Source: Aureimonas pseudogalii (GTDB lineage Bacteria > Pseudomonadota > Alphaproteobacteria > Rhizobiales > Rhizobiaceae). From it: DNA of 64,000 nt. Shown piece after piece: positions 1 to 64,000 of this stretch. Location: contig NZ_JACIEK010000001.1 of the NCBI RefSeq assembly GCF_014196835.1, forward strand, positions 1,004,283 through 1,068,282, read 5' to 3'. Every line of letters starts with the position of its first letter. Within the stretch, counting starts at the first letter, position 1. The notes below the pieces were generated by a model that saw nothing but the letters and a program-made list of their open reading frames with translations, searched no databases and was not told the origin of the DNA. The position numbers and the translations under genes were made by a program.

Positions 1-4
1 GGCG

Positions 5-2125
5 ATGACGCCCGAGGAGAAGATCGGGCAGTTGGTGATGCGCGCCGCCGGCTTCTCGGTCACCGGGCCGGTGCTCGGGGGAGACGCGACCGACGACGTG
101 CGGGCGGGGCGAACGGGCAGCCTTCTCAACGTCTTCGGGCCCGAGGCGACGCGCGCCATCCAGCGAGTCGCGGTGGAGGAATCGCGCCTGCGCATCCCGC
201 TGCTGCTGGGCTTCGACGTGGTGCACGGGCACCGCACGGTCTTTCCGCTGCCGATCGCCGAGGCCGGCGCCTTCGACCCCGATCTCTGGGAGCGCACGGC
301 GCGCGCGAGCGCCGTGGAGGCGGCGAAGGACGGCGTCAAGCTCGTCTTCGCGCCGATGATCGACATTGCCCGCGACCCGCGCTGGGGGCGGATCGCCGAG
401 AGCCCCGGCGAGGATCCGCTCATTGCCGCGCTCTTCGCCGAGGCCAAGGTGGCGGGGTTGCAGGGCGACGACCTCGGCCATGAGACCGCGGTGGCGGCCA
501 CCGCCAAGCATTTCGTCGCCTATGGCGCGGCGGAGGCGGGGCGCGACTACGCCACGACCGATCTCTCCGAGCGCACGCTGCACGAGACCTACCTGCCGCC
601 CTTCGAGGCGGCCGTGCAGTCCGGCGTCGCGGCGGTCATGCCGGCCTTCTCCGATCTCGCGGGCGTGCCGATGACGGCGAACCGCCGGCTGCTGCAAGAC
701 TGGCTGCGCGGCACCGCGGGGTTCGAGGGGGTCGTCGTCAGCGACTATCATGCGCTCGCCGAGCTGATCGCGCACGGCGTCGCGGCCGACGCGGTGGAGG
801 CCGCCGCGCTGGCGATGCGGGCCGGCGTCGACATCGACATGATGAGCGAGGTCTATCGCGAGGGGCTGGCGCCCGCGCTGGCGCGCGGCCTCGTGGAGAT
901 CGAGGCGGTGGACGCCGCCGTGCGGCGCGTGCTGGCGCTGAAGGAGCGGCTCGCGCTGTTCGAGCGGCCCTACGGCCCGGACGCGGCCCCCGAGGCCGAG
1001 GCGCTGGAAGAGCGCCGCGCCGCCCGCCGGCTGGCGCGCGAGGCCGCCGCCCGCTCGATCGTTCTGCTGACCAACCGTAACGCCACGCTGCCGCTGCCGC
1101 AAACGCCCCAGCGCATCGCGGTGGTCGGGCCGCTGGCGGATGCGCGCGCCGACATGCTCGGCTGCTGGTCGGGCGCGGGCGAGGCGCGCGACGCCGTCAG
1201 CGTCTTCGAGGGGCTGGCCGCCGCTCGGCCCGACTGCGACTGGCGCCTCGCACCCGGCATCGGCATCCGCGACGGCGACGATTCGCGCGTCGAGGCCGCG
1301 CTCGGGGTGGCAGCCGCGGCCGATCTGGTGATCCTGTGTCTGGGCGAAGCCAGCGACATGAGCGGCGAGGCCGCCAGCCGCAGCGATCTCGCCCTACCCG
1401 GCCTGCAGCAGGACTTCGCAGATCGCGTACTGGCGCTCGGCCGGCCGGTCGTGGCGGTGCTCTCGGGCGGCCGGCCGCTCGCGGTGCAGGGGCTCGCGGA
1501 GGGGGCCGAAGCCCTCCTCGCCACCTGGTTTCTCGGCCACGAGGCCGGCAACGCGCTGGCGGACGTCCTCACCGGCCGCACGGGGCCGAGCGCGCGCCTG
1601 CCCGTCACCTGGCCGCGCTCGGTGGGGCAGGTGCCCCTCCACTACGACGCGCGACCCTCCGGGCGCCCGGCCTCGCCCGAGCACTACACGAGCAAATATA
1701 TCGACGGGCCGGTGACGCCGCTCTTTCCCTTCGGCCACGGCCTGACCTACGGCCGCTTCGAGCTGACGGGGCTGCACGCCGATCGGCCGGTCGCCCATTC
1801 CGGCGAGACGGTGGCGGTGACCGCCGAACTCGCCAACACGGGCGATCATTTCGGCGAGGAGACGCTGTTCCTCTTCACGCGACGCCCGGTCTCGGCGGTG
1901 GCCCGGCCGCGGCTGACGCTGAAGGCCTTCGGCCGCCTCGCCCTCGCGCCGGGCGCGCGCGGCCGCCTGACGATGCTGCTGCCGGTGGAGGCGCTGCGCA
2001 GCCTGGACGCGGATCTCCGGCCCACGCTCGAGCCCGGCGCAGTGGAGCTGCTCGTCGGCCCCTCTGCCGATCCCGAACGCCTCGTCTCGTTCTGGATCGA
2101 GGTCCGCGCGGGGCGGCGGGCGTGA
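5..2125 (+). CDS. bglX: Glycoside hydrolase family 3 beta-glucosidase, possibly 5'-partial
   Basis: This enzyme hydrolyses beta-linked glucosides from the non-reducing end. The visible protein has 706 residues. It begins at MTPEEKIGQL, a motif that normally follows a short N-terminal extension or signal peptide in BglX proteins, so the true start may lie just upstream of the window. GH3 hallmarks follow in order: the substrate-loop segment DVVHGHRTVFPLP, the RWGRIAESPGEDP motif, and the nucleophile in GVVVSDYHA (Asp about residue 247). The second alpha/beta domain and a C-terminal fibronectin-III-like domain complete the usual three-part layout. The stop codon overlaps a GTG start of the next gene, so the two are probably co-transcribed. 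The family call is firm; the exact sugar specificity cannot be read from sequence. Confidence 0.9.
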   Translation: MTPEEKIGQLVMRAAGFSVTGPVLGGDATDDVRAGRTGSLLNVFGPEATRAIQRVAVEESRLRIPLLLGFDVVHGHRTVFPLPIAEAGAFDPDLWERTARASAVEAAKDGVKLVFAPMIDIARDPRWGRIAESPGEDPLIAALFAEAKVAGLQGDDLGHETAVAATAKHFVAYGAAEAGRDYATTDLSERTLHETYLPPFEAAVQSGVAAVMPAFSDLAGVPMTANRRLLQDWLRGTAGFEGVVVSDYHALAELIAHGVAADAVEAAALAMRAGVDIDMMSEVYREGLAPALARGLVEIEAVDAAVRRVLALKERLALFERPYGPDAAPEAEALEERRAARRLAREAAARSIVLLTNRNATLPLPQTPQRIAVVGPLADARADMLGCWSGAGEARDAVSVFEGLAAARPDCDWRLAPGIGIRDGDDSRVEAALGVAAAADLVILCLGEASDMSGEAASRSDLALPGLQQDFADRVLALGRPVVAVLSGGRPLAVQGLAEGAEALLATWFLGHEAGNALADVLTGRTGPSARLPVTWPRSVGQVPLHYDARPSGRPASPEHYTSKYIDGPVTPLFPFGHGLTYGRFELTGLHADRPVAHSGETVAVTAELANTGDHFGEETLFLFTRRPVSAVARPRLTLKAFGRLALAPGARGRLTMLLPVEALRSLDADLRPTLEPGAVELLVGPSADPERLVSFWIEVRAGRRA

Positions 2126-2745
2126 GCGACGGCGCGGGCGGGATCACCCGGCGCGGCTTTATGGTCGGCGCGGCGACGCTCGCAGCCTTGCCGGGCCCCG
2201 CGCGGGCCGTGCCGAGCATCCAGCACCGGCGCGTGCTCCTCCTGCCGCAAGCTCTCGCCGATCACGCGGCGCTCGCCGGGCTCGTGGCGCGCGACCAGGC
2301 GACGGAAGCGGGCCAGCCGCTGGCGATCGCCGCGGCGATGCCGCCGGCGTTTCGATACGGTCCGACGCTCACGCTGGTCTCGCCGGCGAGCCTCCTCGCC
2401 GTGCCGCCGGCCATGCTGCTGCGGCTCGTTCTCGCCGCCCCGCTGGGCATCGCCGCGGCGGTCGTCGCAGCGCCCGCGCCGGCCCGGTCGGCGCCCGGCC
2501 TGCCGGCTCTGGCGGAGGCGCTCGGCCGGCTTCTGGCGGAAAGGGAAGCGCCCGCGACGACGATCTGGGTCCATGCCGATGGCGCGCGGGCGCGCGGGGC
2601 CGAAGCGACGGAGCGCACGATCCTCGACGGCCTGCGGACGGGGCTCGGCGAAGCGAGCGCGGGAGTGGAGGTACTGACGGTGGCACTCGGACCCGGCGAG
2701 CCGGCGGGCGCGGTGCCGACGCTGCGCGCGATGCCGCTCGCCTGA
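2122..2745 (+). CDS. Tat-exported hypothetical protein
   Basis: This is a 207-residue protein of unknown function. I chose the GTG at 2122 because it overlaps the stop of the beta-glucosidase gene (GTGA) and places a twin-arginine signal right at the N terminus: TRRGFMVGAATLAALPG followed by ARA, a good signal peptidase site. The mature part is rich in alanine, leucine and proline and shows no catalytic motif that I recognise. The frame stays open far upstream inside bglX, but that part has no coding character. Translational coupling suggests a role linked to the glycosidase, perhaps in the periplasm. This last point is inference. Confidence 0.6.
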   Translation: MSDGAGGITRRGFMVGAATLAALPGPARAVPSIQHRRVLLLPQALADHAALAGLVARDQATEAGQPLAIAAAMPPAFRYGPTLTLVSPASLLAVPPAMLLRLVLAAPLGIAAAVVAAPAPARSAPGLPALAEALGRLLAEREAPATTIWVHADGARARGAEATERTILDGLRTGLGEASAGVEVLTVALGPGEPAGAVPTLRAMPLA

Positions 2746-2749
2746 CCCC

Positions 2750-5404
2750 TCAGCCCATCATCACGGCGACGTCGATCTCCACCCGGCGCAGCGCGACGTC
2801 GTCCTCGTGGATGCGCTGGCGAAAGCCCAGCGCCCCCGCCATTGCCAGCATCGAGCGGTTCTCGGCCAGCACCTCGCCGGTGACGGTCTTCAGGCCGCGC
2901 CGCGCGGCGTGGCGCAGGATCGCGTTCATCAGGAGATAGCCGAGGCCCCGCCCCTTCTGGTCGGAGCGCACCATGATGCCGAACTCCGCCGTCTCCTCGT
3001 CGGGATCGGCGATGAGGCGGGCGACGCCGAGAATGTCCTGCGGCCCCTCGCCGTCGCCGAAGCCGACGAAGGCCATCTCGCGCGAATAGTCGATCTGCGT
3101 CAGGCGCGCGGCGAAGGCGTGGCCGAAGGTCTTCACCGGCGCGAAGAAGCGAAGGCGCACGTCCTCGGGGTCGCAGCGTTCCAGCATGGCGACGAGGCCG
3201 GGCTCGTCCTCCGGCCGAATCGGGCGCAGGCGGAACGCCGTGCCGGAGCGCGTCGAGACGGTTTCCTCCAGCTCGCCGGGATAGGGCTGGATGGCGAAGC
3301 GCGAGCGGTGGCGTCCGGAGGAGGGCGCGAGGACGATGCGCGCGTCGAGCGCCACCACGCCGCGCTCGTCGGCGAGAAGCGGGTTGATGTCGATCTCGGC
3401 GATCTCGTCGAAGTCGGCGACGATCTGCGAGAGGGTTATGAGCGTCGCGGCCACCGCGCCGAGATCGGCGGGCGGCCGGTCGCTGTAGCCGGCGAGAAGC
3501 CGCGACACCTCCGTGCGGCCGATCATCTCGCGCGCCAGGAGGCCGTTCAGCGGCGGCAGGCCCACCGCGCGGTCGGCGATGAGTTCGGCCCCGGTGCCGC
3601 CCTGCCCGAAGGAGATCACCGGCCCGAACACCGGGTCGGTGCGCACGCCCACCACGAGCTCGTGCGCCCGGCGCGCCGGCACCATCGGCTGCACCGTGAA
3701 GCCCTCGATCGCTGCGCCCGGCCGGCGCTCCTGGACGAGCTTCCGCATGTGGGTGGCCGCCTCCTCCACGGCAGCGGCACTGTCGAGATCGAGCCGCACG
3801 CCGCCAACGTCGGTCTTGTGCTGGATGTCGCCCGACAGGATCTTCAGCGCCACGGGAAAGCCGATGCGCGCGGCGACCGCGGCGGCCGCGGCGGGGTCGG
3901 CGGCGATCTCGGTGCGCACGACGGGAACCGCGTAGGCGGCGAGCAGCGTCTTTGCTTCCGGCTCCGTCATCACCCGCCGCCCCTCGGCGAGCACCCGGTC
4001 GACGGCGCGGCGCGCGGCGGCGAGATCGACGTTTCCCGGCGCGATCGCGGGCGGCGTCTGCATCAGGAGATCCTGGTTGCGGCGATACTCCACGAGCTGC
4101 ATGAAGCCGCGCACCGCCTCGTCGGGCGTGGCGTAGGTCGGGATGGCCTTGGCCGCGAAGAGCCGCCGCGCCTCGCGCGCCGCGCGCTCGCCGAGCCAGG
4201 AGGCGAGGATCGGCGCCTTGCGGCCGGGCAGCGTCACCGCCGCCACGGCGCGTGCCGTCTCCAGCCCCTCGCCGATCGCGCGCGGCGCCTGCAGCACGAG
4301 CACCGCGTCCTGTCCGGGGTCGGCGAGGAGCGCACCGAGCGCCTCGGCATAGGCCGCGGGGCCGGCGTCGAAGGGCAGCGCCACCGGGCCTTCGGCCGTG
4401 AGCCCATCGGGCACGAGCGCGGCGAGGCGTGCGCGCGTCTCGGGCGAGAGCGCGGCGAGGCGCCCGCCGGTGTCGGCGAGCGTGTCGGCCGCGATGGCGC
4501 CGGGGCCGCCGCCATTGGCGAGGATCGCCAGCCGGTCGCCGCGCGGGCGCAGGCCCGAGGCGAGCGTCGCGACGGCGGCGAAAAGATCGCGCAGCGAGCG
4601 CACGCGCAGCATGCCCGCGCGGCGGATGGCGGCGTCGTAGACCTCGTCCGAACCGGCCGCTTGCCCATTCGCGCGGTCCTCCCAGCGACCGGCCTTGATG
4701 ACGACCACGGGCTTGGCGCGCGCCGCGATGCGCGCGGCGGTCATGAACTTGCGGGCGTTGGTGATGGTCTCGACATAGAGGAGGATCGCCCGCGTCTTCG
4801 GATCGGCGGCGAGCGCGTCGAGGAGGTCGCCGATGTCGACGTCGATCATGTCGCCCACCGACACGACGTGCGAGAAGCCGATCTCCCGCACGTCCGCCCA
4901 GTCGAGCACCGAGGAGGCGATGGTGTCGGACTGCGACACGAAGGCGAGATCTCCGGCGCGGGGGTTAAGATGCGCGAAGGAGGCATTGACGCCGGAGCGC
5001 GGCGAGATGACGCCGAGCCCGTTCGGCCCGACGAGGCGCAAGAGCGAGGGGCGCGCGGCGTCGAGCAGCCGCTGGCGCAGGGCCGGCTCCTCGAAGCCCG
5101 CGGAGATGACGATCGCGGCGCGGCAGCCGCGGGCGCCGAGCGCGGCGGCGATCTCGGGCACGCCGGCGGCGGGCGTCGCCACCACCGCGAGATCCGGCGT
5201 CGCCGGCAGGTCGGCGATCTCGCGGTAGCTGACGGCCGAGCGGATCGCCTCGCCGCGCGGATGCACGGGCATCACCGGCCCCTTGAAGCCTGCGCCGAAG
5301 AGGTTGCGCGCGAGCACGGCGCCGACCGACCCCTCGCGGTTGCTGCCGCCGATCAGCGCGATCGCCTGCGGGGCGAAGAGAGCGTCGAGATTGCGGATCG
5401 TCAT
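2750..5404 (-). CDS. Acyl-CoA synthetase (NDP-forming)-like protein fused to a GNAT acetyltransferase (PatZ-like)
   Basis: The 884-residue protein has the architecture of protein lysine acetyltransferases such as PatZ/YfiQ. An N-terminal CoA-binding Rossmann domain (IGGSNREGSVG near residue 20) is followed by a succinyl-CoA-ligase-like domain (LVGPNGLGVISP), then an ATP-grasp domain (about residues 460-690; FPVALKILSGDIQHKTDVGG). The C-terminal GNAT domain (about residues 720-880) carries the acetyl-CoA loop QKGRGLGYLLMNAI. In characterised relatives the GNAT part acetylates lysines, for example of acetyl-CoA synthetase, and the synthetase part is regulatory or inactive. The gene converges on the upstream pair and lies about 100 nt after the phosphoesterase gene on the same strand. 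Family assignment is secure; substrate is not. Confidence 0.88.
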   Translation of the reverse strand: MTIRNLDALFAPQAIALIGGSNREGSVGAVLARNLFGAGFKGPVMPVHPRGEAIRSAVSYREIADLPATPDLAVVATPAAGVPEIAAALGARGCRAAIVISAGFEEPALRQRLLDAARPSLLRLVGPNGLGVISPRSGVNASFAHLNPRAGDLAFVSQSDTIASSVLDWADVREIGFSHVVSVGDMIDVDIGDLLDALAADPKTRAILLYVETITNARKFMTAARIAARAKPVVVIKAGRWEDRANGQAAGSDEVYDAAIRRAGMLRVRSLRDLFAAVATLASGLRPRGDRLAILANGGGPGAIAADTLADTGGRLAALSPETRARLAALVPDGLTAEGPVALPFDAGPAAYAEALGALLADPGQDAVLVLQAPRAIGEGLETARAVAAVTLPGRKAPILASWLGERAAREARRLFAAKAIPTYATPDEAVRGFMQLVEYRRNQDLLMQTPPAIAPGNVDLAAARRAVDRVLAEGRRVMTEPEAKTLLAAYAVPVVRTEIAADPAAAAAVAARIGFPVALKILSGDIQHKTDVGGVRLDLDSAAAVEEAATHMRKLVQERRPGAAIEGFTVQPMVPARRAHELVVGVRTDPVFGPVISFGQGGTGAELIADRAVGLPPLNGLLAREMIGRTEVSRLLAGYSDRPPADLGAVAATLITLSQIVADFDEIAEIDINPLLADERGVVALDARIVLAPSSGRHRSRFAIQPYPGELEETVSTRSGTAFRLRPIRPEDEPGLVAMLERCDPEDVRLRFFAPVKTFGHAFAARLTQIDYSREMAFVGFGDGEGPQDILGVARLIADPDEETAEFGIMVRSDQKGRGLGYLLMNAILRHAARRGLKTVTGEVLAENRSMLAMAGALGFRQRIHEDDVALRRVEIDVAVMMG

Positions 5405-5507
5405 CGGCGGTATTTCCCAGGATCGAGGCGGTCGGCGCGAGGATGCACGGCGGATCGCCTGCGCGAGGGTGCGCCGGGTTCGCCCGCCCGCGCAAGGCGG
5501 CGGCGGA

Positions 5508-6026
5508 TCAGGCGTCCGCCGGCGTGCGCCCTGCGCCGCGGGTGCGCGATGCCAGGATCTCCGCGAGTGTCACCGGCCGGAACGGAAAGGCGTCGACGCC
5601 GACGTCGTGCTGGCGCGTCATCGGTTTCAGCCGGGCATGCGAATGGCCATGCAGGTCGAGGGCGCCCTTGCCCATGCCGTTCCAGGTGCGGAAGGCGTAG
5701 TGGCAGAGGACCAGCCGGCGCTCGTCGACCGTGATCTCGGCATAGGACTGGACGCTCGCCCAGCCCGCCGCCTCCGTCTCCGCGTCGTCGTTGTTGCCGA
5801 TGACGAGATGCTTGGTGCCGTGGAGCGCGGCGAGGCGTTCGCGCTTCGACGCGGCCGTGCCCTTGGCGAAGTCGCCGAGATGCCACACCTCGTCACCCTC
5901 GCCCACCACACGGTTCCACTCGGCGGTGAGTGCTTCGTCGTGGCGGGCGAGATCGGGAAAGGGGCGGCGGTCGATGCGCAGGATGCGCGGATCGTTGAAA
6001 TGGGTGTCGCTGGTGAAGAAGATCAT
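5508..6026 (-). CDS. Calcineurin-like metallophosphoesterase
   Basis: The 172-residue protein begins MIFFTSDTHFNDPRIL, giving the first metal-binding motif (Asp-x-His) directly at the N terminus; this fixes the start at 6026 although the frame is open further upstream. The other metal ligands are visible in GDEVWHLGDF, in the GNND block (VIGNNDDAE), in LCHYAF and in LHGHSHARLK. It is a compact member of the YfcE/MJ0936-type family, which hydrolyses phosphomonoesters or phosphodiesters using two divalent metals. Its neighbours give no clue to the physiological substrate. Confidence 0.88.
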   Translation of the reverse strand: MIFFTSDTHFNDPRILRIDRRPFPDLARHDEALTAEWNRVVGEGDEVWHLGDFAKGTAASKRERLAALHGTKHLVIGNNDDAETEAAGWASVQSYAEITVDERRLVLCHYAFRTWNGMGKGALDLHGHSHARLKPMTRQHDVGVDAFPFRPVTLAEILASRTRGAGRTPADA

Positions 6027-6213
6027 CGGCCGGTCTCGTGTCTGCGCCCACGCCACGGCGGTTGAAGGTCTTAGGGCCGCGCCGCGGCGGGGCAAGGCTG
6101 CCATGCGCCGCCCTGCCTTGATCTCGGCACGCTTGGGGTCTAGGTCCGCGGACCCGATCCGGCAAACCACCGAGGGATGCCGGGCCCACCACCGACAGGA
6201 CGGAGGTATCGCG

Positions 6214-6363
6214 ATGTCGCAGATCCGCAAGCCGATGACCCGCAACGACCAAGTGCGCAGCGAGGGCGAGGACGCCCGTCTGCGCCGTCGCTCGCGCAAG
6301 GACAACCCCTACCGCCCCGGCAGCGCCGACTGGCGCGCCTGGAGCGAAGGCTTCGGCGGCTGA
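6214..6363 (+). CDS. Small RMF-like protein (ribosome modulation factor type)
   Basis: A 49-residue basic protein with a good ribosome binding site (GGAGG, 7 nt before the ATG). Its C-terminal half, KDNPYRPGSADWRAWSEGF, matches the NPY...W..G(W/F) pattern of the ribosome modulation factor family found in many alphaproteobacteria, where it is assumed to bind ribosomes in slow growth. The N-terminal half is rich in Arg, Asp and Glu. It is followed closely by two more small genes in the same direction. The assignment rests on motif resemblance only. Confidence 0.7.
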   Translation: MSQIRKPMTRNDQVRSEGEDARLRRRSRKDNPYRPGSADWRAWSEGFGG

Positions 6364-6405
6364 GGTCGTTGGTGCCCCTGCAACCCCTCGAACCGGAGAC
6401 ATGAC

Positions 6406-6696
6406 ATGGCGACTCCCGAAGCGACGCTGAAGGTGATGGCCGGCGCGATCATGAAGCTCCAGAGCCAGGTGCAGGCGCAGGATCTTCTTCTCAAGGCGCT
6501 TTATGCCGAGCGCGCGACGCAGCGCGAGGTGTTTCCCAAGGAGGCCGAGGACGAGATCGGCGGTCTCGTGGACGCCGTGGAGCGCGCCGCGCGGGACGGA
6601 TACGAGGGCGAGGAGCGCCATCTCGCCGAGGTCCAGGCGGCGCTACGCACCTTCGGCGAGACGCTGCGCGAGCGGCTCGAGGAGCAGCGGCTCTAG
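6406..6696 (+). CDS. Small helical hypothetical protein
   Basis: A 96-residue protein predicted by eye to be almost entirely helical, with a coiled-coil-like pattern (LKVMAGAIMKLQSQVQAQ in the first third, and Leu/Glu/Arg repeats near the C terminus). The start is preceded by GGAG at a suitable distance. I do not recognise a family. It lies 42 nt after the RMF-like gene and is probably co-transcribed with it. Confidence 0.6.
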   Translation: MATPEATLKVMAGAIMKLQSQVQAQDLLLKALYAERATQREVFPKEAEDEIGGLVDAVERAARDGYEGEERHLAEVQAALRTFGETLRERLEEQRL

Positions 6697-6838
6697 CGCT
6701 TCCGGCAGGGTCGGAGGCGGCCCTCGCGCCTCGGCGGGGCAAGGCCGCGGAAAACCGGAGCGTGTGCTTCGAAGGTTGCATGACAGCCTGGGAACAGCCT
6801 CGAAGGTTAAGCTTGCCTTAACGAAGGAGGAGCCGCCG

Positions 6839-7033
6839 ATGTTCGAGGACCTGAACCTGCAGCGTGTCGCCGACGTGACGCGGCGTCTCAACGAGATCGT
6901 GCGCGAGGTGGAAGCCCGCCCCACGCCCGCCGTCGCTCCCGCCGCGCCCGCATCGCGCCGCCCGTCCGACGACTATCGCCTCCTCGCCAACGGCCTCGAC
7001 TCGCTGCACGCGATCTTCGCCGAGCGGCGCTAA
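6839..7033 (+). CDS. Small hypothetical protein
   Basis: A 64-residue protein that starts MFEDLNLQRVADVTRRLNEI, with a near-perfect Shine-Dalgarno (AAGGAGG) 8 nt upstream that decides the start. A helical N-terminal part is followed by an Ala/Pro linker and a C-terminal helix ending LHAIFAERR. No known domain is recognised. It is the third of three small genes in a row. Confidence 0.6.
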   Translation: MFEDLNLQRVADVTRRLNEIVREVEARPTPAVAPAAPASRRPSDDYRLLANGLDSLHAIFAERR

Positions 7034-7157
7034 CCCGCCGCTCCTGCGACGACGCAGGGCGACTCTGACGGTCCTCGCCGGGCGGGTCGCAGCTGGACGC
7101 TTCGTGCGGCGTGCCGCGCGGCTATCGGCACAAGGGCGACGACTCCCGCCGGACGCC

Positions 7158-8774
7158 TCAGGCGGCGGCGAGCCCCTGCCGCGCGGACGCCAGCATCATC
7201 TCGGCGGCCTTTTCGGCGATCATGATCGTCGGCGAGTTGGTGTTGCCCGAGACGATGCGCGGCATGATCGAGGCATCCGCCACGCGCAGGCCCTCGACGC
7301 CGCGCACCCGCAACTCGGGGTCGACCACCGAGCCGGGATCGCCGCCCATGCGGCAGGTGCCGACGGGATGGAAGATCGTGGTGCCGATCGCGCCGGCGGC
7401 CTCCACCAGTTCCTCCTCGCTCTGGAAGGCCGGGCCGGGCTTGAACTCCACCGGCCGGTAGCGCTGCAGCGCCGGCTCGGCGACGATGCGCCGGGTCAGG
7501 CGGATGGAATCGACGGCGACGCGGCGGTCGGATTCGGCCGACAGATAGTTCGGCCGGATCGCCGGCTGGACCCGATGGTCGGGCGCAGTGGCATGGACCG
7601 AACCGCGCGAATCCGGGCGCAGGTTGCAGACGCTCGCGGTGAAGGCGGGAAAGGCGTGGACGTTCTCGCCGAACCGGTCGAGGCTCAGCGGCTGCACGTG
7701 ATATTGCAGGTTGGCGGTCTCGTAGGACGGGTCGGAGCGGGTGAAGATGCCGAGCTGGCTCGGCGCCATCGACATCGGGCCGGAGCGCGTCAGCGCGTAT
7801 TCGAGGCCGATCATCGCCTTGCCGAAGAGCGAGTTGGCGCGCTCGTTGAGGGTGCGGATGCCCGAGACCTTGTAGGCGCAGCGCAGTTGCAGGTGGTCCT
7901 GCAGGTTCTCGCCGACCTCTCGTGATTCGACCGCGACGGGAATGCCGGCCGCTGCCAGCGCCTCGCCCCGGCCGATGCCCGACAATTCCAGCACGTGGGG
8001 CGAGCCGACCGCGCCAGCCGAGACCACCGCCTCGCGCCGCACGAGGGCGGTGCGCAGCGCGCCGCCCTGCTCGAACTCGACGCCGGTGACGCGGCGGTCC
8101 GTCAGCACGAGGCGCCTGACATGCGCCCCCGTCTCCACCGTGAGGTTGCGGCGGTCCTTCGCCGGCTTCAGGAAGGCCTTCACCGTGTTCCAGCGCACGC
8201 CGCGCCGCTGGTTGACCTTGAAGTAGGAAGAGCCCTCGTTGTCGCCGCGGTTGAAATCCTCGGTGCGGGGAATGCCGAGGCTCTCGGCGGCGTCGCGGAA
8301 GGCGTCGAGAATGTCCCAGCGCAGGCGCGGCGGCTCCACCCGCCATTCGCCGCCCGCCCCGTGCATCGCGTCGGCGCCGCCGAAATAATCCTCCGAGCGC
8401 CTGAAGAGCGGCAGCACGTCGTCCCAGCCCCAGCCGGGACAGCCCATCTGGCGCCAGAGATCGTAGTCGCGCGCCTGGCCGCGCATGTAGATCATGCCGT
8501 TGATCGAGGAGCAGCCGCCGAGCACCTTGCCGCGCGGGTAGTTCAGCGAACGCCCGCCGAGGCCGGCTTCGGCCTGCGTCGAGAAGCACCAGTCGGTGCG
8601 CGGGTTGCCGATGCAGTAGAGATAGCCGACGGGAATGTGGATCCAGGCATAATTGTCGCGCCCGCCCGCCTCCAGCAGCAGGACGCGGGCCGCGGGGTCG
8701 GCCGAGAGCCGGTTGGCGAGCGTGCAGCCCGCCGTGCCGCCGCCGATCACGACGTAGTCGTAGGTCTCGTCCAT
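7158..8774 (-). CDS. GMC-family FAD-dependent alcohol dehydrogenase (choline dehydrogenase-like)
   Basis: The 538-residue protein is a typical glucose-methanol-choline oxidoreductase that oxidises a primary alcohol to an aldehyde with FAD. It opens with the dinucleotide-binding motif VVIGGGTAGCTLANRLS. GMC signature 1 is in YPRGKVLGGCSSINGMIYMR and signature 2 in AVGSPHVLELSGIG. The C-terminal catalytic region holds TIFHPVGTCRMGG and ASIMPRIVSGNTNSP, with the expected His and Asn. It is the last gene of the minus-strand liv-type operon, 5 nt after livM. This suggests that the transporter imports an alcohol or a compound that becomes one, but the substrate is unknown. Confidence 0.9.
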   Translation of the reverse strand: MDETYDYVVIGGGTAGCTLANRLSADPAARVLLLEAGGRDNYAWIHIPVGYLYCIGNPRTDWCFSTQAEAGLGGRSLNYPRGKVLGGCSSINGMIYMRGQARDYDLWRQMGCPGWGWDDVLPLFRRSEDYFGGADAMHGAGGEWRVEPPRLRWDILDAFRDAAESLGIPRTEDFNRGDNEGSSYFKVNQRRGVRWNTVKAFLKPAKDRRNLTVETGAHVRRLVLTDRRVTGVEFEQGGALRTALVRREAVVSAGAVGSPHVLELSGIGRGEALAAAGIPVAVESREVGENLQDHLQLRCAYKVSGIRTLNERANSLFGKAMIGLEYALTRSGPMSMAPSQLGIFTRSDPSYETANLQYHVQPLSLDRFGENVHAFPAFTASVCNLRPDSRGSVHATAPDHRVQPAIRPNYLSAESDRRVAVDSIRLTRRIVAEPALQRYRPVEFKPGPAFQSEEELVEAAGAIGTTIFHPVGTCRMGGDPGSVVDPELRVRGVEGLRVADASIMPRIVSGNTNSPTIMIAEKAAEMMLASARQGLAAA

Positions 8775-8779
8775 CGCGC

Positions 8780-9775
8780 TCAGCCCCCGGCCCGCTCGCG
8801 GCGCAGGCGCCAGCGATGCAGGGTCTCGCCCACGAGGCCGCGCCGGAACGTGAGGACGCAGACCATGAAGATGAGACCGGTCACCACCGTCACGGGGAAG
8901 GCCGAGGTCGCCAGCGTGTTCTGCAATGCCACCACGAGCGTCGCGCCCACCAGCGGGCCAAGCAGCGTGCCGATGCCGCCGAGCAGCGTCATCAGGATGA
9001 CCTCGCCCGACATCTGCCAGGAGACGTCGGTGAGCGTCGCGAACTGGAAGACGATCGCCTTGGCGCCGCCCGCGAGACCGGCGATGGCCGCCGACATCAC
9101 GAAGGCGGCGAGCTTGTAGCGGTTGACGGAATAGCCGAGCGAGATCGCCCGGTTCTCGTTCTCGCGGATCGACTTCATCACCATGCCGAAGGGCGAGTGG
9201 ACGATGCGGTAGACGGCGAAGAGGCCGAGGAGGAAGACGGCGAGCACGAAGAAGTAGATGGCGAGGGGATCGTTGAGGTCGATCAGGCCGAAGGCGAGCC
9301 CGCGCGGCACGCCCTGGATGCCGTCCTCGCCGCCGGTGAAGGGCGCCTGCAGGCAGAAGAAGAAGAACATCTGAGACAGCGCCAGCGTCACCATCGCGAA
9401 GTAGATGCCCTGCCGGCGGATGGCGAGGACGCCGATGCCCAGCCCGAGCACGGCGGCGGCCAGGACGCCGGCGAGGAGCCCGAGCTCGGGCGTGAAGCCC
9501 CAGACCTTGACGCTGTGCGCGGTGGCATAGGCCGCCCCGCCGAAAAAGGCGGCGTGGCCGAAGGAGAGCAGCCCGGTATAGCCGAGGAGGAGGTTGAAGG
9601 CCGCGGCAAACAGCGCGAAGCAGAGGATCTTCATGAGGAAGATCGGGTAGACGAGGAAGGGCGCGGCGACCAGCGCCAGCAGCGCGAGGGCGAGAAGCGC
9701 CAGCACGAGCGGCCGGGCGCGCGAGGGCGCGGCGGCGGAACGGATCGTGGCGGCGTCGGCGGTGATCTCGGTCAT
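8780..9775 (-). CDS. livM: Branched-chain amino acid-type ABC transporter permease (LivM family)
   Basis: A 331-residue inner-membrane permease. After a polar N-terminal stretch there are about nine to ten hydrophobic segments, with the family block NLLLGYTGLLSFGHAAFFGG and the later motif RENENRAISLGYSVNRYK, which contacts the ATPase. The start at 9775 (MTEITADA) was chosen because it follows the livH stop by 5 nt; the frame is open further upstream inside livH without meaning. The clustered order binding protein, ATPase, ATPase, permease, permease is that of liv transporters. Confidence 0.9.
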   Translation of the reverse strand: MTEITADAATIRSAAAPSRARPLVLALLALALLALVAAPFLVYPIFLMKILCFALFAAAFNLLLGYTGLLSFGHAAFFGGAAYATAHSVKVWGFTPELGLLAGVLAAAVLGLGIGVLAIRRQGIYFAMVTLALSQMFFFFCLQAPFTGGEDGIQGVPRGLAFGLIDLNDPLAIYFFVLAVFLLGLFAVYRIVHSPFGMVMKSIRENENRAISLGYSVNRYKLAAFVMSAAIAGLAGGAKAIVFQFATLTDVSWQMSGEVILMTLLGGIGTLLGPLVGATLVVALQNTLATSAFPVTVVTGLIFMVCVLTFRRGLVGETLHRWRLRRERAGG

Positions 9776-9780
9776 CGGGG

Positions 9781-10668
9781 TCACGCCGTCCTTCCGAAGA
9801 GGCCCGCCGGGCGCACGAGCAAGACGATCGCCATGATGACGAAGACGACGATCGAGGAGGCCTCGGGGTAGAACACCTTGGCGAGGCCCTCGAAGAGGCC
9901 GAGCATGTAGCCGGTGACGATGGCGCCGCCGATCGAGCCCATGCCGCCGATCACCACCACCGCGAAGACGACGATGATGATGTTGGAGCCCATCAGCGGC
10001 GACACCTGATAGACGGGCGCGGCCATGATGCCGGCGAGCCCGGCGAGCGCCGAGCCGAGCCCGTAGGTGAAGGTGAGAAGCACGGGCACGTTGATGCCGA
10101 AGGCGCGCACCATCACCGGGTTCTCGGTGGCGGCGCGAAGCGTCGCGCCGAGCCGCGTCTTCTCGATGAGCGCCCAGGTGCCGAGGCACACGAGGAGCGA
10201 GGCGACGACGATGAAGGCCCGGTAGTTCGGCAGGAACATGAAGCCGAGGTTCGTGCCGCCGGCGAGTTGCGGCGGCGGCGCGTAGGGCTGGCCCGAGGCG
10301 CCGTAGTAATAGCGGAACGTGCCCTCGATCACGAGCGCCAGGCCGAAGGTGAAGAGCAGGCCGTAGAGCGGATCGAGATCGTAGAGCCGGCGCAGCGCGA
10401 CGCGCTCTACCACGACGCCGACGAGCCCGACGGCGAGCGGTGCGAGGACCAGCGAGGGCCAGAAACCGATGCCGGCATGGTGGAGAAAGAGATAGCCGGC
10501 GAAGGCGCCGAGCATGTACTGCGCGCCATGCGCGAAGTTGATGATGCGCAGCAGGCCGAAGATGATGGCGAGGCCGAGCGACAGCATCGCGTAGAACGAG
10601 CCGTTGATGAGACCGACGAGCAGCTGCCCGAGCAGCGCCTGGATGGGAATGCCGAAGAGGGTGGTCAT
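9781..10668 (-). CDS. livH: Branched-chain amino acid-type ABC transporter permease (LivH family)
   Basis: A 295-residue membrane protein with about eight hydrophobic helices. The conserved N-terminal segment LVGLINGSFYAMLSLGLAII and the block RIINFAHGAQYMLGAF identify the LivH family. The cytoplasmic EAA-like loop lies at RAATENPVMVRAFGINV. It pairs with LivM to form the translocation pore. The gene is separated by 5 nt from livF upstream and from livM downstream. Confidence 0.92.
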   Translation of the reverse strand: MTTLFGIPIQALLGQLLVGLINGSFYAMLSLGLAIIFGLLRIINFAHGAQYMLGAFAGYLFLHHAGIGFWPSLVLAPLAVGLVGVVVERVALRRLYDLDPLYGLLFTFGLALVIEGTFRYYYGASGQPYAPPPQLAGGTNLGFMFLPNYRAFIVVASLLVCLGTWALIEKTRLGATLRAATENPVMVRAFGINVPVLLTFTYGLGSALAGLAGIMAAPVYQVSPLMGSNIIIVVFAVVVIGGMGSIGGAIVTGYMLGLFEGLAKVFYPEASSIVVFVIMAIVLLVRPAGLFGRTA

Positions 10669-10673
10669 GTCCG

Positions 10674-11370
<697 letters not shown>

Positions 11371-11378
<8 letters not shown>

Positions 11379-12177
11379 GGTCGGTTCCCATATAGGCGGT
11401 GCGCACGCGCGGGTCGGCCGAGACGGTGGCGTAGTCGCCCGCCGCCAGGATCTCGCCGCGCTGCAGAACGGTGACGCGCTCGCAGAGATCGGCGACGACC
11501 TTCAGATTGTGCTCCACCATCAGAACCGCATGGCGCTCGGCGGCGCGCCGGATGATCGCCGCGACCGTGCCGATGTCCTCGCCGCCCATGCCAGCCATCG
11601 GCTCGTCGAGGAGGAGGACCTTGGGCTCCAGCGCCAGCGTGGTGGCGAGTTCCAGGACGCGCTTGCGCCCGTAGGAGAGATCGGCGGCGAGCCGGTCGCG
11701 CGCGCCCTCCAGCCCCACCGTCTCCAGAAGCTCCATCGCGCGCTCGTTCAGCCGGTCGAGCGAGGAGACGGGCTTCCAGAACTGCACGGCGAGCCCGCCC
11801 GGCCGCTGCAGCGCGACGCGCACGTTTTCCAGCACGGTGAGATGGGGAAAGGTCGCCGAGATCTGGAAGGAGCGCACCAGCCCCATGCGCGCGACCTTGG
11901 CGGGTTCGGTCCTGGTGATGTCCTGCCCGAGCAGCTCGATGCGCCCGCTGGTCGGCTGCAGGAACTTGGTGAGGAGGTTGAACACCGTGGTCTTGCCGGC
12001 GCCGTTCGGCCCGATCAGCGCATGGACCTCGCCATGCCGTACGTCGAGATCGACGTCGTTGACCGCCGTGAAGCCGCCGAAGTCGCGGCGAAGGCCGCGA
12101 CAGGACAGCACCACCGGCTTGTCGGAGCCGAGCGATATCGGATTGGGCGAGTCGAAACTTCTGACAAGTTGGACCAT
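11371..12177 (-). CDS. livG: Liv-type ABC transporter ATP-binding protein (LivG family)
   Basis: The 268-residue ATPase contains Walker A GPNGAGKTTVFNLLTKF, the LivG-specific segment MGLVRSFQISATFPHLTVLENV, the signature region (LSYGRKRVLELA) and Walker B KVLLLDEPMAGM. I take the ATG at 12177 (MVQLVRSFD) as start. A start 25 codons upstream is possible, but those codons lie in AT-rich DNA belonging to the neighbouring insertion. The unusual gap to the binding-protein gene is described under the small membrane gene. Confidence 0.9.
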
Positions 12178-12188
12178 TGTTTTCGAAC

Positions 12189-12491
12189 TTAAATTGCAGA
12201 AAACAGATGATATGTCGTGAATGCACCCGGAATGACCAAAATCCACATCCATTCATTGTATGCGCGCAAACTTATCAAGTAAGCGGCCATTGCCGAAACG
12301 ACGCTGGGAGCGAAAACAAAAATAAGGGCAATCAGATCTTTGTTTGAAGCGTCGTAGTAAAATAACCCAACCAGAAGCAAGCAGAGCGGGATTATCAACA
12401 TGGCGACACATATAAATCGCAGGATTTGGCAAGATCGGCGACGATAGCCGCGCAACTCCGATACGGACTTATACAATCGGTGCTCAGACAT
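12189..12491 (-). CDS. AT-rich orphan small membrane protein
   Basis: A 100-residue protein (start MSEHRLYKSV) with three hydrophobic segments: residues about 22-45 (VAMLIIPLCLLLVGLFYY), 52-75 (LIALIFVFAPSVVSAMAAYL) and 82-100 (WMWILVIPGAFTTYHLF). The base composition is strikingly poorer in GC than every neighbour, and codon use differs. It lies on the same strand between the binding-protein gene and livG and so would be co-transcribed with the transporter. I recognise no family. The composition points to recent acquisition. A membrane accessory role is only a guess. Confidence 0.55.
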   Translation of the reverse strand: MSEHRLYKSVSELRGYRRRSCQILRFICVAMLIIPLCLLLVGLFYYDASNKDLIALIFVFAPSVVSAMAAYLISLRAYNEWMWILVIPGAFTTYHLFSAI

Positions 12492-12613
12492 GAGACCAAG
12501 CATAACCCGGCGCGACGCGCTTTCAAGTGCCGAAGGAAACAAGGGTATCAATGCCGGAATCGTCGTCTCCGGCATTGACGCGACCGCACCTTCGGCTCCG
12601 GCGCCATGCCCCT

Positions 12614-13828
12614 TTACTGCGCCGCGGCGGCGAGCGGGCAGCCGCTCTTGGCGGGGTCGAGATAGGCCTGCGCACCCGGCACCGTCGCCAGAACCTTGTA
12701 GTAGTCCCAGGGCTTGGTGCTCTCGGCCGGCGTCTTCACCTCCATGAGATACATGTCGTAGATCAGCCGCCCGTTGGCGCCGACCTTGCCGCCGCGCCCG
12801 AAGACGTCGTCCACCGGCATCTCGTGCAGCGCCTTGGCGACCGGCTCGGTGGCGTCGGTGCCCACCTTGTCGATCGCCTTGAGGTATTGCAGCACAGCCG
12901 AATAGGTGCCGGCCTGGATCATGTTGGGCATGCGCTGGGTGCGCTCGAAGAAGCGCTGCGAGAAGGCGCGGGACTGGTCGTCGCGGTCCCAGTAGAAGCC
13001 CTCCGTCAGCGACAGGCCCTGCGCCGCCTCAAGCCCGAGCCCGTGGACCTCGGCGAGCGTGAAGAGGAGCGCGGCCAGCCGCTGCCCGCTCGCCACGATG
13101 CCGAACTCGGCGGCCTGCTTCACCGCGTTCGCGGTGTCGAGCCCGGCATTGGCCATGCCGACGACCTTGGCGCCGGAGGCCTGCGCCTGCAGCAGGAACG
13201 AGGAATAGTCGGTGGTGGAGAGGGGATGGCGCACCGAGCCGAGCACCGTGCCGCCGTTGGCCTTCACGTAGTTCGAGGTCTGCTCCTCCAGCGAATAGCC
13301 GAAGGCGTAGTCGGCGGTGAGGAAGAACCAACTGTCGCCGCCCTGCTTCACCAGCGCCCCACCGGTGCCGACCGCCAGCGCGTGCGTGTCGTAGGCCCAG
13401 TGGAAGCCGTAGGGCGAGCACTGCTTGCCGGTGAGCTCCGTCGTCGCCGCGCCGGTGACGATGTCGATCTTGTTCTTCTCCTTCGACAGGCCCTGCACGG
13501 CGAGCGCAACGGAAGAGGTCGTCAGCTCCATGATCGCGTCCACCTGCTCGGTGTCGTACCATTGCCGGGCGATGTTGGAGGCGACGTCGGGCTTGTTCTG
13601 GTGGTCGGCGGTGACGACCTCGACCTTCGCGCCCTTCACGGTGCCGCCGAAATCCTCGACCGCCATCTTGGCGGCCTCGAAGGACCAGCGCCCGCCGAAA
13701 TCGGCGTAGACGCCCGACTGGTCGTTGAGGATGCCGATCTTCACGACGCCGTCGGAGATCTCCTGCGCGGACGCCGGCAGGGCGGTGCTGGCGAGAAGCG
13801 CGGCGGCGAGCGCGGCGAGCTTGGTCAT
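12614..13828 (-). CDS. Periplasmic substrate-binding protein of the liv-type ABC transporter
   Basis: A 404-residue type I periplasmic binding protein (Peripla_BP_6 family). The start at 13828 gives a clean signal peptide (MTKLAALAAALLASTALPAS, then AQ), while the open frame upstream does not. The mature part opens with the family pattern DGVVKIGILNDQSGVYADFG. Motifs such as DHQNKPDVASNIARQW and FFLTADYAFGYSLEEQ are typical of ligand-binding proteins for amino acids, short amides or aromatic acids. It is the first gene of the minus-strand operon and is divergent from a LysR regulator, which probably controls it. Confidence 0.9.
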   Translation of the reverse strand: MTKLAALAAALLASTALPASAQEISDGVVKIGILNDQSGVYADFGGRWSFEAAKMAVEDFGGTVKGAKVEVVTADHQNKPDVASNIARQWYDTEQVDAIMELTTSSVALAVQGLSKEKNKIDIVTGAATTELTGKQCSPYGFHWAYDTHALAVGTGGALVKQGGDSWFFLTADYAFGYSLEEQTSNYVKANGGTVLGSVRHPLSTTDYSSFLLQAQASGAKVVGMANAGLDTANAVKQAAEFGIVASGQRLAALLFTLAEVHGLGLEAAQGLSLTEGFYWDRDDQSRAFSQRFFERTQRMPNMIQAGTYSAVLQYLKAIDKVGTDATEPVAKALHEMPVDDVFGRGGKVGANGRLIYDMYLMEVKTPAESTKPWDYYKVLATVPGAQAYLDPAKSGCPLAAAAQ

Positions 13829-14084
13829 GGCGGCGGATCCTCCCGAGGATGGTTCGAAGCGTCGAACCGGGAGAATTCGGACTCGGTCGCTCCGTCGCGA
13901 CCGCACGCGGCTCTTGCGGTGCCGCGTCCGTCCTCGTCCTCCCGGCTGCTCCGGCCCGTCTTCTGCGGGTCTCGAAGCGGTCTGATACGATGAACGTACC
14001 ACCGGTCGATCCGCAACTGAATGTTCATTTGCGAAAAACCGCTGTACGAAAACGTTCGCGTGACGGCAGGCGAACGAGGCGGAC
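13829..14084. promoter_or_regulatory. Divergent promoter region between the liv-type operon and lysR
   Basis: This 256-nt region separates the binding-protein gene (minus) from the LysR gene (plus) and must hold both promoters. It is less GC-rich near 13985-14060. Inverted half-sites ATGAAC (13990-13995) and GTTCAT (14023-14028) lie 27 nt apart, a plausible binding region for the divergently encoded LysR protein. The site is a candidate only. Confidence 0.4.
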
Positions 14085-15029
14085 ATGACGGGATTTGCCT
14101 GGGACGATCTCCAGTTCTTCCTCGCGGTGGCGCGCACCGGGCAGCTCTCGGCCGCCGCACGCGAGCTACGCACCAACCACGTCACCGTGTCGCGCCGCAT
14201 CGACCGGCTGGAACGAGAACTTTCCGTGCGCCTTTTCGAGCGCTCGCCGCGCGGCTACATGCTGACGGCGCTCGGCGAGCGGCTGGTCGAGGACGCCGAG
14301 GCGATCGAGCGCGGCGCGGCGCGGCTGGCCGAGATCGCCACGCACGGGCCGGCCTCGCCGCGCGGCGTGGTGCGCCTCTCGACGCCCGAGGGCTTCGGCC
14401 ACTTCTTCCTCGCCGAACGCCTGCCGGCGCTCGCCGCGCGCCATCCGGGCCTTGCCGTCGAATTCGTGACGATCCAGCAGATCGTCTCGCTGTCGCGGCG
14501 CGAGGCCGACGTCGCGGTGTCGCTGCATTCGCCGCGCTCGGGGCCCTATCGCAACGAGCGCATCGCCGCCTACCGGCTCTTCGTCTACGCCGCGCCCGCC
14601 TATCTCGCGGCGGCCGCGCCCATCCGCGCGCCCGCCGACCTCGCGGGGCACCCCGTGATCGGTTACATCGACGACCTCATCTTCACGCCCGGCCTCGACT
14701 ATCTGCGCGAGATCCTGCCGGGCCAGCGCGCCGCCTACCAGTGCTCGAGCATCCATGCCCAGCTCTCGGCCGCGCTCGCCGGCCTCGGGCTCGCCATCCT
14801 GCCGCACTTCATCGCCATGCGGCATCCCGAGCTCGTGCCGGTGCTGGCGCGCGAGGTGCAGGTGGAGCGCGACTACTGGCTCATCGTTCCCGACCGCCTC
14901 GCGGGAACGCCGCGCATCCGCGTCGTCACCGACTTCGTGCGGGCGCAAGCGCTGGCCTTCGCGCCGCAGTTCCGGGGCGACGCGCTGCTCGGCGACCCGG
15001 CGCCTGCCGCGGGATCGCAAGCCGGCTGA
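14085..15029 (+). CDS. LysR-family transcriptional regulator
   Basis: The 314-residue protein has an N-terminal winged helix-turn-helix (residues about 5-64; FFLAVARTGQLSAAARELRT then VSRRIDRLERELSVRLFER) and a C-terminal LysR substrate-binding domain (about 90-300). The sequence around GVVRLSTPEGFGHFFLAERL and SRREADVAVSLHSP places it among regulators that sense small organic molecules. It is divergent from the liv-type operon, the usual arrangement for a LysR activator and its target. Confidence 0.92.
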   Translation: MTGFAWDDLQFFLAVARTGQLSAAARELRTNHVTVSRRIDRLERELSVRLFERSPRGYMLTALGERLVEDAEAIERGAARLAEIATHGPASPRGVVRLSTPEGFGHFFLAERLPALAARHPGLAVEFVTIQQIVSLSRREADVAVSLHSPRSGPYRNERIAAYRLFVYAAPAYLAAAAPIRAPADLAGHPVIGYIDDLIFTPGLDYLREILPGQRAAYQCSSIHAQLSAALAGLGLAILPHFIAMRHPELVPVLAREVQVERDYWLIVPDRLAGTPRIRVVTDFVRAQALAFAPQFRGDALLGDPAPAAGSQAG

Positions 15030-15155
15030 AAATCGGGCGACTCGCCTTCGGCGCGGTGTGGCCGATATGAGGCGTCTCGGAAGTCTCGGCCGAAGCCGGC
15101 GCGTCGCTTCCCTCGTTCGGGCGTCCGCCCTCCTTCCAGCGTCCGGATCCCCGCG

Positions 15156-16268
15156 ATGAAAAAGCCGATCTCCTTCTTCGTGCACCACCAGGGGCGCGGC
15201 CACGCCAACCGCACCATGGCCATCGCCTCGCATTTCTCGCGCGATCGGCCCGTCACCGTGCTCACCGCCGGCCCACATCTCTTCGACGGCTACGCGCGCG
15301 ACATCGAGATCGTGGAGCTGCCCAACATGATCGGCGCCGCCGTGCCGACGCCGCGGCTCTTCGCCGAGCCGACGCCGCGGGTGATGCATTGCGTGCCGCT
15401 CGGCCTCACCGAGATGCGCCGGACCATGCGCACCATCCTCGACCATCTCGACGATCGCGGAACCGGGCTCTTCGTGGTGGACGTCTCCGCCGAGATCGCG
15501 CTCCTCTCGCGCATCGCCAGCGTTCCCGCCGTGCAGATCCGCATGCATGGCGACCGCTCCGACATCGGCCATGTCGGCTCCTACGAGGCCTGCGTCGGGC
15601 TTCTCGCGCCCTTCGACGAGAGCCTGGAGCAGGACGACTTCCCCGCGGATCTGCGCGCCCGCACCTTCTATTCCGGCGGCCTCTGCACGACGCTGACGGC
15701 GATCCCCGACAAGGCGGAGGCGCGCCGCCGGCTGGGGCTCGATCCCGCGCGCGAGATCGTGGTGGTGCTCACCGGCGGGGGCGGCAGCGGCACCCCCTAC
15801 GCGCCGCTGACGGTGGCCGCGCGCGCCGCGCCCGACGCGCTCTTCCTCGTGCTCGGTCCCACCCACCGCGAGGGCCACGAGACCGACTTCGCCAATCTTC
15901 GCGAACTCGGCTGGGTCTCCACCGTCACCGAGCATCTGGCGGCTGCCGACATCGTCATCGCCTCGGCCGGCGACAACACCGTGCACGAGATCGCGCGCGT
16001 CGGCGGCCGGCTCGCGGTGATGCCGGAATGGCGCTATTTCGGCGAGCAGACGCGCAAGGCGCAGGCTCTGGTGCGGCTCGGCGCGGCCGTGCAGGCGCCG
16101 CATTGGCCGGGCGACCTCGCGGGCTGGCAGGCGCTCCTGGAGCGCGCCCGCCGCCTCGACCCCGAGGCTATCCGCCCGCTCTTCTCGCCCGACGCGGCGG
16201 CCCGCGCCGCCGGCTGGCTGGAGGGGCTCGCCGACGACCTGTGGACGCCCGCCCCCACCGCGCCCTGA
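15156..16268 (+). CDS. MurG-like glycosyltransferase (GT-B fold)
   Basis: A 370-residue protein beginning MKKPISFFVHHQGRGHANRT, the glycine-rich acceptor-side motif of GT-B enzymes that resemble MurG and UDP-glycosyltransferases. The nucleotide-sugar side shows IVVVLTGGGGSGTPYAPL (about residues 206-223) and AAADIVIASAGDNTVHEIA (about 264-282), the loops that hold the donor phosphate and sugar. Start and stop codons sit cleanly between regulators. No partner genes for cell-wall or lipid synthesis are adjacent, so the acceptor is unknown. Confidence 0.75.
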   Translation: MKKPISFFVHHQGRGHANRTMAIASHFSRDRPVTVLTAGPHLFDGYARDIEIVELPNMIGAAVPTPRLFAEPTPRVMHCVPLGLTEMRRTMRTILDHLDDRGTGLFVVDVSAEIALLSRIASVPAVQIRMHGDRSDIGHVGSYEACVGLLAPFDESLEQDDFPADLRARTFYSGGLCTTLTAIPDKAEARRRLGLDPAREIVVVLTGGGGSGTPYAPLTVAARAAPDALFLVLGPTHREGHETDFANLRELGWVSTVTEHLAAADIVIASAGDNTVHEIARVGGRLAVMPEWRYFGEQTRKAQALVRLGAAVQAPHWPGDLAGWQALLERARRLDPEAIRPLFSPDAAARAAGWLEGLADDLWTPAPTAP

Positions 16269-16385
16269 ACGTTGGGCGGCCTCCACCCTTCCGCGGTCGG
16301 CGGGAACTGGCATCCCGGCCGCGCGCGTCGTACATCGCTCGCACGGGCGACGCGCCCGCGACCGCCGACGCCCAAGGATCCCCCG

Positions 16386-17081
16386 ATGACCGACGAACCG
16401 CAGATGGAGCGCAAGCGCGGCTCGGGCGCCCGGATGGTCTACGATCTCCTGCGCGACGAGATCCTCGATCTCGCCCTGCCGCCGGGCAGCCCGATCGACG
16501 AGGTGCAGCTGGCCGAGCGCTTCCGCATCTCGCGCACGCCGATCCGCGAGGCCCTGGTGCGGCTCTCCGGCGAGGGGCTGGTGAGCACCCTGCCCAACCG
16601 CTCGACGATGGTCGCGCCCATCGACTTCCTCAACCTCCACACGTTCTTCGACGCGCTCGTGCTGATGTACCGCGTCACCACGCGCCTCGCCGCGATCCAC
16701 CACAAGCCCGGGGATCTCGCGGTGATCGAGGAGCGGCAGGCCGCCTTCGCCGAGGCCGTCGCCGCGCAGGACGCGCTCGCGATGATCGCCACGAACGCCG
16801 CCTTCCATTCCGCGATCGCCGAGGCCGGCCGCAACGCCTATTTCGGCGGCCTCTTCAACCGGCTGCTCGACGAGGGCCGACGCATCCTGCGCTTCTACTA
16901 CGAATCCTACGAGGACCGCCTGCCCCAGCGCTTCGTCGACGAGCACGTCGAGATCATCGCCGCGATCGCGCGGCGCGATCCGCAGGCGGCCGACGATCTC
17001 GCGCGCCACCATGCCGAACAGATCGTGGAGCAGGTGCAGAAGCTCTTCCTGCGCGGCGGGCAGCTCGACGTCGCACTCTGA
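16386..17081 (+). CDS. GntR-family regulator (FCD type), likely regulator of the hydroxyproline locus
   Basis: The 231-residue protein starts at MTDEPQMERK; the frame is open upstream but lacks coding character. An N-terminal winged helix (VYDLLRDEILDLALPPGSPI, then FRISRTPIREALVRLSGEGL) is followed by an all-helical FCD ligand domain (about residues 90-225) with metal-ligand-like residues in NAAFHSAIAEA and HHAEQIVEQV. FCD regulators usually sense small acids and repress catabolic genes. It is immediately upstream of the DHDPS-family gene, so regulation of the downstream cluster is likely. Confidence 0.88.
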   Translation: MTDEPQMERKRGSGARMVYDLLRDEILDLALPPGSPIDEVQLAERFRISRTPIREALVRLSGEGLVSTLPNRSTMVAPIDFLNLHTFFDALVLMYRVTTRLAAIHHKPGDLAVIEERQAAFAEAVAAQDALAMIATNAAFHSAIAEAGRNAYFGGLFNRLLDEGRRILRFYYESYEDRLPQRFVDEHVEIIAAIARRDPQAADDLARHHAEQIVEQVQKLFLRGGQLDVAL

Positions 17082-17194
17082 ACGTCGACTTTTCCTGTCG
17101 ACAAGAAGAATGCAATGCGCGATAGTCCGGCTCGTCCCGGACGGCGTCGGCGTCATGCCCCGCGTGCCGGCATCGTTTTCCACGAGGTTCCGCC

Positions 17195-18154
17195 ATGAAA
17201 GCCCAGATCTTCTCCGGCGTCATTCCCGCGCTGATGACCCCGTGCAAGGCCGACCGCACGCCCGATTTCGACGCGCTCGTCGCCAAGGGCCGGGAGCTGA
17301 TCGCGGCCGGCATGTCGGCGGTGGTCTATTGCGGCTCGATGGGCGACTGGCCGCTCCTCACCGACGCGCAGCGCATGGAGGGCGTGGCGCGCCTGACGGA
17401 GGCCGGCGTGCCGGTGATCGTCGGCACGGGCGCCGTCAACACCGCCACCGCGGCGGCCCATGCCGCGCATGCCGCGAAGGTCGGCGCCAAGGGCCTGATG
17501 GTGATCCCCCGCGTCCTTTCGCGCGGGCCTTCGCTGACGGCGCAGCGGGCGCATTTCAAGGCGGTGCTGTCGGCCGCCCCGGAACTGCCGGCAGTGATCT
17601 ACAACAGCCCCTATTACGGCTTCGCGACGCGCGCCGACCTCTTCTTCGCGCTGCGCGCCGAGCATGCCAACCTCGTCGGCTTCAAGGAGTTCGGTGGCCC
17701 CGCCGACCTTCGCTACGCCGCCGAGAACATCACCAGCCGCGACGACGGCGTGTCCCTGATGATCGGCGTCGACACCGCGGTGTTCCACGGCTTCGTCAAT
17801 TGCGGCGCGACCGGCGCCATCACCGGCATCGGCAACGTCCTGCCGAAGGAGGTCATCCACCTCTGCGACCTCGCGCAGGCCGCCGCGAAGGGCGACGCCA
17901 CGGCGCGCCGCCGCGCGCTCGAGCTGGAGTCGGCGCTGGGCGTTCTCTCCTCGTTCGACGAAGGGCCGGACCTCGTCCTCTACTTCAAGCACATGATGGT
18001 GCTGAAGGGTTACGGCGAGTACGCGCTGCACTTCAACGAGAGCGACGCGCTGAGCGAGAGCCAGCGCGGCTATGTCGAGGCGCAGCTGCGCCTGTTCGAC
18101 ACCTGGTATGCCGACTGGAGCCGCGAGGAGACGCGCCTCTCCGCCGCCGCCTGA
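17195..18154 (+). CDS. DHDPS-family lyase/deaminase, candidate 4-hydroxy-pyrroline-2-carboxylate deaminase
   Basis: The 319-residue TIM-barrel protein belongs to the dihydrodipicolinate synthase family. The Schiff-base lysine is in NLVGFKEFGG (about Lys164) and the catalytic tyrosine in VIYNSPYYG (about Tyr136). The phosphate-binding-type motif of true DHDPS is replaced by VVYCGSMGDWPLL, as in family members acting on other keto acids. In known trans-4-hydroxyproline pathways a DHDPS-family enzyme deaminates 4-hydroxy-pyrroline-2-carboxylate to 2-oxoglutarate semialdehyde. The surrounding epimerase and dehydrogenase genes make this the best reading here. The fold assignment is firm; the reaction is inferred. 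Confidence 0.85.
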   Translation: MKAQIFSGVIPALMTPCKADRTPDFDALVAKGRELIAAGMSAVVYCGSMGDWPLLTDAQRMEGVARLTEAGVPVIVGTGAVNTATAAAHAAHAAKVGAKGLMVIPRVLSRGPSLTAQRAHFKAVLSAAPELPAVIYNSPYYGFATRADLFFALRAEHANLVGFKEFGGPADLRYAAENITSRDDGVSLMIGVDTAVFHGFVNCGATGAITGIGNVLPKEVIHLCDLAQAAAKGDATARRRALELESALGVLSSFDEGPDLVLYFKHMMVLKGYGEYALHFNESDALSESQRGYVEAQLRLFDTWYADWSREETRLSAAA

Positions 18155-18161
18155 CCCCTCC

Positions 18162-18188
18162 CCGAGTGGCGGTTCGCCCGCCGCTCGG
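18162..18188. terminator. Bidirectional hairpin between convergent genes
   Basis: An 11-bp stem (18162-18172 with 18178-18188, including one G-T pair) and a 5-nt loop lies between the convergent DHDPS-family and Ldh-family genes. No strong T run follows on the plus strand, so it may act as a weak or factor-dependent terminator for both transcripts. Confidence 0.5.
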
Positions 18189-18213
18189 TTGTCGTCGAAA
18201 CGGACGCTCGCGC

Positions 18214-19251
18214 TCAGGCGACGGCGTCCATCCCCTCGGCCAGAAGCCGGTCGAGATGCGCGATCTCGGCACTTGAGAGCGTGACCCCTTGCGCCATCGA
18301 CACCGCGCGCGCCGCATACCGCCGCTGCGAGGGCAGGCGCGCGCCCTGCCCGAGGATCGCCTCGAACAGGGCTTCCGCCCGTGCGAACGGGTCGCCCGGC
18401 CGGCCGCGCGCGAAGGCTTCCGGCGAGAAGGCGAGGATCAACTCGCCATGCATCGGCGCGAGCGTCGTCGAGCCCAACTCCTCCAGCACCTCGGGGCTGG
18501 TGAGATCGCCGATCATGATCCCCGCCAGAAGCTCGATCATCGTCGAGATCGCCGAGCCCTTGTGCCCGCCGAAGGGCAGCATGGCGCCAGAGAGCGCCGC
18601 CGCGGGATCGCGCGTCGGCTCGCCGGCGTCGTCGATCGCCCAGCCCTCGGGCAGCGGCTCGCCGGCCCGGCGGCGCAGCTCGATCTCGCCGCGCGCGGCG
18701 ACCGAGGTCGCGAAGTCGAAGACGTAAGGATCGCCCTCCGCGCGCGGCCAGCCGAAGGCCAGCGGATTGGTGCCGAGGAGCGGGCGCGTGCCGCCCGCCG
18801 GCGCGACGGAGGCATAGCTCGGGCACATCGCGATCCCCGCCAGCCCTTGCGCCGTCAAGGCCTCGACCTCCGGCCAGAGCGCCGAGAAATGCGTGCAGTC
18901 GTTGATCACCAAGGCCGCCAGCCCGAGGCGGCGGGCACGCTCCGCCAGATGCGGCAGGGCGAGCTCGAAGGCGGGATTGGCGAAGCCGCCGCGCGCGTTC
19001 ACGCGGACGATCGCCGAGCTGTCGTCGGCCTCGATCTCGGGGATGGCATCGGGGCGCACCTTGCCGGCCCGCACGGTGCGCAGCACCCCGTCGATCCGGT
19101 AGAGGCCGTGCGACTTGCAGGCGTCGCGCTCGCCCGCCCCGATCACCCGCGCCAGCGCACCCGCCTGCACCTCGTTGAGGCCGGCCCCGCGCAGGATCGC
19201 CTCGATCCGCTCGTCCAGTTCCGCCACGGGCAGTCTCGTGCCGTCGATCAT
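18214..19251 (-). CDS. Ldh-family NAD(P)H-dependent reductase, candidate pyrroline-2-carboxylate reductase
   Basis: A 345-residue member of the malate/L-lactate/ureidoglycolate dehydrogenase family (Ldh_2). Typical motifs are visible: ERDACKSHGLYRIDG near residue 52 with the catalytic His, ALVINDCTHFSALW near residue 128, GTNPLAFGWPRAEG, and GHKGSAISTMIELLAGIM for cofactor binding. In cis- and trans-3-hydroxyproline catabolism this family reduces 1-pyrroline-2-carboxylate to L-proline. The gene is divergent from the amino acid transporter and convergent with the DHDPS-family gene, which fits that role. The family is firm and the substrate inferred. Confidence 0.85.
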   Translation of the reverse strand: MIDGTRLPVAELDERIEAILRGAGLNEVQAGALARVIGAGERDACKSHGLYRIDGVLRTVRAGKVRPDAIPEIEADDSSAIVRVNARGGFANPAFELALPHLAERARRLGLAALVINDCTHFSALWPEVEALTAQGLAGIAMCPSYASVAPAGGTRPLLGTNPLAFGWPRAEGDPYVFDFATSVAARGEIELRRRAGEPLPEGWAIDDAGEPTRDPAAALSGAMLPFGGHKGSAISTMIELLAGIMIGDLTSPEVLEELGSTTLAPMHGELILAFSPEAFARGRPGDPFARAEALFEAILGQGARLPSQRRYAARAVSMAQGVTLSSAEIAHLDRLLAEGMDAVA

Positions 19252-19486
19252 CGCCGCATCCCTTCACCGTCACACTCGTATCTGCATACAGGTGGCATGC
19301 AGGCGATGGGAAGGCGGTGCGCTTCTCGTTGGGGTCGTCGAGAGCGCATCGATCGGGGTGCACTGCCAAAAAAACGATGCTGCATCGCAAAGAGGCAAAC
19401 GGCCTATTGCACACTTGTTGTATTTTCTGCTTGATGGCGGTGGCGGTCGCTCGCGAGCGCCGAACCGATCAACGGGAATCGTGACC
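19252..19486. promoter_or_regulatory. Divergent promoter region with inverted repeats
   Basis: This 235-nt region lies between the Ldh-family gene (minus) and the transporter binding-protein gene (plus). It is AT-richer than its surroundings. Two palindromic sites stand out: GTATCTGCATAC (about 19278-19289) near the Ldh side, and CGATGC-T-GCATCG at 19375-19387 near the transporter side. Such sites are typical targets of GntR-type dimers, and a GntR gene is nearby. Assignment to that regulator is inference. Confidence 0.45.
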
Positions 19487-20293
19487 ATGACGACCAAGGC
19501 TCTCACCCTCGGCCTCCTCGCCGCCGTCGCCCTGTGGAGCCCGGCGGAGGCCGACAAGCTCGACGACATCATCGGTTCGGGCACGCTGCGCTGCGCCGTG
19601 GTTCTCGACTTCCCGCCGATGGGCTCGCGCGACGCGCAGAACAATCCGGTGGGCTTCGACGTCGATTATTGCAACGATCTCGCCAAGGCGCTCGGCGTCA
19701 CCGCCGAGATCGTCGAGACGCCCTTTCCCGAGCGCATTCCCGCGCTGATGTCGGGCCGCGTCGACGTCGGCGTCGCCTCCACCTCCGACACGCTGGAGCG
19801 CGCCAAGACGGTCGGCTTCTCCGTGCCCTATTTCGCCTTCGAGATCGTCGTCACCGCCAACGAGAAGTCGGGCGTGACCTCCTACGACACGATGAAGGGC
19901 AAGACGGTGGGCGCCACCGCCGGCACCTACGAGGCGATCGCGCTGGAAACCCAGGTCAAGGAATGGGGCGCGGGCGAGTTCCGTCCCTACCAGACGCAGG
20001 CCGACGTCTTCCTGGCGTTGAGCCAGGGCCAGATCGACGCCACCGTCTCCACCTCGACGGTGGCGCAGGCCAACGTCAAGACCGGCAACTTCCCGGGCAT
20101 CAAGGTGGTCGGCCCGACGCCGTTCGACATCGACTACGTGTCGCTGTTCACCAGCCGCGACGAGTACGGGCTGATCAACTACCTCAACCTCTTCGTCAAT
20201 CACCAGGTTCGCAGCGGCCGCTACAAGGAGCTGTTCGAGAAATGGGTTGGCGGCGAGGCGCCGAACCTGACGGCGCCCGGCGTTTACCGCTAA
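19487..20293 (+). CDS. Periplasmic amino acid-binding protein of a polar amino acid ABC transporter
   Basis: A 268-residue family 3 solute-binding protein. The start MTTKALTLGLLAAVALWSPA gives a signal peptide with cleavage near EADK. The mature part has the family pattern KLDDIIGSGTLRCAVVLDFP, PVGFDVDYCNDLAKALGV, and MSGRVDVGVASTSDTLERA. It delivers a polar amino acid to the permeases that follow. In this context a hydroxyproline isomer or proline betaine-like compound is a likely ligand. A stable hairpin follows the stop codon. Confidence 0.9.
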   Translation: MTTKALTLGLLAAVALWSPAEADKLDDIIGSGTLRCAVVLDFPPMGSRDAQNNPVGFDVDYCNDLAKALGVTAEIVETPFPERIPALMSGRVDVGVASTSDTLERAKTVGFSVPYFAFEIVVTANEKSGVTSYDTMKGKTVGATAGTYEAIALETQVKEWGAGEFRPYQTQADVFLALSQGQIDATVSTSTVAQANVKTGNFPGIKVVGPTPFDIDYVSLFTSRDEYGLINYLNLFVNHQVRSGRYKELFEKWVGGEAPNLTAPGVYR

Positions 20294-20307
20294 GCTCGAT
20301 CACCCGC

Positions 20308-20342
20308 GGCGGCCCGGGGCGCGCGACGCGTCCCGGGCCGCC
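20308..20342 (+). terminator. Intercistronic hairpin after the binding-protein gene
   Basis: An 11-bp perfect GC-only stem (20308-20318 with 20332-20342) and a 13-nt loop lies between the binding-protein gene and the first permease gene. There is no T run. Such a stem can protect the upstream mRNA segment or cause partial termination, giving more binding protein than permease. It is seen directly; its function is inferred. Confidence 0.55.
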
Positions 20343-20366
20343 CATCCATGCCTGCTGGGGACGGCG

Positions 20367-21032
20367 ATGTTCGGCTATACCTTCCGCTGGAACCAGGCGT
20401 TCCAGGCGCTTCCGCGCATGCTCGACGGCGCGCTCGTCACGATCGAGATCGCGCTCCTGTCGATGGCGATCGGCGTCGCCGTCGCCGTCGCGCTGACGCT
20501 GTTTCGTCGCTCCGACAGCCGCATCCTGCGGGGCTTCGCGACGAGCTGGGTCGAGATCGCCCGCAACACGCCCGCCCTCTTCCAGATCTACATGGCCCAT
20601 TTCGGCCTCGGCGCCTTCGGCATCCACCTCAGCCCCTTCACCTCGCTGCTCGCCGGCATCGCCTTCAACAATGCCGGCTATCTCGCCGAGAACTTCCGCG
20701 GCGCGCTGAAGGGCATTCCCGACACGCAGGCGCGCGCCGGCCGCTCGCTCGGCATGAGCTCGCTCCAGGCGTTCCGGCTGATCGTGCTGCCGCAGATGCT
20801 GCGCATCGCCTCCCTGCCTGTCACCAACCAGATGGTCTGGGCCATCCTGATGACCTCGCTCGGTGTCACCGTCGGCATGAACACCGATCTCGCCGGCGTG
20901 ACGCAGGAGCTGAACGCGCGCTCCTTCCGCACCTTCGAGTTCTTCGCCCTCGCCGCCGTGATCTACTACGCGATCGCCAAGGCCGTGACCCTCGCCGCCC
21001 GGCTCCTCGCCGCGCGCCTGTTCCGCTACTGA
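20367..21032 (+). CDS. Polar amino acid ABC transporter permease (HisQM family)
   Basis: The 221-residue permease has the conserved N-terminal helix MLDGALVTIEIALLSMAIGV, the promoter-proximal RNTPALFQIY block, and the EAA loop in GIPDTQARAGRSLGMSSLQA followed by FRLIVLPQMLRI, which contacts the ATPase. About five transmembrane segments are visible. It works with the permease that follows 14 nt downstream. Confidence 0.9.
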   Translation: MFGYTFRWNQAFQALPRMLDGALVTIEIALLSMAIGVAVAVALTLFRRSDSRILRGFATSWVEIARNTPALFQIYMAHFGLGAFGIHLSPFTSLLAGIAFNNAGYLAENFRGALKGIPDTQARAGRSLGMSSLQAFRLIVLPQMLRIASLPVTNQMVWAILMTSLGVTVGMNTDLAGVTQELNARSFRTFEFFALAAVIYYAIAKAVTLAARLLAARLFRY

Positions 21033-21046
21033 GAGGGGCGTCTTCG

Positions 21047-21700
21047 ATGTTCGACACCGCACTCACCGGGGCGGACCTCCTCTTCCTCCTCAAGGGCGCC
21101 GGGATGACGCTCGCCGTCACCGCCGTCGCGGTCGGCGCCGGCACGCTGCTCGGCATCCTGTTCGGCGTGGTCCGCTTCCAGTTCGGTCCGTACTGGTCCC
21201 TTCCGCTGACCTTCCTCCTCGACGTCTTCCGCTCGGTGCCGCTGCTGATCCAGCTCGTGCTCGGCAACGCCTTCCAGGCCATCCTCAAGCTCGGCTGGGC
21301 GCCCTTCACCACCTCCTGCGTCATCCTCTCGCTCTACACGGCGGCCTACTGCACCGAGATCGTGCGTGGCGCGATGGAGGCCGTGCCCCCGACGACCCGG
21401 CGCGCCGCCCGCTCGCTCGGCCTCACCTGGGGCCAGGACATGCGCGAGATCGTCGCGCCGCTGGCGGTGCGCATCGCGCTACCCTCCTGGATCGGCCTGA
21501 CGCTCGGGGTGATGAAGGATTCGGCGCTGGTGCTCTGGCTCGGCCTCATCGAGCTCTTGCGCGCCTCGCAGATCCTGGTGACGCGCCTGCAGGAGCCGCT
21601 CTTCATTCTCCTGATCTGCGGCGCCATCTACTTCCTCATCAGCTTCCCCATCGCCCGTCTCGGCGGCCATCTCGAGAAACGCTGGTCCCCCCATGATTGA
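21047..21700 (+). CDS. Polar amino acid ABC transporter permease, second subunit
   Basis: A 217-residue permease starting MFDTALTGADLLFLLKGAGM, with the family motif FRSVPLLIQLVLG and an EAA loop in MEAVPPTTRRAARSLGLTWG. It is the partner of the previous permease. Its last 8 nt overlap the start of the ATPase gene, indicating translational coupling. Confidence 0.9.
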   Translation: MFDTALTGADLLFLLKGAGMTLAVTAVAVGAGTLLGILFGVVRFQFGPYWSLPLTFLLDVFRSVPLLIQLVLGNAFQAILKLGWAPFTTSCVILSLYTAAYCTEIVRGAMEAVPPTTRRAARSLGLTWGQDMREIVAPLAVRIALPSWIGLTLGVMKDSALVLWLGLIELLRASQILVTRLQEPLFILLICGAIYFLISFPIARLGGHLEKRWSPHD

Positions 21701-22415
21701 GATCCAGAACCTGCGCAAATCCTTCGGGCCGCTCGAGGTCCTGAAGGGCATCGACCTCACCGTGGCCAAGGGCGAGGTCCTCACGATCATCGGCGGCTCG
21801 GGCTCGGGCAAGTCGACGCTGCTGACCTGCATCAACGGGCTGGAGCCGATCGACGGCGGGCAGATCCTCGTCGACGGCACCGAGGTCCACGCCAAGGGCA
21901 CCGATCTCGACCGGCTGCGCCGCAAGATCGGCATCGTCTTCCAGCAGTGGAACGCTTTCCCGCATCTCACCGTGATCGAGAACGTGATGCTGGCGCCGCG
22001 CAAGGTGCTCGGCCGCACGAAGGCAGAGGCCGAGGAGATGGCGGTGCGCCAGCTCACCCATGTGGGCCTCGCCGACAAGCTCAAGGTCTATCCGAGCCGC
22101 CTCTCGGGCGGCCAGCAGCAGCGCATGGCCATCGCCCGCGCGCTCGCCATGTCGCCCGACTACATGCTCTTCGACGAGGTGACCTCGGCGCTCGACCCGA
22201 TGCTGGTGGGCGAGGTGCTCGACACGCTGCGGCTTCTGGCCTCCGAAGGCATGACGATGATCTGCGTCACCCACGAGATGAAGTTCGCGCGCGAGGTCTC
22301 CGACCGCGTCGCCTTCTTCCACCAGGGCGTGATGGCCGAGATCGGCCCGCCCGACACGTTCTTCGACGCGCCCCGCCAGCCGGAGACGCGCACTTTCCTG
22401 GCGGCGACGCACTGA
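21693..22415 (+). CDS. Polar amino acid ABC transporter ATP-binding protein
   Basis: The 240-residue ATPase has Walker A IIGGSGSGKSTLLTCINGLE, the Q-loop VFQQWNAFPHLTVIENV, the signature RLSGGQQQRMAIARALA, Walker B YMLFDEVTSALDPMLVGEV and the H-loop ICVTHEMKFAREVSDRV. It belongs to the GlnQ/HisP class. It ends 1 nt before the start region of the FAD-dependent dehydrogenase gene, so transport and oxidation are encoded on one mRNA. Confidence 0.92.
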   Translation: MIEIQNLRKSFGPLEVLKGIDLTVAKGEVLTIIGGSGSGKSTLLTCINGLEPIDGGQILVDGTEVHAKGTDLDRLRRKIGIVFQQWNAFPHLTVIENVMLAPRKVLGRTKAEAEEMAVRQLTHVGLADKLKVYPSRLSGGQQQRMAIARALAMSPDYMLFDEVTSALDPMLVGEVLDTLRLLASEGMTMICVTHEMKFAREVSDRVAFFHQGVMAEIGPPDTFFDAPRQPETRTFLAATH

Positions 22416-22416
22416 C

Positions 22417-23670
22417 ATGAACGCTTCGACCGATCAGCGCCCCGAAATCGTGGTCGTCGGGGCCGGCGTCGTCGGCCTCTCGGCCGCCCTTGGCGCGCAG
22501 GCCCGCGGCCTTTCCGTCACCGTCCTCGACCGCGAGGGGCCGGCGGCCGGCGCCTCGGCCGGCAATGCCGGCGCCTTCGCCTTCACCGACATCCTGCCGC
22601 TCGCCTCGCCCGGCATCCTGCGCCAGGCGCCGCGCTGGCTGCTCGATCCGCTCGGGCCCCTCAGCGTGCCGCCGGCCTATGCCGCGCGCATCGCGCCCTG
22701 GATGTTCCGCTTCTGGCGGGCCTGCGCGCCCCCGCGCGTGGAAGCGGCGACGCGCGCCCAGACGGCGCTCATGGATCTCTCGAAGGCGGAGCTCGAGCCC
22801 TTCCTCGCGGCCACCGGCACGCTTCCCATGCTGCGCAAGGAGGGCAATCTCCAGGTCTACGAAAGCGCCGCCGAGCTGGAGGCCGCCCAACCGGGCTGGC
22901 GGGCGCGCGAGGCGCACGGCATCGAGTTCCGTCACCTGAATGCCGCCGAGATGGCGGCAATCCAGCCGGGCCTCTCGCCGCGCTTCACCCACGGCACCTT
23001 CACGCCGGGCTGGTTCTCGATCGCCGATCCCAAGCTCTACGTTCTGGCGCTCGCCGAGCGCTTCCGGGCGAACGGAGGCCGCATCGAGCGCGCGGCGGTC
23101 ACCGCGCTGCGGCCGGAGGGCGAGGGCGTCGCGATCGAGACGGAAGGCGGCCCGCGCATGGCAGGGCAGGTGGTCGTCGCCGCCGGCGCCTTCTCGCACC
23201 GGCTCGCGCGCACGCTCGGCGAGCGCATCCCGCTGGAGACCGAGCGCGGCTACAACACGACGCTGCCGACGGACGCGTTCGATCTGCGCACGCAGGTCAC
23301 CTTCGGCGGCCACGGCTTCGTGGTGACGCGGCTCACCAGCGGCATCCGCGTCGGCGGCGCGGTGGAGCTCGGCGGGCTGGAGCGCGCGCCGAACTTCGCC
23401 CGCTCCGCCGCGATGCTGAAGAAGGCGCAAGGGTTTCTGCCCGGCCTCAAGGCGGAAGGCGGCGTGCCCTGGATGGGCTTTCGCCCCTCGCTGCCCGATT
23501 CGTTGCCCGCCATCGGCCGGGCGCGCGCCAGCCGGCGCGTCGTCTACGCCTTCGGTCACGGCCATCTCGGCCTGACGCAGTCGCCGGGCACGGCGCGGCT
23601 CGTCGCCGATCTCCTCGCCGACCGCCCGTCCGCCATCGATCCGACGCCGTTCTCGCCTCAAAGGTTCTGA
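22417..23670 (+). CDS. FAD-dependent D-amino acid dehydrogenase (DadA-like), candidate D-hydroxyproline dehydrogenase
   Basis: The 417-residue DAO-family oxidoreductase opens with the FAD-binding Rossmann motif IVVVGAGVVGLSAALGAQAR. The region RGYNTTLPTDAF and the C-terminal GHGHLGLTQSPGTARLVADL are typical of DadA-type membrane-associated dehydrogenases. In the trans-4-hydroxyproline pathway the epimerase product cis-4-hydroxy-D-proline is oxidised by such an enzyme to the pyrroline. The adjacent epimerase and transporter genes support that role. The family is firm; the specificity is inferred. Confidence 0.88.
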   Translation: MNASTDQRPEIVVVGAGVVGLSAALGAQARGLSVTVLDREGPAAGASAGNAGAFAFTDILPLASPGILRQAPRWLLDPLGPLSVPPAYAARIAPWMFRFWRACAPPRVEAATRAQTALMDLSKAELEPFLAATGTLPMLRKEGNLQVYESAAELEAAQPGWRAREAHGIEFRHLNAAEMAAIQPGLSPRFTHGTFTPGWFSIADPKLYVLALAERFRANGGRIERAAVTALRPEGEGVAIETEGGPRMAGQVVVAAGAFSHRLARTLGERIPLETERGYNTTLPTDAFDLRTQVTFGGHGFVVTRLTSGIRVGGAVELGGLERAPNFARSAAMLKKAQGFLPGLKAEGGVPWMGFRPSLPDSLPAIGRARASRRVVYAFGHGHLGLTQSPGTARLVADLLADRPSAIDPTPFSPQRF

Positions 23671-23730
23671 ACGCGTTCTCCCCAAGCATCCGCCCACCGG
23701 GCGTCTTCCCCATCAGCAGAGGTCCGGCCC

Positions 23731-24732
23731 ATGGCCAACCACACGTTCTCCTGTCTCGACGGCCACACCTGCGGCAATCCCGTCCGCCTCGTCTCGGGCG
23801 GCGGCCCTCGCCTGGAGGGCGCCACCATGCTGGAGCGGCGCGCGCATTTCCTGGCGCAATACGACTGGATCCGCACCGGCCTGATGTTCGAGCCGCGCGG
23901 CCACGACATGATGTCGGGCTCGATCCTCTATCCCCCGACCCGGCCCGACTGCGACGTGGCGGTGCTCTTCATCGAGACGAGCGGCTGCCTGCCGATGTGC
24001 GGCCACGGCACGATCGGCACCATCACCATGGCGGTGGAGAACGGCCTCGTGACCCCGCGCGAGCCCGGCAAGCTCTCGATCGACACGCCCGCCGGCAAGG
24101 TTGACATCACCTATCGCCAGGAGGGCCGCTTCGTGGAGGAGGTGCGCCTCACCAACGTGCCCGGCTATCTCCACGCCGAGGGGCTGACGGCCGAGGTCGA
24201 GGGCCTCGGCGAGATCGTGGTGGACGTCGCCTATGGCGGCAATTTCTACGCCATCGTCGAGCCGCAGAAGAACTTCCGCGACATGGCCGACCACACGGCG
24301 GGCGAGCTGATCGGCTGGTCGCCGAAGCTGCGCGCCGCGCTCAACGCCAAGTACGAATTCGTCCATCCCGAGCACCCGGCGATCCGCGGCCTCAGCCACA
24401 TCCAGTGGACGGGCGTCGCGCGGCACCCAGAAGCCCACGCGCGCAACGCCGTGTTCTACGGCGACAAGGCGATCGACCGCTCGCCCTGCGGCACCGGCAC
24501 CTCGGCCCGGATGGCGCAGCTCGCCGCCAAGGGCAAGCTGAACGTCGGCGACGAGTTCGTGCACGAGAGCATCATCGGCTCGCTGTTCCGCGGCCGCGTC
24601 GAGGCGAGCGCCACGGTCGGCAACCATCCCGCCATCGTGCCCTCGATCGCCGGCTGGGCGCGCCAGACCGGCATCAACACGATCTTCATCGACGACCGCG
24701 ACCCCTTCGCGCACGGCTTCGTGGTGCAATGA
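23731..24732 (+). CDS. Proline racemase-family enzyme with both catalytic cysteines: 4-hydroxyproline 2-epimerase
   Basis: The 333-residue protein carries both catalytic thiols of the family: Cys90 in [12 protein letters not shown] and Cys253 in [20 protein letters not shown]. Two cysteines indicate racemisation or epimerisation rather than dehydration. The HGTIG segment and the length are those of bacterial hydroxyproline 2-epimerases, which convert trans-4-hydroxy-L-proline to cis-4-hydroxy-D-proline. The next gene overlaps its stop codon (ATGA). The neighbouring DadA-like dehydrogenase and DHDPS-family deaminase would complete the following steps. Confidence 0.9.
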
Positions 24733-26417
24733 CCATGGCGGTCGCCTCCAGCCTCCTCGCCGGGACGGCGGAGGGGCCGGTCCTCGCGCTCGGCGAGCCC
24801 TTGAGCTTCTGGGGCGGCGTCGACCCGGCGAGCGGGCGCATCATCGACGTGCACCATCCCCAGCACGGCCTCTCGATCTCCGGGGCGGTGCTGCTGATGA
24901 CGGGAAGCCGGGGCTCCTGCACCGGCTCCGGCGTGCTCCTGGAACTCGCGCTGGCTGGCCTCGCGCCAGCCGCGCTCGTCTTTCGCGACGCCGAGGACGT
25001 GCTGACGCTCGGCGCGCTGGTCGCCGCCGAGATGTTCGAACGACCGATCCCCGTGCTGCGGCTGACGCCGCCGGCCTACGAGGCGCTCGCTGCCGCATCG
25101 CACGCGTCGATCACCGCGAGCGAGGTCCGCGCGGGCGATCTGGCGCTTCCCCTCCATCCGCCCGAAAGCACCGAGCTGGCGCTCACCGTGCGAGACCGCG
25201 CGATGCTGGCGGGCGAGGACGGCGAGGCCGTGCGGCAGGCCATGTGCATCGTCTGCGCGACCGCGCGCGGGCAGGGCGCGACGTCTCTCACCGACGTGAC
25301 GCGCGGCCATGTCGACGGCTGCATCTATGCCAGCCCCGCCAATCTCGTCTTCGCCGAGACGATGGAGCGGCTCGGCGCGTGCGTGCGCATTCCCACCACG
25401 ATGAACGCCATCTCGGTGGACCATGCGAACTGGCGCCGCCAGGGCGTGCCCGAGGCCTTCGGCGGCCCGGCGGCCCGCCTTGCCGACGCCTATGTGCGCA
25501 TGGGCTGCCGGCCGACCTTCACCTGCGCCCCCTATCTCCTGCCCGATCCGCCGCGCGCCGGCGAGGCGATCGCCTGGTCGGAATCCAACGCCGTGATCTT
25601 CGCCAACAGCGTGCTCGGCGCGCGCACGGCCAAGCATCCCGACTTCCTCGACCTCTGCATCGCGCTCACCGGCCGCGCGCCGCTGTCGGGCGTCTATCGC
25701 GACACTGAGCGCGTGGCCCGACGCATCGTCGAGTTCGACCTGCCGCCCGGGGCGAACGACGCCGTCTGGCCGCTCGTCGGCTATCTCGCGGGACGCGCCG
25801 CGCCGGACCGGGTGCCGCTGCTGCGGGGCCTTGCCGGCGCGCGCCCGACGCCGGACGATCTGAAGGCGCTCTGCGCGGCCTTCGGCACCACCTCCGCCGC
25901 GCCGATGCTGCATGTCGAGGGCGTGACGCCGGAGGGGGGACACGCTCCCGCCGCCGATGCCGACCGCAAGACCATCTCGCGCGCCGATCTCGCCGAGGGC
26001 TGGCGGAAGCTGAACGCCGGGCCGGCGGCGGTGGAGCTCGTGGCGATCGGCAGCCCGCATGCCTCGGCTGGCGAATGCCGGGCGCTCGCCGCGGCACTCG
26101 CCGGCCGGCCGCGTCATCCCGGCACGGCGGTGATCGTCACCGCCGGGCGCGGCGTCATCGCCGAAGCCGAGGCCGAGGGCACGCGGACGCGGCTCGAGGC
26201 CAGCGGCGTCCAGATCCTGCCCGATCTCTGCTGGTGCTCGATCTCGCGGCCCGTGTTTCCCGAGCGCGCGCGCACCGTCCTGACGAATTCCGGCAAATAC
26301 GCCCATTACGGCCCCGGCCTCTCCGACTGCACCGTGCGCCTCGGAACGCTGGCGGACTGCGCCGAGGCCGCGATCACCGGCATGGCGCCGCCACGCCTGC
26401 CGCCGTGGCTCGCCTGA
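24729..26417 (+). CDS. Fused aconitase X protein, candidate cis-3-hydroxy-L-proline dehydratase
   Basis: The 562-residue protein combines the small swivelling domain (about residues 10-130; [20 protein letters not shown]) and the large catalytic domain (about 150-562) of aconitase X in one chain. Cysteines suited to an iron-sulfur centre occur in [10 protein letters not shown] and [10 protein letters not shown], with more in the C-terminal half ([10 protein letters not shown]). Single-chain bacterial aconitase X enzymes dehydrate cis-3-hydroxy-L-proline to 1-pyrroline-2-carboxylate. Its start codon overlaps the stop of the epimerase gene, and a second proline-racemase-family gene follows, which fits. 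The family is firm; the substrate is inferred from relatives and context. Confidence 0.87.
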
Positions 26418-26473
26418 AGGCCGCGCTTTCACTCCGGGCCGCCTGCGGCCACCACCCCCGAGGATCCCCCGCG

Positions 26474-27502
26474 ATGCGATCGAGCAAGACCGTCCATGTG
26501 ATCTCGGCCCATGCCGAGGGCGAGGTCGGCGACGTCATCGTCGGCGGCGTCGCGCCGCCGCCGGGCGACACGCTCTGGGAGCAGAGCCGCTGGATCGCGC
26601 GCGACGGCACGCTTCGCAACTTCGTGCTGAACGAGCCGCGGGGCGGCGTCTTCCGGCACGTCAATCTCCTCGTGCCGCCGAAGAACCCGCTGGCGGACGC
26701 CGCCTTCATCATCATGGAGCCGGAGGACACGCCGCCGATGTCCGGCTCCAACTCGATCTGCGTGGCGACCGTGCTGCTCGACGGCGGCATCCTCCCGATG
26801 CGCGAGCCGGTGACCGAGATGGTGCTGGAGGCGCCGGGCGGGCTGGTGCGAGTGCGCGCCGAATGCCGCAACGGCAAGGCCGAGCGCATCTTCGTGGAAA
26901 ACCTGCCGAGCTTCGCCGACCGGCTCGCCGTGCCGCTGGAGGTGGAGGGCCTGGGGTCCCTCACCGTCGACACCGCCTATGGCGGCGACAGCTTCGTGAT
27001 CGTCGACGCCGCCGCGCTCGGTTTCCGACTGGTGCCGGACGAGGCGCACGAGATCGCGCGGCTCGGCGTGCGCATCACCGCCGCCGCCGATGCGCAGATC
27101 GGCTTCCGCCATCCCGAGAACCCGGACTGGCGCCACTTCTCCTTCTGCCTCTTCGCCGGCCCGGTGACGCGCGAGGGCGACGAGCTTCGCGCCGGCGCGG
27201 CCGTCGCCATCCGCCCCGGCAAGGTCGATCGCTCGCCCACCGGCACCGCGCTCTCGGCGCGCATGGCCGTGCTCCATGCGCGCGGCGAGATGGGCCTCGG
27301 CGACCGGTTCACCGCCGTCTCGCTGATCGGCTCCACCTTCGGCGGGCGCATCCTCGGCGCGGCGGAGGTCGGCGGGCGACCGGCGATCCGGCCGGAAATC
27401 TCGGGCCGCGCCTGGATCACCGGCACCCATCAGCACATGCTCGATCCCGCCGATCCCTGGCCGGAGGGCTACCGCCTCAGCGACACCTGGGGCGCGCGCT
27501 GA
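26474..27502 (+). CDS. Proline racemase-family enzyme with Ser and Thr at the two catalytic positions (3-hydroxyproline dehydratase-like)
   Basis: The 342-residue protein has the proline racemase fold but lacks both catalytic cysteines. The first is Ser90 in [19 protein letters not shown], and the second is Thr256 in [17 protein letters not shown]. Family members with Thr at the second site are trans-3-hydroxy-L-proline dehydratases; those usually keep Cys at the first. Ser/Thr makes racemisation unlikely and dehydration or another elimination possible. The start [20 protein letters not shown] is typical of the family. It follows the aconitase X gene after 56 nt. Substrate is inferred from context. 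Confidence 0.85.
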
Positions 27503-27596
27503 GGGCTTGGCCGGGCGAGGCGCGGGACCAGAGCGCCGTGACATCGGCGGGCCTCGCCCCATCTTCGGTCTCGACGAGACGTGGATACGAACCGCC

Positions 27597-28427
27597 ATGA
27601 CGACCCAGCCGACGATCCCCTTCAACGACGGACGCGCCATCCCGCAGGTGGGCCTCGGCGTCTGGCAGACGCCCGACGACGGTGCGGTGACCGCCGTCTC
27701 CGCTGCCCTGAAGGCGGGCTACCGCCATGTCGACACCGCCGCCGCCTACAAGAACGAGCGCGGCGTCGGCGAGGGACTGCGCCAGGCCGGCGTGCCGCGG
27801 GGCGAGGTCTTCGTCACCACCAAGCTGTGGAACGAGGAGCAGGGCTTCGACCGCACGCTGCGCGCCTTCGACGCCAGCCTCGAACAGCTCGGCCTCGACC
27901 ATGTCGATCTCTACCTCATCCACTGGCCCTCGCCCGCGCGCGATCTCTACGTCGACACCTGGCGTGCCTTCGTCCGGCTGAAGGAAGAGGGCCGCGCCCG
28001 TTCGATCGGCGTCTCCAACTTCACCGCCGAGCATCTGGATCGTCTCGCCGACGAGACCGGCGTGACGCCCGCGATCAACCAGATCGAGTTGCATCCGCGC
28101 TTCCAGCAGCGCGCGCTGCGCGATGCCCATGCGAAACGCGGCATCGTCACGCAGTCTTGGAGCCCGCTCGGCCAAGGGCAACTGCTCGAAGACCCCGTGG
28201 TCGCCGGCATCGCGCAGAAGCACGGGCGCACGCCCGCGCAGGTCGTGATCCGCTGGCACCTCGACAACGGTCTGGTGGTGATCCCGAAATCGGTGACGCC
28301 GAGCCGCATCACGGAGAATTTCGACGTGTTCGGCTTCGCACTCGATGCCGACGATCTTGCGGCCATCGCCAGGCTCGACACGGGCGACGGCCGTATCGGG
28401 CCCGACCCGATGACCGCGACCTTCTGA
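27597..28427 (+). CDS. Aldo/keto reductase (AKR5-like)
   Basis: A 276-residue NADPH-dependent reductase starting MTTQPTIPFNDGRAIPQVGL. The catalytic tetrad is visible: Asp in GYRHVDTAAAYKNE, its Tyr four residues on, Lys in FVTTKLWNE and His in LYLIHWPSP. The NADPH-binding C-terminal motif is in GLVVIPKSVTPSRITENFDV. It resembles 2,5-diketogluconate reductases and general aldehyde reductases. It might reduce 2-oxoglutarate semialdehyde or act outside the pathway; nothing in the sequence decides this. Confidence 0.88.
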   Translation: MTTQPTIPFNDGRAIPQVGLGVWQTPDDGAVTAVSAALKAGYRHVDTAAAYKNERGVGEGLRQAGVPRGEVFVTTKLWNEEQGFDRTLRAFDASLEQLGLDHVDLYLIHWPSPARDLYVDTWRAFVRLKEEGRARSIGVSNFTAEHLDRLADETGVTPAINQIELHPRFQQRALRDAHAKRGIVTQSWSPLGQGQLLEDPVVAGIAQKHGRTPAQVVIRWHLDNGLVVIPKSVTPSRITENFDVFGFALDADDLAAIARLDTGDGRIGPDPMTATF

Positions 28428-28438
28428 GGGGAACCCGC

Positions 28439-29419
28439 ATGGATACCGTGAAGCTCGGCCGCACCGGCCTCGACGTCTCGCGCCTGTGTCTGGGCTGCAT
28501 GAGCTATGGCGAGCCCGATCGCGGCAACCACGCCTGGACCCTGCCCGAGGCCGAGAGCTGGCCCTTCATCCACAAGGCGCTCGATCTCGGCATCAATTTC
28601 TTCGACACGGCCAACGTCTATTCCGACGGCTCCAGCGAGGAGATCGTCGGGCGGGCGCTGAAGGAATTCGGCCGCCGCGACGAACTGGTGGTGGCGACCA
28701 AGGTGCACGGGCGCATGCGCCCCGGCCCGAACGGCGGCGGCCTGTCGCGCATGGCGATCCTCGCCGAGATCGACGCCAGCCTGACGCGCCTCGGGATGGA
28801 CTATGTCGATCTCTACCAGATCCACCGCTTCGACCCGGAGACGCCGATCGAGGAGACGCTGGAGGCGCTGAACGACGTGGTGCGTGCCGGCAAGGCCCGC
28901 TACATCGGCGCCTCCTCCATGCATGCCTACCAGTTCGCCAAGGCGCTCTCGATCTCGGAACGCCGGGGCTGGGCGCGCTTTTCGACGATGCAGAACTACG
29001 TCAACCTCCTCTACCGCGAGGAGGAGCGCGAGATGCTGCCGCTCTGCCGCGAGGAGGGGATCGGCGTCATTCCCTGGAGCCCGCTCGCGCGCGGTCGCCT
29101 GACGCGTGACTGGGACGAGACCACGAACCGCTCGCAGACCGACACGTTCGGCCGCACGCTCTACGCCGACACCGCCGAGGCCGACCGCAAGGTGGTGGAG
29201 GCGGTGGCGGCGGTGGCGGCGGCTCGGGGCCTGCCGCGCGCGCAGGTCGCGCTCGCCTGGGTGCTGCAGACCAGCCCCGTCGCCGCGCCGATCGTCGGCG
29301 CCACCAAGCCCCACCATCTCGACGACGCGGTGGCGGCGCTCGCAGTGACGCTGACGGCGGACGAGATCGCCACACTCGAAGCGCCCTACGTGCCCCATGC
29401 GGTGACCGGCTTTTCCTGA
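28439..29419 (+). CDS. Aldo/keto reductase (YajO/Tas-like)
   Basis: The 326-residue protein starts MDTVKLGRTGLDVSRLCLGC. Catalytic residues lie in NFFDTANVYSDGSSEE (Asp and Tyr), VVATKVHG (Lys) and LYQIHRFDP (His). The cofactor segment is APIVGATKPHHLDDAVAAL. It is a different subfamily from the preceding reductase and lies only 11 nt after it, so both are probably on one transcript. Substrate unknown. Confidence 0.88.
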   Translation: MDTVKLGRTGLDVSRLCLGCMSYGEPDRGNHAWTLPEAESWPFIHKALDLGINFFDTANVYSDGSSEEIVGRALKEFGRRDELVVATKVHGRMRPGPNGGGLSRMAILAEIDASLTRLGMDYVDLYQIHRFDPETPIEETLEALNDVVRAGKARYIGASSMHAYQFAKALSISERRGWARFSTMQNYVNLLYREEEREMLPLCREEGIGVIPWSPLARGRLTRDWDETTNRSQTDTFGRTLYADTAEADRKVVEAVAAVAAARGLPRAQVALAWVLQTSPVAAPIVGATKPHHLDDAVAALAVTLTADEIATLEAPYVPHAVTGFS

Positions 29420-29442
29420 CGGTTCCCGCGGGGTCACGCCTT

Positions 29443-29466
29443 GGTTCGGGCCGGCGCGCCCGAACC
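29443..29466 (+). terminator. Hairpin after the aldo/keto reductase genes
   Basis: An 8-bp perfect stem (29443-29450 with 29459-29466) with an 8-nt loop lies 24 nt after the stop codon. No T run follows, so termination may be weak or the stem may serve mRNA stability. Confidence 0.4.
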
Positions 29467-29538
29467 CCCTCCTCCTCCCTGAAAGGGGTCCGCTCCGCCG
29501 ACCCGTCGGGCGCGGCCCATCCCCGTCGGAAACCCATC

Positions 29539-30333
29539 ATGATCATCGACCTCTCGGGCAAGACCGCCCTCGTCACCGGCTCCACCGCCGGCATCGGATT
29601 CGCCATCGCGCTGGGACTGGCCAAGGCCGGTGCCGCTACCGTCCTCAACGGCCGTGACGAGGGCCGGACGGATGCAGCCGTCGCCAAGCTCAAGGGGCTC
29701 GCGCCCCAGTCGGACGTGCGCGGCGTCGCGGGCGACGTCGGCACGGCGGAGGGCTGCGACGCGATCGTCGCCGCGCTTCCGGCGGTCGACATCCTCGTCA
29801 ACAATGCCGGCATCTTCGGCCCGCAGGACTTCTTCGAGACGCCCGATGCCGAATGGGAGCGCTTCTTCGCGGTCAACGTGATGTCCGGCGTGCGCCTGTC
29901 GCGCGCCTATCTGCCGGGTATGCGGGAGAAGGGCTGGGGCCGCGTGCTCTTCCTGTCTTCGGAGTCGGGTCTCAACATCCCGGCCGACATGATCCACTAC
30001 GGCGTGACGAAGACCGCCGATCTCGCGCTCTCGCGGGGTCTCGCCAAGCGCATGGCGAGAACGGGCGTGACGGTGAACGCGATCCTCCCCGGTCCGACCC
30101 TGTCGGACGGCGTCGCCGAAATGCTGGCGGGCGAAGTCGCGAAATCCGGCCAACCTCTGGAGACGGTCGCGGCCGACTTCGTGAAGGCGCATCGCTCGAC
30201 CTCGATCATCCAGCGTGCCGCCACCGTCGAGGAGGTCGCCAACCTCTGCGTCTACGTCGCCTCGCCACAGGCGTCCGCCACGACAGGTGCGGCGCTGCGC
30301 GTCGATGGCGGCGTGGTCGACACGATCGCCTGA
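29539..30333 (+). CDS. Short-chain dehydrogenase/reductase
   Basis: The 264-residue protein is a classical SDR: cofactor motif ALVTGSTAGIGFAIALGLAK, structural NNAG motif (ILVNNAGIFGP), and the catalytic Ser/Tyr/Lys in FLSSESGLNIP and IHYGVTKTADLAL. The C terminus (ATTGAALRVDGGVVDTIA) is standard. It is the last gene of the plus-strand catabolic run. It may serve the same pathway, but the hairpin upstream suggests partial transcriptional separation. Confidence 0.88.
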   Translation: MIIDLSGKTALVTGSTAGIGFAIALGLAKAGAATVLNGRDEGRTDAAVAKLKGLAPQSDVRGVAGDVGTAEGCDAIVAALPAVDILVNNAGIFGPQDFFETPDAEWERFFAVNVMSGVRLSRAYLPGMREKGWGRVLFLSSESGLNIPADMIHYGVTKTADLALSRGLAKRMARTGVTVNAILPGPTLSDGVAEMLAGEVAKSGQPLETVAADFVKAHRSTSIIQRAATVEEVANLCVYVASPQASATTGAALRVDGGVVDTIA

Positions 30334-30646
30334 CGATCGGTCTCGGGCATCGGCGTGGTGATCACGCCGCATGCCGTTCGGCAGCCGCCTCCGGCTCGTC
30401 GGGCGTTGCCACGGCGACTCGGCAAGATCGCATGCGCCACGGCCGGGGCCATATCCGGCATGCCCGCCAAATGCGCTCAACTCGAAACGATGGCTCTGTC
30501 CGCTTGCCCCGTTGCGACGGTGCTCGCATCAATCACCGGGAGCCCGTGCTCGGGCGTGTCTCGTGACCAGCCATCGACGACCTTTCCGAACCACGTCGTC
30601 CGATCGCGGCCCGGCCATCTTCAGATGCCCGATCCCGACCGGCCGA
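30334..30646. other. Intergenic stretch without a recognisable gene
   Basis: About 313 nt between the SDR gene and the convergent DUF982 gene. Open frames here lack ribosome binding sites and coding-like composition. No tRNA, obvious hairpin terminator or repeat was found. Confidence 0.5.
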
Positions 30647-30958
30647 TCAGCGGGCCGAAAGCGGCGCCGGCATCGCCAGAGCGTTGACGGCCATCGCGGC
30701 AACCACGCCGCCGAGGTCGGGCGCGAGGATGCCGGCCCGCTCGGCAAAGGCGGCGAAGCGCTCACGGGCCGCCTCGGCGTCGCCTTCGCCGGCCAGCGCG
30801 CGCTCGCAAGCGAGAAGCGCCTGCCCGTGCGCCACGCCGCGGCTGCGCGGCGACCAGTCCTGCAGCAGGGAATAGGCCTGCGACACCGTCTCGATCTCCC
30901 GGCCGACATTCAGCCCGACATAGATCCCGACGGGATTCACGAAGGTGTTCGCGCTCAT
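30647..30958 (-). CDS. DUF982 family small protein
   Basis: A 103-residue protein starting MSANTFVNPVGIYVGL, with AAAGGG 7 nt before the start. The central region has the DUF982 pattern of an aromatic-containing helix (AYSLLQDWSPRSRG), a conserved Cys-containing helix (ALLACERALAGEGDAEAARE) and a final helix FAAFAERAGIL. The family is common in Rhizobiales, often in many copies, and has no known function. It lies directly downstream, on the same strand, of candidate sRNA copy A. Confidence 0.75.
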   Translation of the reverse strand: MSANTFVNPVGIYVGLNVGREIETVSQAYSLLQDWSPRSRGVAHGQALLACERALAGEGDAEAARERFAAFAERAGILAPDLGGVVAAMAVNALAMPAPLSAR

Positions 30959-31117
30959 ATCCAACCCTTTCACGAGAGCCGGTCGCGATCTCGCGTCGGC
31001 ATGAAACCGAATTTGGAGCGGGAATTCGGCTTTCAAGCGGATCGGTAAGGCGGCCAAATGTTTCAATCGGTTCGCAACCGGGTCGGCCGTCAACCGATGG
31101 ACGCGGCGTTCTCGTGA

Positions 31118-31232
31118 ACAAGAAAAAGCCCGCTCGGGGGAGGACCGAGCGGGCGAGTCTAAAGCATCAATCTGGGAGGAAACGATGCTAGGACTGTATG
31201 CCATGCTGCACCGCCGAAGGCGATGGCCAATT
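31118..31232 (-). ncRNA. Candidate trans-acting sRNA, copy A
   Basis: This copy shares a nearly identical core of about 70 nt (31121-31190 on the minus strand) with copies B and C. The core holds a 5-bp hairpin (31164-31188) whose loop contains CCTCCC, then a Rho-independent terminator (10-bp stem 31128-31137 with 31145-31154, loop TCCTCCC, then a T run). Both loops are complementary to Shine-Dalgarno sequences, as in known alphaproteobacterial anti-SD sRNAs. Upstream of the core, similarity to the other copies fades. The 5' end given is a guess. Confidence 0.6.
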
Positions 31233-31243
31233 CTGCATAGGAG

Positions 31244-31426
31244 CTATGCAGGATCGGGCAAACGGCCTTCCGGCCTGCCGTCGGTCGAGCGCTTCGCGCG
31301 GTCGATCTCGTCGTCCATCGCGGGATCGTCCGCCTGCTCGTCGGCGACGAGGTCCGGCTTTTCATCGCAGTGGCGAATCTCCTCGATGTCGGGCGTGATC
31401 GGGCTGATGCCGGGAATGCTGCTCAC
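31244..31426 (-). CDS. Small acidic hypothetical protein
   Basis: A 60-residue protein with the start chosen at a GTG because AGGAGG lies 7 nt upstream. It begins VSSIPGISPITPDIEEIRHC and is rich in Asp and Glu, with a charged C terminus (DDEIDRAKRSTDGRPEG). The frame remains open upstream without another good start. No family is recognised. It sits upstream of sRNA copy A on the same strand and could share its promoter region. Confidence 0.5.
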   Translation of the reverse strand: MSSIPGISPITPDIEEIRHCDEKPDLVADEQADDPAMDDEIDRAKRSTDGRPEGRLPDPA

Positions 31427-31510
31427 GAAGACCTCCTGCGCGCTCGGTGAAATCGCAGGAAGAAGGCTTCGCCCGTCGTCATGGTTCCTCTCCCCCACGC
31501 CGACCGAGGC

Positions 31511-32416
31511 TCAACCCGCGGGCAGCCGCACCCGCCAGAGGAACGCGGCGCTCGCGCCCGGCGCCAGATGCACGAGACCGGGCTTCTCGGTGAAGGGGCC
31601 GTCCCAGCCGCGCGGGCTCGCCATGCCGCGCCAGGGCTCGATGCACAGAAAGTCGGCGCCCGTCGGCTTCGACCAGACGCCGAGATCGCCGTAGCCCTCG
31701 AACGCGAAATCGAGCGCCGCCACCGATTCGCCGTCCTCACCGAGCGCCTCGTAGCGTAGCGAGCGGCTGGCGAGGGCCGGCATCACCAGCGCGTCGTCGG
31801 CGAACAGCGCGGGGTCGAGCGGCAGCACGCGCCCCTCGAACGGCAGGGGCGCGGGATCGCCGAGCAGGCCCTCGACGACCGGGCGCCGGGAACCCCGCTC
31901 CGGCCTCTCGAAGACGATGCGGTGCCGCGTCTTCGGCGTGCCGGGTTCGAGCGGCCAGCGAAAGGCCGGGTGGGCGCCGATCGAGAAGGGCAGCACCGCC
32001 TCGCCGGGATTGGCGATCGTGGCGCTCACCGTCAGCGTTCCCGGCGCCTCCACCGTGTAGGTCATCTCCAGCCGAAACGGGAAGGGATAGAGCGTGCGCG
32101 TCGCCGCGTCGTCCTCCAGCCGCAGCACGGCGCGCGCCGGCGACCGCTCCACCCACTCGAACCGGCGGTCGCGGGCGAATCCGTGCTGGGTCAGCCGGTA
32201 ATCCTGGCCCTCATGGTGCAGCCGGTCGCCGGCGAGGCGCCCGACGATCGGGAAGAGCACGGGCGCGTGGCGAGGCCATTCGGGGCCGGCCTGCCAGAGG
32301 AACTCCTCGTCCGCGCCGTTGCGCAGGCCGACGAGTTCGGCGCCCTCCGTCGAGATCGTCGCCGAGATACCCTCCGCTTCGATGCGGTGGGCTTCGATGT
32401 GATGAGCGTCCGTCAT
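31511..32416 (-). CDS. Aldose 1-epimerase-family protein
   Basis: The 301-residue protein has the beta-sandwich galactose mutarotase-like fold. Recognisable blocks are FLWQAGPEWPRHAPVLFPIV, RLTQHGFARDRRFEWV (His), and LPFSIGAHPAFRWPLEPGT with the catalytic His, then a late acidic region (FLCIEPWRGMASP) containing the expected Glu. It belongs to the YeaD/LacX-like subgroup, which interconverts alpha and beta anomers of a sugar or sugar phosphate. The start MTDAHHIEAHRIEAEG at 32416 is preferred over upstream in-frame codons. It has no operon partner. Confidence 0.85.
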   Translation of the reverse strand: MTDAHHIEAHRIEAEGISATISTEGAELVGLRNGADEEFLWQAGPEWPRHAPVLFPIVGRLAGDRLHHEGQDYRLTQHGFARDRRFEWVERSPARAVLRLEDDAATRTLYPFPFRLEMTYTVEAPGTLTVSATIANPGEAVLPFSIGAHPAFRWPLEPGTPKTRHRIVFERPERGSRRPVVEGLLGDPAPLPFEGRVLPLDPALFADDALVMPALASRSLRYEALGEDGESVAALDFAFEGYGDLGVWSKPTGADFLCIEPWRGMASPRGWDGPFTEKPGLVHLAPGASAAFLWRVRLPAG

Positions 32417-32627
32417 GCCTCGTCCCTTCGTCGCCGCCGGCTCGAACCGTTCGCCCGGCGCGCTCGCCGGCTCGGGAACCGGACGTTCCGACCCTTCTCG
32501 CGACCACCGCGACGAGACGGTTTGACAGATCCCGCCGCATTCGCGAAGTCGCGGCGCCGGCGATGCGTCATGGCCGGAACTCTCTCGGCCGCCCGACCTT
32601 CTCCCTCCATCACGAAGGAGGCGACCC

Positions 32628-32873
32628 ATGTCGAACATCGAGAACCCGGAACTCGATCAGGCCAAGACCGGCGGCGGCATCGGCGACATCAGCCGGCAGC
32701 CGCTCGATCCCTCGTCCGAGAACGCCGGCAACGCCGATCCGGTCATCGAGCCGGACGGCGATGAGGACGATGCGCAGCCCTCGGACGGCGGTCTCGCGGT
32801 GGACGACGAACCGGCGCCGTCCGGCGAAGACCCGGACGACGAGGCCGACGAGACGCTGGGCACGATCGTCTGA
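32628..32873 (+). CDS. Small acidic, probably disordered protein
   Basis: An 81-residue, very acidic protein starting MSNIENPELDQAKTGGGIGD, with a strong ribosome binding site (AAGGAGG, 7 nt upstream). Most of the chain is Asp, Glu, Pro, Ser and Gly, which suggests disorder. No domain is recognised. It lies just upstream of sRNA copy B on the same strand, mirroring the acidic small gene beside copy A. Confidence 0.6.
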   Translation: MSNIENPELDQAKTGGGIGDISRQPLDPSSENAGNADPVIEPDGDEDDAQPSDGGLAVDDEPAPSGEDPDDEADETLGTIV

Positions 32874-32975
32874 GCTCCGATCTCGGTGCGGGGCGGCCGC
32901 GTGCCGATCCCGCACCGCAGGTCTGAACCGCACCGAGCGGGATCGACGCCGAGGCACCATCGCGGCGGCAAAACG

Positions 32976-33104
32976 GCATGGCTGTCATGCATCGCCAGGC
33001 CTGCCTCGGGTCAGCCTCTCGTGACATAAAGCTTCTGCATCGTTTCCTCCCAGATTGATGCTTGAGACTTGCCCGCTCGGTCCTCCCCCGAGCGGGCTTT
33101 TTCG
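32976..33104 (+). ncRNA. Candidate trans-acting sRNA, copy B
   Basis: Similarity to copy C extends over about 130 nt from GGCATGGCTG at 32976 to the terminator. The structure is a hairpin at 33036-33060 with CCTCCC in the loop, and a perfect Rho-independent terminator (33071-33080 paired with 33088-33097, loop TCCTCCC at 33081-33087, then five T). The two anti-Shine-Dalgarno loops are identical in all three copies. A 26-codon open frame inside the 5' part is not conserved like a protein, so I treat the gene as RNA. The 5' end is approximate. Confidence 0.65.
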
Positions 33105-33111
33105 TGTCGGC

Positions 33112-34026
33112 TCAGCCCGCCAGAGCGTAGTCGAACGACAGCTGCTTGCCGGTGCGCCGGCCGTGCCCGAGGGCGGACGCCAGGGTCTCGTCGATCGACA
33201 GATCGCCGCGGATCAGGCCATGCGACCAGCGTTGGCGCGACCGGGGCCGGTTCCACGGCGGGCAATCGACGATCGGGTACCAGCAGACTCCGACGATGTC
33301 GGCGCCCTTCGAGCGGGCGGTCTCGACTTCGGCGAGGACGTGGCGAAGCCAGTCCCTCTTGTTCCAGCCGGGATATCGACGAGCCTGTTCGCGGTGGCCG
33401 TCGTGCCAGCTCGTCTCCGCGACGAGGACGGGCAGCCGGTAGCGCCGGGCCGTCTTCAGCAGCACCTTCGACAGCGTCGTCCGCGCCGTATGCGGGTAGT
33501 AGTTGACGCCGATCAGATCGACGCCGCCGCGGGCGACCAGCGCGTCCGTGGCCTCGAACTGGCGCTCGCCGATCCCCGTCAGCGGATCGGTCGTCAGCAC
33601 GCGAACGTCCGGGTGATGATCGCGGGCGACCTCGATCATCGTCCAGGCCAGCCCGACCGCATCGTCGCGGCTCGTTCCGGCCAGGGCCGGGTAGAGGGAG
33701 GGCTCGTTGACGGGACAGATCCACAACGGCCGGTCCCGACGGGCCGCGAGGGCGACGCCGCGTGCATGCCCGACCGGGTCGTGCGGCGGGTCGAAATGGT
33801 TGAGGTCCCAGATCACGTCCGCCCGAACGGTCTCCGCGCTGCGCAGGCGTGCCGCCGCGTCGTGCCGCCACGGGAGGCCGTCGCGCACCCGTGTCAGCCC
33901 GTGGGCCGCGGCGATCGCGTAATGTTCGACCATCCGATCGGCCGGCATGTGCCGCGTCGTCACGAGGAGATCGTGCCCGTTCCAGCCGAGCCGTCCGCAT
34001 TCGAAACCTGCGAGGAGTGGGATCAT
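33112..34026 (-). CDS. Small TIM-barrel glycoside hydrolase (clan A-like)
   Basis: A 304-residue protein resembling short beta-glucosidase-like hydrolases of clan A (GH1/GH5-type barrel). The expected acid/base glutamate is in ICPVNEPSLYP (Glu108) and the nucleophile in VLVAETSWHDG (Glu204). Other barrel features are VIWDLNHFDPPHDP and DLIGVNYYPH. It is shorter than GH1 enzymes, which average about 450 residues, so it may be a separate family. Its stop is next to the sRNA B terminator. Substrate unknown. Confidence 0.7.
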   Translation of the reverse strand: MIPLLAGFECGRLGWNGHDLLVTTRHMPADRMVEHYAIAAAHGLTRVRDGLPWRHDAAARLRSAETVRADVIWDLNHFDPPHDPVGHARGVALAARRDRPLWICPVNEPSLYPALAGTSRDDAVGLAWTMIEVARDHHPDVRVLTTDPLTGIGERQFEATDALVARGGVDLIGVNYYPHTARTTLSKVLLKTARRYRLPVLVAETSWHDGHREQARRYPGWNKRDWLRHVLAEVETARSKGADIVGVCWYPIVDCPPWNRPRSRQRWSHGLIRGDLSIDETLASALGHGRRTGKQLSFDYALAG

Positions 34027-34292
34027 TCCGCCTTATTGCCGCGGACGCTGCAGGGAACAAGAGGCGAACGGCTGCACCCCGCAGATCGAGCGAACCTCTC
34101 TCGCCGGGCCCCGAAGCGACGACGCTCGCGCATCTCGGGGATCGTCGTCTCGCGGCGGCAGGTCACGGCAGGCGCGCCTTGCCGCAGCGATCGGGCGCCG
34201 GACATCCGATCCGCCTCCAGACAGACCGCTCCTTAACCGATGGTTGACGCCCTTCCCCTACGACATGGCCAGCGTTCAAGGGGGGATGACCG

Positions 34293-35153
34293 GTGCTTTC
34301 GATCGACATCAGCGTGCTCGCCGTACCGTCCTTCGTGATCGACGTGGGCCCGGGCGGATCGCTGACGATCGCCGCGATGAACCGACCGTCGGAAGTCGCG
34401 ACGGGTCTTTCGGCGACGACGACGGTCGGGCGATCTCCGGCCCAATGCCTGCCGGCGCCGATTGCCGCCTCGCTCGAAGCCCGATACCGGCGATGCATCG
34501 AGGCCAAGACCCTTCAGGAATACGACGAGACCTTCGACCAGTCGGCGCCGCAGCGGTGGTGGCGCACGACGCTGACGCCCGTCCTCGATCCGAGGACCGG
34601 TGCCGTCGCTCACATCGTCGGCGTCAGCGTCGAGATCACCGAGCGCAAATGCGACGAGGATCGGCTGCGCATCCTGGCGCTGACCGACGGGCTGACGGCA
34701 CTCGCCAACCGCCGAGGCTTCGAGCGCGCGTTCGCGGACGCGACGTCCCGTCCCCATGACCCGCGCAAGGGGGTCGGCCTCGTCCTCATCGATCTCGACG
34801 GCTTCAAGGCGATCAACGACACGTTCGGGCACCGGCGGGGCGACGACGTGCTTCGGCTCGTCGGCCTGCTCCTCGCGCGCTCGGCCGGGCGCCCGCAGAG
34901 CGTCGCGCGCATCGGCGGCGACGAGTTCGCGCTCCTGACGTCGTCGTCGAGCGAAGCCGAACTCGCGCGATCCGTCGCCGCCCTGCGCCGGTTCCTCGAT
35001 CGCCATCTCGCCGACCTCCACGTCTCCACCGGCTTCGGCGCCAGCGTCGGGGCAGCCCTCTGGTCGCGCGGCCAGGCCTTCGAGGACCTCCTCGCCTCGG
35101 CGGATGCGGCGATGTATCGCCAGAAGGCGTCGCGCAAGGCGGTGGCAGCCTGA
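34293..35153 (+). CDS. PAS-GGDEF diguanylate cyclase
   Basis: The 286-residue protein has an N-terminal PAS-like sensor (about residues 10-115, ending IVGVSVEITERKCDED) and a GGDEF domain (about 125-280) with DGLTALANRRGFERAF and the active-site ARIGGDEFALL. No transmembrane segment is present, so it is cytoplasmic. There is no RxxD inhibitory site five residues before the GGDEF motif. It should make cyclic di-GMP from two GTP. A close relative is encoded at 63188, with the same domain order and shared phrases such as RWWRTTLTP. Confidence 0.88.
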   Translation: MLSIDISVLAVPSFVIDVGPGGSLTIAAMNRPSEVATGLSATTTVGRSPAQCLPAPIAASLEARYRRCIEAKTLQEYDETFDQSAPQRWWRTTLTPVLDPRTGAVAHIVGVSVEITERKCDEDRLRILALTDGLTALANRRGFERAFADATSRPHDPRKGVGLVLIDLDGFKAINDTFGHRRGDDVLRLVGLLLARSAGRPQSVARIGGDEFALLTSSSSEAELARSVAALRRFLDRHLADLHVSTGFGASVGAALWSRGQAFEDLLASADAAMYRQKASRKAVAA

Positions 35154-35362
35154 ACCGTGCCGGCCCCACGCGGCTCATACGGGAGCGGCAATGCTCGGCG
35201 GCTCCAAGTGGATGGCGAGGCTCAGCGAAAGGCCGGACTCCTCAAGCCGACGGCACGAGACGGACGCGACGCCTCCCCCGTCGTCCAGCCCGGGCATGCG
35301 CATAGCGCCGCGCCAGCTTCGGCTTATACGGGCTACGCGCAGGAGTGGTGAAGGGGTGCGGA

Positions 35363-36832
35363 ATGGGTGCAAAGCCGGCTGAGGGTATCGTTCGTGGCGC
35401 GCCTCTCATCGAGATCTTCCAGGCGGATCGACCGGATCTCTCCATGGTCGCTCCGCTCGTCGGGACGTACGGGGGAACGCGCCCTTCCCCGTTGACGATC
35501 GCGCTCTTCGAGCTCGGCACGGATGCAGACCCGGACGTCTTGCCCGATCTGGAGCATGCCACGCCGCTGGCGCGCGCGACGCGAGAGGGCGACACGCTGC
35601 TCGACAACATGCCGTTGACCCTGTCGTTCCCGCCCATCGCCGACTCGGCCGGACGCCTCTTCGCCATCCAGGTTTCGTCCGCCGACGAGGCCGTGGGGGC
35701 GCCGACGGTCTGGTTGAGCGACGCGGACGAGCGGACGGCCGGGCATCGGCGGTGTTTCGTCGGAACTGAGCCGCAGGGTGCCTTCGGCGCCCATGCGCAG
35801 ATCGGCTACGCGCCGAAGCTGTCTCGCGATCCGGTTCCGCGTCATCTCCTCTACAGCCCCATCACGCAATGCAATCTGAACTGCGTCCATTGCATCTCGC
35901 GCGACACGCGCAAGACCGTCTCCCGGCTGGCGGACGGCATCAAGAACGAGATCGCCGCCTGGGCCGGCAAGGGCTGGATCCGCTCGATCACCACCGACTA
36001 CAGCGGCGACATCCTGTGGGCGGAAGCCCGGTACGGCGGTGAACTCGACTTCCTCTTCGCCCTCGACGTCCCGCTTTCCATCGATACCAACGGCGCCTAC
36101 CTTACGCCGGAGGTCAGCCGGCGGCTCATGGACTCGCGCCTGACGACGCTGAACGTCTCGCTCGATACGCCCGACCCCGAGACCTACAAGTGGATCCGCA
36201 AGGGTGCCCCGCCCCTTCCCGCCGTCATCGAGAACGTGCGCGCGCTCATAGCGGCGCGCGACGAGGCCGGAGCCCGGGGCCGTGTTCGCCTGTCGCTCAG
36301 CTTCACGATCATGCGGAGCACGCTCGACCAGTGGGACGACTTCATTCGGCTGGCGGCCGATCTCGGCATCGAGGTCGTGTGGTCGCGCCACCTGGAAGTC
36401 TACACCGGCGATCTCGACGCCCAGTCCCTCTGGCACGATCAGGCCCGGCACAACGCGGCGCAGGCCAAGGCCCAAGCGCTCGCCGCCGACCTCGGCGTGC
36501 AGTTGTTCATGCAAGGTCCGTTCGAGACCGTCGCGGCAGCGCCGGGCAAGCGTTGGTGCGACGCCCCGTGGACATCGGCGGTGATCCTCGGCAATGGCGA
36601 CGTGCAGGTCTGCTGCATGCCCAAGACGAAGATCGGCAATCTGAACGAGACGCCGATGGAGGAACTCTGGGCCGGTCCGCGCTACCAGGCGTTTCGCGGC
36701 GCGGTCAACTCGGTGGCGCCGCCGACGGTCTGCCAGGTCTGCCCGATGTTCCGGCAACCGAACAACGAGGACAGCTATTTCCCCTATCGCCGGCTGGCCG
36801 ATGCGAAGGCGCCCGTGGAATGGGCACTGTAG
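35363..36832 (+). CDS. Radical SAM/SPASM protein of unknown function
   Basis: A 489-residue protein. The first 165 residues are unfamiliar, followed by a radical SAM domain with the cluster motif ITQCNLNCVHCISRDTR (CxxxCxxC) and downstream barrel elements (LSIDTNGAYLTPEV, TTLNVSLDTPDPETYKWIRK). A C-terminal SPASM-type region has cysteines in KRWCDAPW, VQVCCMPK and TVCQVCPMF, enough for one or two extra iron-sulfur clusters. SPASM proteins modify peptides or proteins or act in cofactor synthesis. The ATG at 35363 follows AAGGGG; an upstream GTG is possible. No obvious partner enzyme is adjacent. Confidence 0.82.
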   Translation: MGAKPAEGIVRGAPLIEIFQADRPDLSMVAPLVGTYGGTRPSPLTIALFELGTDADPDVLPDLEHATPLARATREGDTLLDNMPLTLSFPPIADSAGRLFAIQVSSADEAVGAPTVWLSDADERTAGHRRCFVGTEPQGAFGAHAQIGYAPKLSRDPVPRHLLYSPITQCNLNCVHCISRDTRKTVSRLADGIKNEIAAWAGKGWIRSITTDYSGDILWAEARYGGELDFLFALDVPLSIDTNGAYLTPEVSRRLMDSRLTTLNVSLDTPDPETYKWIRKGAPPLPAVIENVRALIAARDEAGARGRVRLSLSFTIMRSTLDQWDDFIRLAADLGIEVVWSRHLEVYTGDLDAQSLWHDQARHNAAQAKAQALAADLGVQLFMQGPFETVAAAPGKRWCDAPWTSAVILGNGDVQVCCMPKTKIGNLNETPMEELWAGPRYQAFRGAVNSVAPPTVCQVCPMFRQPNNEDSYFPYRRLADAKAPVEWAL

Positions 36833-37012
36833 AGCACTTCCAATGAAAGCCGAGCAGCTTTCACGTCCGGACAATGCGGCAAACGAGGAACTCGTGTCGG
36901 CGAGATCGGCGGTGCCGTGACAGGTTCTCTCGATGCTCGATGTCGCGGCAGGCGTGAGCGGATTCGTCGAAGCCGAGAACGCCAGCGAGAGAGACGAGCC
37001 GTTGCGCCCCGA

Positions 37013-38074
37013 CTAGCCGCCGGGCCGACCGCGGCGCCAGTAGGCGACGGCGAGGTGTCGGTCGCGGGCCCAGCCCAGCTCGCTTCGAAGATGGCGGCGG
37101 ATTGCCTTGAAGTCCGCGAACTCGCAACCGGACCAGACGAACGGGTCGGCGCCGACGGCCGGCCAGTCGATGGCGCGCAGGGCGCGGGGAAGAGCGCCGA
37201 ACGTGCCGGGCTCGGCGCCGAGCCGATGGTGGAAGCGAAGGTCCAGCCCCGCGCGGGAGGTCAGTTCGATCTCGTCCTGAGGTCCGTCCACCTCGGCGAT
37301 CACGGTGGCGCGGGCGCCTGCCGGCAGCGTTTCGAGGATGCGCGCGATGGCCGGCAGGGCCGTGTCGTCGCCGAGGAAGACGAAGTTGGTCCCGGCCGGC
37401 ACCTCGCCGCCTCCCGGCCCGGTGATGCCGACCCGGTCGCCCGGCCGAGCGTTGAGAGCGAAGTCGGAGCCCGGCGTCGCCTCGCCGGAATGCACGACGA
37501 TGTCGATGTCGAGTTCGCCCGCGGCGGGATCGACCCGCCGGATCGTGTAGACGCGCCGCGTCAACGCGTCCTCGCCCGCGGGCCAGACGGGAAGCCCGCT
37601 CTCGCCCATCACCGGCCAGACGGGCTCGCGCCCCGCCGGCGGAAAGATCAGGTAGACGTGATGGCCGCCCACGGCGAAATGCCCGAGGTTCTCGCCGCGC
37701 ATCCGCACGCGGCGCATGTGCGGCGTCAGCGCCAGGGTGTCGAGAACCTCGAGCTCCCGGAACCAGGGCAGCGCGCTTCCCGCCGGCAGGCCGTCGCCGC
37801 GCCAGGCGATGTCGAGCGGTTCGCCCTCGTGGAATTCGGCGAGATGCTCGGCGATGCCGATCTTGAGATAGTCGAGATGGATCGGATCGTGCGAGGCGAC
37901 CTCGACGTGCAGCGCGTCGTCGTGGAGCATGAGGCTTGCGGTTCCGTGCTCGAACGTCACCCGCCCGCGGCCGGGCTCGGAAACGACCTCGCCATGCTCG
38001 GCGAAATGCTCGCACAGGAGGCCCAGGAGCCGCTCGGCCCCTCGCACGGAAATGGTGGACTGCGCCTGGAGCAT
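37013..38074 (-). CDS. Siderophore-interacting protein (FAD ferric reductase) with fused DUF2218 domain
   Basis: The 353-residue protein has an N-terminal DUF2218 domain (about residues 1-95; VSEPGRGRVTFEHGTASL) joined to a SIP-type flavin reductase. The FAD site is RRVYTIRRVDPAAGEL, with further motifs HVYLIFPP and GDDTALPAIARILE, and the NAD(P)-binding end is FVWSGCEFADFKAIRRHL. SIP proteins release iron from ferric siderophores in the cytoplasm. The start MLQAQSTISVRG was chosen at 38074. It is divergent from the TonB receptor gene and shares its iron-responsive promoter region. Confidence 0.85.
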   Translation of the reverse strand: MLQAQSTISVRGAERLLGLLCEHFAEHGEVVSEPGRGRVTFEHGTASLMLHDDALHVEVASHDPIHLDYLKIGIAEHLAEFHEGEPLDIAWRGDGLPAGSALPWFRELEVLDTLALTPHMRRVRMRGENLGHFAVGGHHVYLIFPPAGREPVWPVMGESGLPVWPAGEDALTRRVYTIRRVDPAAGELDIDIVVHSGEATPGSDFALNARPGDRVGITGPGGGEVPAGTNFVFLGDDTALPAIARILETLPAGARATVIAEVDGPQDEIELTSRAGLDLRFHHRLGAEPGTFGALPRALRAIDWPAVGADPFVWSGCEFADFKAIRRHLRSELGWARDRHLAVAYWRRGRPGG

Positions 38075-38158
38075 GGGGAGCCTTTTGCCTGCCGTCGGGT
38101 CGATCGCGTCATTCCCACAACACCCGGCGAGAGACACGCTACGGCTGCCATAGGATTG

Positions 38159-38175
38159 TTGACGAATCCGATCAA
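38159..38175 (+). promoter_or_regulatory. IRO box, candidate RirA (iron) operator
   Basis: The sequence TTGACGAATCCGATCAA is an exact TGA-N9-TCA motif, extended to TTGA...TCAA. TGA-N9-TCA is the published core of the rhizobial iron-responsive operator bound by RirA. It lies 48 nt before the TonB receptor start and 84 nt before the divergent SIP gene start, where it could repress both under high iron. The motif is seen; the regulator is inferred. Confidence 0.6.
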
Positions 38176-38223
38176 GTTTGAGACGAGGCCAAGGCGTTCG
38201 CTGCGTTTCGAAAGGCCCCGATC

Positions 38224-40386
38224 ATGCTGTCCTCTACCACCGACCGGCTGCGGCTCGTGCGCTCCCTGCTTCTCGGCGGCTCCTGTCTCATGGCGGCCGC
38301 GCCGGCGCTGGCGCAGGATACGGTCGTCCTCGACACGGTGACGGTGGACGGCGCCGGCGGCTCGTCCGACCCCGGCACCGGCGAAGGCGGCGGCATCAGG
38401 TCGGAAGGGTATGTCGGCCGCGAGGCCCGTGTCGGCACCAAGACCGACACCGATCTGCGCAAGGTTCCGCAGGCGGTCGCGGTGGTGACGCGCCAGGAGC
38501 TGGAGGACCGCAACGTCCAGACGCTGGTCGAGGCGGCGCGCTACACGTCGGGCGTTCGCGCCGGGGCCTTCGGCTTCGATCCGGCCTTCGACACGCTGTT
38601 CGTGCGCGGCTTCAACGTCGCCAACACCGGCTATTACCGCGACGGTCTGCGCTCGCTCGGCGGCTCCTTCGCCGTCTTCCGCAACGAGCCCTACGGGCTC
38701 GAGGGCGTGTCGATCCTCAAGGGGCCGAGTTCGGTGCTCTACGGTTCGTCCGCGCCCGGCGGCATCGTCAATCTCGTCACCAAGCGCCCGACCGACGCGC
38801 CGTTCCGCGAGGTCGTCGGCCAGATCGGTACCGACAGCCACTATCAGGCGAATTTCGACGCCTCCGGTCCGCTGGCGGGCAACGACAACGTCCTCTACCG
38901 CATCACCGGGATCAAGCGCTCAGCCGACACCGAGTTCGTCGCGGCGCGCGACGACCGCACTTATATCGCCCCCGCCTTCACGCTGCGCTCGGACGACCGC
39001 AACACCCAGATCACCGTTCTCGGCGAATACACCGATACGAAGTCGGGCGGCGGGCGCGGCTTCTTCACGACGCCGGATGCGCGCATCACCGACATCGAGC
39101 AGGGCGATCCGCGCTTCCGCGACCTCGACCAGGAACAGGGCCGCGTCGGCTACGAGTTCGAGCACCGCTTCGACGAGCATGTGACGGTGCGCCAGAACGT
39201 GCGCTACCAGTCGATCGACACCGACATGCGCTTCACCTCGGTGCTTGGGATCAATCCCGACGGCATCTCGGCCAGTCGCAGCGCCGGCGAGATTCTCGAC
39301 GAGGCCCGGGGCATCGCCGTCGACAACCAGATTCAGGGCAATTTCGACACCGGGGCGGTGGCCCACACGCTGCTCGGCGGCCTCGACTACACCTATTTCG
39401 ACGGCCAGTATCGCTACGGCGGCACCACCGCGCCCGACCTGAACCTCATCACGCGCAATTACGGGCGCCAGCCGATTCCCGGCCCGACCTCGCACTCGAT
39501 CGTCAACACCACGACGCATCAGCAGCAGATCGGTCTCTATCTGCAGGATCAGGCCGAGATCGAGCGTTTCGTGCTGACGGTCGGCGGGCGCTACGATTGG
39601 CTCGACACCGACACGCTGAACAACAACGACGCCTCCGCCAGCGTGCGCGCAGAGGACCGCAACTTCTCCGGCCGCGTCGGGCTCTCGTATCTCTTCGACA
39701 ACGGCATCACGCCCTATGCCAACTACTCGACCTCCTTCGCCCCGACGGTCGGCACCGCCTTCGGCGGCACGCCGTTCGACCCGACGGAGGGAGAGCAGGT
39801 CGAGGTCGGCGTGAAATACGCGCCGGATTGGATCGGTCTGACGATCGACGCCGCGCTCTTCCGGATCGACCAGAACAACCTTCTCGTCACCGATCCCGTG
39901 AACACTGCCGGCTTCTTCCAGGTGCAGACGGGCGCGGTGCGCTCGCAGGGCTTCGAGTTCCAGGCCAACGCCTCGCTGACGGAGGGGCTCAGCCTCGTCG
40001 CCGCCTATTCCTATACCGACCTGTCCTTCACCGACGGCGACAATGTCGGCAATCAGGTGGCGGGCATTCCCGAGCATCAGGTGTCGCTCTGGGCCAATTA
40101 CGAGGTGCAGTCGGGCGCAGCGGAAGGCCTCGGGATCGGCGTCGGCAGCCGCTTCCTCGGTCGCACCGCGGCCGACGACGCCAACACGCGCGAGAACGAC
40201 GGCCGCATCCTGATCGATGCCGCGCTGTCCTACGAATTCGGCGCGGTGAACCCCAAGCTCGAGGGCGTGCGCGCGCAGATCAACGCCAACAACCTCTTCG
40301 ACAACCGGGCCTCGCTCTGCAACAACGGCTACTGCTACCGCGAACAGGGGCGCGACGTGATCGGCTCCCTGCGGTTCCGGTTCTGA
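38224..40386 (+). CDS. TonB-dependent siderophore receptor
   Basis: The 720-residue outer-membrane receptor begins with a signal peptide (cleavage near APALAQ), then a TonB-box-like segment (TVVLDTVTV). The plug domain (about residues 75-185) contains KVPQAVAVVTRQELEDRNVQ and the SSAPGGIVNLVTKRP motif typical of siderophore receptors. A 22-strand barrel follows and ends in an aromatic residue (IGSLRFRF), as required for outer-membrane insertion. Similarity is to FhuA/FoxA-type ferric hydroxamate receptors. The downstream ABC genes complete the import route. Confidence 0.93.
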   Translation: MLSSTTDRLRLVRSLLLGGSCLMAAAPALAQDTVVLDTVTVDGAGGSSDPGTGEGGGIRSEGYVGREARVGTKTDTDLRKVPQAVAVVTRQELEDRNVQTLVEAARYTSGVRAGAFGFDPAFDTLFVRGFNVANTGYYRDGLRSLGGSFAVFRNEPYGLEGVSILKGPSSVLYGSSAPGGIVNLVTKRPTDAPFREVVGQIGTDSHYQANFDASGPLAGNDNVLYRITGIKRSADTEFVAARDDRTYIAPAFTLRSDDRNTQITVLGEYTDTKSGGGRGFFTTPDARITDIEQGDPRFRDLDQEQGRVGYEFEHRFDEHVTVRQNVRYQSIDTDMRFTSVLGINPDGISASRSAGEILDEARGIAVDNQIQGNFDTGAVAHTLLGGLDYTYFDGQYRYGGTTAPDLNLITRNYGRQPIPGPTSHSIVNTTTHQQQIGLYLQDQAEIERFVLTVGGRYDWLDTDTLNNNDASASVRAEDRNFSGRVGLSYLFDNGITPYANYSTSFAPTVGTAFGGTPFDPTEGEQVEVGVKYAPDWIGLTIDAALFRIDQNNLLVTDPVNTAGFFQVQTGAVRSQGFEFQANASLTEGLSLVAAYSYTDLSFTDGDNVGNQVAGIPEHQVSLWANYEVQSGAAEGLGIGVGSRFLGRTAADDANTRENDGRILIDAALSYEFGAVNPKLEGVRAQINANNLFDNRASLCNNGYCYREQGRDVIGSLRFRF

Positions 40387-40391
40387 CGCGG

Positions 40392-41423
40392 ATGGGGTCC
40401 GGCACGATGAGGGGGCGCCTTGTGGCCCCGACGCGGCGCGGCGTCCTGACGGCGCTCGGGGGCGGCCTGTTCGCGGCCTGCCTCGGCGCGGGCCCGGCGC
40501 GCGCCGAGGGCGAGATCCGCATCACCCACGCCTTCGGCGAGACGGTGCTTCCCGGCGCCGCGCGGCGGGTCGTCTCGCTCGGCTTCACCACGCAGGACAC
40601 GCTTCTGGCGCTTGGCGTCGTTCCGCTCGCCGTGCGCGGCTGGTTCGGCGACCAACCCCACTCGGTCTGGCCCTGGGCGCAGCCCCTCCTCGGCGGCGCC
40701 GAGCCGCAGGTGATCTTGGGCGAGGTGGCGATGGAGACCGTCGCCGCGCTGCGGCCCGATCTCGTCGTCGCCATCGGCTCGGGCGTCTCGGAGGCCGAAT
40801 ATGCAGTCCTGTCACAGATCGCGCCGACCCTGATGCACGACGCCCGCCATTCCGGCTACGGCACGCCCTGGGACGAGATGACCCGGACGATCGCACGGGC
40901 CGTCGGCCGCGAGGCGCTCGGCGAGGAGCGGATCGCGAGCACAAGCGGGGCGTTTGCAGAGGCGCGGGCCCGCCATCCCGAATGGGCGGCGCGCACGGGC
41001 GTCGCGGCCTATCATTTCGGGGGCGACACCGGCGCCTTCGCCAGCGGCGACACGCGCGGCCGCTTCCTCGCCGAGCTCGGCTTCCGCTCGCCCGCGACCA
41101 TCGAGACGCTCGCCGCCGGCAATTTCTTCGCCGCGCTCTCGCCCGAGGATCTCGCGCCGCTCGACGTCGATCTTCTCGTCTGGGTGTCCTCGCAGGACGC
41201 CGTTCCCGATCTCGCGGCGCTGCCGATGCGCAAGCTCCTGACGGCGCATCGCGAGGGGCGCGAGGTGATGGCGGGATCGCTCGTCGCCGCTGCCATGTCC
41301 TTTGGCAGCGTCCTCTCGCTGCCCTTCGCCCTTCGCGAACTGGAGGCCGACATCGCGGCGGCTCTCGACGGTACGCCCGCGACGCCGGTCGCCTCGGCCG
41401 TTCGGGCCGGCCTCGCGCCTTGA
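40392..41423 (+). CDS. Iron-siderophore ABC transporter substrate-binding protein
   Basis: A 343-residue periplasmic binding protein of the FhuD/FepB type. It has a twin-arginine signal (TRRGVLTALGGGLFAACLG, cleavage after ARA). The mature part shows ITHAFGETVLPGAARRVVSL and LRPDLVVAIGSGVSEAEYAV, typical of the cobalamin/iron-siderophore family. The ATG at 40392 was chosen; an ATG 15 nt later is also possible. The next gene starts inside its stop codon (TTGA). Confidence 0.9.
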   Translation: MGSGTMRGRLVAPTRRGVLTALGGGLFAACLGAGPARAEGEIRITHAFGETVLPGAARRVVSLGFTTQDTLLALGVVPLAVRGWFGDQPHSVWPWAQPLLGGAEPQVILGEVAMETVAALRPDLVVAIGSGVSEAEYAVLSQIAPTLMHDARHSGYGTPWDEMTRTIARAVGREALGEERIASTSGAFAEARARHPEWAARTGVAAYHFGGDTGAFASGDTRGRFLAELGFRSPATIETLAAGNFFAALSPEDLAPLDVDLLVWVSSQDAVPDLAALPMRKLLTAHREGREVMAGSLVAAAMSFGSVLSLPFALRELEADIAAALDGTPATPVASAVRAGLAP

Positions 41424-42406
41424 AGGGGGCGATCGCCGCCGCGCTCCTCCTCGCCGCGGCGATGCTCCTGTCGCTCTGCGTCGGCGTGCGCCCGGCGACG
41501 CCGCTCGACCTCTGGTGCGCCTTCGCCGCGTTCGACCCCACGGACCCCCTTCACACCGCGATCCGGCTGATCCGCTGGCCCCGGCTCTGCGCCGGGCTCA
41601 TTGCCGGCGCGGGGCTGGGCATGGCCGGTTCGGTGATGCAGAGCCTGACGCGCAACCCGTTGGCCGATCCCGGGCTCCTTGGCGTCGGGGCGGGCGCCGC
41701 GCTTTCGGTGGTCGCCGGCTCGCTCCTCTTCCTGCGGGCCGACAGCGGTTTCCTGTCGCTTCTCGCCTTTCCGGGCGCGGCAATCGCCTCGGTCGCGGTC
41801 TTCGCGCTCGGCGGGGGCTTGCGCGGCGACGTCGGCCCGGTGCGGCTCGTGCTGGCGGGGGCCGCCCTCAACGCGTTGCTGCTCTCGGTCGTCTCGGCCG
41901 TGGTGCTGACGCGCTCGGACTCGCTCGAGATCTTCCGCTTCTGGGTCAACGGCTCGCTCGCGCAGGCCGGCGAGCGCCCGCTCGGGCCCATGGCGCTCGT
42001 CGCGCTCTGCGGCGCGGCGCTCGCCTTCGCGGCCGCGCCGCGGCTGGAGACGCTGGCGCTCGGAAACGCGCTCGCTCGGGGCTTGGGAACGCGCGTTCTC
42101 TCCGTTCAGGCAACGGCGCTCGCGGTGGTGACGCTGACGACCGGCGCGGCCGTCGCCGTGGCGGGGCCGATCGCCTTTCTCGGCCTCATGGTGCCCCCGA
42201 TCGCCCGGCGCCTCGCCGGCCATTCGCTGCGCGGCGAGCTCGCCGTCTCCGCGCTGGTCGGAGGCGGCATCCTCCTCGTCGCCGACACGGCCGGTCGCTT
42301 GGTGATCGCGCCGGCGGAGGTGCGCGTCGGGCTGATGACGGCGCTGGTCGGCGGCCCGGTCTTCGTCCTCATCGCGCGCCGCCTGCGCATGGGGCCGCAG
42401 ACGTGA
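41420..42406 (+). CDS. FecCD-family iron-siderophore ABC permease, subunit 1
   Basis: A 328-residue permease with about nine to ten membrane helices. Family motifs are LIRWPRLCAGLIAGAGLGMA, GSVMQSLTRNPLADPGLLGV and GPIAFLGLMVPPIARRL, the last contacting the ATPase. The only start that keeps the first helix is a TTG at 41420 overlapping the previous stop. It ends in a GTGA overlap with the second permease. Confidence 0.9.
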   Translation: MKGAIAAALLLAAAMLLSLCVGVRPATPLDLWCAFAAFDPTDPLHTAIRLIRWPRLCAGLIAGAGLGMAGSVMQSLTRNPLADPGLLGVGAGAALSVVAGSLLFLRADSGFLSLLAFPGAAIASVAVFALGGGLRGDVGPVRLVLAGAALNALLLSVVSAVVLTRSDSLEIFRFWVNGSLAQAGERPLGPMALVALCGAALAFAAAPRLETLALGNALARGLGTRVLSVQATALAVVTLTTGAAVAVAGPIAFLGLMVPPIARRLAGHSLRGELAVSALVGGGILLVADTAGRLVIAPAEVRVGLMTALVGGPVFVLIARRLRMGPQT

Positions 42407-43380
42407 GAGGGGCCGTCCCGCTCGCCGTGCTCCTCGTCGTCGCGACGCTCCTGTCGCTGGCGGTGGGCGAGGTCGTGCTCGGGCCGCAAGTGCTGTGGCA
42501 GGGGCTCTGGAGCGGCGAGGGGCCGGGCGCGCTGACGATCCGCGTCCTCCGGGGGCCGCGCCTCGCCACCGCGCTCGGCGCCGGCGCGGTGCTCGGCCTG
42601 TCCGGCGCGATCCTCCAGACCCTCCTGCGCAACCCGCTCGCCGCCCCCGACATTCTCGGCTTCAACGCCGGCGCGGGCCTCGCGGTGGTGGCGGCGATCG
42701 CCGCGGGCGCCACCCTGCCGCTTCCGCTCGCGGCGGCCGCGGGCGGCGTCGCCGCAGCGCTTCTCGTGGCCGCGCTGGCGCATCGCCCCGGCCAGCCCGG
42801 CTCGACGCTGACGCTGGTGCTCGTCGGGCTCGGCGTCGGCTTCACCGTCGCCGCCGTCGCCTCCTACCTGTCTCTGACCCTGCCGACGAACCAGGCGAGC
42901 GAGGCGCAGCGCTGGGTGTCGGGCTCGCTCGCCGCGCGCAACTGGGGCCATGCCGCGCAGGTCTGGTCTCTTGGCGCGGCACTCACGCTGCTTCTGGCGC
43001 TCCAGGTTCCCGCCCTGACGCTCCTCGAACTCGGCCGCGACCTCGCCGCCGGGCTTGGTCTCCATGTCGACCGGGCGCGCTGGGGCCTGATGGGAACGGC
43101 GGTGCTCCTGGCGGCGACGGGCGTCGCCGTGGCCGGACCCGTCGCCTTCGTGGCGCTGATGGCGATGCCGCTCGGCGTCCGGCTGACGGGCGCGCGCGGC
43201 GCCGCCGGCCGCCTCGCCTCCGCCGCCGGGGCCGGGTCGCTGGTGATGGTGCTCGCCGACCTCGCGGCGCGCGCCGCGCTGCCCGGCGTGCAACTGCCGG
43301 TCGGCGTCACCGCCGGACTCCTCGGCGCGCCCTACCTTCTCTGGCGGCTGTCGCGCGAAATGGAAAAGGGCGAATTGTGA
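42403..43380 (+). CDS. FecCD-family iron-siderophore ABC permease, subunit 2
   Basis: The 325-residue permease starts with GTG inside the preceding stop. It shows RVLRGPRLATALGAGAVLGL, GAILQTLLRNPLAAPDILGF and AGPVAFVALMAMPLGVRLTG. With subunit 1 it forms the heterodimeric channel that in FhuB is a single fused chain. Its own stop overlaps the GTG of the ATPase gene. Confidence 0.9.
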   Translation: MRGAVPLAVLLVVATLLSLAVGEVVLGPQVLWQGLWSGEGPGALTIRVLRGPRLATALGAGAVLGLSGAILQTLLRNPLAAPDILGFNAGAGLAVVAAIAAGATLPLPLAAAAGGVAAALLVAALAHRPGQPGSTLTLVLVGLGVGFTVAAVASYLSLTLPTNQASEAQRWVSGSLAARNWGHAAQVWSLGAALTLLLALQVPALTLLELGRDLAAGLGLHVDRARWGLMGTAVLLAATGVAVAGPVAFVALMAMPLGVRLTGARGAAGRLASAAGAGSLVMVLADLAARAALPGVQLPVGVTAGLLGAPYLLWRLSREMEKGEL

Positions 43381-44156
43381 GCGACCTGACCCTGCGCGCC
43401 GAGCGCCTGACGCTCGGCTATCGCGACCGCCGCGTTCTACAGGACCTGACGCTGACCCTGCCGCCGGGCCAGGTGACGACGATCCTCGGGCCCAACGGCT
43501 GCGGCAAGTCCACGCTGCTGCGAGCGCTCGCGCGCCTTCTCGCGCCGCTCGCCGGCCGCGTCACGCTCGGCGGCGAGGACGTTCGCACGCAGAACACCCG
43601 CGCGCTCGCGCGCCGGCTCGCCATCCTGCCGCAGGCGCCGCTCGCGCCGGACGGCATCACCGTCGGCGAACTCGTCCGGCGCGGCCGCGCACCCTGGCGC
43701 GGCGTCCTCGCGGCCTGGAACGCGGCCGACGAGAGGGCCTGCGCCCGCGCGCTCGATGCCGTCGCCATGACGGCGCTCGCGGACCGCCCGCTCGGCGAAC
43801 TCTCGGGCGGCCAGCGCCAGCGCGCCTGGATCGCCCTCGTGCTGGCGCAGGACACGCCCGTGCTGCTTCTCGACGAGCCGACGACCTGGCTCGACCTGCC
43901 GCACCAGATCGAGGTGCTGCGCCTGCTGCGTCGTCGCAACCGGGAGGCGGGCACCACCATCGTCTGCGTGCTCCATGACCTCAACCTCGCCGCGCGCTTT
44001 TCGGACCATCTGGTGCTGCTTGGCCCCGACGGCGTCGTCGCGGAAGGGCCGCCGGACGCGGTCGTGACCGAAGCCCACCTCGCCAGCGCCTTCTCGCTGG
44101 CGGCGCGCGTCCTGCGCGATCCCGTGTCGGATACGCCGATGGTGGTGCCTCTGTAG
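43377..44156 (+). CDS. Iron-siderophore ABC transporter ATP-binding protein (FecE/FhuC-like)
   Basis: The 259-residue ATPase carries Walker A ILGPNGCGKSTLLRALARLL, the Q-loop (AILPQAPLAPDGITVGELV), signature LGELSGGQRQRAWIALVLAQ, Walker B PVLLLDEPTTWLDLPHQIEV and the H-loop CVLHDLNLAARFSDH. It closes the four-gene transporter operon, in which each junction overlaps by 4 nt. Confidence 0.93.
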   Translation: MSDLTLRAERLTLGYRDRRVLQDLTLTLPPGQVTTILGPNGCGKSTLLRALARLLAPLAGRVTLGGEDVRTQNTRALARRLAILPQAPLAPDGITVGELVRRGRAPWRGVLAAWNAADERACARALDAVAMTALADRPLGELSGGQRQRAWIALVLAQDTPVLLLDEPTTWLDLPHQIEVLRLLRRRNREAGTTIVCVLHDLNLAARFSDHLVLLGPDGVVAEGPPDAVVTEAHLASAFSLAARVLRDPVSDTPMVVPL

Positions 44157-44293
44157 AACCCAAGCCCCGTCGCTCGCAGTGGCGTGCGCTCCGCTTGCGG
44201 ACGGCGAGCGGCGAAGGTCGGGCACGGCGACGGATACGATCGGGCGGTGCCAGCGTTCAGCACCCGACGCCCCGTCCAACGTTCGAGGTTCCC

Positions 44294-44743
44294 ATGCTCG
44301 CCTCCTTCCTGATCGGCCTCGTGGCCGGTCAACGCGCGATGACACCGCTCTCGGTTCTCGCGGGCGCGGCCCGCCGCGGCGAGCTACCGGCCGGCGCGCC
44401 CCTCGCCGGCCTTCTGGCGAACCCGCTGATCGCGGCGGGCGCCGTCGCCCTCGCCGCCGGCGAGATGGCGGGCGACAAGATGCCCTCCGCCCCCGATCGC
44501 ACCGTCGCGATCGGACTGCTCGCCCGCAGCGTCACGGCCGGCTTCGCGGGCGCCGTGCTCGCGCCCGCCGATCGCCGTCCCGCCGGCGCGGCCCTTGCGG
44601 TCGCGGCGGCCGTCGGCTCGTCGTTCATCGGCCTTGCCCTGCGCCGCCCGGCGATGGATCGCTACGGCCAGGCGACCACCGGCTTCGTCGAAGACGCCAT
44701 CGTGCTGGCGCTCGCGCAGGCCGTCGTCGCGCAGCGGACCTGA
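44294..44743 (+). CDS. DUF4126-family small membrane protein
   Basis: A 149-residue hydrophobic protein starting MLASFLIGLVAGQRAMTPL. The pattern of a Gly/Arg-rich first helix, GEMAGDKMPSAPDRT in the centre and a final segment with QATTGFVEDAIVLALA resembles DUF4126 membrane proteins. Four to five helices are likely. Function is unknown. It converges directly, with no gap, on the GGDEF gene. Confidence 0.65.
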   Translation: MLASFLIGLVAGQRAMTPLSVLAGAARRGELPAGAPLAGLLANPLIAAGAVALAAGEMAGDKMPSAPDRTVAIGLLARSVTAGFAGAVLAPADRRPAGAALAVAAAVGSSFIGLALRRPAMDRYGQATTGFVEDAIVLALAQAVVAQRT

Positions 44744-45874
44744 TCAGGCGGCCAACGCTCCCTTGATCTGGTCGCGTCCGCAGCGTTTAGCCTCATAGAG
44801 GTTGGCATCCGCCCGCTGGACCAGATCCTGCAGGGTCTCGGCGGGGCGCAGGCCCGTCGCCAGCCCGAAGCTGGCCGCCTGACGGCCCTCGATGCCGGTC
44901 GGCGTCCAGTCATGGGCCGCCATGGCCGAGCGCAGCGCCGCCGCGACCGATCGCGCGCCGTCGGCGGTCTGGTTCGGCAGGTAGAGGACGAACTCCTCGC
45001 CGCCGACGCGGGCGGCAACGCCTTGCGGCGGCAGCACGGCCCGGATCAGCCTGGCGAAGGCGACCAGAACCCGGTCGCCCGCCTCGTGCCCCCAGGTGTC
45101 GTTGACGCGCTTGAAATGGTCGAGATCGCAGCTGACGACGCTGACCCGGCCGTTCGCGGACGGCGTCGCGGCCTCCGCCTCCAGCCCCCGGCGGTTGAGC
45201 AGCCCGGTGAGCGGATCGGTCTCCGCATCCAGCCGGTAGCGTACGAGCATGTCGGTCGTGACGGCGACCAGCGCCAGCAAAGCGAAGGTAAACCCCGTCA
45301 GCATGGCGCTTGCCTGCATCAGGTAGCCGTAGTCGGTGGCGAGGAACGACGAAAAGGTGGCGCCGAACGCGGTCAGGGGAATGCTCGCCGTGCGCATGAG
45401 ATTGTCGAGAACGGTGACCCAGCTCACCGCGATCATCGCGCGGTCGATCCAGGCCCGGGGCCAAGCCGGCACGAGGACGAGCGCCAGCGCGAGTTGGCCC
45501 GCACAGGTGACGTCAGACGCCAGAAGCTCCGCCTGCAGGCTTTGCAGGACGAGCACGCCCGACACCGGAGCCGCGATCGACAGGGCGAGCAGCACGATCC
45601 GAGCCCGCCGCAGCGGCGGCCCGCCATATCGGAGACGAATCGCGTCGGCATAATGAAAGAAGGAAACGGCGAACAGGACGTCGGCCGCAACGGCGATCCC
45701 CTCGATCGGAACGACGGGCTCGAGTGCGGGAACCGCGAAGGCGCCGGCTGTCAGGCAGAACCCGATTCCCCACGCCCGGGCTTCACGGGCACCTCCCGCG
45801 CGGTGAGCCGCCAGAAAAAGCACGCCGAAGCCCATCTGGATGAGGGGAATTGTCCAGGCGAAGCCATCGCCCAT
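44744..45874 (-). CDS. Membrane-bound GGDEF diguanylate cyclase
   Basis: The 376-residue protein has about six or seven N-terminal membrane helices (residues 1-205) and a GGDEF domain (about 215-376) with DPLTGLLNRRGLEAEA, DLDHFKRVNDTWGHEAGDR and the active-site variant VGGEEFVLYLP. GGEEF is a functional variant. No RxxD inhibitory site precedes it. It should make cyclic di-GMP at the inner membrane in response to an unknown signal. Confidence 0.9.
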   Translation of the reverse strand: MGDGFAWTIPLIQMGFGVLFLAAHRAGGAREARAWGIGFCLTAGAFAVPALEPVVPIEGIAVAADVLFAVSFFHYADAIRLRYGGPPLRRARIVLLALSIAAPVSGVLVLQSLQAELLASDVTCAGQLALALVLVPAWPRAWIDRAMIAVSWVTVLDNLMRTASIPLTAFGATFSSFLATDYGYLMQASAMLTGFTFALLALVAVTTDMLVRYRLDAETDPLTGLLNRRGLEAEAATPSANGRVSVVSCDLDHFKRVNDTWGHEAGDRVLVAFARLIRAVLPPQGVAARVGGEEFVLYLPNQTADGARSVAAALRSAMAAHDWTPTGIEGRQAASFGLATGLRPAETLQDLVQRADANLYEAKRCGRDQIKGALAA

Positions 45875-46099
45875 TCGCTACGCCTCCCGGTGCCGTGGAC
45901 GATCCACGGGGGTGCGACGAGCGTATCAGCCCACAGGTTGCCGAAGCGTTGAGCCGCCACCACCGAACGTTGACGGGCCGCTCATGCGACGCTCGTCCGA
46001 GCCGGACGACATACACGCGACATTCGCGAGCCGCCCCTGACACCAAGCCGGACACCTGACGAGGGGTATTTTGCAAGATGCTGTAATGGCTGGGGAAAA

Positions 46100-46144
46100 T
46101 GGTGCTGCGAGCGGGGATTGAACCCGCGACCTCTCCATTACCAA
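46100..46144 (-). other. Attachment site: truncated 3' half of a tRNA-Thr(GGT) gene
   Basis: Read on the minus strand, these bases form the 3' half of a tRNA: anticodon loop TTGGTAA (anticodon GGT), the 3' anticodon strand TGGAG, variable loop AGGTC, T arm GCGGG-TTCAATC-CCCGC, the acceptor strand and an encoded CCA. The 5' half is absent. A tyrosine integrase gene follows at 46248, so this is the crossover fragment left by integration. The intact tRNA should lie at the other end of the element, which I do not find before 64000. Confidence 0.8.
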
Positions 46145-46157
46145 AATTATCAAGACA

Positions 46158-46241
46158 GGGTTACAGGGGGTTACAGAGCGATACAAGACGGACAGATTGT
46201 CCGTTAAATATCAGCCTCTTGTACGGTACGAGGGGTTACTG
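46158..46241. repeat. Direct repeats GGGTTAC(A/T)G, candidate integrase arm sites
   Basis: Three copies of GGGTTAC(A/T)G start at 46158, 46168 and 46233 between the attachment fragment and the integrase start. The first two are one helical turn apart. Short repeats in this position are typical arm-type binding sites of tyrosine integrases. The repeats are seen; the function is inferred. Confidence 0.4.
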
Positions 46242-46247
46242 GTAGGT

Positions 46248-47552
46248 ATGGACGGTGACAAAAACCGTGCTGCCCATGTGCTGCCCACTGGAGACCCGAC
46301 CTTGTTCAAAGTGCGTATCACGGACGCTGTCGTCCGCAATACGACCCTGCCCGAAGGCAAGTCAGACATCGTCGTTTGGGACACTGACGTGACGGGCTTC
46401 GGGCTTCGGGTCCGGCCTGCCGGAAAGTCCTGGATCCTGGCCTACCGCCCGGCTGGCAGTGGCAGGGCCGGAACGTTCAAGCGAATGAAGCTCGGAACGC
46501 CGGCAACCGTGAAGACGGCGACCGAGGCGCGCAATCTCGCGCGAGCCGCACTCGGCCAAATCGCCCGTGGCGACGATCCGCTGGCGGCCCGCAAGGAGGC
46601 GCGCGAGGCGGACAGAGCCAAGCTCTCCGATTTGATCGACAGATATGAGGCGGATCTGATCCGGCGGAAATACGTCGGCGCCGAGCTGCACACCCGAAAC
46701 CTGCGCACCAAGATGAAGCATCTCCTGGCTCGAGACGTCCGAACCATCATGGGCGCCGAATATGCACGCGTGATCGAGAAGCTGGAGGAGGCCGGCAAGG
46801 CGGGCGCTGCGAAAGACTTTCGCGCCCGCTGCCGCGCGTTCTTGAGTTGGTGCGTGACGAAGGCGCAGGCCATCCCCACGAACCCGCTGGCCGGACACAG
46901 GAAGGAACGGGCGACGCGGGCGGACCGGGTCGCCAAGGCCGAGCACGGCCGCGCGCTGACGGACGCCGAGTTGGCCCGCCTCTGGCTGGCGATGGACCCT
47001 GCGACCGTCAACGGCCGGCTAGTGAGGTTTTGGATCCTGACCGGCTGCCGGCGTGGAGAGGGCGCGGGTCTGACGCGCGCCATGATTGATCGAAAGGCCG
47101 GACTGATCCGGCTGCCGGCCGCATTCGTGAAGCAGGGCCGAGGTCATGACGTGCCCATCGCTCCGGCGCTGGCACGGCTCCTAGATGAATGTCCAGTCGA
47201 TGCGCGGTCGGATCTCGTGTTCGCCGCCCCGCGGACCGGCGGGGTGATCTCGGGGTGGACGCAGATCGGCGCGCGGGCAAACAAGGCGGCCGGCGTGTCT
47301 TTCGGCATCCACGATTTGCGCAGGACGTTCAGGACCGGTCTGTCGCGGCTGGCGGTCGACACGGAAGTTGCCGAGCGGGCGATCGGCCACGCTCGAGCCG
47401 AGCTCTTGCAAATCTACGACAAGGACGGCGCGGAGGATCGCTTGCGGGATGCTTTTGAAAGATGGGCCGCGCATGTCGAGAAGATCGTCGCGGCCGAAGA
47501 GGCGCGACGGGCGGCTGACGTCGTTGCGAAGGGTGAGGGTGTGTTCGGATGA
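46248..47552 (+). CDS. Tyrosine integrase (P4-like, arm-binding domain)
   Basis: A 434-residue integrase from the ATG at 46248; a TTG start at 46197 would add 17 residues. The N-terminal arm-binding domain has DIVVWDTDVTGFGLRVRPAG, typical of P4/CP4-57-type enzymes that integrate in tRNA genes. The central SAM-like domain (about 120-210) is followed by the catalytic domain: Arg in ILTGCRRGEG (about 268), Lys in KQGRGHDV, HDLRRTF (His and Arg), His in AIGHARAEL and the nucleophile Tyr in LLQIYDKDG (about 390). All five catalytic residues are present. The next gene overlaps its stop. Confidence 0.93.
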   Translation: MDGDKNRAAHVLPTGDPTLFKVRITDAVVRNTTLPEGKSDIVVWDTDVTGFGLRVRPAGKSWILAYRPAGSGRAGTFKRMKLGTPATVKTATEARNLARAALGQIARGDDPLAARKEAREADRAKLSDLIDRYEADLIRRKYVGAELHTRNLRTKMKHLLARDVRTIMGAEYARVIEKLEEAGKAGAAKDFRARCRAFLSWCVTKAQAIPTNPLAGHRKERATRADRVAKAEHGRALTDAELARLWLAMDPATVNGRLVRFWILTGCRRGEGAGLTRAMIDRKAGLIRLPAAFVKQGRGHDVPIAPALARLLDECPVDARSDLVFAAPRTGGVISGWTQIGARANKAAGVSFGIHDLRRTFRTGLSRLAVDTEVAERAIGHARAELLQIYDKDGAEDRLRDAFERWAAHVEKIVAAEEARRAADVVAKGEGVFG

Positions 47553-48034
47553 GTGAAAAGGCCGCGTTTGGGGACATTGTTGCCGACTACATCAAACCTC
47601 AGGATCCCGACGTCGTGATCGCATCGACTGAGGAAGACATCGAGCAGATCCTGGTCTCGCTCGCTAACGCGCATGGCTTGCATGCGGGCGATATGCTCGA
47701 CGATTATCGCCGAGGAGGTCCGTTGGCGCAGCTCCTACGTAGAATTTGCAATGTGACGGCAGACGAGCGGAGCAAATATTGGACGGCGGTTGATTTGGTC
47801 GATCAACTTCGGAGCGAGGGCCTTACGCTGAAAGCAGCAAGTCAGATAGCGGCTGAACGTATTTCCGCTCCTGACGCGGCTGGACGCGTGACGCGAAATG
47901 CTACCGCAGGTTCGATCGAACAGTATGCCAAGGAGGCATCTGGTTTGAGAAAAACTAACGCCTTAGTGTCGCTCTTCATGCCGGAAGGCTGGCGTCCTCC
48001 TAGGAGACCCAAGGGTAACTCCGGTCGCGATTAA
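47549..48034 (+). CDS. Hypothetical protein of the integrated element
   Basis: A 161-residue protein that starts in the integrase stop codon (ATGA), so it is translationally coupled to the integrase. Visible features are an acidic N-terminal part (DVVIASTEEDIEQILVSLAN), a central helical region and a basic proline-rich tail (WRPPRRPKGNSGRD). The GC content is lower than in the chromosomal flank. No family is recognised. Its position suggests a role in element maintenance or excision control. Confidence 0.6.
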   Translation: MSEKAAFGDIVADYIKPQDPDVVIASTEEDIEQILVSLANAHGLHAGDMLDDYRRGGPLAQLLRRICNVTADERSKYWTAVDLVDQLRSEGLTLKAASQIAAERISAPDAAGRVTRNATAGSIEQYAKEASGLRKTNALVSLFMPEGWRPPRRPKGNSGRD

Positions 48035-48042
48035 GTTACCTA

Positions 48043-48109
48043 TATACGGGCGTACGGGACGCTCATGTTCACTTTGTCGACTGACAAAGAGGACACTGTG
48101 AACATGAGC
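48043..48109 (+). promoter_or_regulatory. Promoter and nested inverted-repeat operator of the excisionase-like gene
   Basis: A perfect 12-bp inverted repeat (48061-48072 with 48098-48109) brackets a second inverted repeat, TTTGTC-N4-GACAAA (48073-48078 with 48083-48088). A TATATA -10-like box lies at about 48043-48048. The right outer arm covers the start codon of the following helix-turn-helix gene, so binding there would block transcription or translation. Autoregulation by that protein is the simplest reading. Confidence 0.55.
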
Positions 48110-48355
48110 GATACCCGCCCCAACATTTTCTCACGCTTGGCGAAGGCCGGCGTTCCCGACATCTCAACTTTGCCGGACGAAGCGCTTCTTTCCCGTCGGC
48201 AGCTCGCAGGCCTAACTGGCTATACCGAGCAGGCACTCCGGAAGTGGACCAAGCAGGGCCGAGGGCCCAAGACGGTCTATTTGGAAGGTCGACCCCGAAC
48301 GACCGTTAAGGCCTATCGCGAATGGGTCGCCGGCGCGCAGCAGGTGTCGGCATGA
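48104..48355 (+). CDS. Excisionase-like helix-turn-helix protein
   Basis: An 83-residue DNA-binding protein starting MSDTRPNIFSRLAKAGVPDI. The C-terminal half is a winged helix of the AlpA/MerR-like excisionase type: LLSRRQLAGLTGYTEQALRK then WTKQGRGPKTVYLEGRPRTT. An in-frame ATG at 48065 would place the operator repeats inside the coding region, so I prefer 48104. Proteins of this type direct excision or regulate the integrase. The next gene overlaps its stop codon. Confidence 0.75.
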   Translation: MSDTRPNIFSRLAKAGVPDISTLPDEALLSRRQLAGLTGYTEQALRKWTKQGRGPKTVYLEGRPRTTVKAYREWVAGAQQVSA

Positions 48356-49302
48356 ACGCCCGTTCTGAAAGCCCGACACCGGTCCTGGACGCGCTCGAGA
48401 ACCACGCTGGCGGCCCATTGGACGGCTTTTACGGCGGTACCTTCGGCCGCTTCCTGGCCGACGCCGCAACGCTTCCGATCGTGACGCTGCATCATGATCA
48501 TTTCGCCTACGGCGATCATGACGACGCGTTCCCCGACATTGATGTCTTACTTCACCAAAAGCCGGTCTGGATCGAGTGCACGACCGGCATCGTAGGCGGC
48601 CTTGGTCCGACCAAGGACGGTTCCGTACCCCACCGTTCGACGGGTATTCTCATCGAGCCGTACGGGCACAGCCGCAGGAGCCGCGAGGATCCCTGGTGCA
48701 GATCCCTACTCAGCGCGCGTTTCTGCCTAGCCGGCGGCGGACAGCCAATCCTCCTACATGATCGGGTGATCATCGAACCATCGCAGCACGGTCGAGCATT
48801 CTGGAAGCCCGACGATGAAGGCCCGACCGATCCGTTGGCTACGGGCCTCGCAGATCACGAACGCGTTCGGTTCGGTCTGGTGCCAGCCGGCGAAGCGTCA
48901 TCGTCGCAGCTACTGCAGATGGCCTGCGAAGTCGTTATGCTCGAAGGGCGCTACTTCAGGGGTATCCCGACGCCGCAGGTGCAATCCGCCTTCAACAAGT
49001 TTCCTCGGTACGCAGCAGCATCCGACGAGGGCGTGGAAGGCCTTCGCCGCGGCCTAATGGCGAGCTGCGTCGAGCGATGGGATCCGTTTGAAGACGCTGA
49101 TCTGGACGAGGAGCTAGCTCACCTTCAGCGCTGGGCAAACAATGTGCTCCAGCTCGGTCCGGTAATTGCGCTCCAGGCCTTGGCTGAAATCAGCCGATCC
49201 GGGAACGACGAATATCCCATGTTGAAGACGGTTCCGCTTCCAAAGCCATACGCCAGAGGTCGAAGAGCGTTCCAGATCATCGACACTAGTGTCCGCCTCT
49301 GA
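48352..49302 (+). CDS. Unknown protein of the integrated element
   Basis: A 316-residue protein starting MNARSESPTPVLDALENHAG, coupled to the preceding gene by an ATGA overlap. A segment at about residues 62-82 (FPDIDVLLHQKPVWIECTTG) is reminiscent of the D...(D/E)xK core of restriction-like nucleases, but the lysine position is threonine, so this is weak. The rest is mixed helix and strand with no recognised domain. It lies directly ahead of the replication gene. It could be an accessory replication or defence protein; I cannot tell. Confidence 0.6.
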   Translation: MNARSESPTPVLDALENHAGGPLDGFYGGTFGRFLADAATLPIVTLHHDHFAYGDHDDAFPDIDVLLHQKPVWIECTTGIVGGLGPTKDGSVPHRSTGILIEPYGHSRRSREDPWCRSLLSARFCLAGGGQPILLHDRVIIEPSQHGRAFWKPDDEGPTDPLATGLADHERVRFGLVPAGEASSSQLLQMACEVVMLEGRYFRGIPTPQVQSAFNKFPRYAAASDEGVEGLRRGLMASCVERWDPFEDADLDEELAHLQRWANNVLQLGPVIALQALAEISRSGNDEYPMLKTVPLPKPYARGRRAFQIIDTSVRL

Positions 49303-49390
49303 GCGGCACGCATGCCAACAACACACGACCCTGAAACAGAAACGGCGCCGGGCGGGTTCGAGCCGCCGGCGCCGCAGAAAGGCATGTGCG

Positions 49391-51697
49391 ATGAGCACTT
49401 TAGCGCAGAGTGACCCGTCAGGGAAGCCTTCATCCTCGGTCCCGTTCGGTGACTACCTCGCCAGCGAAACCAACATCTCGTCGCCGGCTGATCCCTTTCA
49501 GCACTTCTGGCAACTCGGGTATCGGACGCTGCTGCCGATCATTCCCCCGACCGCCGAACTGCACGAACGCAGCGCCTTCGCCCGCAACCTCGCGCGAGGG
49601 CGAGATGATCGCGGCAAGGTGCCAGGCATTCGCGGTCGCGACGGCAAATGGTTTGGCCTGAAGGACTGGCAGACGCGTTCGACGACGGAAGAGGAGCTCG
49701 CCGACTGGTCGCAGATGGGGGCCGGTGTTGGATTGGCTGACGACGGTGGTCTCGTCCTCGTCGACATCGACGCCCGCGACGAGGCCACCGCCGATGCGAT
49801 CGAACAGGACGCGCTCGCGATCTTGGGCCCTGCGCCGTTGCGGGTTGGAGATCGGCCGAAACGCGCGCTCGTCTATCAGAGCGAGACGACGGCCACCTTT
49901 CAGGTCGTTACCTTCGAAGGCTCGAAAGGCGAGGACCGCGTCGAGATCCTGGCTAAACCAAAGCAGATGGTCATCCACGGCATTCACCGGAAGACCGGAC
50001 GGCCGTACGAGTGGACCCGTCCCCTGACAGCTCGTTCCGAACTAACGAAAGTCACGCCCGAGCAGGTCACACAGTTTCTGGAGGAGGTGCGGTCGAAGCT
50101 GCCGCGCGCGCGTCGTCATGATGCTGGAGCGGTATCCGATCGCTCCAACGTCGACCAAAGGGGCCTCAAGGGCGACATCGAACGCGTCCGCAAGGCCGTC
50201 GCGTCGCTTCCCAATACGCGCGACCTCTTCCCCCACTACAGTGACATGATCCGCGTCGGCGAGGCGATACACGGCGCGACAGTCGACGATCCCGCGGCTG
50301 GCGCCGAGATTTTTGACGCGTGGTGCAGCCGTTGGGAAGGCGGCGATTACGATCCGGACCTGACCGACGCACGATGGTCGACGTTTAAGAGCCCGCATTC
50401 GGTTGGTGCCGATTACCTCGCGAACTTGGCCGTGAAGCATTCCGGCGGTGTCTTCACCGACGCCGAGCGGTGGTTCGACGTAGAAGCCGGCAAGACCGCC
50501 GCGACCGAGAACGAGAAGGCGGCGAGTGCCGCGGCGGCCCGGTTCGCCTTCGAGGACTTCGACGATCTCGCTGCCGACGCGACGGGACAGACGGCCTCGC
50601 CGCTCGTCAAAGGCCTCCTCGACCAAGGCGCCATGTCGGTCCTCTACGGCGAGAGCAACAGCGGCAAGACCTTCGTCATGTTGGATCTGGCGTTCCATGT
50701 CGCGACCGGCCGACCCTGGTCGGGATTGAAGACGACCCCCATGCTCGTCGTCTATGTCGCCGCGGAAGGCGGACGCGGCTTCGCCAAGCGCGTGGCCGCC
50801 CTCAAGAGCCGTTACGGCTGCGTTTCCGCGGTCGATCTCAAGGTGTTGCGCTCGCAAGTCGACCTGCTGCGAGCCGAGGCCGACCTGAAGCCGCTGATCG
50901 CAGCGCTGAGAGGTTTGGGCCGGCCGATCGGCTTCCTCGTCATCGACACGCTCTCGCGCGCCATGGCAGGCGGCGACGAGAACTCGTCGGTCGATATGGG
51001 CGCGACGGTCAAGCATCTCGACGCGCTTCGCGCAGCGACGGGAGCCCATCTCGCGGTCGTCCACCATTCCGGCAAGAACCCTGCGAAGGGTGCGCGCGGC
51101 CACTCCCTCTTGCGGGCGGCCACCGACACCGAGATCGAGATCGCCGACGGCGAGATCATCGTCACGAAGCAGCGCGACCTCGAGCGAAGCTTCCGCAAGT
51201 CCTTCGTCCTCGATGGCGTTACGCTTGGCGTCGATGACGATGGCGACCCTGTGACATCCGCCACCGTCCGCGTCCTGGATCGGCCCGACGATGATCAGGC
51301 CCAGGCGCCGACGGCCGAAGAGATCGAACGTCGCGAGCGAGTGGCGAGGGCTGCTTGCCGGGCCATGAAAGGCCAGACGACGGCGAAGCTCGCCGGGCTT
51401 GTTTCCGCTCTCACGGTCGAGCTGAAACGGGAGCGGGTCGTCAGCGGAGCGTCGCTGCCGACAGTGCGAGCGCTTCTTGTCGCTGCCCTCGGCGACGGGG
51501 TCGAAGTCGAATGTAACGGACAAGTTGTCCGAATGGAGATCCGACAGGACGGTTCGGGTCCGAAAGCTCCATGGCTGATCGTCGCTTCCAGAGTGCCAAG
51601 GGAAACGAAAATCAGCATCGACGAGAGCAGTTCGGACAATCTGTCTGGTGAGTTTTCGGCCGATGAAAGGCTTAAAAGCAGCGGGGTCTTTGCATGA
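49391..51697 (+). CDS. Primase-polymerase/RepA-like ATPase fusion (element replication protein)
   Basis: The 768-residue protein joins an N-terminal primase-polymerase-like domain (about residues 40-230; metal-binding pattern GLVLVDIDARDEAT and a nearby KAL/KLxxR region), a middle PriCT-like helical region (IRVGEAIHGATVDDPAAGAE), and a RecA-like ATPase of the RepA/AAA_25 class. Its Walker A is YGESNSGKTFVMLDLAFHVA, Walker B is IGFLVIDTLSRAMAGGDENS, and the VVHHSGKNPAKGARGHSLLR block is typical. Such proteins prime and unwind DNA at the element's own origin. The AT-rich repeats that follow could be that origin. Confidence 0.85.
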   Translation: MSTLAQSDPSGKPSSSVPFGDYLASETNISSPADPFQHFWQLGYRTLLPIIPPTAELHERSAFARNLARGRDDRGKVPGIRGRDGKWFGLKDWQTRSTTEEELADWSQMGAGVGLADDGGLVLVDIDARDEATADAIEQDALAILGPAPLRVGDRPKRALVYQSETTATFQVVTFEGSKGEDRVEILAKPKQMVIHGIHRKTGRPYEWTRPLTARSELTKVTPEQVTQFLEEVRSKLPRARRHDAGAVSDRSNVDQRGLKGDIERVRKAVASLPNTRDLFPHYSDMIRVGEAIHGATVDDPAAGAEIFDAWCSRWEGGDYDPDLTDARWSTFKSPHSVGADYLANLAVKHSGGVFTDAERWFDVEAGKTAATENEKAASAAAARFAFEDFDDLAADATGQTASPLVKGLLDQGAMSVLYGESNSGKTFVMLDLAFHVATGRPWSGLKTTPMLVVYVAAEGGRGFAKRVAALKSRYGCVSAVDLKVLRSQVDLLRAEADLKPLIAALRGLGRPIGFLVIDTLSRAMAGGDENSSVDMGATVKHLDALRAATGAHLAVVHHSGKNPAKGARGHSLLRAATDTEIEIADGEIIVTKQRDLERSFRKSFVLDGVTLGVDDDGDPVTSATVRVLDRPDDDQAQAPTAEEIERRERVARAACRAMKGQTTAKLAGLVSALTVELKRERVVSGASLPTVRALLVAALGDGVEVECNGQVVRMEIRQDGSGPKAPWLIVASRVPRETKISIDESSSDNLSGEFSADERLKSSGVFA

Positions 51698-51951
51698 CTT
51701 ACATCGTTGATAATAAAGAGTTTTTTGGAACAAAAAATCCGATGAAAGCGATGAAAGCTGGCCTTTCACTTTTTTCAGAAAAATTCATCAACGAAATCAA
51801 CGATGTAAGCTTGAAAGCTTTGAAAGCCCCTACGGGGAGCTGCCGCCGCTTTCATCGGCGGGCGGCAGTTCCCGGATCGCGTTGGGGTCGGACGGAAGCA
51901 AGGCCAAACGCGATACCTCACGAGAGCCGTTTCAGAAAGCTGGGCTCGTGA
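51694..51951 (+). CDS. Possible small protein overlapping the repeat region
   Basis: An 85-codon frame whose ATG overlaps the stop of the primase gene (ATGA). It starts MTYIVDNKEFFGTKNPMKAM. The first 45 codons lie in AT-rich DNA made of TGAAAGC repeats, and the rest crosses a strong hairpin. The coupling favours a real start, but the repeats and hairpin suggest that this DNA serves as a control region instead. Low confidence. Confidence 0.3.
   Translation: MTYIVDNKEFFGTKNPMKAMKAGLSLFSEKFINEINDVSLKALKAPTGSCRRFHRRAAVPGSRWGRTEARPNAIPHESRFRKLGS
51742..51828. repeat. Iteron-like 9-bp repeats, candidate replication origin
   Basis: Two tandem pairs of a 9-bp repeat with the core TGAAAGC occur at 51742-51759 and 51811-51828, and an inverted copy lies at 51848-51854. 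The DNA between them is very AT-rich in an otherwise GC-rich element. Tandem short repeats plus an AT-rich segment directly behind a replication gene is the layout of many plasmid and satellite origins. This function is inferred. Confidence 0.45.
51835..51873. terminator. Strong hairpin after the repeat region
   Basis: A 13-bp stem (51835-51847 with 51861-51873, one G-T pair) and a 13-nt loop that contains the inverted TGAAAGC copy. It could terminate the replication operon or act in the origin, for example as a single-strand initiation site. No T run follows. Confidence 0.5.
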
Positions 51952-52541
51952 GCACCGGCGGGCAGAAAAACCGAACGGATGGTCGGTCGACGGCAGAGGC
52001 GAAGGCTCGAGCCCGCGAGATCATCAAAGATTTTAACCGGCGCCGGCACCTCGCGCCGACATGCGGGGCCACCTGTCGGACGACCGGCGAACCCTGCCAG
52101 AATTTGGCGATGTCGAACGGCCGGTGTCGGCTCCATGGTGGCGCGACGACGAAGGCCGCAGGATGGCATCGCCCGCGCTGGCCCGATGGAACGGCACACG
52201 ATGCCGTCGATCGAGCCGACCGGAAAACGGCGGACCTTCAGAAGCGAGCCCGCAAGCAGAAGCAGCGGGTCGCGCAAATGTCGCCTGAGGAGCGAACCGC
52301 ACACAAGGCTTGGCAGGTCGCCCATGCGCCTGGCAACCCCGCAGAGCGCGCCCGGCGTCGCGCTGAGCGAAAGGCCGCGGCGGACGCGCGCCGGCTCCTG
52401 ACAGGCAGAGGAGAGCCGAAACCCGTCAATGCCGAGCAGCGGGCCCTCCTCGACGCCGTCGCGGCCGGCGAGGCGCGTTTGACCGAGCTGCGGCATGAGG
52501 CCGAGCTTGCCGAGCATTGGGGTAAAGGGGTGTTCGGATGA
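51948..52541 (+). CDS. Phage-type HGG zinc-motif protein
   Basis: A 197-residue basic protein from the GTG at 51948; a TTG further upstream is possible. It holds the motif CGATCRTTGEPCQNLAMSN, then GRCRLHGGATTKAAG, a Cys/His arrangement seen in small phage-encoded proteins with the C..TG.PC...GRCRLHGG pattern that often sit near packaging genes. The remainder is a Lys/Arg-rich helical region (KTADLQKRARKQKQRVAQMS) likely to bind nucleic acid. The following gene overlaps its stop (ATGA). Confidence 0.65.
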   Translation: MSTGGQKNRTDGRSTAEAKARAREIIKDFNRRRHLAPTCGATCRTTGEPCQNLAMSNGRCRLHGGATTKAAGWHRPRWPDGTAHDAVDRADRKTADLQKRARKQKQRVAQMSPEERTAHKAWQVAHAPGNPAERARRRAERKAAADARRLLTGRGEPKPVNAEQRALLDAVAAGEARLTELRHEAELAEHWGKGVFG

Positions 52542-52849
52542 TCAATGACGACGATGACGCGAGCTTGGCCGCGCTGCGCAAGAGGGCCGAGCGCCGAGCG
52601 ATCGAAAAGGGTCTTGAAATGCTCGACGATCCCAAGGTCAAGGACACGGCACGCGCCTCGGTCGTCCGCGCATTTCTCGGCGACGCCATCCAGCGCCGAG
52701 GCGAGGATGACGCGAACCTCGAGCCTCACGAGATGTCTGCCGCACAGGTCGAAGCGGGCGCGCGGAGGGCTCTGGTTCAGCTCGAATTGATCCGTCGCGA
52801 GGCCGACGACGCCGAGATCGTCCCGGCGCCCCGCGGCGTCTTCGATTAG
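52538..52849 (+). CDS. Small acidic hypothetical protein of the element
   Basis: A 103-residue protein starting MINDDDDASLAALRKRAERR, probably helical throughout. It is coupled to the HGG-motif gene. Its last 4 nt overlap the end of the convergent serine recombinase gene. No family is recognised. The pairing of a basic Cys/His protein with a small helical protein resembles small packaging-type gene pairs in phages, but this is speculation. Confidence 0.55.
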   Translation: MINDDDDASLAALRKRAERRAIEKGLEMLDDPKVKDTARASVVRAFLGDAIQRRGEDDANLEPHEMSAAQVEAGARRALVQLELIRREADDAEIVPAPRGVFD

Positions 52850-53418
52850 GCCGCCTTTTTCTGCATGAGACGGTAGACGCTGGCACGCCCGATGCCGAGG
52901 CTTCTGGCGATCTCCGTCGCGCCTGCACCCGCGGCCATCATCTCGCGGACACGGGCAACGTCGATCGACGGTTTGCGGCCCTTATAGACGCCTTCGGCCT
53001 TCGCCCTGGCGATGCCCTCCATCTGCCGCTCACGACGGATCGCCGTTTCGAACTCGGCGAACACGCCGAGCATCTGGAGGAAGGCACGGCCGGCGGCGGT
53101 GGCCGTGTCGACCGGCTGCTCCGTCGCCCTGAGCGCGATCCCCTGCGCCTCGAGCGTGCGGACGATCGCGGCGAGATCTGCGATGGAGCGCGCCAGACGG
53201 TCGATGCGGGTTACGACGATCGTGTCGCCCTCATGCGCGAAGTCGATCAGGGTCTGGAGGGCGTCGCGGCCTTTGGTCGTCGTGCCAGTTTTCTTTTCGG
53301 ATCTGACGACGGTGCAGCCGGCAGCGCGCAGGGCCTCCTCTTGGATCGCGAGATCCTGATCCGAGGTCGAGACGCGAGCGTATCCGTAGAGGTGGCCGGT
53401 CTTTGTGCTCTTCGTCAT
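52846..53418 (-). CDS. Serine recombinase (resolvase/invertase family)
   Basis: The 190-residue protein has the catalytic serine in YGYARVSTSDQDLAIQEEAL, the conserved arginine region IVVTRIDRLARSIADLAAIV, the long E helix (AFLQMLGVFAEFETAIRRER) and a C-terminal Hin-type helix-turn-helix (ATEIARSLGIGRASVYRLMQ). It acts on supercoiled DNA to resolve or invert segments. Its gene runs against the surrounding genes, and its upstream region holds repeats resembling a resolution site. Length is standard for the Tn3-resolvase/Gin group. Confidence 0.92.
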   Translation of the reverse strand: MTKSTKTGHLYGYARVSTSDQDLAIQEEALRAAGCTVVRSEKKTGTTTKGRDALQTLIDFAHEGDTIVVTRIDRLARSIADLAAIVRTLEAQGIALRATEQPVDTATAAGRAFLQMLGVFAEFETAIRRERQMEGIARAKAEGVYKGRKPSIDVARVREMMAAGAGATEIARSLGIGRASVYRLMQKKAA

Positions 53419-53430
53419 GCCATCACCCTC

Positions 53431-53553
53431 TGTATCGTCTCGTTAGCCTCTAGACCCTTTTCCCGTATCGTCTCGAAAGCGCAAACGCAACCCATATGAG
53501 ACGCTAAAACTGTCTCAACAGCCCGCCTCGCTGGCGTATACCCATATGAGGCA
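53431..53553. repeat. Repeat cluster upstream of the recombinase, candidate res site
   Basis: The region contains GTATCGTCTCG twice (starting 53432 and 53465), its core inverted as GAGACG (53498-53503), TGTCTCA near 53511, and CCCATATGAG twice (53491 and 53540). The GTCTC/GAGAC half-sites face each other across about 23 bp. Repeated half-sites just upstream of a resolvase gene are the usual form of res sites. The region also serves as the upstream region of hicA. Function is inferred. Confidence 0.5.
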
Positions 53554-53560
53554 CCTACGC

Positions 53561-53595
53561 TTGACCCACGCAGTTCCGTGTGTATCTATACACAC
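53561..53595 (+). promoter_or_regulatory. hicAB promoter and palindromic operator
   Basis: A TTGACC -35-like box (53561-53566) and a TATCTA -10-like box (53583-53588) with 16-bp spacing. A perfect 7-bp inverted repeat, GTGTGTA-TCTA-TACACAC (53578-53584 with 53589-53595), covers the -10 box and ends at the hicA start codon. HicB antitoxins often carry a DNA-binding domain and repress their own operon, so this is a likely operator. Confidence 0.55.
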
Positions 53596-53784
53596 ATGAA
53601 CAGCCGAGCCGTCATCGCTGCGCTAGAAGCCGACGGCTGGTTCGAGGTGAACCGGGTCGGGAGCCACGCGCAGTTCAAGCATCCGGCCAAGCCGGGCCGC
53701 GTGACGGTCCCGCATCCGAAGCGGGATCTGCCGATCGGCACGCTCCGCAGTATCGAGAAGCAGTCCGGCATCAAACTGAGGTAA
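53596..53784 (+). CDS. hicA: HicA toxin (mRNA interferase)
   Basis: A 62-residue protein starting MNSRAVIAALEADGWFEVNR, with the HicA core GSHAQFKHPAKPGRVTVPHP, which contains the catalytic His, and the end LPIGTLRSIEKQSGIKLR. It has the double-stranded RNA-binding-like fold and cleaves mRNA when freed from HicB. No Shine-Dalgarno is present, and the predicted transcription start is close to the ATG, so the mRNA may be leaderless. The antitoxin gene follows 2 nt after the stop. Confidence 0.93.
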   Translation: MNSRAVIAALEADGWFEVNRVGSHAQFKHPAKPGRVTVPHPKRDLPIGTLRSIEKQSGIKLR

Positions 53785-53786
53785 CC

Positions 53787-54179
53787 ATGTCCAGCTATAT
53801 CGCGCTCATCCACAAGGACGCCGACAGCGACTACGGCGTGTCCTTCCCCGATCTTCCCGGCTGCGTCACTGCCGGCACTGATCTCGACGATGCGCGCGCC
53901 ATGGCAGCCGAAGCCCTGGCTCTGCATCTGGCCGGCATGGCCGAGGAAGGGGAGGCCATTCCCGAGCCCTCGTCGCTCGAGACAGTGATGGCCGATCCCG
54001 AGAACCGGGACGGGGTTGCTATCCTTGTGCAGGCCCCGGCTCGGGCGCGGAAGATCGTGCGCGTGAATATCACCCTCGCCGAGGACGAGCTTGCCGCGAT
54101 CGACGCCAAGGCCGAGGCGGCCGGCATGACGCGCTCGGGCTTCCTAGCGCGTGCGGCGCGCGCCCTCGAGGCAGCCTGA
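53787..54179 (+). CDS. hicB: HicB antitoxin
   Basis: A 130-residue antitoxin starting MSSYIALIHKDADSDYGVSF. The HicB core is PDLPGCVTAGTDLDDARAMA followed by EALALHLAGMAEEGEAIPEP. The C-terminal ribbon-helix-helix domain (RVNITLAEDELAAIDAKAEA, then GMTRSGFLARAARAL) should bind the operator upstream of hicA. The order toxin then antitoxin is the usual one for this family. Confidence 0.93.
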   Translation: MSSYIALIHKDADSDYGVSFPDLPGCVTAGTDLDDARAMAAEALALHLAGMAEEGEAIPEPSSLETVMADPENRDGVAILVQAPARARKIVRVNITLAEDELAAIDAKAEAAGMTRSGFLARAARALEAA

Positions 54180-54475
54180 GACACCGGCCCGCACCCCGCC
54201 ACCTGGCCGATCCGCCCCCTGCCGGGTAGTCCGAACGCTCTGGTGGTGGCGGCATCGGACCCGCGAAGAAATTTGCGCCGGTCAGAAACTTTGGGCTCAT
54301 CGAAAATATTCCGCGAGCCGAACCGTCCATAACCCCCTGTATACTTCTGTAGCTCATCGCAAAAACGGCCTCAAAACTCGCCATTCGCCGCATCCGATGC
54401 TACATTTAGGCCTAAGAAGCGTGCGCCTGTTCTTCTCTCGACTGGCCGCGCGATAAGGGCTTTGAGGGCAGACGG
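54180..54475. other. Intergenic stretch without a recognisable gene
   Basis: About 296 nt between hicB and the next phage-like gene. It is moderately AT-rich in its second half and may hold the promoter of the following three-gene run. No convincing reading frame, tRNA or repeat was found. Confidence 0.45.
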
Positions 54476-55057
54476 ATGATCGAAGCCAGTCACACATCCG
54501 AAGACGCATCGTCGTCCGCGAAGGACAGCTTCCTGAGCGTGACCGCCCTGCTGGGGTTCGGTCCGCCCATTCCGGCTGGCAGCTCGCCCGACCTTGCACT
54601 GGAGTGGGCCGGCTTGTGCTTCCGAACTGCCGCCGCAGGTGAGGACGTCGCCAGCAACGTCGTCCGCGGCCTTCGCACTCTTCTCAGTGCGCTTCCCCGC
54701 GGCGATCTCGGCAAGGCCTCCGGATCGCTTCTCGGCGAAGTCGATGCGGCCGTCTGCGCCGCGATCCCGGTGCTGCTCCAGAAGCTCCCGCGCGGCGTAT
54801 CCGACTTCTCGAGCTGCATGGGCATGGCGTCGGCGGCTTGGATCCTTCGCGCATTGCGGGATCCCCCGAAGGGCGAGCTGACCGGTGCGTGGTCGGCCTA
54901 CTTCGCAGAGCGCCTGGATTACGTCGCTCTTCTCGCTGACGAGCTCGACGCCGCCGTTCGGCGCCAGCGCATCAACGACGGCGGCGATCTCGTGCAGCGG
55001 ACGCTCCAACTCCAGCGCGCCGAGGCGGCCACCGCCGACGGCGCCGCGTCGCACTGA
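54476..55057 (+). CDS. Hypothetical phage-like protein
   Basis: A 193-residue, mostly helical protein starting MIEASHTSEDASSSAKDSFL. It is 11 nt upstream of the large internal-protein-like gene and runs in the same direction. Its central part (ASNVVRGLRTLLSALPRGDL) and a later helix (AYFAERLDYVALLADELDAA) suggest a structural or assembly helper. No family is recognised. Confidence 0.55.
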   Translation: MIEASHTSEDASSSAKDSFLSVTALLGFGPPIPAGSSPDLALEWAGLCFRTAAAGEDVASNVVRGLRTLLSALPRGDLGKASGSLLGEVDAAVCAAIPVLLQKLPRGVSDFSSCMGMASAAWILRALRDPPKGELTGAWSAYFAERLDYVALLADELDAAVRRQRINDGGDLVQRTLQLQRAEAATADGAASH

Positions 55058-55068
55058 GGAGGCCGACG

Positions 55069-56619
55069 ATGCCGATAAAATCCAATCGCTTCTACAACGA
55101 TCCGAACATCGGGGCCGCTTTCGAGAACATCGCGTCGATCTTCGCGCCGCCGAGCGCGCAGGACACGTACGCTTACGCCAAGGCCAAGGCCGAGCGTGAG
55201 GAAGCCGCCCGCGCCGAAGAGGCCTTCCGCCAGATGACGGCCGAAGGCGCGGCGCCCGAGCAAGTCGATCGCTTCGGCGTCGCGATCGGCCGGTTCAATC
55301 CGACGCAGAGCTACCGGGCGCTCGAGATGGGCGACGCGACGTTGCGCCGGGATCAGGACATCCAAAGCGGCGATCGGCGTTACAGCGCCGACAAGACGTC
55401 GCTCTCGGCTCTCTACGGTCACGATCGGACGTACCAGTCCTCCGTCGAGAACAACGTCCGAGACAATGCCCGCTCGATGGCGACCAACGAGGCGGACAAC
55501 GCTCGCTCGCTCGCAACGAACGGTGCCGACAATGCGCGAGCCATCGAAGATCGCCGGATGCAGGAGGAAGGAGCTCTCGCGCGCTTCTACGCCGCGCCCG
55601 TCACCGTGAAGCAGGGCGAACGCGCGTTCCTACCGGGTCAGACGGCCGCCGCGACGGGTCTGCCGGCGCAGCTTCAGGGCAGCGAAGCGCCCCTGTCGAC
55701 CGACGAGGTCGCTGCGCTGGCGATGCAGTCGATGCCCTCGGCGGATCGTGAGCAGTTCGTTCGTGACAAGTTCGCCCCGACCGACAGTCAGGTTCAGGGA
55801 CAGGAGCGGCGCGAGCTTCGGTCGAGCGGCTTCCTGTCCGATGATGACCTGAAGGCCACCATCATGGGCAGCGTCCCGGTCGAGGAGGCAATCGGCCCGA
55901 ACGGCCAACCGCAGTTCGTCCGCCGCACCGACGCGGTCGGGATGCGCCCGGCGCCGAAGGCACCGATGGTCAACGTCAACACGGGCGAGGCCGCGGACGG
56001 CAAGCTCCGCGGCAAGCTCGACGAGAGCGAGGGCAAGCGGCTCTCCGACCTCCAGGCCTCGGCGGTGACGTCGGCGGGCCTGCGACAGGATCTCGGTCTG
56101 ATGGATCAGCTCATCGACCAGGCCCCGCAGGGTCCGCTCGTCGGGCGTCTCGCCACGCTGTTCCCCGGCGTCTCCAATGCGGGCACGGCCTTCCAGTCGC
56201 TCGTCGAGCGGGCCGCACCGGGCCTGCGCGTCGAAGGCTCCGGCGCCACATCCGACATCGAGTTCCGCGGCATGCTGAACAGCCTGCCGCAGCTCCGCAA
56301 CCGCCCGGAGGCGAACCGCCTCATCGCCGGTATGATGAAGGCCAAGGCCGACATCAACATCCGCCGCGGCGATCTGGTGACGGCCTACCAGAACGGCGAC
56401 ATCGATGCCTCGCAGATGCGCCGGCAGCTCGCCGACCTGAACCGGCAGAGCATCGTGTCGCCCGAGCTGACGGCGATGATCGAAGCCGTCGGCGGCGGTG
56501 CGGCGCCGGTGTCCGCGACCGACACCGGATCTGCCGCTCCCTCGCCCGGCTCGATCGTCGACGGGCATCGGTTCCGCGGCGGCGATCCCTCCGATGCCGC
56601 CAACTGGGAGGCGCTGTGA
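55069..56619 (+). CDS. Phage internal/ejection-like protein 1
   Basis: A 516-residue protein starting MPIKSNRFYNDPNIGAAFEN. The opening Asn/Phe-rich segment and the following alanine-rich coiled coil (YAYAKAKAEREEAARAEEAF) resemble internal virion or DNA-ejection proteins of podovirus-like phages. A short internal repeat appears at about residues 125-155 (DNARSMATNEADNARSLATN, then DNARAIE). The C-terminal third is helical and ends in a Pro/Ser linker. Nearby capsid or portal genes are absent, so the assignment rests on sequence style and on pairing with the next gene. It overlaps the next start (TGATG). Confidence 0.5.
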   Translation: MPIKSNRFYNDPNIGAAFENIASIFAPPSAQDTYAYAKAKAEREEAARAEEAFRQMTAEGAAPEQVDRFGVAIGRFNPTQSYRALEMGDATLRRDQDIQSGDRRYSADKTSLSALYGHDRTYQSSVENNVRDNARSMATNEADNARSLATNGADNARAIEDRRMQEEGALARFYAAPVTVKQGERAFLPGQTAAATGLPAQLQGSEAPLSTDEVAALAMQSMPSADREQFVRDKFAPTDSQVQGQERRELRSSGFLSDDDLKATIMGSVPVEEAIGPNGQPQFVRRTDAVGMRPAPKAPMVNVNTGEAADGKLRGKLDESEGKRLSDLQASAVTSAGLRQDLGLMDQLIDQAPQGPLVGRLATLFPGVSNAGTAFQSLVERAAPGLRVEGSGATSDIEFRGMLNSLPQLRNRPEANRLIAGMMKAKADINIRRGDLVTAYQNGDIDASQMRRQLADLNRQSIVSPELTAMIEAVGGGAAPVSATDTGSAAPSPGSIVDGHRFRGGDPSDAANWEAL

Positions 56620-58787
56620 TGGCCGGTCCCTGGGAGAAGTACCAGAAGCCGGCGGCGACCGAGGCAGCACCGTCCGCGGGACCGTCCGCCGGTCCGTGGA
56701 CGCGCTACGCGCCGGAGGCCCGCTCGGCCCCGAGCTTCGTCACGCCCGAACCGCCGCCCGGCGTCGTCGTCCATGGTGGTGATGGCCGGTCCTACGTTGC
56801 GGACAAGCCAGCGATCGGCGTCCAGCGGACCGCTGCGGCCGGCTCGCGCGATGAAGCGATCCAGATGCAGGCTCTCCAGGGCCGCGGCGCCACAGACGGT
56901 ATCGTCGGCGACGTGACGCGCGCGGCGCAGCCGTTCGCGCAGGGGCAGAGCCTCAACTTCGGCGACGAGTTCGTGTCGACCGTCCTGGCGGCGATCGAGG
57001 GCGTCCAGGGCCGATCGACGAAGGACGCCTTCGACTACGGGCAGGAATTCCAACGCCAGGAGCTCGAGCGCCGGCGCGCCGAAGCCCCGCTGACGTCCAT
57101 GGCGTCGGAGCTGGCCGGCGGCGTCGCGACGGGCATCGCCGCGGCCCCGAAGGTCTTCGCGTCCGGTGCCGGGCTCGGCGCCAACGTGCTGCGCGGCGGC
57201 CTGACCGGTGCCGCGGCCGGCGGGGCCTCCGGGTTCGGCGGTGGCTCCGGGCTCGAGGACCGCGCGTCCGACGCGCTCACCGGCGCCGGCATCGGCGCGG
57301 GCGTCGGTGTGGCCGCTCCGCTCGCCGGCGCCGCGGTCGGTGCGGGTGTGCGAGCCTACGGCGCACGCAACGCAGCGCGCGAGATCCTGGAGCCCGTCGG
57401 CATCGGCCGGCGCGCCGCGGACCAGATCGAGACCGAACTGACGCGCGACGGCATGAGCGCGGCCGACGCCCGCACGCGTGCGAGCCAGATGGGGCCCGAC
57501 GCCATGCTGCTCGACGTCGGCCAGAACGTCGGCGAAGGCGCCGAGGCGGTGGCGAACCTGCCGGGCGCCGGCAACGGGACCGTACGCGACCGGCTCGGCG
57601 CGCGCGGCCGCGGTGCGCCCGACCGCATCACCGCCGCCGCAGACGCCGCGATCGGCCCTCAGGGCAACATGGCCGAGACGGTGGACGACCTCATCGCCAG
57701 CCGCTCGGCGGCGAGCCGCCCGCTCTACGACCGAGCGCTCGGCCAGCCCATCGAATGGAACGACCGGCTCCAGTCCTTCATCGACGATCCCGTCGTTCGC
57801 AAGGGCCTGCGCGAGGGCGTCGACATCCAGCGGCTCGAGGCGCTGGCCCGCAACGAGCCGTTCAACCCGCTCGACTTCGCGGTGACGGGCTTCGACGAGG
57901 CCGGCGACCCGATCATCACGGGCGTCCCGAACATGCGGACCCTGAACGTCGCCAAGAAGGGGATCGACAACATCCTCGAGAGCTACCGCGACCCGACGTC
58001 GGGCCGGCTGAACCTCGACGAGCGCGGCCGCGCCATCACGGAGGTCCAGCGGGCCTTCGTCGACCAGCTCGACGCCTCCAACCCAGACTACGCCGCCGCG
58101 CGCGCTGCGTGGGCCGGGCCGACGCGGGTCCGCAATGCCTTGGCGCTCGGGCAAGGCACGTTCGATCGATCGGTCCGGCCCGATCAGCTTCGCCAGCGGC
58201 TCGCGGCGATGTCCGACGACGAGCGCGACGCCTTCCGCATCGGCGCTCGCGACCAGCTCGACGAGGTGATGGGAACGGCCCGGCGCGATGCCGCCGCGGC
58301 GCGCGGCATGTTCGAAACCGGGTGGAACCGCGAGAAGCTCGGGCTCGTGCTCGGCGGCGACGACCAAGCCGCCGCCTTCCTCGACACGCTCGGCAACGAG
58401 ACGGCCTTCGCCAACCGGGCGAACACCATCACAGGCAACACGGCCACCGCCCGCCGGATCGAGCGGCAGAAGGAATACAACGGCACGCGGTCTGCGGCGC
58501 GCGAGACCTTCGACCCGACGAGCGGCATGTGGGGCGATGCGAAGCGCGTCGCCGCCCGCGGCTTGGACGCCCTTCTGGACGGTCGCAACGTCCGCAGCGC
58601 CGAACAGATGCGCGGCGAGTTCGGCGACGCCGTCTCCCGCCAAGGCACCGATCGCGACGCGCTCGTCGACGCGATCATGGGCTACGGCCAGCGCAAGACC
58701 GCGGCGGCGGACCGCGCGGTGCCCTACGAAGACATGATCCGCGCCATCATGGCAGGCGGCGGTTTGGCGATGACGGGCGATCGCTAA
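56619..58787 (+). CDS. Phage internal/ejection-like protein 2 with glycine-zipper region
   Basis: A 722-residue protein. A proline-rich N-terminal section (MAGPWEKYQKPAATEAAPSA) is followed by a Gly/Ala-rich membrane-seeking region at about residues 165-245 (GGLTGAAAGGASGFGGGSGL and GAGIGAGVGVAAPLAGAAVG), a glycine-zipper pattern found in DNA-ejection proteins and pore formers. The long helical C-terminal part contains the phrase ASNPDYAAARAAWAGPTRVR, which I associate with large hypothetical phage proteins. The last residues, GGGLAMTGDR, are duplicated in a diverged form at 60176. Role in DNA delivery is inferred. Confidence 0.5.
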   Translation: MAGPWEKYQKPAATEAAPSAGPSAGPWTRYAPEARSAPSFVTPEPPPGVVVHGGDGRSYVADKPAIGVQRTAAAGSRDEAIQMQALQGRGATDGIVGDVTRAAQPFAQGQSLNFGDEFVSTVLAAIEGVQGRSTKDAFDYGQEFQRQELERRRAEAPLTSMASELAGGVATGIAAAPKVFASGAGLGANVLRGGLTGAAAGGASGFGGGSGLEDRASDALTGAGIGAGVGVAAPLAGAAVGAGVRAYGARNAAREILEPVGIGRRAADQIETELTRDGMSAADARTRASQMGPDAMLLDVGQNVGEGAEAVANLPGAGNGTVRDRLGARGRGAPDRITAAADAAIGPQGNMAETVDDLIASRSAASRPLYDRALGQPIEWNDRLQSFIDDPVVRKGLREGVDIQRLEALARNEPFNPLDFAVTGFDEAGDPIITGVPNMRTLNVAKKGIDNILESYRDPTSGRLNLDERGRAITEVQRAFVDQLDASNPDYAAARAAWAGPTRVRNALALGQGTFDRSVRPDQLRQRLAAMSDDERDAFRIGARDQLDEVMGTARRDAAAARGMFETGWNREKLGLVLGGDDQAAAFLDTLGNETAFANRANTITGNTATARRIERQKEYNGTRSAARETFDPTSGMWGDAKRVAARGLDALLDGRNVRSAEQMRGEFGDAVSRQGTDRDALVDAIMGYGQRKTAAADRAVPYEDMIRAIMAGGGLAMTGDR

Positions 58788-58788
58788 C
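58758..58788 (+). repeat. Left copy of a 31-bp duplicated gene end
   Basis: This 31-bp stretch, the last codons and stop of the 722-residue gene plus two bases, matches 60176-60206 at 28 of 31 positions. Two of the three differences are synonymous third-position changes and the third lies in the stop codon (TAA versus TGA). Weaker similarity extends about 18 bp further left. The pair brackets the sRNA-acyltransferase cassette. Confidence 0.75.
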
Positions 58789-58872
58789 ACGGAAGTGTGG
58801 CGCTAGCAGGCATGGATGGCTCCCGGGGCGGCATGGGCTTCGTGAGGCCGGGAAGCTCTCGATTGATCAAGC

Positions 58873-59003
58873 CGGCATGGCTGCCATGCATCGCCGGGCC
58901 TGCCTCGGGTCAGCCTTCCATGGCATAAGAGCTTTGCATCGTTTCCTCCCAGATTGATGCTTTCTACTCGCCCGCTCGGTCCTCCCCCGAGCAGGCTTTT
59001 TCG
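58873..59003 (+). ncRNA. Candidate trans-acting sRNA, copy C
   Basis: Closely similar to copy B from GGCATGGCTG at about 58873 to the terminator. The first hairpin (58936-58960) has CCTCCC in its loop. The terminator stem (58970-58979 with 58987-58996) has one mismatch compared with copies A and B, but the loop TCCTCCC (58980-58986) and the T run are kept. It lies inside the mobile cassette, about 95 nt before the acyltransferase start. The 5' end is approximate. Confidence 0.62.
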
Positions 59004-59098
59004 TGTGCGCGCGGCTTCGGTCGCCCGACCAAGCCGCTCCAATTGCAGAATGTGGTTCGATCTCGTATGGGGCACCTCCGTTCAAGAGAGGCGCCCGC

Positions 59099-60103
59099 AT
59101 GTCAATTGCTTACCCGTCGGGCAGCACTCAACGCGACGCCTCCGCAGCTCTGCACGCGCGGATCAACGGCATCGACATGTTCCGCTTCCTAGCGGTCGTC
59201 GGAGTGGTCTTCATCCATGCCAGCGATAAGACGACGATCGGGAATGCGCTGGATCTCGCGTCCCGGTTCGGCGTGCCATTCTTCTTCGTCGTTGCCGGGT
59301 ACTTCGCGGGGTTGAAGCCGAAGCTGTCGTTTCTAAGCGAGGTGCGACATGTCGGCAAGCGCATCATCGGGCCATATCTCGTGTGGCTTGCGCTCTATGC
59401 GGTTTATTCAGGATACGACTTCTCGAATTTGCTCAGCATCCGGGGCTTGGCACTCCTGTTCGTTTATGCCGGACCTGGGTGGCACCTATGGTTTCTGACG
59501 TCGTTGGCGTTCAGCGTGATGATGCTGGCGATCCTTCGCCGCCTGTGTGAGCTTCGAACCCTCGTAGGGCTAGCGATCGTCGTCTACATTGCCGGGCTGG
59601 CGATCGGACCTTATGCACGTATTGTCTTCTCGATCGCTAACCTCAGCATTCACCCCCGCAACGGGCTGTTTCTGGGATTTCCGTTCATGGTTATGGGGTA
59701 CTGGGTCGGTCGGAACAGGTGGAACGGACGGCCGTTCTCGACCGGCGCATTGCTATATTTCGGCGGCTTCATGCTGACGATCGGCGAAGTCTACGGGCTG
59801 TCCAGGCTGCCTGGAGGTGTGAACTACGATGTCCTTCTCGGGACGGTACCGATGGCGGCAGGCGCCTTTATCATGGCCCTTCGGCTGCCTGACATTCCGA
59901 TGACGCGTCACGTATCCAACCTCGGTCGCTACAGCTTGGGGATCTTCGCCAGCCATCTCGCCATCATGTTTGAGGTTCAGCGGTTGTTGGCGGGAACGAC
60001 GATTTACACGGAGTTGGTCGTCGTCATCCTGACCGTTGCGGTGGCAAGCCTTTGCGCGCTCATCTTGGGACAGTTTCGACTGACCCGACCGCTGGTGCGC
60101 TAG
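59099..60103 (+). CDS. Acyltransferase-3 family membrane protein
   Basis: The 334-residue inner-membrane protein starts MSIAYPSGSTQRDASAALHA. About ten helices are visible. Family features include DMFRFLAVVGVVFIHASDKT, with the catalytic-type His, VPFFFVVAGYFAGLKPK and PGWHLWFLTSLAFSVMMLAI. These proteins transfer acyl groups, often acetyl, to sugars of O-antigen, capsule or exopolysaccharide. Phage-borne members change the surface antigen of the host. The gene has lower GC than the flanking phage-like genes and is enclosed by a duplicated gene end. Confidence 0.85.
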   Translation: MSIAYPSGSTQRDASAALHARINGIDMFRFLAVVGVVFIHASDKTTIGNALDLASRFGVPFFFVVAGYFAGLKPKLSFLSEVRHVGKRIIGPYLVWLALYAVYSGYDFSNLLSIRGLALLFVYAGPGWHLWFLTSLAFSVMMLAILRRLCELRTLVGLAIVVYIAGLAIGPYARIVFSIANLSIHPRNGLFLGFPFMVMGYWVGRNRWNGRPFSTGALLYFGGFMLTIGEVYGLSRLPGGVNYDVLLGTVPMAAGAFIMALRLPDIPMTRHVSNLGRYSLGIFASHLAIMFEVQRLLAGTTIYTELVVVILTVAVASLCALILGQFRLTRPLVR

Positions 60104-60450
60104 ATCAGCGGCTTGCCGCTATGGGAATGCGGTGGCCTCGATCCTTCCTGTACCGCTTCCCGCGCCAGCATAGCGGGCGGTTTGGCGATGACTGGTGATC
60201 GCTGACGTAGAAATGGAGCCCCGCGCGAACCAAGCCTTCAACGTGCTCGACGAGCTCGAGGACGAACACGCCGACCAGGATCCGACGGTTCGGGCAGCGA
60301 TGGCGCGTTGAGCGGACCGCTCGGGTGCCGCGGTGACGTCGAAGATCAGAGACGCTTTTGGCGTCCAACAGAACGCAACCGATGCATTCTCGAATTGCTC
60401 GATCACGTCCATTACTCTCCGGTAATATTTCAATCGGACACGATAAGAAT
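60104..60450. other. Cassette right flank with gene remnant and a tiny frame
   Basis: This 347-nt stretch contains the right copy of the duplicated gene end and, from about 60211 to 60312 on the plus strand, a 33-codon frame (MEPRANQAFNVLDELEDEHA and on) without a clear ribosome binding site. The rest shows no recognisable gene. It reads as recombination scar plus the promoter of the MucR-like gene. Confidence 0.45.
60161..60206 (+). pseudogene. 3'-end remnant of a homologue of the 722-residue phage-like gene (right copy of the duplication)
   Basis: Translated in frame it reads RASIAGGLAMTGDR and stop, against RAIMAGGGLAMTGDR at the end of the 722-residue protein. The nucleotide match is 28 of 31 over 60176-60206, with two synonymous differences in the coding part. 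So the fragment comes from a diverged homologue rather than from a recent copy of the left end. Confidence 0.7.
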
Positions 60451-60957
60451 ATGACCGACGAGCACAACGAAAAATCACTGCGGATCCAGCAGACCGCGGG
60501 GATCGTATCGGCCTACGTGAGCAACAACCACGTGCCGCGCGACGAGCTGGCGGCGCTGATCTCGACGGTGTTTGCGGCTCTTTCGCTCGAGACGACGGCA
60601 GAGCCGATCGAGGTCGAAGCCGCACAACTCGTTCCTGCCGTGTCGGTCAAGAAGTCGGTGACGCCCGACTATCTGGTCTGCCTGGAGGACGGAAAGCGGT
60701 TCAAGTCGCTGAAGCGCCACCTGATGACGCATTACGACCTAACGCCGAAGGAATACCGCCAGAAGTGGGGCCTACCGGACGATTACCCGATGGTGGCGGC
60801 GAGCTACGCGGCCAAGCGTTCCGAGCTCGCCAAGTCGTTCGGCCTCGGTCGCAAGGCAGCAAGTGCGCCGGAACCGGCGTCGGTCGCGGAGGAGACCGCG
60901 CCCAAGCGCCGGGCGTCCCGCAAGGCCAGCAGCGAGGTCGATGCCGAAGCGGCCTGA
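60451..60957 (+). CDS. MucR/Ros-family zinc-finger regulator
   Basis: A 168-residue regulator starting MTDEHNEKSLRIQQTAGIVS. The Ros-type zinc finger is in YLVCLEDGKRFKSLKRHLMT and the following H (pattern C-x2-D-x9-H-x3-H), then the family signature LTPKEYRQKWGLPDDYPMVA. The tail is basic (KRRASRKASSE). MucR proteins are global repressors with H-NS-like properties that control exopolysaccharide, motility and virulence genes in Rhizobiales. Carriage near a surface-modifying acyltransferase is suggestive. An element-borne copy may silence AT-rich neighbours such as the ATPase gene. Confidence 0.9.
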   Translation: MTDEHNEKSLRIQQTAGIVSAYVSNNHVPRDELAALISTVFAALSLETTAEPIEVEAAQLVPAVSVKKSVTPDYLVCLEDGKRFKSLKRHLMTHYDLTPKEYRQKWGLPDDYPMVAASYAAKRSELAKSFGLGRKAASAPEPASVAEETAPKRRASRKASSEVDAEAA

Positions 60958-61140
60958 TCGGATCAGGTGCGGCCTCGTCGATTACGAAGTGGTGAGGCAG
61001 CATCGGGCGTCCTCGACTGACGCCACATGCTTGCTTTTCGATCCTCGCCGGTGACCTTCTTCGGTCAGCCTTGAGATCGCTATATGACACCGCATCGATC
61101 ACGGCAGGAATATTTCGCTTCAAAAACTTTCAATGGTAGT

Positions 61141-62325
61141 CTAGTATTTTAATTTTGGCATCGCCCTTACCATGTATTCGTCGAACAATGGAACAGTGAA
61201 TGCCGTATCTCCGTGGGCGGGTGAATAAATCATACCCTTTTTAATCAGAGATGCTCTTGTTGGAGCTACACTATTGGATTTGACGCCAAGCGTCTCCGCA
61301 ATGTCTCCAGACCTATGCGGGCCGTCTCCAAATTTTGCAAGCGCTCGCATATATTTCTTCTCTGAGGGAGTGCATCTGTCAAATCGAACTTTGAAAAAGC
61401 TTTCATCTAAAGTTGAAATTGCATTGTTGTGTGCAATTGATACATCCCGTGCTCTTATGACTTTTCCGCTCGCAACGTTCCATGCTTCATATGCCCATTG
61501 CTGCAGGAAATATGGGTATCGTCCTGTAACGCTTAAGATTTGCTCGACTGCCGCTGGTTCGTAGGATACTCCTTCGTTTTTTGCTGGGTTTACAATCGCT
61601 TCGATCGCGAAATTATGCGCTAGGGCACCGATTTCAGGATATTTAAAAAGACGTTCAGCGTACGATTTAGAGTTGCCAGCTAAACCCAATATCTGCGGTA
61701 AGCCAGCTCCGATTAACACAATTGGCAGGTTCCCCTGCGAGGTACGGTGAAACGACATTATCAACGCACTGAATTCTTCGTGTGAAAGATATTGCAGTTC
61801 GTCTATTATTATAGCCACAGGTGTCTTAGCGTCTTTTGCTGCTTCCCCTAGCACAAGCAACAATTCAGGCAAGTCGGCCTCTATGCTCCCGCTATCCGCA
61901 GTACCTGTTTCAGGCTCAATAGTAAGTCCGACCTCTACATCATTTACGGAGACACGCAGCCCATTCAAGAAACTTTTCAGTACCCGAAGCCCCCTGCGTG
62001 CCTTATCCTTTGCGTTTTCGACTGTGCTCAACTTGAACAACGTCTGCCGTATACCAGGGACAAGCAGTTCTGGCAGCGTTTTACCCTCGTGCGCTTCAAC
62101 CGAAATTGTTCTAAACCCCTCCTTTTCAGCTATTTCTTTTACTTTGACGAGGAGAACGGTTTTCCCTACACCCCGCAGGCCGACTAAAATGGGGCTTTGG
62201 ACCGATCGACCCAACCTAATGCGTTGTAGTGCTACCCTTGTTGCGTCTATAACGTCGCTTCGACCCGCCAACTCAGGCGGCGGGCTTCCAGCTCCAGGAG
62301 CATAAGGATTTTTAACCGGATCCAT
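61141..62325 (-). CDS. ORC/Cdc6-like AAA ATPase on AT-rich DNA
   Basis: A 394-residue AAA+ protein. The N terminus (PPPELAGRSDVIDATRVALQ) and Walker A (PILVGLRGVGKTVLLVKVKE) are of the AAA_16/ORC type. Walker B is in VAIIIDELQYLSHEEFSALI and sensor 1 in LPIVLIGAGLPQILG. The C-terminal part has a winged helix (RSGDIAETLGVKSNSVAPTR). It may be a DNA-binding ATPase of a small mobile unit or a defence or replication regulator. GC content is far below all flanking DNA, showing foreign origin. A perfect 26-bp inverted repeat lies 8 bp before its start. Confidence 0.82.
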   Translation of the reverse strand: MDPVKNPYAPGAGSPPPELAGRSDVIDATRVALQRIRLGRSVQSPILVGLRGVGKTVLLVKVKEIAEKEGFRTISVEAHEGKTLPELLVPGIRQTLFKLSTVENAKDKARRGLRVLKSFLNGLRVSVNDVEVGLTIEPETGTADSGSIEADLPELLLVLGEAAKDAKTPVAIIIDELQYLSHEEFSALIMSFHRTSQGNLPIVLIGAGLPQILGLAGNSKSYAERLFKYPEIGALAHNFAIEAIVNPAKNEGVSYEPAAVEQILSVTGRYPYFLQQWAYEAWNVASGKVIRARDVSIAHNNAISTLDESFFKVRFDRCTPSEKKYMRALAKFGDGPHRSGDIAETLGVKSNSVAPTRASLIKKGMIYSPAHGDTAFTVPLFDEYMVRAMPKLKY

Positions 62326-62332
62326 GGTTGCA

Positions 62333-62392
62333 CCATACCTAGTTTATGCGTTTATAGCGACTTTCAGCTATAAACGCATAAACTAGGTATGG
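62333..62392. repeat. Perfect 26-bp inverted repeat upstream of the AAA ATPase gene
   Basis: The arms are 62333-62358 and 62367-62392, identical in inverted orientation over all 26 bp, with an 8-nt spacer (GACTTTCA). The arms are AT-rich and begin CCATACCTAGTTTATGCG. The repeat is 7 bp from the ATPase start codon, so it must overlap the leader or promoter. It could be an operator, a protein-binding origin, a hairpin or a transposon-type end. No second copy is seen in the window. Confidence 0.8.
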
Positions 62393-62587
62393 CATTCAAG
62401 CTCTTTCGTAGCTCACGGTGCACCGTCTGAGATGTTTGAGTGCCCTGGCCAGCGCCTTGCCGCCAAAGCGACGGTAAGCTCGTTCATAGTCGCTGCCGAC
62501 GTCGCATAGATCCCTGAGCACGACGCTGCACTTCGTACCGAGCCAACTTCGTTACCGCACGTAGCGCGTCGTGCTCTCTTCCCCGCA

Positions 62588-62885
62588 TGTGCAACCTCTA
62601 CTCGATCACCAAGGGCCAGACGGCGATCCGCGAGTTCACACGCTCGATGCGCGACACGACCGGCAACCTACCGTCGATGCCCGGCGTCTTTCCCGACACG
62701 ACGGCGCCGATCGCGCGCATGGGCCAGTGCATCCGAAGGCGATGCCGGTGATCCTGACAGACGTCGAGGAGATGGACGTGTGGATGCGAGCGCCGTGGAC
62801 CGAAGCCGCAGCGTTGCAAAAGCCCCTGCTGGATGGGGTGCTGACGATTGTAGCCAGGGGCGATAGGAAGGACGACGTCGAATGA
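62588..62885 (+). pseudogene. SRAP (YedK/HMCES-like) pseudogene with internal deletion
   Basis: The 5' part encodes the start of an SRAP protein, [20 protein letters not shown], including the catalytic Cys2, up to about residue 46 ([14 protein letters not shown]). Near 62725 the sequence jumps, in another frame, to the family C terminus ([20 protein letters not shown] and on, ending GDRKDDVE). Roughly 150 internal residues are missing. SRAP proteins shield abasic sites in single-stranded DNA. The gene cannot give a working product. Confidence 0.75.
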
Positions 62886-63043
62886 TGGACGGTGAAGAGG
62901 TCTACCGGACGCGGCTTGCAGAAGCTCTTGCGGCTGCGGAGCGCGAGACGCTGGAGCATGCGAAACGAAAACACCTGACCGCTGCGGCGGCTTGGCAGAC
63001 CCTCATCGATCTCGATATCGAACGTCGTGCTGAAAACGATTGA
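62882..63043 (+). CDS. Small helical hypothetical protein
   Basis: A 53-residue charged helical protein ([20 protein letters not shown], then [20 protein letters not shown]). Its ATG overlaps the stop of the SRAP remnant (AATGATGG context), suggesting it was once coupled to that gene. No family is recognised. Confidence 0.45.
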
Positions 63044-63187
63044 CCGTTGACGCTCAAAGCAGATCTAGACCTTACGCTATTCCAACACCTGACGATCACC
63101 AAGACGTTGGGACGGTTCCAAACTTGCTTAACCGTTCGGTAACGTCAGTCCCCCTTAAGTCCGATACCGGGCGGGAGACGGGACATA

Positions 63188-64000
63188 ATGCTGGTGGATA
63201 TTCAGACGATCGGCGTGCCCGCATTCGTCGTCGGCGTCGACGCGGACGGCAGCTTGCGAATGAAGTCGATCAACAAGGCCGATGAAGAAGCTACCGGCCT
63301 GCGCCTCTCAGACGTCGCCGACCGTCTTCTCGCCGACTGTCTGCCCACATCGATCGTGCCGCAGGTGACGGCCCGCTACAACGAATGCATCCAGAAGCGG
63401 ACGCTGCACGAATACGATGAGCGACTGGAGATACCGGGCAACACGCGCTGGTGGCGGACGACGCTGACGCCGATCATCGATGCCACGTCCGGACGCGTCG
63501 TTGAGCTCGTCGGCGTCGCGATCGAGATCACCGAACGCAAGAGATCGGAAGATCTGCTTGCGGAAGTCGCGTTCCAAGATCCGCTGACGAGCATTGCCAA
63601 CCGACGCCGGCTGGAGATCGACGTCGACGACGCAATGTCGGCGGCGTTGTACACAGGACGACGTTTTGGCTTGGTGCAGATCGACCTCGACGGCTTCAAG
63701 CCAATCAACGACAGGTACGGACATCGCAAAGGCGACGACGTGTTGCGTCACGTCGCCTCTTTGCTGAAGCTGATTGCTCGAAAAGACGAGACGGTCGCTC
63801 GCATTGGCGGCGACGAGTTCGCAATGCTGATCGGCGCCTCGACCGACCGGGAGTTTACAGCGAAGGTCGACGCGCTTCGTCGCTTTCTCGATCGCAGCAT
63901 GAGCATCGCCGAGATGGAGGTGAACGTCGGCGCGAGCGTCGGAGCAGCTATGTGGACGGGCGTCGAGACGTTCGAAGAGCTGTTGGCCGTTGCTGACGGG
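63188..64000 (+). CDS. PAS-GGDEF diguanylate cyclase, 3' end outside the window
   Basis: The frame runs 271 codons to the window end without a stop. It starts MLVDIQTIGVPAFVVGVDAD, has a PAS-like sensor (ending VELVGVAIEITERKRSEDLL) and a GGDEF domain with DPLTSIANRRRLEIDV, LVQIDLDGFKPINDRYGHRK and ARIGGDEFAML. Domain order and many phrases match the protein at 34293, so they are paralogues. The remaining C terminus should be only some 15-25 residues. No RxxD inhibitory site is visible. Confidence 0.88.
   Translation, partial: MLVDIQTIGVPAFVVGVDADGSLRMKSINKADEEATGLRLSDVADRLLADCLPTSIVPQVTARYNECIQKRTLHEYDERLEIPGNTRWWRTTLTPIIDATSGRVVELVGVAIEITERKRSEDLLAEVAFQDPLTSIANRRRLEIDVDDAMSAALYTGRRFGLVQIDLDGFKPINDRYGHRKGDDVLRHVASLLKLIARKDETVARIGGDEFAMLIGASTDREFTAKVDALRRFLDRSMSIAEMEVNVGASVGAAMWTGVETFEELLAVADG

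Follow-up and report, generated by a model that had tools for sequence, protein, structure and literature searches.

A recurrent dyad upstream of a solitary ORC-type ATPase gene is predicted to be its autoregulatory operator

A perfect inverted repeat with 26-bp arms lies directly upstream of a solitary ATPase gene in Aureimonas pseudogalii and is probably an autoregulatory operator bound by the ATPase itself. The gene and repeat were found in a 64,000-nucleotide stretch of contig NZ_JACIEK010000001.1, referred to in full as the window. An earlier note on this DNA had proposed three roles for the repeat: an autoregulatory site, an origin bound by the ORC-like protein, or one end of a one-gene mobile unit. 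Comparison with relatives supports the first, in that the dyad recurs in position, keeps its exact geometry in the near clade and is single in its genome.

Results

The inverted repeat and its surroundings

The ATPase gene occupies 61141..62325 on the minus strand, with its ATG at 62325-62323, and encodes a 394-aa ORC/Cdc6-STAND-type P-loop ATPase with a C-terminal winged helix. The inverted repeat spans 62333..62392 and is composed of two 26-nt arms, 62333-62358 and 62367-62392, which are 100% complementary and lie 8 nt apart. It is separated from the ATG by the 7 bp at 62326..62332 (minus strand). These coordinates agree with the layout given in the earlier note, and the length of the arms is well beyond chance. 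In 20 Markov-1 simulated windows, perfect inverted repeats with a spacer of up to 30 had arms of at most 13 bp, whereas the eight longest perfect inverted repeats of the real window are all the 62333-62392 repeat. The proposed operator is the dyad core at 62344..62381, TTA-N5-TTATA-N12-TATAA-N5-TAA, and the outer 11 bp of each arm lie outside this shared core.

The ATPase gene is AT-rich against GC-rich surroundings, as the earlier note had described. GC is 0.468 at 61001-62000, the region of the gene, compared with 0.620 in the kilobase to the left and 0.573 then 0.596 to the right, the 0.573 kilobase including part of the gene; the remaining window has a GC of 0.59-0.77. AT-richness is no family rule, since gene GC falls more than 5 points under that of the flanks in 37 of 94 loci.

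An 81-bp query spanning the site matches itself alone in the 5.0-Mb genome, and a search with an 18-bp arm, allowing 3 mismatches, still returns a single site. The site therefore serves the ATPase gene alone in this genome. There is no long direct repeat at 60000-63500 of the window. A promoter scan of 61000-62500 found no sigma-70-like promoter at the site, so overlap between operator and promoter is assumed from position.

Two other features of the window lie close by. A remnant of an SRAP gene lies at 62571-62885 and starts MCNLYS at 62587; compared with the full-length copy at L165, elsewhere in this genome, an internal stretch of about 360 bp is deleted. PF02586 SRAP is matched by both full-length copies, those of L164 and L165; the 54-aa piece has no Pfam match. 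An apparent integrated element at 46197-58787 holds a phage-type integrase, a prim-pol/helicase, a DNA-invertase-like recombinase and a large phage-family protein (phrog_5880). The ATPase gene is about 2.4 kb beyond it.

The ATPase has an ORC-type fold

In Pfam searches the ATPase exceeds the cut-offs of PF13191 (AAA_16) and PF13401 (AAA_22), and its best families are general AAA domains. It scores below the cut-off of PF01637 (ATPase_2; 19.7 vs 33.2 bits) and far below that of the orc1/cdc6 model TIGR02928 (21.3 vs 181.3 bits). Matches in NCBIfam and PADLOC are weak, and PHROGs gives an unnamed family, phrog_6841 (E 2.4e-9). The Pfam, NCBIfam and PHROGs profile searches gave no match to a transposase or recombinase family.

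The AlphaFold model, built from 40 aligned sequences (mean pLDDT 91.4), contains the AAA+ core and C-terminal winged helix of the ORC fold. By the secondary structure of the model, the winged helix covers residues about 318-381, encoded at 61183..61374 on the minus strand. Helix 350-362 is presumed from its position to be the recognition helix. The best Foldseek match is the archaeal Cdc6/Orc1 structure 2qby (E 8.1e-11, TM 0.50), and 1fnn and 2v1u are also matched, with 13-16% identity in these Orc1/Cdc6 matches. The TM value means that the domain arrangement agrees with the ORC fold in part only. Among the 50 matches listed, the STAND-type archaeal ATPase 2qen has the highest query-normalised TM, 0.58. 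The description of the protein as ORC-like in the earlier note thus holds for the fold and not for identity as an Orc1/Cdc6 initiator. GLRGVGKT and DE-x-Q are invariant in both alignments of the family, A1 and A2, as are Y270 and P271. This YP pair is reminiscent of the STAND GxP motif.

The site recurs upstream of relatives

We sampled 95 upstream regions, the final 90-110 nt ahead of the start codon, from relatives scoring more than 200 bits. Identical upstreams were collapsed, the window's copy and some broken copies are included, and loci without a readable upstream (for example L011, L059, L089 and L124) and a partial match (L024) were left out. Measured against 100 dinucleotide shuffles, an inverted repeat was significant at p<0.05 in 53/95 regions and at p<=0.01 in 39/95. 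With protein redundancy removed at 80%, the significant repeat persisted in 46 of 83 regions; among remote relatives it was found in 2 of 14. Significant repeats are seen in seven phyla (Pseudomonadota, Eremiobacterota, Acidobacteriota, Verrucomicrobiota, Actinomycetota, Chloroflexota and Planctomycetota) and in plasmid and viral-contig members, such as L034, L039, L113 and L115. In the Sumerlaeota upstream and both Chlamydiota upstreams examined, the inverted repeat was not significant against shuffles. The earlier note had named homologues regularly lacking the repeat as an observation that would tell against its reading. The nearest relatives keep the repeat, and further out 42 of the 95 regions are without a significant one. 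A dyad-symmetric site directly upstream is thus conserved with the gene, exactly in the near clade and in part beyond it.

Short words are shared as well. A motif learner drifted into AT-rich noise and was replaced by k-mers and spacing. The heptamer GAGTTTA occurs 41 times in the 95 upstreams against 1.0 in shuffled sequence, and AGTTTAT 39 times against 2.8. Per region, GAGTTTA is found 0.43 times upstream, 0.03 times downstream and 0.00-0.01 times in three other regions, which are GC-richer. Four regions (L038, L080, L129 and L151) have none of the five half-site pentamers described below. In one of these, L080 (G668), the gene begins about 30 bp beyond an upstream reading frame.

Long perfect arms of different sequence occur at L043 (23 bp) and L004 (21 bp). 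We suspect that such arms arise by template-switch correction of a near-palindrome. Remote relatives on viral contigs, L137-L145, are 23-25% identical and have a related AT-rich dyad upstream; against shuffles the dyad is significant in L138 and not in L137 and L139.

Half-sites are spaced by helical steps

Five half-site pentamers were picked after k-mer inspection of the same sequences, so the following counts are partly circular. Same-strand half-sites lie 9-10 bp apart in 86 pairs, 19-20 bp apart in 44 and 29-30 bp apart in 23, against 23 pairs over all distances of 12-18 bp combined. At least one pair at 9-10 bp is present in 50/95 regions. The recurring steps place the half-sites on one face of the helix. 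Orientation is also ordered, with 130 of 185 coding-strand pentamers at −70 to −31 and 117 of 166 opposite-strand pentamers at −40 to the start.

One member of this set stands apart. About 100 nt upstream of position 5001 in L017 (Brytella acorum), the site is a tandem array of 10-bp GGTTTAGTAT units without an inverted repeat, possibly a variable-number switch. Dropping this array leaves 78, 36 and 16 pairs at 9-10, 19-20 and 29-30 bp.

The window's own clade has a different step, of 8 bp rather than 9-10 bp, in the core described above. This template, with its 12-bp spacer, is exact in 10/95 upstream regions including the window's copy, and is matched within 3 mismatches in 19/95. Because the template was read off the same sites, a spacer scan and shuffles are the sole controls for these counts: other spacers from 6 to 18 gave 0-5 matches, and among ten shuffled sets one had 2 matches and the others had none. 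Exact copies of the template are present in each of the nine relatives closest to the window's protein within the set, at 60-74% identity. The tenth no longer fits: of the relatives that follow, L123, L075 and L072 have five mismatches each and L026 has one; L024, outside the set and 63% identical over a 73-residue fragment, is off at 7/16 positions. The ten aligned near-clade sites share TTA, TATA, TATAA and TAA without exception; their 12-bp spacer is variable. A second geometry, with a 7-bp gap and a 7-bp spacer, is found within 3 mismatches in 16/95 upstreams.

This pattern bears on whether the repeat instead acts in RNA, as a hairpin in the 5′ leader serving as an attenuator or translation block. 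The strand does fold strongly, at −47.7 kcal/mol (z −11.25), and the stem would stop right ahead of the ATG. However, the near clade keeps the TTA and TATAA letters and the 12-bp distance while leaving the inner spacer free, and pairing is merely partial in many relatives. Direct repeats of the half-sites, at steps of 9-10 bp, are found as well, and the L017 array lacks an inverted repeat. Together, these features make an RNA hairpin improbable.

The ATPase is the most likely binder

The winged helix makes the ATPase the most likely natural binder of the site. We compared upstream k-mer likeness with the likeness of protein regions over 93 proteins (4095 of 4278 pairs). Given the ATPase domain, upstream likeness correlates weakly with the helix region of the winged helix (partial r 0.14), a value reached in 1 of 500 permutations. 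The reverse, the ATPase domain given the helix region, gives 0.11 (7/500 permutations). The pentamers GTTTA and GTATA associate with winged-helix columns more than with other columns, which is not the case for GTTAT and CTTAT. This co-variation lends weak support to the ATPase as binder.

The weakness of the co-variation leaves room for a real operator bound by another, host-encoded regulator, as the role of the ATPase as binder is itself an inference. Against such a regulator, the significant repeat occurs in seven phyla, on plasmids and on viral contigs, and the site is single in its own genome. One regulator would hardly track the gene so widely, and no single gene family co-travels with it at the loci inspected. 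We consider a host regulator unlikely, and binding by the ATPase itself remains the preferred reading.

The neighbors of the gene were also surveyed. They vary among the plasmid records inspected, with no single accompanying family. Toxin-antitoxin genes adjoin the gene in 3/14 plasmid records and ParA/ParB lie nearby in 3/14; one of the 14, CP080432, carries no annotation, and a fifteenth record comes from the phage collection. Across 19 genome stretches, no Pfam family is present in more than 2 of 106 neighbor proteins.

A defence island was considered and rejected. The 106 proteins around the gene in the 19 loci were compared with 114 from elsewhere on the same contigs, giving 44 PADLOC families near the gene and 9 elsewhere at E<=1e-10. 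A single protein lies behind each of the 44 families, or two in the case of mad3, and PbeC and DndD models make up nearly all of the best 25 of the 44. With so few proteins behind the matches, an excess of defence genes is neither claimable nor excludable. Pfam families near the gene (best 25 of 104) and elsewhere (best 25 of 132) are mainly ordinary metabolic ones. The ATPase itself has no clear match to a known anti-phage defence model in PADLOC (best mad8, E 0.0027).

The gene is widely and patchily distributed

Relatives were found at 22 loci in one genome collection, spanning nine phyla as taken from record titles and in some cases from the genus name, at 36 viral-contig loci and in 114 of 72,556 plasmid records. 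In 40 of the 114 plasmid records, the annotation of the gene, where there is one, goes no further than ATP-binding protein, ATPase, AAA family ATPase or hypothetical protein. Matches were found in 8/101 relatives' genomes, 29/397 of the order, 30/385 of the class and 16/398 of the phylum; these counts overlap and take in the window's own genome and partial or weak matches. Within the genus, 2 of 21 genomes carry the gene, the window's own included. This patchy spread is typical of a gene that moves horizontally. A phage origin was rejected, as the sole match in 50,697 phage records is MT837995. This record (L038), titled 'Bacteriophage sp.', has ORFs that by eye are ordinary bacterial ones and is probably a mislabelled bacterial contig.

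The plasmid relatives bear on the proposal that the repeat is a replication origin for an ORC-like initiator. The fold closest to Cdc6/Orc1 and the 114 plasmid records fit an origin, and half-sites at helical steps presumably resemble initiator boxes. On the other hand, relatives also sit on chromosomes and contigs amid ordinary metabolic genes, on viral contigs and in an integron cassette. Five of the plasmids inspected carry another replicon type, and the common unit in several pairs is little beyond operator and ORF. The origin reading of the earlier note is left without support, and we regard it as exceedingly improbable.

Operator and ORF move together in several pairs

In several close pairs, operator and ORF move as one unit. 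DNA likeness extends from −129 to +1 in L033/L114 (93%), from −97 to +6 in L085/L086 (90.6%) and from −91 to +113 in L115/L118 (91.6%), in each case within different surroundings. Longer common flanks are found in L073/L074, L121/L126 (656 bp upstream) and L137/L141, and in near-identical contigs.

The copy in Vibrio sp. HDW18 (L173) is read as an integron cassette. Gene and upstream region lie between 129-nt repeats at 3764-3892 and 5256-5384, and the repeat has five copies in 9 kb. We take it to be a VCR-like attC. Neighbors are annotated as DUF3709, DUF3024 and a putative phage abortive infection protein. Of the 12 other genes annotated in the 9 kb, 10 face the opposite way to the ATPase gene, which therefore probably needs its own promoter.

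We sought the flanks of the window, G668, G133 and G014 in 61, 26, 3 and 20 genomes, respectively, and found no clean empty site or target duplication for these four loci. In G262, a sister of G133, the gene is missing at a point where two blocks have been rearranged; likeness to G133 stops 145 bp before the ATG and returns 28 bp past the stop codon. In another sister of G133, G360 (L245), the gene copy is broken by internal gaps within the same flanks as the intact G133 copy, which is decay in place. At the position where G014 carries the ATPase, its sister genome G005 (L246) has an unrelated 451-aa ORF without a Pfam match, at 2168-3523. The outer pieces around it are the same as in G014, with the same spacing, making this position an exchangeable slot.

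In favor of the repeat as one end of a one-gene transposon-like unit, likeness between close copies in different surroundings stops near the operator and the stop codon in several pairs. Against it, there is no matching downstream repeat, GAGTTTA being nearly confined to the upstream side; no transposase or recombinase family is matched; and the genomes searched held no clean empty site flanked by a target duplication. In the form given by the earlier note, the mobile-unit end does not hold, the motif being nearly absent from the far side of the gene; what stands is that operator and ORF travel together in several pairs. We judge a transposon end very improbable. The origin and transposon-end readings both lack their defining features and are disfavoured.

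Discussion

The evidence is best explained by an operator through which the ATPase probably controls its own gene. Two mirror-image pairs of half-sites, TTA-N5-TTATA facing TATAA-N5-TAA with 12 bp between them, would lie in the promoter and early leader region. The ATPase would act as a symmetric oligomer, contacting this dyad with its C-terminal winged helix and keeping its own expression low. Its nucleotide state may toggle binding, with ATP acting as the switch. We infer the ATPase as the bound protein, repression by binding and control by ATP.

What the gene does for its carrier is a more tentative matter. It may be a single-gene protective or selfish cargo, acting against other mobile elements or under stress. 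A broader, speculative proposal is that a family of solitary ORC/STAND-type ATPases crosses phyla as a minimal unit of operator and ORF, on plasmids, prophages and integron cassettes. In this proposal, the phased half-sites could nucleate an ATP-dependent, initiator-like oligomer that keeps the gene silent, and a signal, either an invading element or stress, would lift this silencing. If true, this would be a self-wired single-gene switch made from replication-initiator parts.

Autoregulation through a dyad operator is ordinary; for a solitary ORC-fold ATPase using one, we found no described precedent. A literature search judged by title or abstract opening returned no paper treating such a solitary ATPase gene. 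Nor is the family rare, as the class genomes show, and the recurrent site gives a handle on whether an ORC-type ATPase can be a free-standing, nucleotide-switched repressor.

Several known systems share parts of this arrangement. Self-promoted integron cassettes of toxin-antitoxin type exist, and the Vibrio sp. HDW18 copy is alike in having gene and upstream region between its 129-bp repeats. It differs in being one gene without an antitoxin-like partner, and it is the sole relative shown as a cassette. STAND NTPases of the archaeal ATPase_2 kind (PABY2304, 2qen) come close in fold by the 2qen match; the window's ATPase differs in having 394 aa only, in lacking long C-terminal sensor repeats and in its PF01637 score below the cut-off.

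ORC/Cdc6-type ATPases are also components of multi-gene conflict systems (PMC12839542, PMC10853773). BrxC, SspC and the HerA-coupled ORC proteins belong to the same ATPase clade; of these, BrxC and the HerA-coupled proteins also contain a winged helix (PMC10853773, PMC12839542). They work in multi-gene operons, whereas the window's ATPase gene is solitary and its PADLOC matches are weak. The archaeal Orc1/Cdc6 initiators matched by structure are alike in having an AAA+ ATPase core followed by a winged helix. The window's ATPase differs from them in its low identity and in its TIGR02928 score, and it has no origin link; its gene stands alone and has the site directly at its start.
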